A DNA stretch of 64,000 nucleotides. It comes from Diadema setosum. Taxonomy: Eukaryota > Echinodermata > Echinoidea > Diadematoida > Diadematidae. Below are positions 1 to 64,000 of the stretch, in pieces. The notes under the pieces were generated by a model. That model was given only the letters and a program-made list of their open reading frames with translations, had not been told where the DNA came from and ran no database searches. The position numbers and the translations under genes are program-made. Numbering within the stretch: position 1 is the stretch's first letter; each line of letters starts with the position of its first letter. The DNA is taken from contig NC_092694.1 of the NCBI RefSeq assembly GCF_964275005.1, positions 37,508,471 to 37,572,470 of the forward strand, in the 5' to 3' direction.

Positions 1-407
1 ATAGCAATGCACCTGACTCATTACAATTAAACCCGTATCGATTCTTATTTTCTTCTTGTGGAAGTCCCCCCCCCCCCCCCCCCGTGAGCGACGTAAATAT
101 TTATAACCGCTTTTCATGAATGCCCCTGACTGCACATGAAGAAATCGACATCCCCCCCCCCCCCCAAATGCTCACATGCATTTGTATGCTCATGTTGTGG
201 GGCTACTGAGGTTATAGGGTGGGGGATCTTTGCATAGGATTTTACAATGAGAGTTATGATTGCTGCAGTTCATTGTATTTTTTGTAAAGAACGAAAGAAT
301 CGTACTTGTAAATCAAATGCTTATACATTGTATTAGGGTTTTTCTTATGCAAGTGAAATGCACGATGCACGACAACACAAGTTCATGCATTGTAGTCCTA
401 AATCATC

Positions 408-778
408 TTAAAGGCATTTTTTACCATTTGCAGATTAAACAAAACCTAGCTTTAGTGCTTCAAAAATGCAAGTATAGAAAAGAAACAAACAGTGTAAAAA
501 TGTGAGTCAGTATAATCAATGAAGTACAATGTTGTTAATATACAAAATGTGAACAATGTAGGCCGATTATAATAAAATTGTTTCTAGACTAAACGGTTTG
601 CAATTATGGTTTATGGAGAAAATTAGTGATATCTCCTTACATTGGGGCATTATTGCGACCTTTGTAAAGATGTGGTAATGTTTTGTGATACAACTGACCT
701 ACACATAATATATGCGTAAAATGTGATAACTTGAACATTTTTTAAATTACTGCTCCCAATGGTAAACAATACCTTTAA
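408..778 (+). repeat. TTAA-ended repeat family D, copy 1
   Basis: Starts TTAAAGGCATTTTTTACC and ends GGTAAACAATACCTTTAA. It shares long stretches with 19006-19350 and, inverted, with 57738-58116. Confidence 0.8.
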
Positions 779-1083
779 GGGGAGAGAACTCAAAGTACAA
801 GCCAACATGAGAGACATTTCTTTTCCTTTGTTACATGGATTTTATTTACAACGTAATTGAAAAAGGAATCACCATATTTACAAAATATACACTGTCATCA
901 ATAAACACAACTTATGCACATACAAGGGCCAACACTATCATTGATTTTGTATATGCATGGATAGACACAAGCACCATCTTACATTACAGCATTTATCATT
1001 TGTCCATAATTTTGACATATCTATCTTCAGGTCGCCATACTACCTAATGACCATGTGTGCAATATATACTATTGTTACATTAT

Positions 1084-1375
1084 CACCTCCGCCAAGGGGG
1101 GAGGTCATGTTTTCGTTACCGTTGGTTTGTTTGTTTGTTTGTTTGTCCGTGTGCAAAATAACTCAAAAGTAGCAAACAGATTGAGATGAGACTTGCAGGA
1201 AAGGTTCAGAATGACGTAAGTAACAAACGATTAACTTTTGGGAGTGATCCGAGAAATTTGGGGGAATTTATGAAGGATTTTTGATATTTTGGCAGGTAGG
1301 GTCAATGAACTTGGGAGTTCAGGCTGCGCGTATTTGAGGTTTGCATGCGCGCACTAAAGTGGGTGCTCTAGTTTC
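1084..1375 (+). repeat. CCTCCGCC-type dispersed repeat, copy 1
   Basis: Begins CACCTCCGCCAAGG and GGTCATGTTTTCGTTACC, followed by (GTTT)n, and ends GGGTGCTCTAGTTTC. The beginning and the CTAGTTT end resemble the longer element at 13511-14493. Confidence 0.6.
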
Positions 1376-2089
1376 TGTTAGGGCAAGGCGCGCCACGCAG
1401 CTGAAGGTTTATGATGTAACAAAGGCTTCTATATTGGAAAATTGGGAGACTTTCAGCACATATTTGTCATGCTATAAGTACGTATGGGTGCCGGGTGGTA
1501 ATCACTGATATCTCTAATGGAAGAACAAGAGCAGTGGTGGAAATGAGCTGCATGCTTGGCAGAGGTCTGCACTCTCAGAGTGCTTCTCTAGTTTCAAATT
1601 AAATCTCATTTCAATCGCTTTCTGTCTGGCCATACCTTTAAGAAGTTGTGAAGTACAGTATGTCCCTAAAAAATTACAACCAGATTTTTGCATTGATAAC
1701 TTCCATATGATTAAACTGTCTGACTGCAATTTCAGGGTCTTGAAATATAACATCTTTGCTTTATTCTGCAGAAAACCCCATTCAATATGGTTAAGTGGTC
1801 ATGGAGAAATGTGGATCATTGTAAAGCATGCCATGGGTCTGATTCTGCACGTTTAGCACTTGGATGCTCTTAGAAGTGCACATTAATATGTGAACACAAT
1901 GGATAGAACTTGGAGGGAAAGGATTCCTGACATGTTCTACAAAAATCCTCATTTCTCTTTGACCACTGAAGCAAATTGAATGGGGTTTTCTGAAAGATGT
2001 GAGTAATAAGTTATAGTTTCATACCCTGAAATTGTATTTGGATTGATTCACTATTTTTAAAGTTATCATTGCAGAGGGTCCCGTTGTAA

Positions 2090-2123
2090 TTTTTTTTTTT
2101 TTTTTTTTTGGGGGGGGGGGGGG
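2090..2123 (+). repeat. T20-G14 homopolymer junction
   Basis: About 20 T followed directly by 14 G, then a short C-rich run near 2141-2152. Confidence 0.9.
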
Positions 2124-4052
2124 CATACGGTATACAATCCCTCCCCCCCCCCACCCCATACCAGTTACATGACAATGTTTTCACAGGTGAATCTCATTTT
2201 AATGAGCTGCTTGGGACCAATAAAAGGCCTCGTATCTGGTAGCTTGTTACATGTATATCAGAGCTGAAAAAACAAAATGATAAAACAGGAATGGCACAGG
2301 TCTACAAGATTAGGCCCTATTACGTAAAATCAGGTACATGTATCTTGCTATATTTGACGTAATTAGAACAAGGTTCCACAGAGGAAGAGGGAGGAAGTTA
2401 CTCAAAGTGATAAATGATAAAATCAAAATGTTTTTGTTCAGATAAGTAGCACTCGATACGTCAAATGATTTCGGGTGAAAAAAAAAAGGGGGATTAAATA
2501 ATGACTTCTAGCTAGAGATTAAAAGTCTGTCTACAATTTGGAAATGGAATTATAATAACAGTCATTCAAATATATATTAAGTTCATGTGCTATGCATGAG
2601 AGACTAAATGTTTTTCTCCTTTTTTTTAAATATCATTTTAAAGGGGGTGGGGTGGGGGACATATTGTATCTTCAGATCAAATGAGTGGCCTCTTTCAAGA
2701 TATTGAAAGTGGAACTGCTGGTCGCACCGGACCAGGCACCATTAGCAGGTGGCTGCTAAAGACAGGTGACCACAATGGAAGTCTAGCTGTGTGTATATTA
2801 CAAGTAATGTTTAGGACCTGGCAGTGTGGGAATACCATGGATTTGGAAGGATGGCCCTGCTCGAATACAATTATGTACATGTATACGAGAATTCCTGTAC
2901 TGAATTGTGCGCAGCTTTGATTTGCAATCAACTCCAATGCCAGGTAAGTAGCCTGAAGCATGTCAGTATGAAGATTGAGTTGGCTACATTTAAGATGAAT
3001 TTATGTAAATGGCTGGACTAGACCTCTGGTGATTTGAGCAGTCAATATGTTATTGTAATCTTGCCATTAATTGCAGAATCATCTCTAGTTAATAAGACTC
3101 GAGATCTAGTTTGGGTAATGAATAAACCTGCTACGAATTTCTCATGGCACAAGTGTAAAGGGCCCAAGATTAGCACTAGAGGGCCATTCATGTTTGACAC
3201 AACGCTCATGAAGTAGATTTTGAAAAGCCCAAGAAAGATGATGGCTTAGTCAGCAAAATGTAATAGCATCTACTGACAACAGGCTCCATCCTTTTCTTCA
3301 AAGTTCCTCATAGAAATTCGGGATTACCACATGAGGATCTTACAACAAAGAAGCCGTGGTTACACTGGCAAATCTTACATGTGATTGAAGTTCTTGAAGT
3401 TTAAATTCTTAAAGTTTGGCAAGTCTGAACGCAACTTCCTCAAAACCTCTTTCAAGACTTCCCATGAAAACCAGGGATATTTCTTGAACCCCTGCAAATC
3501 TTCACAAAGTTTGTGCAGTCTGAACACACACAGCTGAAACTTTGCAAAGCATAGTGTATATCACGTGACAAGTCGTCTTCCAGTTTGTTGTGCCTCTGGA
3601 GCTGTAAGATGGCATGCACTTTCTTCTTTATGGTGCATGTGCACCAGTGACCAAAACTCTGAAAACTTATGGAGAACTGAAACTTCAAAAATTTTGGCCA
3701 TCAGTGCGAACGGACGAGCATAGTTCGTAAAGTGTTCTCCAAGTTTTGCAAATGTAACTGCAGCTATTGCCATTCAATCTCACTCATACGCATGGGTATT
3801 AAAAAAAAAAAAATCATGCCTGAAAGAAGGAAACAAAGCTGGACAAGCACAAAATGTGCTTTCTCCCAACCCTTGCTCATGATTTTGGCAGAATGATTCA
3901 CATGATAGCAATACAAGACAGATATCCCATTACCAAGTCCCCACCCCTCCCCCTTTCTATCATTTGGCTCTTCAGTTGGTGTCTCCATAGACACATAACT
4001 TTGCTGAGTCCATCTTAAGAAAAAAGTGAGAACGGTCGATCCTCATCTCCCA
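2124..4052. other. region downstream of ARMC1, no gene assigned
   Basis: It probably holds the ARMC1 3' UTR (minus strand), but no canonical AATAAA is clear close to the stop. One plus-strand exon-like segment (2676-2764) is noted under findings. The rest is repeat-like or plain AT-rich sequence. Confidence 0.4.
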
Positions 4053-4241
4053 TCACCAGTAGAAGTTTGTGGAGATGAAAGAAGCAGCCGCACTGAGCCA
4101 CCCTCCCGAGTTCTTGTCCGGCTGACCAATGCGCTTGACTGCCTTGTCCTTGATGGGGCTGTCCTCTTCAGGGAGGTAGTCAGGGAGGACGTCGTTCTCC
4201 TTGTTGGCAAGAGCGGGGTTGGCACCAAAAGACAGAATCAC
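4053..4241 (-). CDS. ARMC1: ARMC1 terminal coding exon 7
   Basis: Residues 214-275 and the stop codon TGA at 4053-4055. It carries LPDYLPEEDSP and GGWLSAAASFISTNFYW, the diagnostic ARMC1 C-terminus. The acceptor is TTTTTTGGCAG. Confidence 0.94.
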   Translation of the reverse strand: MILSFGANPALANKENDVLPDYLPEEDSPIKDKAVKRIGQPDKNSGGWLSAAASFISTNFYW

Positions 4242-7200
4242 CTGCCAAAAAAAAGGGGCAGAGGAATACCATGAGCTTGTAATGCAGGCTTTGATTTTTT
4301 TTTCATGCAAACTCTTTTGATAGGAAACTTTCTTTTATCACAGTGGAAACCTTCTATTTGGTCTGAAAACTCCTCTCTGTTTGGGGGTGGGGGTAGGGAT
4401 GGTATGATGTGCAAGGTCAATGTGCTTTGCAAGTTGATCTGAGTAAGTCTAAACGATGTTGCAATTAGAAACTGCTTCCCTTGAGTTATAAAGGTAATTT
4501 TCTTCAACTTTTGGAAACAAGCAGTTAGGTTAGAATGCTGCATAATTCACATCTATTGAGCTACTTCTCAGTAAAGGTTCAAGTTTGACAACTTTTGACA
4601 ACTGCAACTAAAAGTCATCTCCCTATCATGCATGTTCTCAATTGCTGTATTCGAGAAATGGGGAAACTGAATTGCAATTTACAGATTTGCCTCAAACAGC
4701 CTGAATGATTGGCAACAAGAAGTAATATTCTTCAAAACTTTGTTTCAGTGCCAAGGCCAGAAAAAGTTTTTGAAATTCTCATGGCATCATAGATGCTGAT
4801 GCACTTGTTGTAATTTTTGTTCTGGTGCTGTTATTTATTTGATTTAAAAGTTGTAGAGCTCTTGACATGCTATAAAATATTGCCATGGATGAGGCAGGGG
4901 GTGGGTTAGTCATAATTTCTACTCTCGACTTTGACATTCTTACCTCTTCTCCATGCTCATTCTTGATGACCTGTTCAGCTGACATTGTCTCGGTCTTGGC
5001 AATTGCAACAACTAGCACCTGTAAACAATTGAATGGAATTTGTGAATTAGTTTGATAGCCTCACCCACTGTATTCTTAATGTGCCAACTAACAACTATAG
5101 TATAACATTTCTACATTACTGTTACCCATAAATATGAGACATGTCCTCATTTCTTTTTCTTTATTGCTCAGGAGAACTTATAATATTCTTCTTTATTTTA
5201 TTCAATGCTAGACTTGAGATTTCATTTGATGTACAGAAATGAAAAAAAAAAAAGTTACTGAATATAAGTGCAATTAGGACAATTCAATGGAACAATGAAA
5301 TTAAAGTGTCAATGGCTCAGCTCAAAAGAAGACAAAGAATATAAGTGCAGAAAATTATTGAACATTGCATCCTCTAGGCAACTCATCCATTGAGGTGACA
5401 TGACGATTGCATTAAAGGGATAGTACAGTATTGGTGGAGATGAGAATTGGGCTTTTAACTTTTGCGAGATACCAAGAAAACACTTATGATATAGTACAGA
5501 GCATACCACTTGAAGAGGAATTCAAAGTTTATTTGATGAAAATCGGGTTTTGAATGATGGAAACATCCAAAAACAAAGTAAAACAAAGCGATCATAATTA
5601 AGTGTGGGTCCCACACTTTATTAGAATCGCTTTTTTGGGGGGGATATCTCGGCCATTTAAAAACCAATTTTCATCACATAAACGTTGAATTCCTCAGAGA
5701 ATTACACGCTCTTTCATATTTCATAAGAGGTTTCTCATTATCTCACCAAAAATGTTAGAAACCTAAAATTAGGTCTCAACCAAAACTATACGATCCCTTT
5801 AATTATTACATCATTGTCTTCCCTTCTGTAGTCAATTATTTTAACACAGCAGCAGGTGCAATACAAATGCAATGACACGATTTATACGATCACACAAGTG
5901 AGAATAGAAGAATTGGTATTTAACCCTCTGCGTCCCCACAGTCAGTACCTGTCCGTAGGTTTGTATGTGAAATTTGTGTACATTTGACTCATTGGTACAG
6001 ACAGGCTTAAATAAACTAACCTCTGGCTTCAGGTCCATCTTGGTCCTCACCATGCATCGCTTCTTGATGAGGTCAAAGGTGAAGCTGACGATGCCTTTGA
6101 CCTGTAGTAAAGCCTCCTCACAGGTCCTCCGACATTCCTGGATGAATATGCACAAGAAAACGTATATTAGGTCACTGGTGCAACACACTCTTAGTACATG
6201 TAGTTACTTGGAGAATGGGACAGCATGAAACTGAAAACATCATAATCATACTTTAAATGTATCCTTTTCTCAAGATAGTTAACTTTCTAAACCTTTATTT
6301 CTAAAGTAAAAGACTTGGATTCTTCAGCACATACTGATAGTTTGATGCATTGTATATCATTGCATAAAGAAAGAAGGGAGAAGAAAAGGAAACAGATGGG
6401 GGAGGAGGAAAAGGAAGGCATGAAAGAGTGGAGGAGAAAACAGAGGACAAAAGAGAAGGAAAAATGAAGAGGCAGAGAGAAGATAAAGAAAGTGGGAAGA
6501 GGAGGAGGAAGAGATGAAGAGGAGAAGACAAGGAAACAATAAGATGGAAAAGTGGAGAATGAAAAAGAAGAAGAAAAGGAGAAGGAGGAAGAGAAAGAGA
6601 TGGAGATAAGACAAGATGAAGGAAATGGGAGGAAGAGAAAAGAAGAATCAGGAAGGAGAGATAAAGAGACGAGGATGAGGGGACATTGAGAATCTGGAGA
6701 AAGTGGAGAAGGAACAAAAAGCAGAGGAGGAGGAGGAAACAAACTGCACAATGAGAAGAGTGAAGAACAAATAAAGAGAGAAAAAGATCTACACTCACAA
6801 TGTCATTGAGACCGTCAATCTGAAAAGTCATGGTCTTCCATTTCTTGTTGTGAGTGCCCACAAAGAACTTGTTGGGGTGTTTTGGGTTGAGTCGGCCGCC
6901 GGCTGCTCGGGCCGTGTTCTGACTCTCCTTCAGGGGGCTCGGGGACGGTGGGGCCAGGAGACGCTTGTGAATGCTCTTCGCTAGATTCCTGCTCTTAGTA
7001 TCACTGTGAGGGCTTCATGATGTGATAATACAGTGGACTCCCGTTAAAATGAAGTCCTCGGGACCAGCAGTTTTCTTTCGTTACATCAAAATTTCATTAT
7101 AACCGAACAAATTATCAATAAAATACATAGAGCAGATAATGTTGCATTCTGAATTTTCACTTCATTGTGACCGGAATTTCATTATTTTTGTTATAACAGG

Positions 7201-8989
7201 AGTGCACTGTAGAAGAGTTGGCCTACTATACATAACTAGCACCCATTTAGGGGAGCATTCTTCAGCTGTGGCATCATGCGCAAACATCCATGAACAACAA
7301 CACAGTCAAGCAAATGATAACACAATCCCCCAAAATAAACGACAAAACAAAAGGAAAGAAAAACAAAAAGGATCTAGGAACAAAAGGTCTTCTGTAATCA
7401 ATCCTATGGCATATGTAACAATCTTATTAATGCATCAATTGCAAAGTTGACAAAAGACAAAAGACAAAATTTACTTCAGCATGACAGTTCTTTCAAATTC
7501 ATCAATATTTCATTCTTGCACATTTGCCACAAGACATGCATTTCATCATCTAAGCTGAAGGAAGGGAAAAGTATTTATAAAGAAAGCAACGAGGGTGACT
7601 ATGCAGAACTCAGCTATTACAGTCACATTGCACTGACTTTATGAAAAGAATTTTTACAGAAATTTCTCACTCAGACTTTCTTATTCCTTAGTTGTTGTTG
7701 TTTTTTTTTGTCTATAATCAAGAATTTTTGGCTAACATTTTGTAGTTTCATATTTCGCCAAACAACTGTAAGTCAATCCTTCACTGGCAGGTGGCAGGAG
7801 ATTTTCATATTTGCTACTTCTGTCCACTGACTCACCTGTTGGCTACTGCTTCCAGACTGACCAGCATACCCAGCTCTCTCTTCATAATGGGCCGGTTGAT
7901 GGAGCTCTCTGCCAGGTAGTGGAGGGCCTGAGTGGACATTTCAAAAATTTACATATTATACAAATTAGAAGGATGAGTGAGGTGAAATTTAATCACCTTA
8001 AATCTCATTATAATAAGGTTCCATTGTAAACTGCTAGTTCAGTGGAACACGCACACTCATCTTTAGCAATTCTGTGTAATGAATGACAAACGGGGCATTA
8101 CAGAAAATATTTATTCCATTTGCCCCCGAATGGGCGTTTGGGCAAAGGGTCCATTTTTTGACCAGGCTAGTTGCTATCCATTGATACTGGTCCATTGGTG
8201 AGTTTGGTGACATTATTTTTTAATTAATTAATCATCATTATTATCATTATATGTCAGGGAGATTCCAAAAATGGGAGTAGGGCGTAATCAGAAATATGTA
8301 GGGCCTACAAATAGGCCTACTTGTGTACATGTAACTCAGTACACAATGTAAACAAATCAGGGAGATGTTGTTTGCCACTGAATTAAAAATACTTAAAAAT
8401 AATATGTGACATATTTGGTCAAAGCATAGTTTCTTGGTTCCAAATGTTTCAATCATGTATACAACGGCACATTCTGTCAGCTATGGAGACAAGAAGAGTA
8501 CAAGCTCATCTCTCTCCATTTCAATATTCATTTAGCTATCTTTTAGGGGGAAAAAAAAAACTTGTTCTTTTTTCCTAATAAGGTACTCACCTCGAGGGCA
8601 GTGGATACAACAGTTGGGTCATCATTGTCTAAAAATAGCACCAACCCAGGCAGGCACCCCTGGTCCTAAGTAAGAGGGAGAGACGGAAAAATAAAATAAA
8701 TTTGAAGAGAAGGTTAGAGATGTTGGAATCCAATCCAATCAAAAATGAATTTTAAATCAAATTGTTGAAATCACTTTGTCATTGCTGTTATCTCTGGGTA
8801 AGAGGGGTACAATTCCCCCTTGTTTAACTGCAGTGACCCCAGTCTATAGATCTACATGTATATTATTTTTATCAACTGACAGTGCAAGGATTTGAATGAC
8901 CGTGCATACTGTACCTTCACAATTTTTTCCCTGTTTATCGGGTCTCTCGCTAAATCCCTCAGCTGTTTCACCACATCCTGAACGGCCAT
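4053..8989 (-). CDS. ARMC1: ARMC1, armadillo repeat-containing protein 1 (7 coding exons, 275 aa)
   Basis: Joined exons (minus): 8989-8915, 8665-8591, 7927-7836, 7003-6799, 6137-6021, 5018-4944, 4241-4053. All junctions are GT-AG and in phase, giving 275 residues against about 282 in vertebrates. The N-terminal part (about 1-110) is an armadillo-like helical region that includes DQGCLPGLVLF, typical of ARMC1. Residues about 139-180 (KTMTFQIDGLNDI, then CEEALLQVKGIVSFTF) form the HMA-like fold; no CxxC metal motif is present. The tail carries LPDYLPEEDSP (232-242) and ends SFISTNFYW, both close to vertebrate ARMC1. ARMC1 is a cytosolic and outer-mitochondrial-membrane protein linked to mitochondrial distribution. 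The ATG is preceded by an in-frame TAA and lines up with the conserved VVNQLRDLA segment. Residues 87-135 are Pro/Ser/Arg-rich and diverged. The gene is divergent from MTFR1. Confidence 0.93.
4944..5018 (-). CDS. ARMC1: ARMC1 coding exon 6
   Basis: Residues 189-213, VLVVAIAKTETMSAEQVIKN then EHGEE, matching the vertebrate QQVVKSESGEE region. The acceptor is TTTACAG and the donor GAG|GTAAGA. Confidence 0.9.
5412..5802 (+). repeat. TTAA-ended palindromic repeat family B, copy 1
   Basis: 391 bp in ARMC1 intron 6 (between exons 6137-6021 and 5018-4944), from TTAAAGGGATAGTACAG to a matching inverted end CGATCCCTTTAA. Inner arms also pair (ATATCTCGGCCATTT and similar). Other copies lie near 15.1, 16.4, 23.6, 39.2 and 59.3 kb. 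Confidence 0.85.
6021..6137 (-). CDS. ARMC1: ARMC1 coding exon 5
   Basis: Residues 150-188, ECRRTCEEALLQVKGIVSF through DLKPE, the core of the HMA-like domain. The acceptor is CATCCAG and the donor GAG|GTTAGT; phase 0. Confidence 0.92.
6363..6790 (+). repeat. 400-bp purine-rich tract
   Basis: It is almost entirely A and G on the plus strand (for example GAGGAGGAAAAGGAAGG), inside ARMC1 intron 4. It produces spurious Ser/Phe/Leu-rich open frames on the minus strand. Confidence 0.9.
6799..7003 (-). CDS. ARMC1: ARMC1 coding exon 4
   Basis: Residues 81-149. It starts SDTKSRNLAKSIHKRLL, continues through a Pro/Ser/Arg/Gly-rich linker, and ends FFVGTHNKKWKTM...DGLNDI, the first strand of the HMA-like fold. 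The acceptor is CCTCACAG and the donor ATT|GTGAGT. Confidence 0.88.
7029..7211 (+). mobile_element. TA-flanked pogo-like MITE, copy C1
   Basis: Starts TA-CAGTGGACTCCCGTT and ends GGAGTGCACTG-TA. It is about 180 bp with inverted ends and internal repeats of TTATAACCGAA type. It lies next to ARMC1 exon 4. Confidence 0.65.
7836..7927 (-). CDS. ARMC1: ARMC1 coding exon 3
   Basis: Encodes ALHYLAESSINRPIMKRELG through EAVAN, matching the vertebrate ALRYLAE...MKGELGMMLSL segment. The donor AACAG|GTGAGT leaves two bases of a split Ser codon. Confidence 0.92.
8591..8665 (-). CDS. ARMC1: ARMC1 coding exon 2
   Basis: Encodes residues 26-50, DQGCLPGLVLFLDNDDPTVV and on to ALE. The acceptor is CTTAG and the donor GAG|GTGAGT, phase 0 on both sides. 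This is the most conserved stretch of the gene. Confidence 0.93.
8915..8989 (-). CDS. ARMC1: ARMC1 coding exon 1 (start codon)
   Basis: Encodes residues 1-25, MAVQDVVKQLRDLARDPINR and on to KIVK. The donor reads AAG|GTACAG. An in-frame TAA lies just upstream of the ATG, which fixes the start. Confidence 0.9.
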
Positions 8990-9126
8990 GCTTGGAAGAG
9001 AATCAGGATGGCCTTAAGGTTTGCAGAAAAAGTGGCAGTAAGGCAGGAATCTCCCTGTTTCTCCGCTCAAGCTACACGTGTTCTGCACAGGTTGGATGAA
9101 AAATCAAATTGTCATTGTCAAAGTTT

Positions 9127-9139
9127 ACTCCTGAAAATG
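9127..9139 (+). repeat. poly(dG) run
   Basis: A run of about 13 G in ARMC1 intron 1, followed by a poly(T) run near 9188-9199. Confidence 0.8.
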
Positions 9140-9444
9140 GCCTGGGGGGGGGGGGGGAGGGCATTTCATGAAGCTTTTGCCAGATATTTTTTTTTTTTCC
9201 TGACAAACTGTTAACGTTAGAGTTAAGCTAACCATTACTTTAAATCCTGTACCTTGCATGTAAACTCATACATTGTATAACTTCTGTCTAGGCTCTAGTA
9301 TTGGCTGAGAATTTGTCCAACAAATTTGTCAGACAAAACGCTTCATGAAATGCCCCCAGCCACCCAGGTCCCCATGCCCAGGCCATGGGCATAATTTATG
9401 TAACAGTGAGTTACAGACTAATAAACAATAACAATCACATGGAC

Positions 9445-9512
9445 TATACACAGCCCAGTCGCTGTAAGTATTCGCACAGCGTAGCCCTACTAACAGCGTC
9501 TGGTCGGGCTAA
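9445..9512 (+). repeat. short shared module F, copy 1
   Basis: TATACACAGCCCAGTCGCTG and then TTCGCACAGC, TAACAGCGTCTGG, TCGGGCTA also occur at 61695-61768. It lies in ARMC1 intron 1, upstream of the start codon. Confidence 0.7.
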
Positions 9513-9795
9513 TGGCAGATTCATGTTTGTAACAATACTAACATGATCAAGTTTCAACATTATTCATGGCTCATGCAGGTAGAAGTCTAACGTTAATGAA
9601 AATTGTCCCAATAATGCAATATGGACAAAAAATCTCTAACGGTTACTGGGTATAGACATCTAACAAAAAGTTAGCTAGTGTTAGCATGACAAACGAGGAC
9701 AGAACTCTTAAATTCAATCTTACACGTTACTAACAACAGTAGAACAACGTTTCTACGCTGCTGTGTACAAAAAAAAAAAGAAGAAAGAAACCTAC

Positions 9796-9935
9796 CTCAA
9801 ACTGTAGTGTGGTAAACACGTTAGAACGCACTCAACTGCAGGACCTTACAGTTACACTACAGATCAGTAGAATTCGAGATTGGAGCTGGAGCTCGAGGGG
9901 GACAGTCTCCGACGGCGAGACTGCAGTAGGTTCAC
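9796..9935 (-). other. ARMC1: probable ARMC1 5' UTR exon
   Basis: On the minus strand a good donor, TTTGAG|GTAGGT, sits at 9796/9795 next to the divergent promoter. A TATA-like AGTTATAAAACT (minus strand, about 9969-9980) would place transcription start near 9,940. The right boundary is an estimate. An intron would then join this exon to the UTR just upstream of the ATG at 8989. Confidence 0.4.
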
Positions 9936-10165
9936 CTGTAGGCCTACTGTAGTGCCTTCAAAATGGTAGTTTTATAACTTTTTGAAGCTCTGCGTCTTCT
10001 CTTCTGCGAAGGATCACAAACCAGTCTTGATGGAGTTCCCTAGATCTGGTAAAATACCTCAAAATTGTGCGATGGAGAAGGTGCGACGACAGTCTACAGC
10101 CGTGTGATGAATACCTTTTCAGTGATATGCGAATAAAAGTGTGCGAGAAGCCATCCGGTCATTTA

Positions 10166-10175
10166 AAAATGGCGG
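10166..10175 (+). promoter_or_regulatory. YY1-like site
   Basis: AAAATGGCGG matches the core of the YY1 motif (AANATGGCGGC) that is typical of promoter-proximal positions. It lies between the two predicted start sites. Confidence 0.45.
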
Positions 10176-10197
10176 AGTATTGTTATTCTCTGCGCTG

Positions 10198-10233
10198 ATT
10201 GGATAGGGTGTTCGAGAGCAACGTTCTCATTGG
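10198..10233. promoter_or_regulatory. paired NF-Y (CCAAT) boxes
   Basis: ATTGG at 10198-10202 and again at 10229-10233, both the reverse complement of CCAAT. The start-to-start spacing of 31 bp is about three helical turns, as often seen for paired NF-Y sites. Confidence 0.55.
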
Positions 10234-10298
10234 CTTATCTCGACGCGGCTCTTTAAATCTTACGATGCCTCAATGAGAGATCTGTGCATTGACGTACG

Positions 10299-10305
10299 TA
10301 TAAAG
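10299..10305 (+). promoter_or_regulatory. MTFR1: TATA-like box for MTFR1
   Basis: TATAAAG lies about 30 bp upstream of the predicted MTFR1 first exon and downstream of the CCAAT pair. Confidence 0.4.
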
Positions 10306-10329
10306 ACCGTGCCAAAACTATCGCTGAAA

Positions 10330-10392
10330 GATTGAAGATATCCCATTGCACCGAAGGAACACTCTGAATCAGGATCCATCGAAATCTGAAAG
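10330..10392 (+). other. MTFR1: probable MTFR1 5' UTR exon
   Basis: A donor CTGAAAG|GTATTT ends at 10392, about 90 bp after the TATA-like box. The start is estimated. A second possible donor, GTGCAG|GTGAGT, lies at 10712, so alternative leader exons are possible. The next exon begins at 11355. Confidence 0.4.
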
Positions 10393-11354
10393 GTATTTTT
10401 TCAATTTCTTTTCGTACCAATCATGTGAAAAATTATTTGTCACAAGTAAATTAGTCTATTTGATATGGAATTGGAAACACTGCCATCGCGAAGCGTGGCT
10501 ATATTGCATGGTCCCATACACTTCAATTCGCGAGGTAGTTTGTTGTTTTACTTTAGAGCGTAAGGATTCACGAAAGAATTTAACGTTACGAATAATGAAT
10601 TAATGAGCTTTCAGATTGAGATTAAGATCACAAATAATGTGATGTAAGGATCCTTGTTTTGACAATGAATGCAGTAAAGTTGTAAACAAAGATATTTCGT
10701 GAGCAGGTGCAGGTGAGTATGAATGGATCTAATTCCCTCAATTATACTTTATAGGCCTGTAATTACTAGTAGGCCCTATCTAACGTTATAGTCTATGATG
10801 AAACACCCAAGTGAAATGTTTGTACAGACAGACTTAGGGCCTACTAGTAGTAGGACCTATGTAGGCCTATTTGGAAATTCCTAACAATGAATTATTGTGA
10901 TATGGTGTCTCTGTTGCCCAAGTTGCTTGCCATAAGCTGCCTAGGGCCTATATCTTCTTTTGTTATCAGTCAATATTTACCAAGATTTATAGAACTAAAC
11001 AAAGAGCCCTTCTCTGTAGAAATTTTTGAGTGATTGTGTCCAATCTACATGTGGGGATTTATGGTTCTTTCTCTTTCTTTCCTTGCTGTTAATCTTCATC
11101 ATTCCATGATTTCTTCATTATTCTCATCTGATTTCATTCTGATTTCGATTTGATATGGCTAGTCGAGGGAGTGAAGAAATGCTTTTGAGAACTGTGAAAT
11201 TCATTAATCAATGTTTTTTTGTGTGTTTTTTTAACTTTCTTATGTGTTTTTTTTTTTTTTTTTTTTTTTTTTTGAAATCAGACTACAGATTTAGTGTATT
11301 ATGAGAGATTGTCTGCGACCATTTTAGTTTCTTACCTTGTTTATTACCACTCAG

Positions 11355-11457
11355 GTGAGTCGCTGTCACCAAGTTTGGGCCAATGTTGGATGCGGCCCTC
11401 GTCCACGTCATCAGAATGGTTCTTCAGCTGCTGCGGTTGGCTGATGAGCCCCAGGAG
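11355..11457 (+). CDS. MTFR1: MTFR1 first coding exon (coding from 11383)
   Basis: The acceptor has a pyrimidine-rich tract ending CACTCAG and the donor is CAGGAG|GTAATA. There are 28 bases of 5' UTR, then ATG at 11383 encoding MLDAALVHVIRMVLQLLRLA then DEPQE. The ML...IRMVxQ pattern matches human MTFR1 residues 1-14. It ends in phase 0, matching the exon at 12118. Confidence 0.8.
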
Positions 11458-14400
11458 GTAATAATTAGACACAAAGTATTCATCTAGATCAAACACAATT
11501 TGTAATGAGCATGAGGCTTGACAGTTTAGTGAAATAAAGGCTGGCTTGACAACAATGAATCCCAACTCCTCAGTACTGATGTTTATAAATATGTTGCTCC
11601 TCAAAATGAAGACAGAATGATCTATTGATAATCATAAGTTTATATTGTATCATACAATTATTGATACTCTACTTGTTACTGACATATTATGTTATGGGTA
11701 ATATTGAATCCCCTGCCTTCTGAAAGAGGTACAAGGTCAAGTGCTCTGTTATGCAAGGAAAGTAAACATACATGTTGGATTTTCTTTACATTTCATAACT
11801 TCAGTCATCCTATGCATGTGACATCACAAGCTGTAGTTGTCTTCTCATCCAGGGGTGGCGGCACTGAAACTTCAAAAATTCATAATTTGAGCGGATTGTC
11901 CAATTTTCCCCCAATTTTCACTGATGTGTTCTATCAATAGCTGCTTCTCCCATATGAAGGTTACGGTAACTTGTCCTTTAAGTTCACTGAATATAAAGAC
12001 GTATTTGAAAATTCTGACACCCTTGAGCAAAGTGTTTGTCGTCTAATAATAATAATAATAATAGCTTTGCTCATACTATACTATTCTTTCTTTTCTCTCC
12101 ACCTTAACTGCATGTAGGTCACTATGGGTTCTTCTCAGTGTCAGAAACGGCAGAAGAGGCGACGTCGCAGCCTGGTGCGAGCCATAGGATCAAGGCTGCC
12201 CCTAGCCCCCATCCACCGTGTCCACTTTCAGGTAGGTTGAATGATGTCATGGCATTCAAGATCAAGGGGCCAAGATTTGTGCAACACTATCTGTGGTAAC
12301 AGATGAAAACAGACAAACAAGTTGCACAATTCTTTGCATCAGGTTTTTATACAAATTGCATTAATATATTTGGATCTTTTGAGCCAACTTCTAGAAAAGA
12401 ATTGCAAAACTGTACCGTGTATATTTAGTGTACACTTAAAACTCAATTTTTCATTAGACCTCGATCCTGTTGCAACAAAAGATACACATACAATGTATGG
12501 TTAAAACATAAGTCAGACAATCAAATGTAGTTCCGGTATCATCCTGTCAGAATTGAGTATTCAGTGACTTATGTTTGATCTCAGCTTTTATACTAAATAG
12601 AGTCCAGCTGGTCTTTTTTTTTTTGGGGGGGGGGGGGTTATCAAGTCAAGAGGTTGGTTTTGAATGATTTTCTTGTCTTGACACTTTTCACTACTGACAC
12701 TGAATAATAATAATAATAATAATAATGGAGTCTTGTAATGCGCCATGTCTGTCACACAGTGGCACTCCTGGCGCAGAAAGGTAAGACCTCCTCTCACATT
12801 GTTCTTAATTTTCTCCTTATCCAAATAAATTTCATTATGTAAAGCTGACCAGCTAGGGCTTTCTTATTAGCATTAAAAAATGTATTGTGGTATGAAATTC
12901 AAGAAATGTTATCTGAAAGCTTTGATCCTTTAGACCTTTTAGCAGTATTTCTTCATTGGGAAAAAAAATGCATGCAATTCTAAAACTAGAAGTCCTGTCC
13001 AAAGCTTTAAGACAGGAAGAGGAGGTCTGTCCTCTATTTCTATCATGAGTGGTTGAAGCAATCTACTTGTGTGGAACGTGTCACTGCAGATTGTGCGCCG
13101 ATCTGAGCCGCCGCCCTGGCTGCACCGCCAGCCCCAGTTCTACGAGGAGGACTGCGCCCCAGTTCGGATCCCATCCCTGTCAGATCTCCCCTGGTTGCTC
13201 ATGGCCACGCCAGACAAGGAAATCCGATCTAGGTGAGCACAAGACCAACGGGATTTATCCAATATAGTAGAAGGAATTTGTGCAATTTTAACCATGTGGA
13301 GATTAGTCTGTCAGTGCACATCATTTTTTAGTAGATGTACAACTTGTATCTTTATGATCACACATTTGTCACAAGGCAGTGGTTTGAAAGTCAAAAGCAA
13401 AGAAGAAAAAATGAAATAATTCTTTGCAATGATTATACTGCGTAAACTTGATGTATTATTTAAGGTGTATATGTGCAAGTTTCACATTTTTGAACCAAAA
13501 TATGATTTTTACTGCCTCCGCCAACGAAGTGGCCAGAGGCATTATGTTTTCGGGTCGTCCGTCCGTCCGTACGTCCGTCCCGTTTTGTTTTTGTTGATAT
13601 CTCAAGAACCATGAGGTGGTTTTGCATCAAACTTGGTATGAGGGTATATCCTGGGGGGATAATACTTTGTTTCGATTTTAGGGTCACGGGGTCAAAGGTC
13701 AAAGGTCACAGGTTATTTTGTGAAAAAAAGGTTGAAATTTCATGTTTTTCTCCATATCTCGCAAATGGGTCAAGGTATCTTCATGGAACTTAGTATATAT
13801 GCATGTACCGATAGGCAGTGATTATCTAGGGAAGTTGGGGGTCATGGGGCAAAGGTCAGGGGGTCAAATGTCGAGGTCAACTCCTCAAAATATCACTACT
13901 TTTCTTATATTTATGCAATGCCTGAAGGATTTTTTTTAAAACTTGATGTATGCATGTATAACCCAATATATATTCTGTGGGAAGTTTCTTGCCAAAAGGT
14001 CAAAGGTCAAGTGAAAGTGCTAAATTGCACTTCTTCCTCCATATCTCAAAAGTAACTCAAGGTATTATCATGAAACTTACATATTTATGCATGTTCTGCC
14101 TAACAGTGATTCTCTTTGGAACTGTGGGGTCAAAGGTCAAAGGCCAGGTTTAGATAATACTATTTTACCATTTGATACTGAAATTATACTTTTTCTCAAT
14201 ACCTTGACAATTACTCATTGATGCATAAACTTGTAAAAGGGTCAAAAGTCAAGTGAAAATCATCAGTTCCCCCAAATACCTGCACTCTGACGTTTTAATC
14301 ATTCATCCAATTGAACCTAGTTCTAGGAAAGTGAACATTCAGCACATTTGTGGCAAACCTGTCATTTTGATATTTTGCCAATTGTGTGAAACTGTCATCA

Positions 14401-17400
14401 CACATTGTCAAGACATTGTACTATAGACCTATTAGGAGAACCATGCATTATGGCGGAGGCATACACCAGTCGCCGTAGCGACATTTCTAGTTTTTAATTT
14501 TTAATTTTTAATTTTTTTTTTGGAGGGGGGGAGGGGTCATTTACTGCACATTGCATTTTTTCTTGTAATTTTCAGAGGTTAGCAGCCATATATTCTCACT
14601 CACAGTATTTGTACTTGTCCTGCATTATATATGAAACATAGGTCAGAATGCAGAACCATTGGCAGAAAGAAGCGGAGGAAGACCATAGCGGTGCGCCCCC
14701 TGAACCACACCCCACCCCGCCACTCCTCCAGCCCCCAGACACCGATGTCTCGACACAACTCCCTCCCCAGCAGCCCCAACTCCAGCTTTGCTGCCACGCC
14801 CACGGTTAGGGGCGTGGACCTCTCGGAGACCAGTCCCACCAAGGTGGATGATCCTGTTGCCATGAAGAAGATCAGTGCGTTGGAGGATGAACTAGAGAAG
14901 CTAAGAGCGCAGATTGCCATGATTGTCACATTACAATCAACATCAGCAGGTGACTTTCTTGTACTATTGTTTCTGTATGAGAGCCAAAATATGCCACTTT
15001 ATTGTACAATGGCACTTGGTTTGCTGAAATACAGGCAAGCATTACATATTGACAAGCCAATGAGATGTTTGTAACCATGGTGAGCTCTTCTTCCACAATC
15101 TTTTCGTAGCTTGAACATTGTGTGTTGTAACTTAAAGGGATGGTATTAGTATTGGTTGAGATGAGGATCCAGCTTTTAACTTTTTATAGGAACCAATTTT
15201 TATTGATATGGAATGTTAAACAATTCTAAGAGGAATTAAAATCCATAGATGAAAACCGGTGTTGAAACACAAAGCGATCCTTGTAAAAGATTGGTCCCGC
15301 CTTTTATGAGGGTAGCTTTGTTTTGGATATATCTCAGCCATTTCAAAACCAATGTTCATCAAATAAACTTTGAATTCCTCTTAGAATTATATGTTCTAAC
15401 ATATTTCATAAGAGGTTTCTCATCATCTCAAAAAATTATCTTCCAAACAACATTCAAAACCTGAAGCCCCATCTCACCAAATTGTAGGAGGATGTCAGTG
15501 TATCCTCTTTGGACATGACAATCTCTAGTGCTTAGTTTATTTGTTTAACAAGAAATAAAAGATATGCAACAGAGCCCTGCACATCAAAGCTCTGTAGAAT
15601 TTTGACTGCCATGTGTTACATCAGTGGATTTTTTTTTTTTTTTCATTAATAAGAAAATTCTTATTGGGTTGGAGCAAAAATAAGAGAAACAAGCATCACA
15701 AAAGAAACCAATTCACAAACAAGTTTATCAATATCTCTCTTGGTTGAATGGAGTAGAAAAAGTGAAACCTAATACCCAATTATGAGGGAATAACTATTTC
15801 ATAGCAGCAATCATGAAGTAGCTGCCATCGGAATAAGATGGTAATTCAATTAAAATGATCCCAGGTTTCATCTGTAATTAGAATTTTACTTCCAGAAGTG
15901 AAAAGACATACTTGCATGCTGTTTTCTTTTTTATGTTGCAGATTCAGGTTTCTCAACACCAGCCAGCCGCATGAGCCTAGCCCCTGTCATGGCCACACCT
16001 CCCCCTCCTCCCCCACCTCCATTCCCTGCTGGGGCACCCCCTCCACCCCCACCCCCTTGTGGGGCACCTCCCCCTCCCCCACCCCCACCACCACCTGTTT
16101 CAACTCCGAAGCTGAATGCCATCGAGCTCATCAAACAGGTGAGAAAAAAAGGAACGAAGGCAAATGATATAGTTCTGAATATTTCTTGCTCTCAGTACCA
16201 AAGTGTGATGTCATAGCCATTCATTGACATGGAAACTTGCACAAAACAACCTCACCTGCCCAATATCAACACTATTGGTGTTAACCTGTTGAGGACGAGT
16301 CCCGAGCATACTCGGGCAGGGGTCTGTGGAAAATGTCTGTTGTAGCAAAATTAGCCCGTCCTCAACAGGTTTAAGGGATCAAATAGTTTTGGTTGAGACC
16401 TAACATCAGACCTGGTGGGATAGTGAGAAACCTCTTATGAAATATAAAAGAGCATGTAATTTCAAGAAGGAGTCAACGTTTATTTGATGAATATTTGTCT
16501 TGAATTAGCCGAGATATCCAAAAAAAGCGATCCTAATAAAATTGACAGGCCATGACTTTTATTAGGATCTCTTTGCTCTTCCTTGTTTCAAAACCGATTT
16601 TCATCAAATAAACTTTTGATTCCCCTTAGAATTGTATGCTCTTTAACATTTCATAGAGTGGTTTCTAAATACATGTACATGTATCTTACAAAACATTACA
16701 AGCTGAATCCTTACCTCAACCAGTGCTGTACAGTCCCTTTAATAATGCTCACACATTGTTCCAACCCAAGCTATAGCAATAGACGACATCATCATTTTGA
16801 TTCTCTATTATGTTCAGCTTTTGTCAAAATCTTTCAACTACAATCCACATCACAACATTGCATTCCCCTGTCTGATGAAAACGAAGAAACAAAGAAAGTG
16901 CACATGTATGTGGAATTCCTTTTAAGGACATCTATTTTTGCTGTATTCACCCATTCGAGTAGTGTTCATATGTGTCTGATATTGCCATACATATTTCAGC
17001 CATGCATAATTTTTTTTTTTCTCAATCAGTCTTAGTTTACATAGTGCTTATCACTTATTGTTTGTATTCACCACATTCATTTACATTTGTAAATGGTTTA
17101 TGGTTCATAAAGACTTGGTCGCTTCCTAAGAATTAGAGAGGACAAAGAAAGAATCAACTTCAGCAAGAGTTGCACATTTTCAAAATACTCAGCTTGGGCT
17201 ATCTGTGAAATAAAAATCATGCTATGCTAGTTACTGTTTCATTAACTCTTTTTTGCTTGCTTTCCTCTCGGTGATCACAGAACCGCGATAAGAACAAGAA
17301 CAAGCCCAAGGCCCAGGCCGGGAGCGGGATGCCCAACATGGCCGACGTTCTCAAGGGACTCGGGACCGTCAAACTGAAATCTGTTGCGAGGTAAGCTAAC

Positions 17401-19930
17401 CTCTGACCCATGGTTTGTTCTCGAGTTCTTCAAATTCTCTCTCCTTCGTATGACTGAATTCATAGCTTGTAAAGAATTACACGTGTAGTAACTCTCAACA
17501 AAATTCATAAGTTCCACAGCTTAAAAATGAAATGGCAAGTTTGATTTTTAAAATCAGACTCTTGGTGTCATTATTCGATGCAATGTCTTTGTTTTGTGTG
17601 TTTGTATATTTGTAAATGAAATTACAGTGCAATTCCTTCCTATTACCACAGCAAGACTAGTTTCGCTTTAAATACCTGAACTCTTGTCTTGGTCAGGATT
17701 TAGACTATGAAGTCTAAGCTTCTGATCAAATTTACTTCGTTGTGACTTATTTAACTCTTATGTTGCTTTGTGCCAGCTTTCTTAGATGGTATACTGTTTG
17801 AATTAGCCGTGGGAGACACATGGTAAAAAATCAGTTTCATGGGGCCTTCTTTTTTCGTTCATCTTGTTGACCCCAGTATTAATTACTTGAACAGCCCATT
17901 CCATCCTTAAATTTCTCAGATTGGGCATGACTTGACCTTTGACCTTTTCCATGTCACAGGTCACCCGGAGGCACACCCATCCGCCAGCCACCCAGGCAGA
18001 CTGACCACACGGACCCGGCGTCCATCATCGCTCGGGCCCTCAAGAAGAAGTTTGCCCAGGCCCGACTCAGCTGCAGCCCCACGGCCAACAAGGAGAACAT
18101 GGGCTCACCGAGCAGCAAATCCAGTCCTGCAAAGCACAACAGCCCTATAAAGGTACCATTCTAGAATGTGGGATCATAGGAGAAGTGCTATTGATGTACA
18201 ATGTAGCTGAAAGTAATATTAACCCTAACTAGGCCGGGCTATTTAGGTAGATCATAGAGCCGGGGGGCCTCCCAGGCCCCCCCTCCAGATCTCGGCCGTC
18301 GACCGCGCGATCGCGACGAAAATTGGCACACACATTGCCTATGGTGTAATCTAAAGTACTACGAAGTTAGATTTTTAAAAAATTGTCATTTATGCTAAAT
18401 TATGCTAATTTATGCATAATGATGCTGAAATCGGACAATTTGGTATAAATCACTAAATAAAGCTCGAAATGGGCACATTTTTTTGTGTAAATATTCTTTT
18501 TAGTGTCCTAAGCAAATATAAGAAAAAAAAAAATTGAGCTATCTGAAAAAAATTTCTTAAGTATTTTATTGTTTTTTTGAATTTCTTATGTATTTCTTTG
18601 TTTTTTTTACTTTATGTTTTTCATTGTTTTTTCGATGAAACTTGTCCGCGACATTGTTCCGAACAAGAAAATGTGTTATTAATTGATTTTAATCAATAAA
18701 ACCCCAAAATAATCATGCTTTTATGAAATTTGACTGTAAGCACAGTTTCCATTGAAATTGTACCCGAATTCACGTTTTTGAGTAATTTTTGGTATGACAT
18801 ACATGTACATATTTATGCGAAACTTCGGAACCGCGCGCCCGGGCATTGCAAATTTGGTGTCAAAAGATGCGGGAGACTCGACAGAAAAAAGTCATGAAAC
18901 GTCGCGGCGATAGCTTTTCACGTTAGCGATACATCGCACGGAACGTCGAGGGGGGGGGGCCTCGGAGGCCACCCCCCCCCCCCCCCCCCCCCGGCCTAGT
19001 TAGGGTTAAAGGCATAATTTACCATTTGCAGATGAAACCAAAAACCAGCACTAGTGCTTTGAAATAGTTCTAAAATGTGAGTTAGGGATAGAAACAATTA
19101 ATGTAAAAATTTGAATTGGTATAATCGATGTTCAGTATTGTTAAATGCACAAAGTGTGAACAATAGTTATAATAAAAATGTTTCCAGACTAAACAGTCTA
19201 CAGTTATGGTTTATAGAGAAAAATACTGATATCTCCTTATATTTAAGGCTTTATTGCAAAAATCTTATATGGTTGGATGTTTTGTGGTACAACAGACCTA
19301 CGCATATGCATCAAATGTGATATCTTGAATAAACTTTTCAAGTTACCTTGTCTCGTCTTACACATTTTTGTACAGAAAATTTAGTTTGCATGCAGTAGTT
19401 GTACTACACATGTAATTGTAGGTCAGGCAAATTTAACCATAGAATTCCACCATACTCTATGTGGCTCACCCAGTGATATTTATTCTGAAATTTGAATGTG
19501 ACTGCAAACCATTCTAATGGAAAGCTCTATCCAGAGACCTCTTTGTTGTACTTACACTCATTAATATACAGCATCCGCTATGAATTTGTCTCCCTATTGT
19601 GCATGACAAAAGTTTAGACACATTTCACCTGCCCAGCGGAAGGGGCCCTAGCATGAAATTTCACCCCCAAACTGAATTTTTGTGAGACATAATTTGACAA
19701 AGTTTTGAAAGCTTTTTCATAATAATGTGATCATCATTTTTGTGTCATTTTTTGAACCCGCAAGCTTCGGCGCCCTTATGCCGGGCAGGCACCGATTTCT
19801 TGTTAGTCTTATCCTCCTCTTTCTTTCAATGGTTTCCCACTGTTAGTTTGGACCCCACCTCCTGAAGCCCACCAACAGAGCCAAGCCTAACATCAGGCAG
19901 CCCCGCCCCCTGGCTGACGTCAATGCGTGA
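11383..19930 (+). CDS. MTFR1: MTFR1-family mitochondrial fission regulator (8 coding exons, 407 aa)
   Basis: Joined exons: 11383-11457, 12118-12231, 13090-13232, 14642-14949, 15942-16138, 17281-17390, 17960-18152, 19847-19930. Every junction is GT-AG and phases agree, giving 407 aa against about 333 in human MTFR1. Residues 1-25 (ML......VIRMVLQ) match the MTFR1 start. RSLVRAIGS and RVHFQ (residues 26-63) match the conserved YGSSRSIVRKIG...RVQFQ segment. A coiled coil (KKISALEDELEKLRAQIAMI) spans about 186-205, and a proline-rich block with runs of 8, 7 and 10 prolines spans 233-265. Next come GMPNMADVLK, DPASIIARALKKKFA and a C-terminal FGPHLLKPT. Family members localise to mitochondria and promote fragmentation. 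Invertebrates usually have one gene, so it is equally orthologous to MTFR1, MTFR1L and MTFR2. Confidence 0.92.
11690..11980 (-). repeat. repeat family G, copy 1
   Basis: Shares GTAAT-TT-CCCC-GCCTTCTGAAAGAGG and a terminal GGTAACTTGTCCTTTAA with the element at 40178-40535. It lies in MTFR1 intron 2 (between coding exons 1 and 2). Confidence 0.5.
12118..12231 (+). CDS. MTFR1: MTFR1 coding exon 2
   Basis: Encodes VTMGSSQC, a basic run KRQKRRRRSLVRAIG, and ends HRVHFQ. The acceptor is CATGTAG and the donor CAG|GTAGGT. The basic stretch may form part of the mitochondrial targeting region. Confidence 0.9.
13090..13232 (+). CDS. MTFR1: MTFR1 coding exon 3
   Basis: Encodes IVRRSEPPPWLHRQPQFYEE through IPSLSDLPWLLM...KEIRS. 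The acceptor is CACTGCAG and the donor TCTAG|GTGAGC, leaving two bases of a split Arg codon. Confidence 0.87.
13511..14493 (+). repeat. CCTCCGCC...GGCGGAGG element with DR1 motifs
   Basis: About 980 bp in the intron between MTFR1 coding exons 3 and 4. It begins GCCTCCGCCAACG, then (CGTC/CGTA)n, and ends ATGGCGGAGGCATAC...ACATTTCTAGTTT. Inside are several blocks of GGGTCAAAGGTCAAAGGTCA type, separated by TCTCAAAAGTAACTCAAGGT-like units, so it is internally repetitive. Confidence 0.75.
14642..14949 (+). CDS. MTFR1: MTFR1 coding exon 4 (coiled coil)
   Basis: Encodes a Ser/Pro/Arg-rich segment with RHNSLPSSPNS, then VAMKKISALEDELEKLRAQI, the conserved coiled coil. The acceptor is AAACATAG and the donor CAGCAG|GTGACT. 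Confidence 0.92.
15132..15487 (+). repeat. TTAA-ended palindromic repeat family B, copy 2
   Basis: Begins TTAAAGGGATGG and carries the family's inner arms (ATATCTCAGCCATTTCAAAA and CATAAGAGGTTTCTCAT). The right end is eroded. It lies between MTFR1 coding exons 4 and 5. Confidence 0.75.
15942..16138 (+). CDS. MTFR1: MTFR1 coding exon 5 (polyproline)
   Basis: Encodes DSGFSTPASRMSLAPVM, then P8-FPAGA-P7-CGA-P10, then KLNAIELIKQ. The acceptor is TGTTGCAG and the donor CAG|GTGAGA. The layout resembles formin FH1 or EVH1/SH3/profilin ligands. Confidence 0.92.
16281..16374 (+). repeat. TTAA-ended hairpin repeat family A, copy 1
   Basis: TTAACCTGTTGAGGACGAG ... GTCCTCAACAGGTTTAA, with an inner CCCGAGCATACTCGGG. 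It directly abuts a family B copy. Confidence 0.85.
16371..16742 (+). repeat. TTAA-ended palindromic repeat family B, copy 3
   Basis: Starts at the TTAA that also ends the preceding hairpin repeat, and finishes TGTACAGTCCCTTTAA. The inner arms are conserved. Confidence 0.8.
17281..17390 (+). CDS. MTFR1: MTFR1 coding exon 6
   Basis: Encodes NRDKNKNKPKAQAGSGMPNM through GTVKLKSVAR, equivalent to the vertebrate [21 protein letters not shown] block. The acceptor is GATCACAG and the donor GCGAG|GTAAGC. Confidence 0.92.
17960..18152 (+). CDS. MTFR1: MTFR1 coding exon 7
   Basis: Encodes SPGGTPIRQPPRQTDHTDPA, then SIIARALKKKFAQARLS and a Ser/Pro/Lys-rich tail ending NSPIK. DPASIIARALKKKFA matches the vertebrate DPAALIAEALKKKFA block. 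The donor is AAG|GTACCA. Confidence 0.92.
18219..19009 (+). mobile_element. piggyBac-like non-autonomous element (TTAA, CCCTAACTAGGCCGG ends)
   Basis: 791 bp between TTAA (18219-18222) and TTAA (19006-19009). The inverted ends are CCCTAACTAGGCCGG and CCGGCCTAGTTAGGG, and inner GGCCTCC / GGAGGCC arms extend them. There is no transposase frame. The interior is AT-rich with a run of 21 C at 18972-18992. The right TTAA is also the first four bases of a family D repeat. Confidence 0.75.
19006..19350 (+). repeat. TTAA-ended repeat family D, copy 2
   Basis: TTAAAGGCATAATTTACC and following sequence align with 408-778, for example TATAATAAAAATGTTTCCAG and TATGGTTTATAGAGAAAA. The right end is eroded. 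Confidence 0.75.
19847..19930 (+). CDS. MTFR1: MTFR1 terminal coding exon 8
   Basis: Encodes 27 residues, FGPHLLKPTNRAKPNIRQPR then PLADVNA, with stop TGA at 19928-19930. The start matches the human C-terminal FGPHMLKPT. The acceptor is CACTGTTAG. Confidence 0.92.
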   Translation, partial: FGPHLLKPTNRAKPNIRQPRPLADVNA

Positions 19931-20476
19931 TGATTGGCCTCCGAATGGACCAATGGCAAATTAGTGCCCCCAACTTTGTCGATCCTATACATATGCGAGA
20001 CATGGACTCCTGCTTTGACCGTCAACCAGTAATGGTGCAGGTTGATGGGCAAATTGTGATGAATCAGACTTCAGAAATGATGCGAATCAAAAGCACGAGA
20101 GGGGAGCTGCCTTGGAGATCGGACTCCAGTTATTTCTGAGAGGAGTGGATAAGTTATGCATCAGACAGTGGGACGGACAGCAGCCCTTGAGTCACTTCAG
20201 TACATCATTGATCCCCAGGGGCTGACGTAGGGCAACCAACTCTCAGACTGTGGCCACACCATAAGTAATTACCCCGTTGGACAAGCTTTGCCACTAGGAC
20301 AACTTGCCCTGACAGTATTCCCTGGCTATAATTGTCCTACAGGGTTGATTGTCTGGGAATGGTTGTCATGGAAATTTTTTAAAGATGAGGGAAGGTGGAA
20401 GTACCTCACTGCCTTGTCAATACCAAGTTGACGAAGAACCTATCATACAAATTAGTATTTAGAATTTCATCTGCGT

Positions 20477-20803
20477 CAAGGCCTAGACACACCGAGCACG
20501 GTAATGGCAACAGTTCCCCCCACCCCCTTTTTTTTTTTTTTTTTGCTATGGTACGCCAAAAGGAGCCATGTCTGGTTCTGTTTATTAAAAAAAAAAAAAA
20601 TCAACAGTTCAGTACAAAATCACCCCAACTTTTATTATGTCAAAATCAAGAGCAACAAAATCACCAGTTGATTTTGTAACAAATTTATTAGCGGCGAAGT
20701 GGTATTGTAACAGAACCTGACATGGTTCCTTTTGGTGCACCATAGCACCAAAAAAAAAAACTGAACCATTGTCGTTACCTTGCTCTGTGTGCCGAGGCCT
20801 AAG
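20477..20803 (+). repeat. MTFR1: 330-bp inverted repeat in MTFR1 3' UTR
   Basis: The left arm AAGGCCTAGACACACCGAGC ... GCCAAAAGGAGCCATGTCTG pairs with the right arm CATGGTTCCTTTTGGTGC ... GTGTGCCGAGGCCTAAG. The arms are about 115 bp each with mismatches. Confidence 0.75.
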
Positions 20804-21665
20804 TCCAGTTGTGTGATAAACACATTGTGATATCTTCCACCTCACTTCATTTAAGTTGCAGAAAATAGCTGATCATAAGGCAAGTCCACATTGTAGCTCA
20901 TCCTAGTTAACATCCGTATACTTGATTTTCTTTTTCTTACAAGGCTTTCATTAACCTGTGCACAGAACAGAGCACATCCCTATGTATGCAGGGGTGGCTA
21001 ATCATTAGATATGACCATTGGATGTGTTTTGCATGGTTCAACAAATCATCCTTTCCTATAGTGACAAAGTGACCAACTTGTCCTCAACACAACTCAGTTT
21101 TATCTTCCAAAAGTAATCAGAAATTTGGTACACTTGAAGCATACAGGAAAACTTGATGTAAGATGGCATATAATGGAGTTACCTATTTACATGTTGTACA
21201 TTGTGCCACTACACTCTTATGCGGTTCCTATACAATCTATAGAACTAATTCCTTTGTTTACCTTTTTTCTTAATTTATAGCTATTTGTATTTAGCAAAGA
21301 CAAAAAACAAATATGTAAACTTTACAAATTTGGCAATCCCATGACCAAGTTATACTATTTTTTTTTCTCCACTTGGCTTCCAGCCATATCATCAGCAACA
21401 TTGAACCAGGAAAGGCATAGATTCCAGTGAATTATTTCTAGAGGTGAAACACAATCACTCCAAATGGCATCCTTACTTCATCCATGACCTCCCCCATCAT
21501 GATTTATCTTGCATCAACATGTTGGTCCTCACTGAGTATTTTTTGTGTGTGTGTGTCTGTGCGAATGCATTATGGAAGTGTGTTTGGCATATTGTCCTGT
21601 TCACTGTTGTATTGAAAGTCCCGGACAAATATCTCAATTATTTTAGATGAGGTGTTCCGTGGTGA

Positions 21666-21671
21666 AATAAA
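21666..21671 (+). terminator. MTFR1: polyadenylation signal for MTFR1
   Basis: AATAAA is followed within 30 bp by a GT-rich stretch (GTGTGTTA). It is the first canonical hexamer after the stop codon. Confidence 0.45.
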
Positions 21672-22509
21672 GTGGTTCACGATGATGCAGTGTGTTATAT
21701 CAGATGGTGACACGTTGTTCCCCAGTCATGTTGCAATATGTTAGTTTTGCAAAAAATATGTTCATGTCTATATTTCGTGTGTTTTTGTATTGACTTATGG
21801 GAGATGATGTATGAGGCAGATTAATCATAGCCAGTTCAAAAGTAATATGCACTTGGGGAAATATAGAGGTAAATACATTGTATAACAATAGTGTTCAGGC
21901 AAAAGCATCTTATCGTTTCTAGCTACACATAGACGGACAGATCCGTCTGTCGGGAGGAGTCTTATTTTTTTGACGTTATCGCTCTCCTCCGTATAGGAGG
22001 GGATCCGCGAAGCCAGACGCAGTCTCCACGAATCATATCCCCGATGATCAAATACAGACCAATCTTTGGGTCTACTATCTATGGTGCTAATGGATGCTAG
22101 CCAATTTTACAATTCATGAATACTCCTCACGAATGAAGTGGAGTGTAGACCAGCCAGGCTTTATTCCATTGTCATTATCTTTTAACAGAATCTACCTACA
22201 TGTGATTGTTTTATTGCAAGAGGGAAAATGAAACTTTTTAATGGGAGATAATACCATGTGAACTTTTATTTACTCTTTTTATCCACTGGTTTAGAATATG
22301 TTTTATACTTTTTTAAATTCATACTCGAATATGGAGAAGATTATATCATGGAGCTTTGGATGAAACTTTGGCTTTCGATAGATGAGTTTACATACATTTG
22401 AGTCACTATAGAAAGGCAATCCAATTTAGCCTTGTATGTTTGTCTAAAAAAGAAAACAAAAAAATCATGCAAAATTTTAGCAGTGTGTGAACAATAATGA
22501 TAAATGTGA

Positions 22510-22683
22510 TACAGTGGACTCCCATTATAATGAAGCGTTCGGGACCAGCAGTTTTCTTTCAATATATCAAAATTTCGTTATAACCGAACAAATAACAATA
22601 AAAATACATAGTGCGGATAATGTTACAACCTGAATTGTTATTTCATTGTAACCGGAATTTCGTTATAATGGAAGTGCACTGTA
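22510..22683 (+). mobile_element. TA-flanked pogo-like MITE, copy C2
   Basis: TA-CAGTGGACTCCCATTATAA to GGAAGTGCACTG-TA, with inner ATTTCGTTATAACCGAA. About 170 bp. Confidence 0.7.
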
Positions 22684-22895
22684 TAGCCTGTGTACAAACT
22701 AATGACGTAGGCCTATTTACTAGGGCAAGCAACACAACATTATGATCAAATTGTAGAATTGTATGTATTGGTGTGTAATTATGAAACATGCTGATAGTAT
22801 TTTATTTTGCAGGACAGATGCAGCATAGTATTCTGTTGTCAAGTTTACGCAATCAAGTTTCTTCTAGGTACAAGTGTAGGCCAGATTCTCAGCTT

Positions 22896-22933
22896 TGTTT
22901 CTTGTTTTGTTTTGTTTTGTTTTGTTTTGTTTT
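22896..22933 (+). repeat. (TTTTG)n microsatellite
   Basis: About seven units of TTTTG/TTTGT. Confidence 0.85.
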
Positions 22934-23632
22934 TAATTCGGTAAACTAACTTGCCAACCGCTGATTAAGTCATTGAAAAAAAAGGAAAGAAAGAAAGATT
23001 GCCGGATACTTCTCTTCTGAATGTCCCACTACAACGTATGATCTGTATGACTAATTTTCTCAGTGCTGTGCTAGGGCTGTATTGACTGCATGAACAATCA
23101 AATGATTAGTGTTTGTGTTTACAAGATGTTGCTCCTGCCACAGAACCACCAATAACTTCACGAGACTACTTTTGGTTCAAGGGGGAGGGGGGGGGGGGGA
23201 ATAAAGTGAAATGTTGATCAATGATGTTTATTGTACCCAAAAAAGGGGAAAATATTGTAGTGTTTTTCTACGTAATTTCCCTTTGATATTTTGAATCCAA
23301 AATGAAACTGGGCTTCAGCGATAAATGCACAGTCTGCTCTATATAGATAAGACAAAATAAGACCTAGTATTTCTACAACTTTGAGATGGTCTTGTGGGAT
23401 ATCATATGTGTTATGACTAAGAGGATGCTGCTGCTTTCAACATTGTCACTGTTTGTGTCTCTTTTAGATTACCGTTGTATATATATTCAGAGGAAATAAA
23501 GATCAAAATTGCACATTTTATTGTACATAAGGCACTTGAGTCTCGACCCTCTTGTTAGTTTGTCGTTATGGATGTATCTTTATGCAGGAGGTATTGTGTA
23601 GTGTGGAATGAAGATGATCTTATCTGATTCAA

Positions 23633-24020
23633 TTAAAGGGACTGTACAGTACTGGTTAAGGTGAAGATTCAGCTTGTAACGTTTTGCGAGATATCTAGAA
23701 ACCACTCTATGAAATGTTAAAGAGCATACAATTTTAAAGGGAATCAAAAGTTTATTTGATGAAAATCGGTTTTGAAATGACTGAGATATCTATATAAAAA
23801 CAAGGAAAAACAAATAGATTCTAATATAAGTTGTGGCCTTTTTATTAGGATCACTTTTTGAGATATCTGAGCCATTTCAAGGCCAATTTTCATGAAATAA
23901 ATGTTGAATCCTTCTTGAAATTACATGCTCTCTCATTTTTCATAAGAGGTTTCTCATTATCTTACCAAAATATGTTATGAACCTGAATCCTCACCTCAAC
24001 CAGTACTGTACAGTTCCTTT
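23633..24020 (+). repeat. TTAA-ended palindromic repeat family B, copy 4
   Basis: Starts TTAAAGGGACTGTACAGTAC; ends CAGTACTGTACAGTTCCTTT, the inverted match. Confidence 0.85.
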
Positions 24021-24599
24021 GTGACCGTGCATCACAAAAACAAACAAAAAGTTGTACCCCTTGATTTTACATGAGGACTCCAAAAAGGTGAAATGGTTCA
24101 ACCAAGTCAATCTCGAGTTTTTCATATTTTCTGAAAGAGCTATTGATCCTTCTTCTCCATTATCCTTCAGTTTAGGATCTTAATATGAATGGGAAAGTGT
24201 GTTTTTAGCAATTTTCTACAACCCCTTTTAGGGGGGAAGAGTAGAATGATCAGGTATGTCTTACAGGCCACTTTTCATGTCTTGAAATCCTTTGCACACT
24301 CTTCACTTTCAAGTCTGATAACTTTTGAAAGGATGATGTTACTGCTTTGAAACTTTAATAGCATTAATCATGGGCAGCTTAATCTGATAATCCCTTCATT
24401 GTTGTTGCTCCAGTGGTTTACATCCTGTGTTTTGTCCCTTTTACGGCACAGCTAGCACAGTTTGGTAAAGATTAAGCACTTGAATAGACAGTGTACTTCA
24501 CAGCCTCTTTTCTCAGTTCACACTTTTCCGGTGTGTGTGCATTCTTTCCAGTATTTAGGTAGGTTAGGGGAGGCCATTTTAATTGAATTATACATCATA

Positions 24600-24692
24600 T
24601 TAACCCATTGAGGACGAGTCCCGAGTATACTCGGGCAGGTGTCTATGGGAAATGTGTGTTGTAGCAAAATCAGTCCGTCTTCAACGGGTTAA
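24600..24692 (+). repeat. TTAA-ended hairpin repeat family A, copy 2
   Basis: TTAACCCATTGAGGACGAG, inner CCCGAGTATACTCGGG (perfect palindrome), GTTGTAGCAAAATCAG, and GTCTTCAACGGGTTAA. Confidence 0.9.
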
Positions 24693-24696
24693 AGCT

Positions 24697-25497
24697 TAAG
24701 GCCCGGTCCCACTGGCCGACGGACACAAAGCGTATGCAGAAAGGACACAGCGGACGAGCAAAATTTCGGGGATGGCTTCATCCGCTTTCATCCGCTCCAG
24801 AAATTGACAAAATTGGCGAAAATTGGCGGTAACAGAACGGAAATAGAACGGACGTGGGTAGTATGTAGCGGGGATGTTAAACGGATGTTCATCGGAAGCC
24901 TAGCGGATGAAAGCGGATGGAAGGGGATGACAGCTCCGAAGGGGTTACCGGAGATAATTGCGAAACGGACGCATAGCAGAAAAAGCGGATGCAGAGTGGA
25001 TGCAGAGCTGATGCAGAGCGGATGCAGAGCGGATGCAGAGGGGATGCTTTCGAAATGCTTTATATACGAGATGCATACGCTTACATCCTTTCTATTAACG
25101 TGCTATTAACGATGTAAAGACGTTCCACGTACCATATCTTTCCTCCCTCTTTCCGTTTTTAGCTGCAGCGGATGTGCGTTGCGAGGATGCCCAGAGGATG
25201 CAGAGAGGATGCAGCGGACGTTTAAGGGATGCCGCACGGACATACAACGTTTGTTGCTCGTATGTCGCGGATTTACATCGTACACAGCGGAAAGTTCATC
25301 CGTTCTAAAAGTTTTAAGCAGCTTAAAACTTTTTGCGCGGATGAAATCACAGTGGACGGATGCTCGATGGATAGAGCGGATGAAACACGTATGCGATGGG
25401 TACACAGCGGATTCGTAGCGTTTTCCAACGGATGGCAAGATTTTTTGTACGCTGTACATCCTCTTTGCATCCGTAAGTGCAGTGGGACCGGGCCTTA
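24697..25497 (+). mobile_element. 801-bp terminal-inverted-repeat element with internal GCGGATGCAGA repeats
   Basis: The ends are TAAGGCCCGGTCCCACTG (24697-24714) and its exact reverse complement (25480-25497). Inside are many GCGGATG and CATCCGC motifs and a tandem block of GCGGATGCAGA units near 24,990-25,045, with another near 25,190-25,230. It is CpG-rich relative to its flanks. No transposase frame is present; the short open frames inside are repeat artefacts. Confidence 0.8.
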
Positions 25498-25624
25498 CGA
25501 GTCTGCTGTTTCAGAATCTGCCCTTAACTAAAAATCCATATATGGCAACTTTTTGTTGGTTTTGTGGTGCAGGGTCACCTTTAATACACGAGTAGTTTTC
25601 AATATCCAAATCCCAACGCTAAGT

Positions 25625-25850
25625 AATGATCACATCATGGCGAATATGTACTCGAGTAGGATTCAAACCTACGACCTCCTGATCTCCGCACAGGTGTCAC
25701 CTCCACTAGACCGCCGAGCTTTGAATCCTGAATGAGTACATACGCCCATGATTTCTTTTATCATGGCTACTACTAAAACACTGATCGATTCAGTGCTTAT
25801 TTACGTCGATGTAGGCAATTTGTCAATCAGTTGCAATTGCCAAGTTTGTT
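25625..25850. mobile_element. tRNA-derived SINE, head-to-head inverted pair
   Basis: On the minus strand TAGTGGAGGTG (A box, 25698-25708) and GGTTTGAATCC (B box, 25659-25669) have tRNA-like spacing. Both sides continue with GAGTACATA-CGCCATGAT, so the locus is a palindrome. The right-hand tail (GGCAATTTGTCAATCAGTTG) matches 38,575-38,600. Confidence 0.6.
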
Positions 25851-26186
25851 GTCAAGAAACAAACAAACAAAAAAAATCACATGTTATGTTCAATTATCAG
25901 TAGGTAATTCTGTTATATTCCTCCTATCACAAAAGTTATTGCCAAGATTTATACCTCAAACACTTGATGCCAAGGACACCATTTTTGGTGAAATTAGGAG
26001 AAATTCACATTCAGCTCAAGGAGCAATTTGAGGAATGATGATGATGATATCACCTCTTCGAATTTGCATAATGTGATTGTTCCCAGCACCAGCACTTCAA
26101 GAAAAGGTACAACTGTACAAGACTTTTCATGTGTGATTGTGATGAAAAGTTATGAAACATCTACCCTGCTGTCTGGTTCATCTCTA

Positions 26187-26379
26187 TACAATGCACTCAC
26201 ATTAAAACGGTTATAACAAAATAAAAATTCACACGGTTAAAACGAACTAAAAATTCAGACCACAACGTTACCCACACGATGTATTTTTATTGTTTATTTG
26301 TTCGGTTATGACAAAATTTCGATGTTACGAAAGAAAACTGCTGGTTCCGAGGACTTTGTTATAACAGGAGTCCACTGTA
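26187..26379 (-). mobile_element. TA-flanked pogo-like MITE, copy C3
   Basis: Inverted orientation; starts TACAATGCACTC and ends GGAGTCCACTGTA. First of three copies within 780 bp. Confidence 0.65.
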
Positions 26380-26435
26380 TCAAAATCAACCTAGAATGTA
26401 CATGGTTGTAGTTGATTCTCCATTGCATGTACTTG

Positions 26436-26621
26436 TACAGTGCACTCCCATTATAACGAACACGGTTATAATGAAATTCTGGTAACAACGAAATAAAAAT
26501 TCAGGCCGCAACATTTTCTTCCCTATTTTTTTTATATTTGTTCGGTTATAACAAAATTTCGATGTTACGTATTAGAAAACTGCCGGTCCCGAGGACTTCG
26601 TTATAATTGGAGTCCACTGTA
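26436..26621 (-). mobile_element. TA-flanked pogo-like MITE, copy C4
   Basis: TACAGTGCACTCCCATTATAA to GGAGTCCACTGTA; inner TTCGGTTATAACAAAATTTC. Confidence 0.7.
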
Positions 26622-26774
26622 TATTCAAGAGCAAAGTTCTTGAATATGTACCAGTGCTGAGTTTGAATTTACAAGAGAGAATGAATATACTCCATTCTCG
26701 TTAATTTGATAATTTCAGATTGGAGCTGATCAAAAAAAAAAGAAAAAAAGAAAAAGGGATATTTATAATCATAT

Positions 26775-26965
26775 TACAGTGGACTCCCATTGTAATGAAG
26801 TCCTTGGGACCAGCAACATTCTTTCGTTATATCGAAATTTTGCTATAACTGAATAAATAAACGATAAAAAAAATAGAGCCGATAATACTGCGGCTTGAAT
26901 TTTATTTTGTTGTAACCAGAATTTTGTTTTAACAATGCTTTTTTTTATAATGGGAGTGCAATGTA
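26775..26965 (+). mobile_element. TA-flanked pogo-like MITE, copy C5
   Basis: TACAGTGGACTCCCATTGTAA to GGGAGTGCAATGTA. Opposite orientation to C3 and C4. Confidence 0.65.
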
Positions 26966-27145
26966 CTTGTCACGGAACAAAAAAGGTATCACTGGAAATG
27001 TTTTATTTATCTGATGATGAACTTAAAAATGGAATTTATCCTGTTTTGCAATCGCACATAGGTGCACATGACAGATGAATTTGATGTGATGTACAATCAT
27101 CCAAAGAGAAGACACTCAGACACTTTTCCTCTTGTTTTACAGTAT

Positions 27146-27151
27146 TTTATT
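27146..27151 (-). terminator. polyadenylation signal, probable PDE7 3' end
   Basis: Plus-strand TTTATT reads AATAAA on the minus strand. About 25-45 bases further downstream on that strand is a GT-rich element (GTGTCTGAGTGTCTT), as expected after a cleavage site. Confidence 0.55.
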
Positions 27152-27345
27152 AGTTCCTTTAAAAGGTTCAATGCTACGACAGTATTCAACCACCCGCCAT
27201 CTTAATGAGTCAGACTGCTATTATAAACAGACGAACAAAAGAACATAGCTTTCAAAATGGTTGACAGAAAACAGAACGAAAGAAAAAAAAAAAACACGAA
27301 AGAAATTGCATACTCTCACAGAGAGAGTGAAAAATCTTAAATAAG

Positions 27346-27431
27346 TATGTACAATATGTCTCATTCTCTTACCTAAGTATCTTACAAACAGTAAAACAAT
27401 CATTCCACAATATGTACAGTATATATGTACA
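27346..27431 (-). promoter_or_regulatory. cluster of three Pumilio-type sites
   Basis: TATGTACA occurs at 27346-27353, 27411-27418 and 27424-27431. On the minus strand each reads TGTACATA, an exact match to the PUF consensus UGUANAUA. All three lie 200-290 bases upstream of the poly(A) signal. Confidence 0.5.
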
Positions 27432-28575
27432 TGAGCAAAAAAGATTCTTCTTTTAGAATTGGAATGTATTTAGGTTTTATTATACTTCAATATCAATATA
27501 TAAATCCTTATTTCTGAGACAATGATCAAAATTCACCACTAATATGAAACATACATGAGTTTCAAAATCAAAACATGCTTAACGTAAGGTACATTTACTG
27601 TATGGGATATTTGTTATATATATCTGTGAGGGGAAAAAAAGTGATCCCCATAAGATAAAGTATGCTGATCAGCATTTTTTAGTCGTATAAAGTAATGTCA
27701 TTTTAAAGAAAGGTGCATTATATCAAATCCATGGCAAACTGCATAGGTCTCTTGCAATAATAAACAAATGCCTTCAATATACGAAGATATTTTGTGTATC
27801 TGTTCTCTCTAGGCATCAACAGAGAGAACTAAAAACCACGAACATACTCGAGATACATGTGAACAGGATGACCATGAAATCTGTCAAACTGTAATGGAAA
27901 ACAAAAATACACGCTGAAAAGTTGGACAGATTAAAAAGGACTCATCAAGGATTAAAAAACAAAAATACTCAATTGACCTTTTTACTGCCAAACAACATTA
28001 CATCATCACCAGAAATGCCCCATACAATATGTCCATAATTAAAGAATGATATATATAAAATGATGGCAAAAAAAAACAAGGAAACAATCAAACAAAACAA
28101 TACCACTTCAACATCTAACTTGAGAGATACCATACACAAATTAACAAGTTCAGATTTCAGTGGAATATTCTCTCTTATATGTAACACACTGTCAAAAATA
28201 GCTTTTCTTTCTTTTTTTCTTGATAGAATTACTAGCAATCAATATAATTGAGACATACATTTATCATAATTTTTCACATGAATATTTTTCATTCACAAAG
28301 CTCCCGGGCTTTGCTTTGTGGGTCTGACACTGAAAGAGTTAGGTACAGCCATTTTGTTTTAAAGCGAAATAAAATTTTGGAAAAATATTATAAACAATTC
28401 CGCAAATCACTTGACAAAATATTCCATGTCCATTTGCTACTGAAAGTGTGCAAGAGAATGACAGGGACTTCGGTTGCATGAACTTCAAAGCAATTTATTA
28501 CAAAATCATATCATTGCATCTCACTGCTGTTGGGTCAAAGGGGTCACATGCAAACTTTACACATCTGCATCTGAC

Positions 28576-28594
28576 GGGGGGGGGGGGGGGGGGG
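28576..28594 (+). repeat. poly(dG) run of 19
   Basis: Uninterrupted G19 followed by AGGGG, in the putative PDE7 3' UTR (C-rich in the transcript). Confidence 0.9.
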
Positions 28595-31263
28595 AGGGGT
28601 GGTGGTATTCATTTCTGAGCAATAATACACGGATAAAAATGCAAAACAACTTTACCAGGCAAGCATTCCTAATCATTATTTCTGTGTTGTTGGGTTTTTT
28701 TTTTGTGATAGCTGCACGTTTACATTGCTTGAAAATGCGAACAAGAAATAAACAACAACAACAACAACAACAACAAAGAAGACTCTTTTTGTTTTGTTTG
28801 GCAAAGTAGAGTACATCCTTCTAATGATGCTTTTCATATATGTTGGAGAGGATTGGTCAGAAAAAGCAATAACCTGACATCATAACCTCCAAACTCATAC
28901 AAGGAACAAACAAATCTCACCTTAATCCTATCCTCCGTTTTACATAACATGCTTGCAAGAAGTTATTGGCATTCTTGCTTGTCGAGGCATTCATAGAGAC
29001 CTTCTCGCGTCTTCCGATCATACTATAAACCAAAAGCATGGCCTTTCACGTTTGGCGACAAAGAAACGACTTGCACACACTTCATAACTGCTATAGCACA
29101 GACAAAAAACAAACACCTCCCCCCCCCCAAAAAAAAAAAGAAAAAAAAAAGAGGAAAAACAAGAAAAACAAGACAGAATTGTGCGAATGCAACCTCCTTT
29201 CTCAGGTTAGAACTGTTGTACAAACTAACATCTTACAATAGTATGTCCAGCATTTCACGTTATTACAGAAGATCAGATAATATAAGTTATGCAAGCAACG
29301 GTCTCTAGGCACTATGCAGCACTTCATATCACAGGATTAATCACCATATGGAAAAAAAAATAGATAAATAAATAAAAGCACAGCAAGAAACACAACCCAC
29401 ACGTTTTAACGCAGCCCCCAAAGAAATACAGTCTAGTACGATACAGAACCACAAAATCCTCCACATGGGAGTAACACACACACGGAAGAAACTATAGGGG
29501 TTTAGATACGAAACTACATTCTTCTGCTCCCCCCCCCCCAAGAAAAAAACAACAACAAACAAAATAACAAAAAAAAAGAGAGACAAAATACACAAACTCC
29601 GTATAAGACATAAAGAAAGTTACCGAAGCACAGTGTTCAAGAATGTAGCTACACATAAGATACTTCCCTGCCATAATAATAACGGTACATAGCATTCGTG
29701 CTGAATTACATACAGACAAAGGCATTGCAGCAGATGCTTATATAAAAAGACAAGAAGCAAACGAGACTTTAATAACATCATTCACTGAGGTAAGGTTACA
29801 GCATTGGTTTTAAATCACGATAACTATGAACACCTCGATTTTTACCCTGTGTTGGAGCAATATTTTGTACAAGCCTTGCATTTTTCTCTTACATTCCAAC
29901 GTACAGACAAAAGCAAAGGACAGTTAAACTCTCTCCATTATTAAACAGCAGAGACAGCATTTTTTTCTTCTTGAATCCATTAATCTGAACACTAAAATAC
30001 AACCCTCCGTTGGCACACAGTGCCAAGCATGTAAGCTGTATACTATCAACCATCGTGACACATGTCAGATTGCAATGTCTGTAAAAATGCCGATTGGAAT
30101 GGATAGCAAATGTTGTGACAAAAAGCTTGAATGAGCACAAAAATCAAACAAAATTATGATTACAGCACATTTTGATACTATAATTACCTACTGCTTGAGG
30201 GAATCCTTACCACACGGCAAAAGATACGTACTGGTTATTACAAGCAAAGAGTTCTGAGGCACGAAAACACCATACCCAATGCAGGAAAAAGATCAAAACA
30301 AAATGTGACTTGCTCTACAAACACCAGTTTCATAATGTGGGACTACAAAATTGTTTCCAGGTAAACTTCAAATACCACGCACAAAGGAAATTTATGTTCA
30401 CTTCAGGGCATTATTTTAGGGTGTGTGTCAGTTTCTAAAAATCACTTTTTGCAGATTGTTTGTTTGTTTTGTTTTTTTCAATTTGCTCTGCTTTCACTTA
30501 CTTGAACAGTGATGCTGATACATTTCAAAATCCTCTGAAGAGTTTTTGTGGCACATACTGCACCACTACACATGGAAAAAATATGACGAAGAAGGAAAAA
30601 TGACCACTTTTGACCACCACATGGTATCCTAAGAGCAAGTCACAGTTTTTCCCTGGCCATTTCTGACCTCAGCATTTGTGTGACCATATAGCACTGATTA
30701 AACCGGACCGGCCTGCAGCAAGTGTTAACAGTTAAAAAAAATAATAATGATAATTTCAAGTCAGATTAATAGAACATCTGGAGTACCCTTATAAGGTTAC
30801 AGCATAGAGGAAAACATTAGTCATTTACAACCATCGTACGGTACTATAATTCTTTTACTACAGACACACATAGATTGGAACACTACAGCTGTTATAACAG
30901 ACATCTCTCCCTGACATAATACTGATAATCTACAACTTTTTGGAGCAGCGAAAACAATTACACACTGCATGTGGTGCCTTTCGCAAATCTGACAATGGCC
31001 CTGCTGAAATTGAACAAAAACAACAACAACAAGGGATCTGAATGAAACGACATCAGACGACATTAATCTTCCATAGCTCAGGGTTGCCATGGCAATATGA
31101 AATATGGCAACCTGCACATCGTATTAAGCAAGAAAGTACTATAAACATGCTATGAATAGCTAGAAATGCAATGAGGATACATCTTTACACTACTTTGAGA
31201 AGACTTACTACAAGAAAACCTACACACTTACAAATACAGGAGTGTATCTGAACCTCAGATTTA

Positions 31264-31312
31264 TAGGTGAATAGATAGGTGAATAGATAAATAGATAGAT
31301 AGATAGATAGAC

Positions 31313-31356
<44 letters not shown>

Positions 31357-31358
31357 GA
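31264..31358 (+). repeat. (GATA)n microsatellite
   Basis: About 95 bp of GATA units with a few GACA, GGTA and AATA variants. Confidence 0.95.
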
Positions 31359-32168
31359 TTGACAGAGAGATATACAGGCAGATAGAGAGGGAGAGAAGGG
31401 GAGGAAGAGAATGAGGAATGTTCAGATGAGGCTGAGATTATGGAAGCAAAGCACAGGCAAAGTGGAAGAACAGCAATGGTGTAGTTCACTTTTATACGGC
31501 AAGCAAAAGAATATCAAAAAACAGGATGAAAAATATGATGTTATCGCGATATTTTAAGAGGAAAAAGATGTCACAGAGACAAGACAGAGAGACAATTGAT
31601 AAAGAGCTATTGCTAAAGCATTGTGGTAGCCTCCATGTCTACCAGACTTTTAAGATGGCATTTTTGCAACCAAAATTTATCTATGGAATCTAAAGACAAA
31701 CCAAAGCAGATGCATCAGAAAGCTGCGGCATTTATGCTCTTTACCCGAAACATTTCTGGCTAGGTTTCTAAGGAGCACTCTTGGCTGTCTGTTGGCTGCC
31801 GTAAGATGAAAAAGTGAAAATTCATCTGTGGTTTGATAAATGTTATGATATGGCAGATGTACTGAGGTCTAGTGGACTGCGTACGGTGTGTCATAAACAT
31901 GGGCCCAAGGTTCAAGCCCCTTCGTGGCACTTTTGTCCCTGAGCAAAAGATGTGATCTGTAGTGCTCCCCTTGACCAATGTGTACAGATTGGTACCTGGT
32001 AGGAAGATATGTAAGAAGCTAGAGTGGTTGTAGTTACGGGATATGTGCTGTTTAGTGGCGGCTGCCCTGAAGAACTCCCTAAGATGGGGACTAACTAAGC
32101 TCCCTATACAAACAGGTTTGATTCCCATAAACAGAGTGATAATGTGTGATATCAGTGTAAAATTTGCT

Positions 32169-32700
32169 TTAACTCTTTATGTACCATGTGCCCACGCCCG
32201 ACTCGGTCGACGGTGTGCCAAGTTCGCATATTCTGCCCAAACACACAAACCCGCCCAAACCGACCGATGAATCACCAAATGCCAAAGTATGATGAAAGCG
32301 TATCTCGCGATTCCATTCTGGTCACATGTACAAGTGTAGCTTGCATTTTATACGGTGATTAACTATCAAGTGGTGTTCCGTACTGCATGTGCGAGTAAAT
32401 TTTAAGTTTCTGTCACCGTCTTTAGTGTGTAAAAGTCATACATGTACCTCTACAATAATGTAGTTACTAGTCATTTGAAAGAAAAACAACCATAGTTTTG
32501 TCATTCAATTTATATTGAAGCAAAGCTTGGTAATTTCTTTATAACTTTGCTCAAATTCATGTCCAGGGGAAAAAAAAATCAATAAAAGTTAAACAGATGT
32601 GAAAAACAGAATGTTTTTTTCTTTTTTAATCATGACTACATCGCTGTCTCAGAATAATGTGGCACACAGGGGGTTTACACCATGGCACATAAAGAGTTAA
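32169..32700 (+). repeat. TTAA-ended element L
   Basis: 532 bp. The left end is TTAACTCTTTATGTACCATG; the right end is CATGGCACATAAAGAGTTAA, which is the reverse complement with one mismatch in 20. No coding frame. Confidence 0.75.
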
Positions 32701-35522
32701 ACACTGTGGGCTGAGGCACGGAGGCTCTGCAGGAAGAATTGATGTTGTTATTTTCACAACTTCAGTGTATGGAATGAGGGTGAGATGAAGACTTCTGTAG
32801 CAAAATTACATCATGGCCTGATGGGCTATTGCTATAATTAGGAATCAGCCACACACTTGTGGGGAATTCCATGTATTTTCCTCAAAAAAAGAAGTTTGTG
32901 CTCGACAGCTTTGAAACAGTTTCCGTAACCCATGAAGAAAGTCCACTAAATTTGCTTATGTTCAGAAAAAGACAAAAAAAAAAAAAACCACACAATTCTG
33001 CACAAGCATCAACTAGAAAAAAAAAGAATGTCCTCATTCTAATCAAATTTACAGATATGTTTAACCCTTATCACTTGCACGAAAAGCAAACTCTAGTGCC
33101 TTTGAACAAAAGGAACCAGAAAATAACATTGATTGAATATGAAAGTGGCCTTTTACATGTTCTATTTTTCACAAGCAAAGTCCTCTGGGAAGTGACAAGT
33201 CTGGCCTCTTTAATAGGTGATGAAAAATCCTGATGAGATTTCCAAGCACTCCCTATGGCTTCTTTTCCTCGTATCTTGTTTTCTTCTTTTGATATGACTA
33301 TTTAATCAGAGCACAGGCCACTAGACAGCCAATGTTGTCCCTCTAAACTCAAGTTTGAGCAGAAAATATGTGATACAAAATATTTTCCCACCAGCTTGTC
33401 CATGAACTGAGTTTCCAAATTGAAATATTTCAACGGGTTTTGAGACATAAGTCAGCAAGGAGAGAAATTTTTTTTTTGAAAGAGCAAAAGACTCAACAAG
33501 ACTGAGACAAACTTGATAAAAACTTGACAGCACAGGTGGAAGAAGCAGCATTTGTAACGGCATTCAGTGAATTACAGCGCTAACCTTCTAGCTAGTCTAT
33601 GGCAAACTGCGAGCATGAAGACGAACAACGCTATGGCAACTCTATCTCACTGCTTTGCACCGTCCTGACTGAGAATTGTTTCCCTCCCCCCCAAAGCCTC
33701 TCATGCAACGTGTTAACAAATTGGAAACTCTTTACTGCCCATGCGAGTATTTCATGGCATACTTTGGCATGACTAGGCTCTAAACTCTTTTTCCTGACCA
33801 GCACGATTACGTGGACACTTTTAAAGAAATTTGAGCGAGAATAACAAGTATGTAGCTGCATGCGTACAGACTCGTGAAAACTATTGGCATACCACAGCAC
33901 ATTTCCAGCAAACTTGGTAAAAGGCGCGGCACAAGCTCCGCCTATTCCTTTCCAAAATGCATTCCTCACTTTACCTCTCAACGACGCATCTTTAAATGCG
34001 TAAATAATAATCCCTGACAAACACACGAGAATGAAACATACAAATTGCGTAAGACTCAGTCGTACATGAATAACAGTGAGACACACAGAATATGGCTTAC
34101 CGCCAGCATACATCATAAATAAACCAAGTCCTTTCTAGGGACATGAACAATCCAGTGTGTCAATTATTGCATTCGGAAGGTTGTAACTTCTGACCTGCTT
34201 CTCAATTTGTTTTGTCCACTTCATAGAGACATGAGAATTAAATGCACAAACTTTCTCGACCAACAAAAAAGTTATTTCAACCTGTTTAACATTTCTATCC
34301 CTATCACAGCGATTACATCATTCACCCTATTCAACAATAAAACATGTTTGACCATTCTCTTCTCCTCCCTCTTTTAGAACCTGCCAACTCTTACTCTTCT
34401 TACACAATTCTCAATCTAAATTTCTTTCGAAGCGGCTTTGTACATTTCAGACCTTTCTGACCTTTAGGTTCCACTGCTTTCAGCTAAAGATGACAATTAC
34501 CCATTTACACGTAATCAAATACACAATTACGCACACACACACTCAAAATCAGACAAACATGGGGTTAAGTTTACACATCAATAAAACATCCACTTGGGAG
34601 TAGAGATACAGTGTGAGACAAAAAAAAATCTCACTTTCAGAGTTTGTTTCCCTAAATGGGAACAAATTCAAAAAAGAAATTAACAGATTGACATTCCAAT
34701 ATACCACGTATTGTAGAGATTAGCTCTTGTGTCCATATTGCAACAGAAACTGGTAGAAAAAGATTGTAAAGATACGGAAAAAAAAAAACAATAACAGTCA
34801 TAATGATGGAACAAAAACAACAAACAACACCGATGATCATAGTAACGTAAATGATGATGTAATAATCATCAAACATGCCAAAGGGTCTGTATCACAATAC
34901 GTCTGGCATATTACACACCCCAGAAATTAATTACATCGGGAGACACAACCTCTCTGTGCAATGGATTCTGATGCAATGCTAAACTCGACAGAGAATGTGA
35001 CACAAAAGTCATCGCTAAAATTTGGTCTCACAAGGCCCTTTGTCTCTTGGGAGTTGATTGCATATCTAAAGAGGGCACATGAATGGCTTTAAAGAGGACC
35101 CTTTTTTTTGGAAACATCCAACTAATCGCACTTTATGAGTGGCCATTTCACGCTGCAGGTACTTTGGCCTACGCTCAAAGAGTTCGCATGCCGTACAAGA
35201 AGGGAAAAAATAAAACAGCCAAGGCCAGCATCTAGATTTGATGGCAGCTTTGTCCACTGACGAGAATTTCACCTGTCGTCGACTCTGCATCAAGTGGCTC
35301 CATGGCCCTGGACTGAAAGGCTCCCCTTTTCTTCACAAACATACAAAATATCCATATTTCAGACAGAGCGACAATTTTCCACAATCTGTTTTTGGGCTGT
35401 AACCAAGGAGGGGATTCTTCTGCTGCTCCTCCTCCTCTTCCTCCACTCAAAGACGCCTTTACCAAAAACTCTGGCAGGGTGTGTGCACATCACATCCCCC
35501 ATCCCCACTTCCCACTCGTGTA

Positions 35523-35833
35523 TCACGAGAGATCGGTACCGTCGTGCGAACTGGAGGCTCCGCCCCTCGCCTCATGGCGGGTCACCCGTGGGCTCCTGTC
35601 CCCCAGGGGGCCACCGGCAGGGGCGGGGTTGTCCCCCTCTTGCATGTGCTGGCGCCTGCGGGCGATGGAAGCCAGTTGGGAACTGGTAAAGTCCTGGAGG
35701 AGTGGACCTAGTGCCGCTGGAACGGAGTAGGGGGGCGAGGTGGGCGTCTGGCCTGATGGAGGGGATGACGGGAAGTACACACTCCTATCTCCCCTGGGTG
35801 GGACACGTGGTGACAGGCTCCCTGAGCTAATCA
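35523..35833 (-). CDS. PDE7 terminal coding exon
   Basis: It joins in phase to the large exon (split Val codon). It encodes [20 protein letters not shown], then [20 protein letters not shown] and further Pro/Gly/Arg-rich sequence, ending GTDLS and TGA at 35523-35525. The acceptor is CTCCATAG. The reading frame is open over all 103 codons and GC-rich compared with its surroundings. Confidence 0.8.
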
Positions 35834-38800
35834 CTATGGAGACAAGCAGACAATGAACAACATGAGATGTTTAACTTTAAACAGGAATGAATCAGGCTTA
35901 GTGTTTGTCTTCTCTCTAGACAACTTTGATCTCACATCACATACAACATCCATGGTCAGAAAAAGAAATAGCGATCTTGCAATACATTTTTGTCTTAATG
36001 AAAAGAATTTAGAACAGCAACCACAAGATGAAGGAATCATGGATATCTCTACTGAAAAACTGATATTGCAATACAGCAGATAATGTTTACAAATATGGGC
36101 AAAGTGAAGTCTTCTATTGTGCTCTGCCATGAAAGGATTCCACAACTTTGATATTCATCCAAAACACACTGGCCACACAATGAATTTCAACTTCGTATCA
36201 CATCGACACAACAAAGTGTCTCTTCTAGTTAATCACAACAGAAGATGAAAAACTCTCAATCTTGTGAAATTTTGATCTAGGAAGGATGTGAATTGTATTT
36301 GCCTACTTTGCATGGGAAAATGCAAGCAGGTTTTTCTTGTGGTGAATGATGATTACTGAATCAAGAGAGAAACAGCTGTGAGGAGTTTTTATCTTACCTG
36401 GGACATCTAGATCCTTTCTCCGCCCCCTCTCCACCATCTTCTTCTGGATGAAGGGAGATCCCTTCTCCCTCACTCCGTCCTTGCCCTCCCCCGGTGCCAG
36501 GAGTGAGACGGAGTACCCTTCCCTCCTAGCGTGGATTGACGCTGGAGGACTGGTGGGCCCCGACACCAATCTCCTGGTGGAGCTGCACCCCTCCGTGGGC
36601 CTCACGAGGAGACTGGTAGGGGTGGCCTTTGTCCGCTGCTCCAGGACACCGGCCAAGTCGCGGTGTCCGCTGCTCGGCGACAGCGCCGTCTTCATGAAGT
36701 GCTTCGAGTTGCGCTGGAGGATGCTGTTGTGCTCGGAGTACATGTGGAGACCACGCTCTGGCCAGTGTGGGATCTCTGACCGGTCATGTTGCTTGTTGTG
36801 CGACATGTTGTGATGGAGATGGGAGGTGGATTTTAGCTCCACCGGCACGGCAAAGTCCAGGTTGTTGTTGATGCCGTGGCCGAGTTTGGGGATGGCAGCG
36901 CTGGGCGGTTCCGTTTGGCGCAGACTGCCATCATGGAGACCCGCAGTGGGGTGGCTGCACCTTAGAGATGGGTTGGCACGTTGCAGTAGGGGTGACTCGA
37001 TGACCTCGCGGGGACTACCAAGGGGACTCCGGGCATCCACCGTCGGACTCCTCGGAGATTTCTCAATCTTCTCCCACGGGTCATCAAACCTGATGTTCTT
37101 TCTCAATGTGTTGGGAGAGCGGTGCAGTCGCAGACTAAAGTCCAATTGCCTGTTGCCTACGTAGCTCCCTTGCAGCATATTTTCCGTTGCGCTCTTGACG
37201 CGCTTGTTGACCTTTGGCGACCTCGCATCCTGCTCTTTTGCCCCGAGCGCGGACCGCATCGACACGGCGCTCACGGAGCTGGCACTGCGCAGATTGTCGG
37301 CACTTTGAGAGTGGGCGCTCATTGCGGTAGAATCTGACAATGTTACATCAATAGTCCTATGTAGAGCACGCTGTACCTTGGGGGAGAGCACCGCCGACAG
37401 AGGGCGCTCTTTTTCGGTATGCGCTTGGTGAGGCCTAGCATGGCCGGTCTCCCTGATTGCACGAGGTTTGTGTCTATCAGCCCTTGGTAGGACGTGGCTC
37501 TCCTTTGCCTTGACCGATGCGTCATCCTTCGAACTGAGCTTCAACAATTTGCTCTCCGGCTCAACAAACTCAGCGCTCTTTGCCGCGTTCTCTTCGGCCG
37601 GCTTTGGAGGGGGCTCGAGGTTTTCCTCGGGCTGACTCGGTGAGTCTGTTTTGCTGGTGGGACTGTGAATTGCACTGGTTTGACTGACGGCTGCCTCCTT
37701 CTGCACAGCCTCCTTCTCTTCTTCCTCCTTCTGTTTCTCCTTATTCCTTCTCTCTGTCCACACCTTCTTGTTCTCGTGCATGTTGTGCAGCATTTCCTGA
37801 GAGAGGTCTGTAGCGAGGAATCGCGCCCAGTTCGAGAAAAGTGGTTCCACGACAAACCCGATGAACCCTGGGGACAAAAGAAACAGAAAGAAATCTCCTT
37901 AATATATGAACAAGAAGCATAATGCCCTGGCCCCTGCCTAGATGGGGAAACATATACAATGCTTTAGATCATATCCCTGAATCATTCTGAACCAATCACA
38001 AGATTGAGACAAATTAAAGTTGGAAGCAAATGGCCTACACTCCCACTGAGAAAGCAATTCTTCTTCTCATTCTCTATCATTCTACCATTTCTTAACAGCT
38101 CTTGAAAAGTGAGAGGGGAAGTGAGCAGAAGAGTGAGTTAAGCAATTCCCATTCAAATTAATAAATCCTTGCATAAAGTTGCTTTCATTGTAATTGAATG
38201 ACAAACTGCCCTACATCGACGCTAAATTTGTCAATCAGTTACAATAAATTAAAAAAAAAAAACATGATGGAAGAATTTCATCAATTTGAATTACCCTTCA
38301 TAGATGTATAAAGCACAGATTATTATGTGCTTAAGTACATTTTAGTAGCAATGATTTAAAAAAAAAAATGATATAGAAAAAAAAAAAGGATAAGAACCAG
38401 CACTGGTTGTCAGGAAAAAGTCCAGTAGTCTAGTGAATATGACACCAGTCTAGTAATCAGGAGATCCTTGATTCAAGTCCAGCCTGAGTACAAGTTATGC
38501 ATGCCCATGATTTTTTTTTTTAAATCATGGAAAATACTACAATACTGAATAATCAGTGCATATTTACATTGATGAAGGGCAATTTGTCAATCAGTTGCAA
38601 TTCTTCATGGCTTCAAAGTCTCTAGATTTACTTCCAACAAGTCTAAAGATTTGGCACCTACCGCATTGTATCTGAGGAATTGTCGTTGTCACCCTGTCAC
38701 AGTTCATAGAAACTGGAAGTCGCTTCAACTTTTCTTGATCACCTGCAACAACGGATGAAAAAATACACACTTAAAGATTAATCTACGCACCTCTGCAGTA

Positions 38801-41800
38801 TACCTATTTGTCCCCCAAAAATGTGAATGTGCATGGAACTGCAGTATAGAGACATTACGTCTCCAGGTATTTGATTTTGAGTTAATCAATCCTAGAGCTG
38901 CTTTTGATTTTGCAACCAATCACATATAGCATGCCGAATACCGAGGCCCGTTCTTATAGGTTTCATAGAATGTGATCACGCCGCTGCAGATTTTCTGTGA
39001 GCTTTTCAAACAAATGTGAAGACATGTTTTCCTCGCACTGGATTAATGACGTATCTCACGCTTAGCCCTTTTTGCGCCAGGGACTCTTGACAATGTGTAC
39101 AATGCTATTTGGTTTTTTGTGCCAATTGGCACTCAAATCACTCAAAAGCTATTACAGAGGAGAATCATTTCAGTTGGGCTTAAAGGGACTGTACAGTACT
39201 GGTTGAGGTGGGGATTCATGTTTTGAACATTCCTAAGTGAGATAATGAGAAACCTCTTCTGAAATATGAAAGAGCATGTAATTTTAAGAAGGATTCAATG
39301 TTTATTTGATGAAAATTGGTTTTCAAATGGCTAAGATATCAACAAAAGTGATAATAATAAAAGGCGACAGGCCACGCCTTTTATTAGGATCTCTTTGTTT
39401 CACCTTGTTTTTGGATATCTCAGCCATTTCAAAACCGATTTTCATCAAATAAACTTTTGATACCCCTTAGAATTGCATGCTCTTTGACATCTCATAGAGT
39501 GGTTTCTGAATATCTCGCAAAATGTTAAATGCTAAATCCCACCTCAACCAGAACTGTACACACCCTTTAAAGCCCTCCATCTGCACCTAAGATTTAACAA
39601 GTTTCCATAGAGTTTAAACATACGGTAGCACAATAGATTCCCACAGGAACTGCGTTAATAACAATCTACCTGGCTACAGCGAGGCTATGCAACTGTCTGC
39701 AATCATATTAATCTCAAATTACATCATAAACATGTTTTAGAGCTGCACTCCGCCCCATTTTTGCTTTTAAACACGTTGGATAGTTCCTCTTCAAACAAAT
39801 AACAAGTGACAAAACCTGTTGTCTAGATGGTACCAGTCTTCCCAAGAAGTAGAATTATGAGAAGAACACTTTACGTATTCCAGTAATACTAGAAAAAGTT
39901 AAACACATTCATCCAAAGCTTGCTTGTGCATCTGCATCGTTGCCATGACAACCCTTCATCTGACATCTCACCTTGTCTGAAGAATTCCTCGGACACCAGG
40001 TTCCCCCACTGCTCCGTGATCTGCCACTGTCGACATGGGTTGCAGATATCGGCGCACTTCAGCGCAATCTGGTCGGAGGCAAGACAAACAACATTAGGAT
40101 GTTGCAATGTTCAAGAGCCAATCAATGATCAAAGGCCCTGTCCTTCTTGGTTGCATACTGTAAATGTGAAACAGTCTCTAAAGGACAAGTTCACCTTTAT
40201 ATACATGGGGATTGAGTGAATGCAGCGACATTAGTAGAACACAACAGTGAGCGTTTGGGGAAAATCTGACAATCCGTTCAGAAGTTATGAATCTGCGCAG
40301 TCACTGCTGGATGAGAAGACTGTTACAGTGTATGATGTCACATGCGTAAAATGATATAGGGAAAATATAAAGAGAATTTCACAAAATTTTACTTTTTGAA
40401 AAAAGTGTACATTTCCTCGACTTGTCACTGACGTATGTTAAGGGTAATGTTATTCCCCTTGACTTCTGAAAGAGGGAAGTCAAGTGACCTTTTATTAAGC
40501 CAGAAATGTGAAAATATGTTGAATTTTCTTTTAATGTTGAAATTCTATGAGCATTTCACAAAAAATGATACATGCTAACACACACATTCACAGACACACA
40601 AATTCTCATATATTCTGTGTACTGTATTAATTTTGTCGAATGAAAATTCACAATCTCAGACATAACAATTCATCAACCATGAAATTAAGATGCAAAATTC
40701 ATCTCACTGAAAATGAATGCAAAAATTACTTGCATGCACTATTTCTTCTTTGATAGTTATCTACACCATGTCTCATATACACTGTATATGGATTATGCAG
40801 ACTTTTACCCATTTTCCATGCATCAACTCTTTTCCTAGACACATACGAAATCTCCCTGCTCCTTTTGCTTTCATTGTTACTGTCATCACGGAATTACAAT
40901 TTGGGGCATAAAAAGTCATTTTAATGTACATCATCATCAGCTACATTATGTAAAAGCGCTAGGTGCTAGAATGACACTTGTTGCAACTGTCGGGATGTTT
41001 GATTAAAGTATCGACATCATCACAAATATGAGATTGACAGAGCGTATTCCTCTTCCATTAGCGTAATCCTTGGTGATGTCATCTGGAGGGGTCGCCATGA
41101 CAACGACCGTCAACCCTCATCTCGAGGGATTTTCAGAGAGAGAAACTTACTTGCATAATGAATTTCCTAGTTTCGTGACGCTTGAGAGAGAAGTCCTTCT
41201 TGTCGAGTTGCCTCTGCGGAAAGAGCGACAAAAGTGGAAGAGGGTCAAGGAAAGAAGACGGAACAAGAAAAACTCGAAAAATGGCACATCAAATTCTCAG
41301 AATGGCTTTCCATCAATGGGCCCAGTGAATCCTGAGCACACCACACACGGGATTTTTACAACATTGTCTGATGCTTAAAGAAGTCTTCACTGCTGGGAAC
41401 ATTAATCTCTCAGACTTGTTTTGAAAAAAAAAGATGAAATAAACACATTTAAACTTCTCTCCCATCCGAAACCTCCTCACCAACCTTTTGCTTCTTAATC
41501 TCCCAACCCAAATAATAAGTTCTAAAAAAAGAGCTGGCTGCTGCATTCATCAACACCTGAATGAAAATGGCAGACTCTGATCTTCTCAAAATACTCAGCA
41601 GTCTCGCAAACTGATAAATTCTGGCAAACACAGATCAGAAGAAAATATGTTTTGGGAGATGTTCTGAAAAAAAAAGAAGAAAAGAATCTTGGCCTGTTAT
41701 TTCTACAACATTGACACATGTCTATTGTTAAACTCTGCTTCCATTAACACAATGAGGATGATAAGTCAGCAGCACATGATCAGCTTGTTTCATTTAAAAC

Positions 41801-44153
41801 TTTTTTTCCTACTTGGAAGTATAACTGCATGCATCTGTAACTGTGCAAGAAAGTAGAACCGCCCATTGAGGAAATTTATTATTACCTCCACTTTATTTAT
41901 GCCTGTTGTTCCTCTAACCTGTTACCTTTTATCCTCACTCCCTCTCTCCCCACCCCTCACCTCCTCCTAGCCAGCCCCCCCCCCCCCCATGATTTAAAAA
42001 GAAAAAATGAAGTAAGAGTCATTTGAGATGTAGCAGACCTCATCCCACCCCAGCCGACCCAAAGACAGGAGCAGGATGTTTGCAATTGCAACCAGGGCTT
42101 AGCACTTCACAGTTTTCACCCCTCCAATGAGGTTTCACTGACAGCACACTAAAGCTGCGTCTAGACTGACATCTTTCTTCTGTGGATACACAACGAGGGG
42201 GAAAAAAAAAGATCAAAAAACAGCAGTGACTTGTGAGAGACATCTCAAACAACACGTGAGTTACTTTTAGGAACCGGTAACTGTTGAGAACTAACCATCT
42301 CTCTTATGGCAGCAGCCAGACGTAACTATTGCTACACATCTTTATAGTAATTGAGCCTTCTCTGTCACAGGATTTGGACAACGTGGACAATGTTTTGGGG
42401 TTTACTGTGCCAGTCAACACTAAAAGCAAGCAATGGATTTAATGATTGAGGGGACTGTGCTATCCCATCTGCTTGGCAGTTGTAGTATGAAGGATTAAAG
42501 TAAGGGAAGATCAAACAAATTTTGAAATAAATTTCACAAGACAAAAATCATACATGTCTTCAAAAGTCCATCACAGTAGTGATTCCATGGAACTCCTCAG
42601 CATAAGTTAGTGTTTGCTCCTAGTCTTACAAACACTTTATTTCAGTTACACAAGGCAACTTGATTGTTTGGTCAGGACTTGGTAGTATCTCTGTGCATTT
42701 AGCCTGCACCCCTGCAAATCAAGGCAATCCTGGGCCCCCCCCCCACCCCCCCCCACCCCCCCCCCCCCACCCCAACTGGTCTGACAGACAACACAGGGCT
42801 TCTATTGCTACTTTGGAGGCTCTGTCCCAAGAAACTCACCTGAAACTCTGAAAGAAATTCCTGTTGCCTAGCGATGTCTGTCGCCAGGATGAGCGATCGT
42901 ATATGGTCCACAAACTTTTTCCTGTGAGGAAAAATGATATCACCATGGATATGACGAATTGTGTGAAGGACATGACAGCAATGACAGATACAACAACAAC
43001 AACAACAAAAAGACAACAGAAAAAGGTATTCTTTACCATGTTCGAGAAGGGTATGTTCTTGGTTCAACAGCACAATTTGATCAAACACACTTTCGTGTGA
43101 TTCCTTCACAATATCTGACTGTAACAGTTCATTAACAGCAAGAGGACCCACATATACTGTATTAATTTTTTTTGTTTGTTTTTTTTTCAGCATGTTCTTC
43201 CATCTCCCTTTAACCGCTGATTCGCAGTTGATGAGAATCACAATACTTTTGACAAACTGAATATATCAAGAATCCTCTTCTTATCATTTCTTCTTTCATG
43301 TTCTTTGCCCTTCTCCTTTTCCTTCTCCTCCTTCCTCTTCTTCCTTCCCCTTCAAGCTACTTCCACTCTTACATTCTACTTTTCTTGGAGCAGAATTAAC
43401 CCCAAATCACCCTCCAACTTTTTAAAACATCTCTACTTAAAGACTTTCAACACCACTGCAGCGAGATTCATGGTAACTAGCCACGCCTACAGAAAGTTTT
43501 AACATACATAAAAGAAGACATACCATTGACTGGGAGGGAGGTGATCAAGCAGCCCGGTCTCGTGGAGTATAGAGATACCAACTCTCCAGTGGTGGTTTTC
43601 GAGGACCGACGCATTCTACCAAATCGGGAAGAAAGAAAGAGAAGGACATCATTGATACTGTCATGTATTTACACAATGAGGTGAATCCTCAAACAATTTC
43701 TTATTTTGACATCTAGTTCTACCTCCATGTCAGTCTTACATAAATTTTGAGATTGAATGCAGATTTGCGGGTTTTTGTTTTTAAATCCAATCATAACATT
43801 CACTGATAAGATTAGATATAAAATGTATGATCATCATCCTTGTAAAAAGACGGTGTCAAAAGTCCTATAGCCATCGCAAGACACTTGCAAGTATGCATCA
43901 CTATGCCCATATCTTGTAATATTCTTGCAGCAGTGTGATTGAAATACAACTAGAATTTGGAGGGTCCTTTTTTTGTTTTGTCTTCTTGTTTTCTTCTGAA
44001 GTAATAGTTTCTAACCTCACTCCAACAATGGCATGTTGGTGTTAACATTTACAGTTTTAATTATGGACTGGTATATGGATACTAAATGCTTATCTATTCA
44101 GTGGAAAACAACAACAGTCTACTAAATGTACAGTCAGCAAGGAAGAGTGAAGC

Positions 44154-44189
<36 letters not shown>

Positions 44190-47100
44190 GAGATAGGTAA
44201 CAAGCCATACCTGATAGAGTTGTGCTAGGTGGTGTTTTGAGTTGACCATGTACTTCTGGTTGACCCCTGGGTGATCCAGGTCATGCATGGCTGACCCCAA
44301 CAGCGCCCCCATGACCTCCAGGGGCGTCAGTGCTTGCCGAAGCTGCATACAGAGGGAGATCAAAACAAAACAAAAGAGGGTATTAGATATGATAGGAAAA
44401 GAATATTCGGGAGAATATTTGACAAAATATTTACCTGATGAGGACGAGTCCCGAGTATACTCGGCAGGAGTCAATGGGATATGCATGTTGTAGCAAAATG
44501 GGCCCGTCCTCAATGGGTTAACTGGTATCAACACTAACAACACAATACAAGACAAAATTTCACTTTACTCATAATGTCTTCATATGGTATTTTGCCACAT
44601 TCCATTGAAGATGACTGAAGCTATTTGTTCTTGCAGAAAAGTCACCCTTGAAGCAGGTTAAAATTAACGCCACTGCATAACTGTATGTGGACAATGTAAC
44701 AACATCATATGAAAAACTATGAACCTGCCAGAAGGGATCAAGTCCCTTTTGAGGAACTACGGAGTTCTGGCAGACAGCATGATAGCTGAGAAGCAGAGGG
44801 GCGCAATGCTCGATGAGCTGCAACCCTAGATGAGCTACAACAAGGCCCTTCTTGCTGGCATCAGTGAGAGCATCATATCTAGAAGAGGCAGGTTGAGAGG
44901 TGAGGGACGAGTGGAGAGGAAAAACCTGTCAGATTTGAGGTGAGTGTATCATTGAAGAGCTGGGCTAGGGGAGGGGGGAAGTAAGGAATAGGGGTAAGGG
45001 GATAGGGGTAATGGGGGTTCATAATATGTGGGGTAGGGGCACTTAGTTCGAGTTAGCGTTGTTGGGGAATATGAAGGAGGGTAGGGGAGTTTGAAGGATT
45101 TGAAAAAATAGGGGAAAGAAATAACAAGGTGATGGGGTTAGCAAGGGAGAGGTCTGCAAGGAAATAAATGGCTTATTTAGAGAAACATGGGGGGCTATGG
45201 AAGTTCTTAAAGTCTGGATATATGGAAAGGGGAGGGGTTGACGATATAGGGGAGAAGGCAGAATTGTTGGAGTTAGTGATAGTGAGGGTATGGGGGGGGG
45301 GGGAGAGAGATTTAGCGATGTATGGGGCTAGAGAGAAGGGTCACTGGGAATGCTACTGAAGCACAGGTTAAGAGTAAAGTGGTAAGAGGGTGGTTAGCCA
45401 AACAGGGGGATGTGCAGAGGGGTTGCAAGGGGTGTAGAAGGATACTCTCCGTACCCCTCTGGAGGTGCATACCACGGGGCCCCAGGAAGTGACCTGGCAA
45501 CGGTAAAGAAATTTGATCAAGGAGGATTAAGATGAAGAGTCTGTCAAAGTGGAGGGGTAGGGAGAAAGTGGGGGGGGGGGGCAAAGGGGAGTTGAAAAGC
45601 ATCTGGTAATTGATCAGGAGATTGGGAAGCATATAATTGCGATGCCTCACCGGAAACCCCCCCCCCCCCCCCCCCCCGCCTTTCGTCATGGTCAGTCTAC
45701 ACTTTTGACCACATGGAAGATGTGTGGTTTTGATGGCAGTACAAGCAGCTGCAGTAGGATATGCTTAGGTTAATCTCAAGGGTATTACCTATCAAAACTG
45801 TACCCTCGGTACTAATCTGCTCTTTCTTTACTCACTTTTTTGGGGGGAAGGGGGTTGAGGGAGGGGTATTGTTTCGTGAAATGTGAAGTCACTGTCATAG
45901 TGGGATTGATAACAAAAACATATGAACCATAACTGGATTAAGTTACCACTTTTTAGTGAGTCACTACGAGAACATAGCATTTTACTGATTTTTGTTTTTT
46001 TATTTTTTTGCCAAAGCACATACTTTATACAATTGTTCTTAGTTAGCTATGGGGAATTACATGACACATGTGAAAGTTCCAGGTATTATATTGTCACAGA
46101 TAATAAAACAACTGATTTGTTTTTCAAGTTGAGATTTACTCTGCTGATCTAGCTATCAATGTGATAAGGAATATCCAGGATTAATGATGGGTAAGGTGGA
46201 ATTCTCACAGCCTAACTCAACAGCCAGTACCAGTCTTTGGTTGGTTGGTTAGTCTACTGTAGTGATGTGCCCTTTAGCCATCGGCACTCATGATATGTGC
46301 TCGGTACCGGAAGAGTTTGAGGAGCGTGCTCTCCTCAGATTCATCAGATAAGGGAGGGAGTTGAGTCACTTTCTCATCCTCAAATTTGTCCCACTTTCAG
46401 GTGAGAAGGTCAGGCAGTTCACAACCACATAGTTGCCGTCAATGGTCACCCTTTTTAAAGGTGAAATCAGTCATCTCATAATCAGAAATACGCAACAGCA
46501 CATGTGGCATTTTGCAGAGAGGAACATATTATCTAATTTTCTTCAAACACAAAAGTCACCTCGAACAAAGCTAGAAAAATCAAAGCAGCAAATCAGACAA
46601 AGTCTGATTAAAATTGCATGAAGTTTGAGAGACATTGCCACACTCTGAACTTCGCAAAGACATTTGACACAATCCGACATATGAAACTTGATTACAATGA
46701 TATGGTGTCTTCATAATGCAACCATGTCACCACTTGAGTAGAATGCTTAACTTGCTTTGCTGATATAACAACCACAATATTACTTTCCTCGATTTGCATA
46801 AACAATGAACTTTCTCAATGTGTTACAGAGAAGCAAACAGTTAGCTGCTACCACATACTGTTTTGTGACAATCACTGGCCTGACCAAAGAAGGTTACAAG
46901 GGGAAATAGAGTTAATTGCGAGCGCATTTCGCAACATCTTGTGAACAAAGTGTTTTCTGGACTGTGTCAAAAGCGTGGCATAGGAGGTTTCAGGAGGTCA
47001 ACTCATGAAATTCCTCGGAATGGAAGTTCTAAGAATTCGGAAGCTGTATCATCATCACCGCTGTTCTTCACGCCCAAGTCATTTCGATGACTTCTGTTTA

Positions 47101-50100
47101 ATATGCGACCAATGTATGATGTGTGTCTTTTCCTACACAATGTGGCAACAAATCAGTTACTGTCATTCACGGCCTAAGCATCAACTCTGAGTTGATATAT
47201 TCCTTTGGGGGGGGGGGGGGATGGGGTTATCGCGAACATGATGCTGCCTGTCGTTCGAGGGTCCGCTTCTTTTCGGGGGGCGGCAAGGCGAGAGCCGCGA
47301 TGACAGCCCGGTTTTGAAGATAAAACAAAATCGGGGATGTGACTCAAGACGCTCCACACCACGTGCACGACCATCACCCCCCCCCCCTCTGATTCACAAC
47401 CGTGCTGTCACGGTAACGTTCGGCAGGAAAAACAGACGTGAAAAGCCGCAAAAGATGAAAGCAACAGAGACATACAGATGAGAACCACAACGAGCTTGGG
47501 GGGGGGGGGGGGTACGGAAAACAGCAAGGAAAAGAAGATGAAGTTGCAAGCACTAGGCAGAAGGACAATAATACCCCAAGGCACATTTGGAAATTGGTTG
47601 GTCTAGATTTGATGCCACATAATGAGATCATCACACCGGAAAGGAATACAGCACATCTACCTCGACGCTACCAAACTCCCACATACAATCTGCCTCGGAG
47701 GACGAAGATGAGCGAAATCATTCACGAGGTCACGACCTTAGCTTTCCTCCATCATCATCTTGTCCGGGAGTCTCTCTCAAGGTGTCAAGATGTCTTTTGG
47801 CAACTATCTCAATGACTGATGCGAAAACATTGGTCTGCGTACATGATGCCTGCGCATACCCAATTACTGCAAAGACACGTAGCTGCCATCGCCTGAAACA
47901 TTCTTCTGGTTTAAGACACTCAATCTAACAAGCACTTGAATGATCACCACCATTTCGTCAAAAGATAGGATCATGAAGAGCATACAAAGAGGAACCACAG
48001 ACTTTCTTGACTTTCCTAAAGGATACAATAAAAAATGTAGGAGTACCACTCCTCTTTATTTAAATAAAAAGAATGAAATTCTGAATGGTCAGACTTTGGC
48101 CATGTATAAGCCATATTTTGAAAAGTGAATCCAATCATTAGCAAATCAGAACTTCCCTACAATTTTGCAAATGGTTGAATTTGTCATCTCGGAGTAGAGT
48201 AAATGAAGGGAGAAATGTACACCTGCACATCGCATTAATGGCAAGAGCAGAGTTGATATTTCTGCATATAGCTCCCAACTCCCACATATGCAAATATATG
48301 TTAGGCTAGTAGTAGGTTGAACTGGCTGTTCTATCTCCTGCAAAATGTATGCACATCACCACACATAATCCGACATAATATTATCATCATCATGTAGCAC
48401 AGGGAATTAAGTCTCCAGAATGTTGTGGTTTGTGGCTGATCTGACATCCGACGCCAAATTCCCTTTGCCATCAGTCAGCGGATGACTCAAGTCATACCAA
48501 GAAGAAGTCGCGTCAAGAATGGACACCATCTTGAGGTAGTAGACACAAAAATAAAGGGAGTTCTGTTAATATTCTGGAGTCATTCTCAACAGTAAGAGCA
48601 AAAACCACATGCAAGCTGCTTCAAGAATCTCTGTGGTATATGATCTCTTACTCCTCGTTCCCTCTCTCTCTCTCTCTCTCTCCTTTTTTTTTTTTAACCC
48701 TGAAGCGGTTGCTCTGATCTTATAACTTTACTTCCCACAGACACCTGACTAAATATACTTTGGACTTGAAGATTATTCCCGAGTATACTCAGGCAGGTGT
48801 CCATGGGAATCGTGTGTTAGAGCAAAATCAGCTAGTTCTCAGTGGGTTAATGGATGATAACCCCCATCCCTCGTCCAATTCAAGAAACCATCACAACTAA
48901 ACAGAAATCTCACTAAAGTCTTGTCTCTGTTATTGTTTTTGTTTGGCGTCTCATCATCCGTTGCCATTTGAGGCAGTGAAATGACAAATTGAGCATGTGA
49001 AATGGTCCAGGAATCCATGCATGAAACAAGCAGCCAAGACGAATTGCTGGAAAATGAAAGAAACTCGAAAGGAATACGACGCTAAGACGGGAGTGGGCGT
49101 CTGTTATCAGTTTTAAATTGTTTTCGGCTTCATCCATCGGTCACTAATGAGGGAATCCGGGTCGTCCATTTGGCTTTGCCACTTGACCAATCACTCCAAC
49201 GACATGGTGGACCTAGCCAAAGGTCAGTCTAATCCTCAGACACTTCCCAGCACTGTGGAAACACATACACTGCATGAACACACTGATCAGACAGTGGTGT
49301 AGGGTGAAGCAAATGTAAAAAAAAGGAAGAAAAGATGATACGATAACTGAAAATCTCTGTAGCTTCTACATGTAACTATATTGTATACATGCATCTCCCA
49401 AACTAACATGAAGTTGCTACAAGATGTATGTGTAACATTTGATAGAGAGATCACTATTTTGTCTTGGGTCTACAAGTCATAACAATGAGGGCGCTGTAAC
49501 CACAACCACAACCACAACAACAACAACAACAACAACAAAAGAGAAGATTGGAGGCAAGATTATTCAATGGTTAACCTTCACAGCAAATTTGACTATAAAA
49601 ATCTGGCAAAGATGCACAGTTGTTTGACACAAAGGCAGTGCTATGGGACAGCTGAATCATTTATGGTGTCCTTTGCCTAAGAGGGGATACAAATATTCTC
49701 TCTTTCCTTTTTTTTTTTTTTCCTAATAAGAAGGGAGGAAACGTATGTATGTCCTGAGAGTTAAAGGTAATAAAAACATTTACTACCTGAGTAGGACAGG
49801 ATGGGTGGCTGAATGAAGGGTTTGTTTGCCTCTTTTTCTTCTGTTTGAACGACAAAAAATGCCCAGCCCACGTTTCCACGCACTCACCTTCTCTTCCTGA
49901 AGATAACAATGCATGGCCTGGCATACATCGGCTGCGTGCATGGAATTGTGGTACGGATTCTTGCTCTTGGCATAGTAGGCCTCTTCTATCAGGTCTGTAT
50001 CACAAAGGAACCAAAAAGAGAAGAGCAATAGAGACATGAAATGCACATAGAAGCAGAACCATATCATGTACAAGACTTTAACATACCAGTACATATACAA

Positions 50101-51432
50101 GACCTTCATATCATCTAGAAAGAATGCAGATACAAGACTTTTGCCCACAATAGAATTCAGAGTCTTTGATATAACTGTCCTGAATTACTTTTTATGGCAC
50201 CAGGAGCAGAAATGTGCTAACTTGAATCCCAACAAAAGTGCAATTAGCTCAAAGTTTGCACTGAAAAGCCAATCTTAATGAAAATGTCTCGTGAAGCACT
50301 GACAGAATATAAATAAACCAGCTCCACTAAGAAAAACAAACTTATCATAACCAAAAAAATCTATTTTCTCGCAAAATTTCAACTTCTACAGTACAAATGT
50401 ATGTCTTACAGCTTGTCTACACAATCGTGTTTTTGTGGTAATGCTCATATTTTAACAGTTTTTGTTTATTTACAATGGGGTTTAAAAAATGTGAGATTTT
50501 GTTTGATAAATTGGAAACTACAGCAGTAACCCTTTGCGCTTGAAGGTCCCCTCCATGTGCCTTTGTTACAATCTCACAATAATTTCACAGGAAATGAAAG
50601 AATGCAGTCTTTGTGTATATATCACTTTAACTCGTTGAGGATGAGTCCCAAGTATACCAGTGCCGTATATATAGAGAGTTTGGCCAACTCGTAAATTGGA
50701 CGCCAGGTCGTTGCCCAGCGTATTACACATAACAGGGTTAGCGTGCATGCTTAGACGTAATAATGAAGACCTACCAAATAAGGGGTAGTGAACAATGGGC
50801 ACTGCGTATGAGGGCACTTTAGTAACGACATGGCTCCGCAAAGATCACGGGACCACTTTTGACCAATCACAGGCTTCAAAACTCATAAGCCGAAAACCGA
50901 GTTGGCCAGACTCTCTTTATATACGACACTGGAGTATACTAGGGCAAGTGTCTATAGGAAATGCGTGTTGTAGCAAAATCAGCCTGTCTTCAACAGGTGA
51001 AAATGGAAATTTGATGTAGGTTTGTAGCCTGAAGAATGGAAGATTTCTAAATTGACTACATCATCATCTCTTCTGATGTTACTTTTTTGTAAAAAAAAAA
51101 AAAAGAATAATAATAATAATGAATAAAAAAAAAAACATCTATACGATTCCATGTCATTTTCATCTTTTGGCTGATTTTCCTGAATTGTTCAAAGTCAATT
51201 TGAACATACACGTAGAATAGCATTTTACTTAATCAGAAAGATTTTGAGAGAAACGCTCCTGTACAGGCCACTTCTAGAGGAGTTGATCATTGGTTATCTG
51301 GAAGGGGGAGGGGGGGGGAGGGGGAGGGGCACTCACCAAAGCTCCTCATCAGCTTGTAGCGGTCCAGATTAAAGTGCTGCTGCAGACCGTACTCCTCAAA
51401 AAGGTGAAAAAGGACCAGACGTAATGAGTGAC
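35523..51432 (-). CDS. PDE7A/PDE7B-like: PDE7-type cAMP phosphodiesterase, 5'-partial (10 coding exons seen, at least 842 aa)
   Basis: Joined exons (minus): 51432-51337, 49994-49888, 44342-44211, 43615-43524, 42921-42840, 41213-41151, 40068-39972, 38742-38662, 37867-36398, 35833-35523; all phases agree. Counting from the first full codon (His), the catalytic core has [12 protein letters not shown] (44-55, with the general-acid and metal-binding His), [10 protein letters not shown] (87-96, the class I PDE signature), SVLENHHW (114-121), [10 protein letters not shown] (192-201, metal-binding Asp) and the invariant substrate Gln248 in PQIQCGF. All needed residues are intact. [12 protein letters not shown] and GFxxFVVEPLF point to the PDE7 family (cAMP to 5'-AMP). 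After residue about 285 a low-complexity tail of about 550 residues follows; vertebrate PDE7 has only about 50. Upstream exons were not found and may lie outside the window. Confidence 0.93.
36398..37867 (-). CDS. PDE7 large exon: end of catalytic domain plus long disordered tail
   Basis: This is a 1,470-nt exon. Its first 35 codons finish the catalytic domain ([17 protein letters not shown], then [16 protein letters not shown]). A strongly charged helix-prone stretch follows ([18 protein letters not shown]). The remaining 430 codons are rich in Ser, Pro, Arg and His, with many Ser/Thr-Pro sites (RSPKV, RSPNT, KSPRSPT, RSPLGSP). No stop interrupts the frame, and the exon is more GC- and CpG-rich than its flanks. 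The acceptor is TCCCCAG and the donor CCCAG|GTAAGA. I recognise no domain in the tail. Confidence 0.9.
38420..38620 (+). mobile_element. tRNA-derived SINE copy
   Basis: A box TAGTGAATATG (38431-38441) and B box GATTCAAGTCC (38470-38480), then GAGTACAAGTTATGCATGCC and a tail GGCAATTTGTCAATCAGTTG shared with 25,625-25,850. A fragment of the tail also occurs near 38,200-38,250. Confidence 0.65.
38662..38742 (-). CDS. PDE7 exon (glutamine switch)
   Basis: Encodes [20 protein letters not shown] then IPQIQC. The second Gln is the invariant purine-binding glutamine. The acceptor is TTGCAG and the donor TGCG|GTAGGT. Confidence 0.92.
39180..39570 (+). repeat. TTAA-ended palindromic repeat family B, copy 5
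   Basis: TTAAAGGGACTGTACAGTAC to CTGTACACACCCTTTAA; 391 bp in a PDE7 intron. Confidence 0.85.
39972..40068 (-). CDS. PDE7 exon (CADICNPC)
   Basis: Encodes [20 protein letters not shown] then [12 protein letters not shown](G). It contains the metal-ligand Asp and the PDE7-typical ADICNPCR. The acceptor is CGACCAG and the donor CAAG|GTGAGA. Confidence 0.95.
40178..40535 (+). repeat. repeat family G, copy 2
   Basis: Starts CTAAAGGACAAGTTCACC. Contains GTAATGTTATTCCCCTTGAC and TTCTGAAAGAGGGAAGTCAA, inverted relative to 11,690-11,980. It lies between PDE7 exons at 40068 and 41151. Confidence 0.5.
41151..41213 (-). CDS. PDE7 exon (63 nt)
   Basis: Encodes [20 protein letters not shown] then Q, matching KAHLHNKDLRLEDAQDRHFMLQ of PDE7B. 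The acceptor is TTCCGCAG and the donor CAA|GTAAGT. Confidence 0.9.
42737..42770 (+). repeat. poly(dC) cluster
   Basis: Three C runs separated by single A bases, about 70 bp from the PDE7 exon at 42840. Confidence 0.85.
42840..42921 (-). CDS. PDE7 exon (LATDIARQ)
   Basis: Encodes [20 protein letters not shown] then EFLSEFQ, equivalent to LILATDISRQNEYLSLF. The acceptor is CCTCACAG and the donor CAG|GTGAGT. Confidence 0.93.
43524..43615 (-). CDS. PDE7 exon (SVLENHHW)
   Basis: Encodes [20 protein letters not shown] then [10 protein letters not shown](W). The acceptor is TTGGTAG; the donor CAATG|GTATGT splits a Trp codon. Confidence 0.94.
44157..44187 (+). repeat. (GA)n microsatellite
   Basis: About 14 GA units just downstream of the PDE7 exon at 44211. 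Confidence 0.9.
44211..44342 (-). CDS. PDE7 exon with HD signature
   Basis: Encodes [20 protein letters not shown], then DLDHPGVNQ, and ends AQLYQ. It contains the PDE signature HDxDHxGxxN/Q. The acceptor is TATGCAG and the donor CAG|GTATGG. Confidence 0.95.
44431..44521 (+). repeat. TTAA-like hairpin repeat family A, copy 3
   Basis: Starts TTACCTGATGAGGACGAGTC with CCGAGTATACTCGG inside; ends GTCCTCAATGGGTTAA. Confidence 0.85.
44876..45640 (+). repeat. G-rich degenerate low-complexity region
   Basis: About 760 bp strongly enriched in G on the plus strand. It contains GGGG-TAA-GGGG-ATA-GGGG-TAAT-GGGGG at 44991-45017, a G-quadruplex motif, and short GGGGTAGGG-like units. Confidence 0.8.
45657..45677 (+). 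repeat. poly(dC) run of 21
   Basis: Uninterrupted C21, next to the G-rich region. Confidence 0.9.
48771..48850 (+). repeat. hairpin repeat family A, copy 4 (eroded)
   Basis: CCCGAGTATACTCAGG, GTTAGAGCAAAATCAG and GTTCTCAGTGGGTTAA remain; the left end is lost. Confidence 0.7.
49497..49538 (+). repeat. (ACA/ACC)n microsatellite
   Basis: About 14 ACA/ACC triplets in the PDE7 intron, 350 bp from the exon at 49888. Confidence 0.85.
49888..49994 (-). CDS. PDE7 exon with first histidine motif
   Basis: Encodes [20 protein letters not shown] then [16 protein letters not shown]. It contains the catalytic His and the first metal-binding His. The acceptor is GATACAG and the donor AAG|GTGAGT. Confidence 0.95.
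50627..51002 (+). repeat. hairpin repeat family A, copy 5, split by an insertion
   Basis: The left half TTAACTCGTTGAGGATGAG...AAGTATAC and the right half GAGTATACTAGGGC...GTCTTCAACAGGTGAA are separated by a 274-bp element (50658-50931). Confidence 0.85.
50658..50931 (+). mobile_element. hAT-like MITE, 274 bp, nested in a family A hairpin
   Basis: 34-bp terminal inverted repeats: left CAGTGCCGTATATATAGAGA (continuing), right end CTCTTTATATACGACACTG. They match at about 31 of 34 positions. Flanks AAGTATAC (50650-50657) and GAGTATAC (50932-50939) are an 8-bp duplication with one mismatch. CAGTG ends and an 8-bp duplication are hAT hallmarks. Confidence 0.85.
51337..51432 (-). CDS. PDE7 exon (start of visible catalytic domain)
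   Basis: Encodes [20 protein letters not shown] and on to KLMRSF, matching [20 protein letters not shown] of PDE7A. The acceptor is GCCACAG and the donor TTTG|GTGAGT. It begins with two bases of a split codon, so an exon ending in phase 1 must precede it. Confidence 0.9.
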
Positions 51433-51492
51433 CTGTGGCACAGAGGGGGAAAGGAGACAAAGAAAGGAAAATGATACTTTGAATCTATAACT

Positions 51493-51736
51493 TACTGTAT
51501 ATGCCATATATCTAGCGAGTCTAAATTTTCACAAATCGGGACTTCCAGACGATTTCGCGGGTGGTTGAATTCGTGATTGTGGAGTACTTGATTGAGCGGA
51601 GAAATGTATACATGAGCGTCACATTCATACCAGGATCAGAGTTATTATTTTAGCATGTCTTTAGTTTCGCAAATAGTACCTGACTCGCGAAATTCACGAA
51701 AATAAAAGCCTCATGAAATATTTGGCGTATACAGTA
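51493..51736 (+). repeat. TACTGTATA...TATACAGTA repeat family E, copy 1
   Basis: Ends TACTGTATATGCC and GGCGTATACAGTA; inner CTCGCGAAATTCACGAAAAT. It shares ends and GCGAAA-rich interior with 61434-62094. Confidence 0.65.
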
Positions 51737-52217
51737 TTGCATAATACATCAGATGGAATACAAGAAATATATTGGTGGGATGATTCATTTATGACTCCTT
51801 CTGATGCTGTGCTTCTGCTGTTGAGGGAAATGAGGGGAAAAGTTTAACGGAATTGTGCATGAACTGCTCGTTAAATGCGTCATCCCCTGGACAGATCAAG
51901 AGCAAGACATTACTGACATAATGACTGCAAATCTGACAAATTCTGACAAAGCTGGAACATTTTGCAGGTTGGCACGTCATCTGCTATGACAGCTACTGGG
52001 CATCTCAAATATGCTGTCTTAGTCATGTGACTACTAGGTGTATGTATTATGTTTCTTAAGGAGGGGGGGGGGGTAAATTGAGGCCAGAGAGGGTAAGTTG
52101 GGGGGGGGGGAGGCAAGTTGGGGGAGAGGAAGGCAAGTTTGAGAAGGAAAGGATAAAGTTTTTCCACAATTTGAAAGCAAAAGTCGATTTGACCTCACAA
52201 TATCCATCTTGACCTTA

Positions 52218-52445
52218 ACCCTTTTGCCTACATTCACAAAGGTGGTTTAAATTGAAACAATGCTTCATGCAAATTTCTTCTGCATTTATGCAATTGAGAG
52301 ATTACGTATGCCAACAGATGTCCAGTAAGAAACACGCATTGATACGCGCATGCCAAAGGTATGCCTATTTCACACTTATTTCAGACCATGGTCTGACTTT
52401 GTACCATGGTCTAGGTTTAAACCATCTTTGTGAATTCAGACCTTT
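52218..52445 (+). repeat. short inverted repeat
   Basis: CATTCACAAAGGTGGTTTAAA near 52,230 pairs with GTTTAAACCATCTTTGTGAA near 52,413. Confidence 0.5.
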
Positions 52446-54164
52446 GTGTTCCAAGACAATTAGCTTAACTTGCCAAGTTTTTTCATCAGCATTCAGTATT
52501 CCATCCAAACTTGACCTAGTTGTAAAGTTAGCAAATTCACTCAGGTGTAGCAATGTGTGTGAAATCTCCCACTACGACAGCGAATTTTATACCTCTTCTA
52601 TACTGAGTATTTTGAAACATGATAGTGCAAAACATGCTTATGTTCTGACTCACTTTGATATAAACACCATTTCCAATTGCAATCAAAACACACATAAAAA
52701 AGGTGCATTTATGATCTGTGATTTTCGTCACTCATATTTACTGGGTAGCATAAATGCAAAATCACATGAGCTGAACAGCTCACTATGATAGGGGTTCATA
52801 GTTTTTCAACAACGCACTGTATATGTTTGCAAAATTGGCTTCTTTCTCAAGCTTAAAAAAATTGAGCATAGACAGTACTCCCATAAATGCGGTTTATGAT
52901 CAACATCTCAAAAGGCCGATTCTATCTTCACAAATTTGACTATTAATGCACCCTTAGTCTGGTCTTCCTACAATTGTACAACTGAAGTAATCCAGACCCA
53001 TCACTGTAGACAAGCTAACAACATGGTTGAAATGATCATATTTTCCCCCCAAATGTAACAACCATGTGTATTTTTTATTTCATGTTTCATTGTGATTTTA
53101 TGTTTATTGAGCATGTAATAAAACTTGTGGATTAATTGATTCTTCTTCCACATCCCTCCAAAAGGCAGAATTATGTTCTGTAAGCATGCCTAAGGAGATC
53201 AATCAAGTCATATCTGTTACTGCTTTCTAAACTCTGTAAACTTTCAAACTGTCTTCAGATGAACAAAGAATAATTACTGATAGATGTTTTATGCATGCAC
53301 AGATACCACTTTTGTGACCGAGTTTTGTCGTGTTTGCCTCTTTTATCTCTTAAGCATCATCATCATCAACATCGTGTGGTTTATGTCAGCCACACGGTGC
53401 TTAAAGGAAAGAACCCTTAATACAAACCACAGATTCGAGGATTGGGAGAATCTCAGTGATTGCTAAAACCACAGAAAAGCAGTTATCAATTATCTCATTA
53501 TCTGCTTAACATGAAATGAGGCACTTCCTAAATCAGCAACAAAATGGCCACCCTTCTTATTCTCTTTCCTTTCCCATTCACTGCTCTCCATGGTTTAATG
53601 TAGTTATCCTGCTTTTTTTAAATCCCCATCCCCCCACCCCGAAAAAAAAAGAGAACAAGGTAAGTGTGAAACAGAAAATACAAACCAAGAGTGACTTTAA
53701 TGATTTTTCTCAAGAAGTCAAGTGAAACTGATTTTACGTGGACATGACATGACCCATCAGATTTAAAAATTCCCAATATGCATGATTCACAGGAAATTCC
53801 GGAGAACAATATCGGTTTACGGATTGGACTTTGACGTTTGAGACCAGAAGGAGGAAGGGAGGGGAAAGATAGAAGACGTCACCATCACAGAGAGGGGGGC
53901 ATGCATGGTCAGCAGGGGGAACTGACCCTGGAATTAATCAGAATTTTTGCGAGGAAATGTCAAGGTTTGGATACAGGTTGGGGCCATTTCCTCCCTGTTC
54001 TACCCTCTGTCCCCTTTTCCTTCTTCCATCGCTACGGTAACCCCTCCTCCTCCCCCCTCCTCCTCCCCCCTGCCTCTGTTTCCTATTCTCTTAATATCCC
54101 ATGCCTGCATCCTTGTCTCAGCAAAGGATTAGATTTGAGATTACTTGTCAGACGATTCTAGAAG

Positions 54165-54600
54165 GATTCTCGTCTTACCCCCTGTTCCGACGCAAGCCAG
54201 TTTATACCAAAACTCGATAAAGAAACGACGTATGAAGAATCATCGTATAGTTGACAGACCGTTCAGATGCTAATCTCGACCGTTCTGGAAAACGTCGTAC
54301 AGATGTGCAGATGCGCATGCTGTTATTGTCATGAGTGACGGCTATGGGGTCATCTTTCGTGCATGTTCTCATTAAGCCCTGTCCAGTTATACCGTTCTTT
54401 GGTTGCCATACATTCAGATGCACAATGGACACGATGGAATGCTGATTCTTTATTGAGTTCTAGTTCGAAACGATGCTCCGACAGCATTCAGATGCATAAA
54501 TTCATCATACAGCTATATTTGTATACCGTTTTGGTATCTCTAAACCATTCTGGTATAAATTTTTTGCGTCTGAACACCCTGAAAGAGCCAGTCCCATCTC
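54165..54600 (+). repeat. inverted-repeat element
   Basis: The left arm CCCTGTTCCGACGCAAGCCA..TTTATACC pairs with the right arm GGTATAAATTTTTTGCGTCT..ACACCC. About 430 bp, no coding frame. Confidence 0.6.
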
Positions 54601-54968
54601 CAGACAGACAGCAACCTTCTTCAGCGCCAGACTTCGATAAATGGCACTTCCATGAATTGAGTCTGAATCTACTGCACTGATACAAAATGCAGGTGACACT
54701 ACAGAGTGTACAGTTGTACAATTACATAAATTGAAATTATGCTACGAAGCAGAACATCTTCACCATCCCCCTAAAAAAAAAAATAATAAATAAAAAATAT
54801 GATGACATCAGAAAAAGTGGCTGTTCTGAAAATGCTGAAAATTCAATGTTACAATATTCAAACTGCCATTTATAACTTGATTTATTTCAGTACTATCTGA
54901 TGCTGAATCCCTTCCATCAGATTCCATTGTGCAGTGTGATATGTGATGTATGATAATGTTACAATAAA

Positions 54969-55061
54969 TTAACCTGTTGAGGACGAGTCCCAAGTATACT
55001 CAGGCAAGTGTGTCTTGGAAATGTGTGTTGTAGCAAAATCAGCCTGTCCTCAACGGGTTAA
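54969..55061 (+). repeat. TTAA-ended hairpin repeat family A, copy 6
   Basis: TTAACCTGTTGAGGACGAG to GTCCTCAACGGGTTAA with CCAAGTATACTCAGG inside. Confidence 0.9.
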
Positions 55062-55299
55062 AAGATGATGATACTATTAAAAAAGACAATAAACATAAAT
55101 CTGGCACCCACTAAGAAGTAGCATATAGCTAGAATATTTCAAAAGCTGGAAACAAGCTATGAATTAACAAGATGGGCAGGACCCATTTCAGGCTTGTATC
55201 TGGGACAGGTGATTCATAATGTTATAGTAAAGTCTTGTTCTGAGAGTGTCATAAGTCAGCCTGTTACATGGTTGTTGTTGTTGTTTTCTTTAGCGTTTT

Positions 55300-55560
55300 C
55301 TCGCCTACAGACCACAACATGGGACAGGAGAGGCCCGGGGAATGTTACCGCGGCAGGCCGGCCGGCCGTGAGTCAGATTTGAACGTCAGCCAGCACTCGG
55401 CGACACGTGACTCTGCCTCACTCCGCATGCCGCTTCGTGTGGATGAGCCGATGAGGACAGGCCCAAGTGATGGCTCCTGTCACTCCGAGGTCCGGCACAT
55501 CCATCAACTTCACGCTTGGAAATATCACCCCCCATTATCTCACACAACGGGGGGCCATCC
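55300..55560. other. CpG- and GC-rich island of unknown role
   Basis: About 260 bp clearly richer in G, C and CpG than its surroundings, with GGCCGGCCGG at its core. Open frames exist on both strands. A minus-strand GTGAGG donor-like site lies near 55,420. It could be an alternative promoter or first exon of PDE7. Confidence 0.35.
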
Positions 55561-56022
55561 AATGCGGGTCAAATTGTAAGGAAGCATATTTTACCAAGTG
55601 TATCCTACAAATCTGATGAACAAAGTCCTGATAATTTCAGAAGATGGAATCTACGCCAGCAGTAGAATCTTTTATCACCATCTTTTGGATTTCCTCTCCC
55701 AATGCGTCTATTCTCCTATTAACAAACTGGGCAAAACAGGAATGAAGCATTCATCTCATATGATGATTGTGGTGGAACTACTCTGACACTACTAGCTATA
55801 GAGGGCGATATAATAGAAATGCTCTACTGGTCAACTTCATGTTCATCACACTCTGCTTCTACCAGCCTTTCCTTCAAGGATATTGCCTACATGTATCTCT
55901 TATGCTATTCAAGCCGCCCTGCTAGTATTTCTTATTTGCCGATCTGGCTTTGTTGACAAGTTGTATGATGATTTAAGATTTGACACCTTGACTACCAAAG
56001 CCAAGTAGATATGAGTGAATAT

Positions 56023-56279
56023 GTGACCCGCTACAACAAAAGGATCCTAAAGTCACTGACGGGTGAGCCGAGAAAATCAAGTTTGAAGTCAGATCACCAA
56101 AATCTGTCAAAATGTTTGGATTTCTGTTTTACATAATTTTGTAGTCTAATGTATCTTCTATCATATGCCGAAATTTCGAAGCTAAATGATCAAAGGAAAG
56201 GCCTGAAAATAGCATTTTTATGGGCCATGCTCGGCTCACCCGTCAGTGACTTAAGGATCCTTTTGTTGTAGCGGGTCAC
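56023..56279 (+). mobile_element. MITE with 50-bp near-perfect inverted ends
   Basis: The left end GTGACCCGCTACAACAAAAG (continuing to GGGTGAGCCGAG) and the right end CTCGGCTCACCC...CTTTTGTTGTAGCGGGTCAC are reverse complements over 50 bp with one mismatch. Total 257 bp, no coding frame. The target duplication is not clear. Confidence 0.85.
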
Positions 56280-57514
56280 GTTATATACACTTGTATGTGA
56301 AAACCTACTGAGACTGTGCAATACTGAAGGAAATATTTCATGGACAAAAAGTCCCCCATGAAGCCAAATTCAGCTGCTTTGCATGCATGACATTTCATAC
56401 ATGTATAACAAATTAGATAACGCATCTGAATGATAATCTGAATCAAATAGAAAATGGGGCGGGGGGGGGGGGGCGGGGGTATACGTGTATTCCAGTCTTA
56501 AGAAAGAGACACATGCCCTGTAAACAGGGTTACTATTAAACCTACAATATAATACATCAAGAGCCTAAATGTCGGACTACGCACTGATTGGCCAGCGGAA
56601 AAGGGACAACAGATGTTAGGGAGGCCTATTACTACACACTGTGATGGTACCTCAGATGATTCCTTGTCTGTTCCGGAACTTTCAGACTGCCAAAGAACTT
56701 GGTTTTAGAAGTGTTTAAAAGCAGGTTTCAAATGGATTGAGTGATTTATTATTATTTTTTATTATATCAATCTATAAATTATATACAAGATATGTATGTA
56801 TTATTTTCTTCTTCTTTTTAAGTTATAAAGCACACTTTGAAAATCATTTGCCAAGTCAGATATTGCAAATCCTGAACAGCAACTGCTTTCTGATCGAGTT
56901 TCACTCTAATCTGGGTGCACTTATGTAATCTGAATGATTCAGCCTCTAAAACCCTAAATTGAGAAGGGGCAACAATCTCGCCTCCTGTAGACCAATATGG
57001 TTTTGTAACACTTTTTTGTAACCTTTTTTTTTTTAAACCATAACGGGAGGGGGGGGGGAGCTTCCAAAATATCACCAAAGGATGATTCAATGGGTTATGA
57101 AATGAGTCAGGTGCACTGATATGTGTGTGCATGAATCAACTATTGCTAGACATATTGAAGCCCCCAAGTTATGGCTAAAATAGACAGCACCAAAGTCACA
57201 CTTGTCTGAAAGTGTACCAATGCACTGAGTACTATATTTGCTCTATTTTGTAGGATATACTTCAGACATGCCCTCTGCAAAACATTAGAATTTTGTTGCC
57301 ACTCTGATGTTTAAACTATTGGGATTTAAATGTAATATTTGAAAGACTATACAAAAACAAAAACAACTTGAAATAGACTAGTCGATCTGCCAATTCTTTT
57401 AATTGAACAATCTTGCGATCGATATAGCTAACCGACTGACTTGGAATCTCGATATTATTTGTAAAAACGTACCCGTATAGCTAGAACGCGCACACATCAG
57501 TGGCCTTACGGTGC

Positions 57515-57589
57515 TTTAACAGAGCCACAACACACATATCCCATAGACCCCTGCCCAAGTATACTCGGGACTTGTCCTCAATGGGTTAA
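57515..57589 (-). repeat. hairpin repeat family A, copy 7 (partial)
   Basis: Inverted orientation: ACAACACACATATCCCATAG, CCAAGTATACTCGGGAC and GTCCTCAATGGGTTAA. Confidence 0.75.
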
Positions 57590-57737
57590 TGATGTAGAGC
57601 ACAAGTGCCAAATTGTCATATAGATATGATCTGATTTATCAAAATATCTATACTTTCAAGGGCTATCACAGGTGAATGATGACTTTTTTTCTTTTGTGTG
57701 TGTGTGTATTCTAGTTATTCACAAATTTGATTTCCCC

Positions 57738-58116
57738 GGTATTGTTTACCTTTGGGAGCAGTGACTAAAAAAATGTTCAGAATAATCACATTTGATGCAT
57801 ATGTGTAGGTCTGTTGTAACACAAAACATCCTACCATATAAAATTTTTGCAATAGAGCCTAAACTTTATGGAAATATCAGTGTTTTTCTCAATAATATAA
57901 ACTGTATATAATATAAACTGTAGACAGTTTAGTCTGGAAACATTTTTAATTATAACTATTGCTTACATTTTGTGTATTCACCAACATTTAACATCGATTA
58001 TACAGGTTCAAATTTATACAGTGGTTGCATCTATCCCTAACTCACATTTTAGAACTATTTTAAAGCACTAATGCTGGGTTTTTGTTTCTTCTGCAAATGG
58101 TAAATAATGCCTTTAA
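57738..58116 (-). repeat. TTAA-ended repeat family D, copy 3
   Basis: Inverted match to 408-778; ends CAAATGGTAAATAATGCCTTTAA. Confidence 0.75.
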
Positions 58117-59258
58117 CATTTCTGTCATGGTGTAACAGTATATCATGTACGTACAAGCAAACTACTCTTGCAATGAGAGGTGCCAAGTGCAGCATGTTTG
58201 ATTGACAGGTCCACATAGGTTTGAGACACAGCTGAAACACGGAATGTCACTTGCAGTCAGCAATTGGCCAGCGATGGGGATCACTTCGCCGTCTGAACAT
58301 CCCGTGACTCCATACACAAACGGTTTGGAAATGCGTTTCAGGGACGTGATTACAAATAAATCCATTTGTCAGTGTGAAACCCCCTGATGGCCGCTTCCAG
58401 TTGTGCTCACCGCCGGATGATTGTCCGAGAAGAGAGAGAGAGATCCGAATATGCATTCTTGGTGCTGTCATCTTCAATTATATGTCTGCTCTTTACAAAT
58501 TCCCCCTAATTTCTGCGCCCCTATGGGTGACACAGGATGCTTGGGAACGATTATACAAGCAGACATTGTTATGAAAGGGTTATATAAACTAGAATTTCTT
58601 TGAGGCAAAAGATTCTAAGGTAAAGGAGTAGGCCTATGTCTAGGTATGCATCATATGAAATGCATATATGCCATTTTTGTGACTATGTAACCAAGTCCAA
58701 GACATGCAAAATCCAAATGGCTATATTTAAGTGATCTTTATTAACCTACATGCGAATTTCCTGTAGTAAGAAATCAACATTTGTCGGAGGAGGGGACTCA
58801 TAGCACACTATTATTGAAGACTTTGCAAAATTTGCTTGTTCGTAACCCAAGTAATTCATCCAATAATAATACAGGTGCTTTAAAACAAATACAGCTTAAA
58901 GTAAAGCAAGAAATATTTGCGGGCATGACATTTTTCGCGAATTGGAGCCAACAGCCTTTTTGGCAGCATGAATTTTTTTTTTTTTTTTTTTTGTGAATCA
59001 CCACTGGTATCCAATGCATTTTAGGGCAGACAAATTTTGCATGCATTTTGATTTTGCGAATCTTGGCTATCAAGAAATTTGCAAGATTAAAATGCATGTG
59101 AACATTTCTTGCTACATAGTAAAAGGAATATATGCTGAGAGTCTATCAAATCCACAACAATGCAATGAGATGAATTCTTTCAAAAGAAAGACAGACAGAA
59201 ATAGATAAGAACATTAAAAATGATTGACCAGTATCCTGTACGTAGATACTGACCATGG

Positions 59259-59635
59259 TTAAAGGGATGTGTTGTTTTGACTGAGATGTGTATTCAGCTT
59301 TGAAGTTTTTGTCAGATGATAAGAAACCCCAATGAAATATTAAAGAGCATTAAAGAGGAATTAAAAGTTTATTTCATGAAAATCCATTTGAAATGGTTGA
59401 GATACCCAAAAACAAAGTAAATAAAGTGATCTCACTAAAGGGAGGGTCCCACCTATTATTAGGATCGCTTTGTTTTGGCTATTTCAGCCATTTCAAAACC
59501 ACTTTTCATCAAATAAACTTAAATTCCTCTAAAATTTGTATGCTCTTTAATATCCAGAAGAGGTTTCTCATCATCTCACAATAAAGTTGGAAACCTGAAA
59601 CCCCATCTCAACCAAACTCTATATCACCCCTTTAA
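59259..59635 (+). repeat. TTAA-ended palindromic repeat family B, copy 6
   Basis: TTAAAGGGATGTG to ATATCACCCCTTTAA with conserved inner arms (ATTTCAGCCATTTCAAAACC). Confidence 0.8.
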
Positions 59636-60544
59636 ACTCACTGAGCACTTTAAGGAAGAGTGTGGCTACCCTAGACTGGCATTCCTCCTAAAGCTGTCCC
59701 CTTCTTGGACGCTGGTCCCCATGGCAACGTGTCAAAACAAAGTACAGAAACTACGATTCTGACAAACCCCCCCCCCCCCCTTTCCCCCACCACCCCCATA
59801 TACTACACAGCAGGTGATGGCTTAGTCTAACAATTCAGACACTTTGGTTTGGATATGAAAGAGCGCAAGCAACTCTTTGGATGCATTTAGTTTTGTTTTG
59901 TTTTATTTTCATATACTCTTTTCATCAGATAGAGAGAGAAAAAAAAATGAAGCCAGTGGAGAGTCTTACAGACAGCTGTTTCAATGAATTTAGCACATAT
60001 GTTTGTATTTGTTTCTTTATTACACTTAACTGTGAACAATATCATCTAAAGCTGGTGCCTCCTAGATACAGTAGCCACCATGGAGTTTGCACACGCCGTG
60101 GTTGTAGGAAGAATGAGTCCCAACCCCCTGGGGGAAGGCCCTGGGGGGAGACTCCCCTGAGGTGATACCCCTGTAGCTTGACTCATCAGCCGGTATGTGT
60201 GGCAGACGAGGAGCGGAGTGATACAACCCTGGACCAGAATCTTTTATATTATACCCCCTTTTCTTCCCTTCCATCAAAGCACCCATCAACAGTCTGGGCA
60301 AACTTTCTACATCCAGAACGTTCTTCCATTTCACTGCTCTTCCAATTTCTCCCCCCCCCTTTTTTTTACATCAATCATGACCCCTTCCCCCTCAACCCCT
60401 TCCCCCTTAACCCCTTCCCCCTACCTGTGGAAAACAAGAACTAAAGTCAGCTATCATCATCCCTTATGCCCCCCCCCCCATCTTTCCATGACTTCCTTAT
60501 ACCTCTGTCATCACAGATCAAATTCATCTCGGTTTATCCCCCCT

Positions 60545-60561
60545 CCCCCCCCCCCCCCCCC
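60545..60561 (+). repeat. poly(dC) run of 17
   Basis: Part of a C/T-rich stretch spanning about 60,340-60,565. Confidence 0.9.
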
Positions 60562-60838
60562 AACAGGACATCTTCCTCTCTGTGGTCAAAAATAGCCACT
60601 GGTCAAAATTCAGAGGCACACGCTGGTTGAGTCACTTTCAATAAAAACAGCCAAAAGCAAAATGACAACATTATCCATGCCTGTTCATCACACAACAGCA
60701 AAACACACACACACAAAATCTCAACAATTTTAAATATATGTACATGTACATGATGCAGCATAGGGCAGTGCATACTCGGTTACCAGAATTTGTATAATTG
60801 TACTCAACATAAGGATACATAATGTTTGTTAGAATGCA

Positions 60839-60864
60839 CAACACACACACACACACACACACAT
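60839..60864 (+). repeat. (AC)n microsatellite
   Basis: About 12 AC units. Confidence 0.95.
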
Positions 60865-61331
60865 ACATGCACACACAAACAAGCTTAAAAGGTGGCCCTG
60901 TAAGACATCATAGCATTGTATCTATTTTCAACATGTCGGTCTTTCACCAAGCATTTTGTTGATGTAAGATTTGTCTTTTTAATCTGAATTGTATCATCTC
61001 ACAACTAATTGACCAGACCAATGATAGGGCCTAATTTTTTGAAACTGACCAATGGCTGCACAAGTGACCCATTGAGGTAACCATGCCATGATATTCTACT
61101 TGTGATGACACAACTATATAAAGTTTAAAAAGGTGCTATTTCTGTTAGCCGGAAACTGGAAACTTGTGTGGGCAAAGGTAATATGATTTGAGGTTACTAC
61201 TTGTGTAAGTTTTTTTTTTTTTTTTTAAGGGTGGCCTCTCATGTGATCGAGCACCATTTCCTCGAGGGTCCTGTTTGATAATAACTGAAAAATAAAGAAA
61301 TTATGTCAAATATTAGACATGTAGTACCTCT

Positions 61332-61436
61332 TTAACCCGTTGAGGACGGTTTGATTTTGCTACAACACGCATTTCCCATCTAAGACGCTTGCCTGAGTAT
61401 ACTCGGGACTTGTCCTCAACGGGTTACTGTATACGC
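61332..61436 (-). repeat. TTAA-ended hairpin repeat family A, copy 8
   Basis: Inverted orientation; TTAACCCGTTGAGGACGG to GTCCTCAACGGGTTA. It directly abuts the family E element that starts at 61434. Confidence 0.85.
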
Positions 61437-62094
61437 TATATATTTCGCGTGGGTTTTATTTTCGCGAATTTCGCGAGTCGGGAGCTATTCGCGAAATTAA
61501 CAACACGTGAAAATATTACCTTCCAAAATGAATCCCTTGCCTTGATGATACGAACATTTCAGTACTAGTATACCATGTCACGGCTTACCGAACAGACCAT
61601 ACTGGCTAAGCTTGTTTACGTATAGCACGTCCACGTCTAACTACTAACAAGGAGCTTCAAACACGAAGCTCCTTGCTACTAACTACCAATGTAGTATACA
61701 CAGCCCAGTCGCTGTAAGTAGCATTCGCACAGCACAGTGTATTAACAGCGTCTGGGGTGGTCGGGCTAGTCCACGTCTACTTACGAATACTGTAGAGCCA
61801 ATCCATTATCGCAACCCCTCGTACCACTCGTCAGAAATCTAGCGCGATGGAGTTAACCACTTCAAAAATGTTGAATTCTAACTTACTACATGTAGTTCGC
61901 AGAGTTTGGTAAGTTTTTTCATGCAGTGTATAACTGTATCATTCTTATTGGCTAGTAAGTTGAAAATTCACACTTTCTTTGCCACTTCATATTTTCTCTG
62001 GTCCCCCAATCGCGAATTTAACCACTCGCGAAAATGTGTGACAGCGGCAATTCGCGAAAATTTATGTACGCGAAAATTATGGGCGTATACAGTA
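61434..62094 (+). repeat. TACTGTATA...TATACAGTA repeat family E, copy 2, with inner insertion
   Basis: Starts TTACTGTATACGC, ends GGGCGTATACAGTA. The arms are rich in TTCGCGAAA. The middle (about 61,600-61,790) contains foreign-looking sequence including module F (61695-61768) and a perfect hairpin AAGGAGCTTC-AAACAC-GAAGCTCCTT. Confidence 0.65.
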
Positions 62095-63406
62095 AATGAA
62101 GCTAGCCTCAACTCAATGCTGAGAACCATTTCACATTATTCTCACAACAGAAGTCATTGCTGTACATGCATATGAAATGCAATTTGTATATTAAAAAAAA
62201 AAAAAAAATCATGGTTGACATAATTCCCCTTACCTTTAGCAGTATTACATAGGCCCCATCTTTTAACGTCTGCCTTGGGATGACTGTTCCCTTTAAGCAA
62301 AACTTCCACACAATAGCTTTTTGTTCAGGTGGTTTTGGCTACAAAGATGAAATCTAAGTTGTCTGCTTCTCACACGATGTAAAAATCAAATTCTGTGCCC
62401 AGCACTATGAAGTAAAATCAAATCCCATGACTGCATCAATAAAAGACATACATACCTTATTCGGTTAACAATTTACTCAAATTACACCACATATCTGTCA
62501 CGCTTTGTCACGGCAAAACTATTATCATATCAGACGGGGAAAACAGAGTGAGTTTGATTTATACCACAATTTTTGTTGTTGTTGTTTTTCTTTTTCACTT
62601 GATATCTATTCTCAACGGACGTTATCTAATCACAAAATTGGCAATGCCAGCCGTAGCTAGGAGGCAGAGGTACAGAAGAGCAAGGAAAAGGGCGTTTTAT
62701 GGCTCGATGCGTGAACCTCGTTGGATTTTTGGAGCTCAGTGGGGTTTGTGCCTCACCGTCAATTTCCCCACTCAATTCTGACTTTCAGTTTGTCCTAACT
62801 CCCTTAGAAAGAGCCCCCCCCCCCCCCCCATTAATCACAATTTTCAGCAGACTTTTCTGGAAAAAAAAAACAACCCCAAAACCTGCGGTTAATACAGTCA
62901 CAACATTGACACAGACGCTAACAAACGTCCAATACAAGATACGACGTATGTGTAGGAATGCGAGCCGCTTACTCCCAGTTGGAGAGGGGAACACGTATTA
63001 TATCCTTGAAAACACAGCACAGAAATATAAAAAGGGTCCATCAGTGAGAAATTGGATCTCACAATTATCGCCATGGATACAACGCAAATTCTAAACTTTA
63101 TTTGTTTTTTTCCACTATTCAACTTAAAACTCACTCATATCTGGTGGGAATCCCCCCCCCCCCCCAACCATGTCAAACCTCCCTTCCCATAACCTGCCGC
63201 CACCTTAATGCATTGCCAAAAAATAAATAAATAATAATAACAATGGAAAATAGAAAATACATATTTACTGTACTTCAGAAGACTGTGACATTGGAAATGA
63301 AATGAATATCAATTATATCAAACTTGCTATCCCGCTAGAATTAGAATTATAATCCCTGTGAAACATCTGTAAAATATTGATGGGGGGTAAAACATATCAA
63401 GCTTTC

Positions 63407-63498
63407 TTAACCCGTTGAGGACGGTTTGATTTTGCTACAACACGCATTTCCCATAGACACTTGCCCGAGTATACTCGGGACTCGTCCTCAACGGTTAA
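63407..63498 (-). repeat. TTAA-ended hairpin repeat family A, copy 9
   Basis: TTAACCCGTTGAGGACGG, inner CCCGAGTATACTCGGG, end GTCCTCAACGGTTAA. Confidence 0.9.
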
Positions 63499-64000
63499 AT
63501 CACTAGAAAGCTTTGTGTTTGAATGTGATGCTGCCACTAAGATAATCTGTACTTGAATCCAAGCATTTTCTTTGGAGAGCTTCACTCAAAGAAGAACTAT
63601 TGATGATAATTCATTGTCTCTTCATGTACAGTGACTTCAGAGCTGTATGTATGGAAGGAATTCACTGAGAACAAGAATGACTTTTAAACCATCAAACAAG
63701 ATCAATAAACTACTAATAAGTGCCCTTATGGTGCTCTGAGGAGGATAAGGAGGTGCATGTATGGGACAGAGTGATGGCCAGTTTCACATACAGTGAAATT
63801 AGGATACAACATTTTCTTTCAAGATCTATAGAAGTAATAATTCTGCCTGAAATGCTTTGATGGTTAACACAGCAAATGTGCATGGAAAGGTTTTGCCCGG
63901 TGTGAATTGGAAGAGCAACAAGGCCAAGACTTTTCTGTCAAGTTTGGTACGGAAGTCGCCATCACGGCCTGTCAATTCCTGTGTGTCATGTGCAAGTTCC

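Follow-up and report, generated by a model that had tools for sequence, protein, structure and literature searches.

A divergent ARMC1–MTFR gene pair with a putative compact promoter region in Diadema setosum

ARMC1, MTFR and divergent gene pairs in animals

ARMC1 has been reported to bind MTFR and to assemble it with MIRO (PMC11980836), which bears out the statement of an earlier note on this DNA that the two proteins work in a common mitochondrial complex. According to the same 2025 study, MTFR is degraded without ARMC1, and ARMC1 stabilises MTFR; in human cells, loss of ARMC1 lowers MTFR1, MTFR2 and MTFR1L, and ARMC1 carrying D37R gives no rescue. The study further describes an ARMC1 copy number that approximates the summed MTFR and MIRO paralogues, a strong effect of ARMC1 dose on mitochondrial distribution, and the placement of F76 of human MTFR1 in the MIRO pocket. 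Human iNeurons, which are stem-cell derived, show falling MTFR1 and MTFR2 together with rising MTFR1L (PMC11980836). The main text of that paper mentions neither synteny nor co-expression, and among the matches listed from a partial literature collection no title concerned ARMC1–MTFR adjacency.

On cattle chromosome 14 the listed gene order is ARMC1, MTFR1, an unnamed locus and PDE7A (PMC7601430), with ARMC1 at 31.70–31.72 Mb and PDE7A at 31.80–31.91 Mb (PMC10486602). In human, a deletion containing both ARMC1 and MTFR1 has been described (PMC4074351), and one SNP has been placed in print beside both genes. As for divergent pairs in general, bidirectional genes of animals are defined as adjacent genes on opposite strands with starts <1 kb apart (PMC2670823, PMC2423431). 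Their promoters feature CpG enrichment and CCAAT- and YY1-type motifs, and a TATA box is found in 9% of bidirectional versus 29% of unidirectional promoters (table in PMC4730256). Full conservation with fly was scored for only 12 divergent pairs of human (PMC2670823), so that a pair common to a distant animal would be unusual.

Here we describe a 64-kb stretch of D. setosum DNA (the window), in which orthologues of ARMC1 and MTFR lie head to head and PDE7 is the third gene. The arrangement is an ordinary divergent gene pair; what makes it interesting is that one partner stabilises the other, its client. It resembles animal bidirectional pairs in the adjacency and opposite strands of the genes, and the starts are probably <1 kb apart; CpG enrichment and a YY1-type motif are present here too, along with CCAAT-type boxes at chance level. 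By contrast, a TATA-like box, of which there is one in each direction, is atypical of such pairs, and two-way activity of the interval is putative. On balance, we favour the reading that ARMC1 and MTFR constitute an ancient divergent pair transcribed from one compact promoter region.

Coding models of the ARMC1 and MTFR orthologues

Stop-to-stop frames were listed in both halves of the window (from 40 residues and from 65 residues), candidate splice sites were scored, and exon chains were assembled manually and checked for reading frame and splice signals. This yielded two coding models:

4053..8989, minus strand: coding part of the ARMC1 orthologue, CDS from 8989 to 4053, 270 aa, GT-AG chain in frame
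8989–8915, 8665–8591, 7927–7836, 6988–6799, 6137–6021, 5018–4944, 4241–4053, minus strand: ARMC1 coding exons (n = 7)
11355..18164, plus strand: MTFR-family orthologue, CDS from 11383 to 18164, 383 aa, GT-AG chain in frame
11355–11457 (ATG at 11383), 12118–12231, 13090–13232, 14642–14949, 15942–16138, 17281–17390, 17960–18164, plus strand: MTFR exons with coding sequence (n = 7)

The minus-strand product matches the Pfam Arm family at 2.6e-5, above the cut-off, and HMA at 1e-4, where its 23.1 bits fall just below the cut-off of 24.8. It was aligned with a human ARMC1 sequence of 282 residues that has aspartate at positions 27, 37 and 49, giving 130 identities among 268 aligned residues, 138 mismatches and 16 gap positions. 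The human sequence used is supported by its agreement with the numbering in PMC11980836, both in D27, D37 and D49 and in the end at residue 282. These three aspartates belong to the MTFR interface of the human protein and, in the alignment, face D16, D26 and D38 of the D. setosum protein. The C-terminal tails correspond as well (WLSTAANFLSRSFYW in human ARMC1 with WLSAAASFISTNFYW here), and the predicted protein carries FYW at its C-terminal end. Thus, an Arm-type helical part, an HMA-like domain and the conserved C-terminal tail are all predicted, as befits a member of the ARMC1 family. Among 22 pattern matches in genome contigs and 7 in viral contigs, no relative of the ARMC1 protein was confirmed, as expected for an animal gene.

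The plus-strand product matches PF05308 (Mito_fiss_reg) at 3.5e-40, its 139.2 bits exceeding the cut-off of 26.3. Alignment with human MTFR1 gave 120 identities, 179 mismatches and 118 gap positions, conservation being poor outside short blocks; in one of the aligned segments, SLSDLPW is paired with SFADVGW, which contains F76 of the human protein. Since vertebrates have three paralogues (PMC11980836), we name the gene an MTFR-family orthologue and not MTFR1 in particular. A possible donor immediately ahead of the stop makes its last exon, stop and 3' end uncertain.

Both genes are real, adjacent, on opposite strands and transcribed outward, as in bidirectional pairs, with 2394 bp between their start codons. 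The head-to-head layout claimed in the earlier note, with ARMC1 on the minus and MTFR on the plus strand, therefore stands on coding models and Pfam matches, and its assignment of the second gene to MTFR1 holds at the level of the family. Compared with the ARMC1–MIRO–MTFR complex (PMC11980836), the proteins encoded here keep the family domains, the ARMC1 interface aspartates and the ARMC1 tail; their binding is a prediction.

Candidate first exons and the CpG profile of the interval

Three candidate features occupy the space between the two coding models:

9796..9950, minus strand: candidate non-coding exon 1 of ARMC1, with its 3' edge at donor 9796
9801..10700, no strand: candidate shared promoter region, CpG-enriched by CpG o/e
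10330..10712, plus strand: candidate non-coding exon 1 of MTFR, ending at donor 10392 (weak) or 10712 (strong)

The segment 9796..10392, in which the earlier note had placed a divergent promoter, was delimited by putative first-exon donors, and its two edges fared differently. On the left, the minus-strand ARMC1 donor at 9796 (GAG/gtaggt) scores 9.6, compared with a 99th percentile of 8.35 for plus-strand GT. On the right, the plus-strand MTFR candidate at 10392 scores a weak 4.3, so this edge is doubtful, and the CAG/gtgagt at 10712 reaches 13.1, well above the same percentile. If 9796 and either 10392 or 10712 are the true exon 1 donors, both first exons would lie within 0.6 to 0.9 kb. From these donors we infer the first exons, and the transcription starts are putative as well. 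When the putative exon 1 is joined to the ARMC1 ATG exon, the frame upstream of the start codon runs into a stop with no ATG in between; an ARMC1 reading frame extending into exon 1 was rejected.

CpG o/e is 0.78–1.43 in 400-bp windows starting from 9701 to 10301, compared with 0.50 for the whole window. The profile stands at 0.74–0.80 on the left, rises to 1.43 at 10201–10600 and drops to 0.15 at 10601–11000, so that the enriched stretch spans the interval and breaks off sharply near 10.6–10.7 kb. By o/e, 10201–10600 ranks eighth among 1272 windows; its raw count of 22 CpG is reached by 63 of them, which makes the peak a relative one that falls short of a classical island. The peak would fit an unmethylated promoter together with a first exon reaching about 10.7 kb, and enrichment up to that point would favour the 10712 donor.

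Candidate promoter motifs

Four motif features were located within the interval:

9971..9976, minus strand: TATAAA toward ARMC1, weak, absent from the earlier note
10166..10175, plus strand: YY1-type AAAATGGCGG, found by motif search
10198..10233, plus strand: pair of ATTGG (CCAAT-type) boxes 31 bp apart, starting at 10198 and 10229, with a third box at 9879
10299..10305, plus strand: TATAAAG toward MTFR, weak, one of 17 in the window

All elements named in the earlier note are present, and they carry unequal weight. AAAATGGCGG, which we take to be a YY1-type site, is the least chance-like element of the interval and uncommon in the window: AANATGGCGG occurs twice, compared with 0.37 expected, and 4 of 100 shuffles reach two. 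YY1-type sites in sense orientation often lie just downstream of the transcription start; if that applies here, MTFR would start near 10150 and not where its TATA-like box would put it. The ATG within the site opens a nine-codon frame (10169–10198, plus strand), a possible uORF if MTFR transcripts begin upstream.

The paired ATTGG boxes have little weight as promoter evidence, since their frequency is at chance level. ATTGG is under-represented in the window (126 observed versus 209 expected), at least three ATTGG/CCAAT occur in 11% of 597-bp windows (Poisson 0.115), and pairs 6–60 bp apart on either strand number 17, three of them, including the pair at this locus, with a spacing of 31 bp. 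The stricter pattern YYSATTGGYY fits a single box of the pair, and the window has 4 such sites, compared with 6.2 expected. We therefore rejected the ATTGG pair as evidence for the gene pair.

The TATA-like box toward MTFR likewise counts for little, given the 17 copies of TATAAAG. If each start lies 31 bp from its TATA element, the two TATA-like boxes would set the starts about 385 bp apart, near the 400 bp of the earlier note, and ARMC1 would begin at about 9945 if the minus-strand TATAAA is used. Seven outward TATAAA pairs 200–500 bp apart, the one at this locus included, occur in the window; consequently, this spacing is only a prediction, and the TATA box was rejected as evidence for the pair.

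Between 9796 and 10712 there is one CCGGAT and one TGACGT, and none of CCGGAA, GCGCATGC and GGGCGG, which we take to be ETS, NRF1 and GC-box motifs, respectively. A combination defined after the locus had been seen, namely ATGGCGG with two or more CCAAT-type boxes and a CpG o/e of at least 0.9, is found in 26 of 3170 600-bp windows, all of them here. A search of the 64-kb window with 4227 Rfam families gave no match at gathering level.

Proposed promoter sharing and conservation of gene order

In the reading that we favour, a CpG-enriched promoter region of the housekeeping type, roughly 0.4 to 0.9 kb long, would fire outward into ARMC1 and MTFR, each of which would consist of a non-coding first exon, an intron and the ATG exon onward. 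Open chromatin common to both genes would then lead to broad, roughly matched transcription. Matched dose would matter because, as others have shown in human cells, the ARMC1 protein keeps MTFR stable and assembles the ARMC1–MIRO–MTFR complex. Promoter sharing we infer from the single CpG-enriched stretch and the short gap between candidate first-exon donors, which make one promoter for both genes plausible; matched expression is a prediction, and the interval may hold two adjoining promoters. If one promoter region serves both genes in distant animals, transcription would already match the client to its stabiliser, and an animal with so compact a locus would offer an easy way of asking whether mitochondrial placement suffers once that link is broken.

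The third gene of the window bears on the age of the arrangement:

36303..50184, minus strand: PDE7 orthologue, in fragments, with a possible extra piece at 51287–51484 that has no Pfam match

PDEase_I was matched in two ORFs of this region. Fragments joined from five ORFs gave four PDE7A sequences in PDB as the best matches (1.7e-52 to 5.2e-52), the next being PDE4D (1.2e-27). A 531-residue frame at 36303–37898 on the minus strand comprises the end of the PDE7 catalytic domain followed by a charged, serine-rich stretch, possibly a very long C-terminal tail. With PDE7 as the third gene, the order ARMC1–MTFR–PDE7 matches that of cattle chromosome 14, a correspondence new here. The likeness lies in the three genes and their listed order, and it suggests an old arrangement; the layout of the pair is real and probably old. 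In human, ARMC1 lies on the minus, MTFR1 on the plus and PDE7A on the minus strand, with about 10 kb between ARMC1 and MTFR1, and PDE7B is close to MTFR2 on chromosome 6. A human start gap of that size would mean that tight promoter sharing is not general.

The same facts could reflect slow decay of gene order, in which ARMC1, MTFR and PDE7 adjoin as passengers and two independent promoters abut without selected co-regulation, an explanation that we hold to be somewhat unlikely. PDE7, which has no known role in the complex, is also kept in the block, so that adjacency alone is no proof of selection on the pair. Moreover, two core promoters would fit into the interval, its CCAAT and TATA elements occur at chance level, and the human gap points the same way. 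However, these neighbours are dose-dependent physical partners in human cells (PMC11980836), and their homologues are 2 of 30 honey bee genes listed as common to vertebrates and not found in fly, two mosquitoes, beetle, silkworm or worm (PMC2656531), which would be rare for a random neighbour.

The bee list hints at joint loss of ARMC1 and MTFR, bearing in mind that tblastn readily overlooks proteins that are short and divergent. In the same paper, 11 of 45 genes are scored as ubiquitous, mouse Mtfr1 and Armc1 among them, and the bee ARMC1 and MTFR genes are both scored as brain, as is over half of the bee list; 2610016C23Rik, the other mouse relative of the bee MTFR gene, is scored as brain/testis (PMC2656531). 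As support for matched expression, these scores are weak evidence, and the opposite course of MTFR1L in human iNeurons speaks against it.

Misplaced first exons, with ARMC1 starting near 9.0–9.2 kb or MTFR near 11.3 kb and 9796–10392 being the promoter of one gene, are highly improbable: the exon 1 calls do come from splice-site scores alone, and the acceptor directly upstream of the ARMC1 ATG has a score of only 4.8 (close to the 90th percentile for plus-strand AG), but CpG o/e peaks at about 9.8–10.6 kb and stays at 0.07–0.20 upstream of the MTFR ATG exon (10601–11300), and an in-frame stop precedes the MTFR ATG if its exon starts at acceptor 11355, so that a spliced untranslated leader is likely.

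Beyond a shared promoter region, the head-to-head placement of ARMC1 and MTFR could go back to an early bilaterian ancestor and have been kept because an unstable client and the protein that stabilises it need matched amounts, with lineages that drop one gene dropping the other too. We consider this extension doubtful; if true, genome layout would have foretold the ARMC1–MTFR complex long before its biochemical discovery.

Other features of the window

A CpG-dense stretch at 24601–25550 contains 30 to 33 CpG per 400 bp in its top windows, with o/e up to 1.56; its frames read as CRADAERMQSG-type repeats, and no recognised gene is tied to it. The putative intron 1 of ARMC1 harbours two further features. 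An inverted repeat at 9137–9386, with arms 9149–9178 and 9336–9365 that are 83% complementary and outer arms 9137–9153 and 9370–9386, is possibly a small MITE-like insertion. In addition, the 83 bases at 9429–9511 have a 79% identical copy 52 kb away at 61680–61768, which makes this segment a dispersed repeat.
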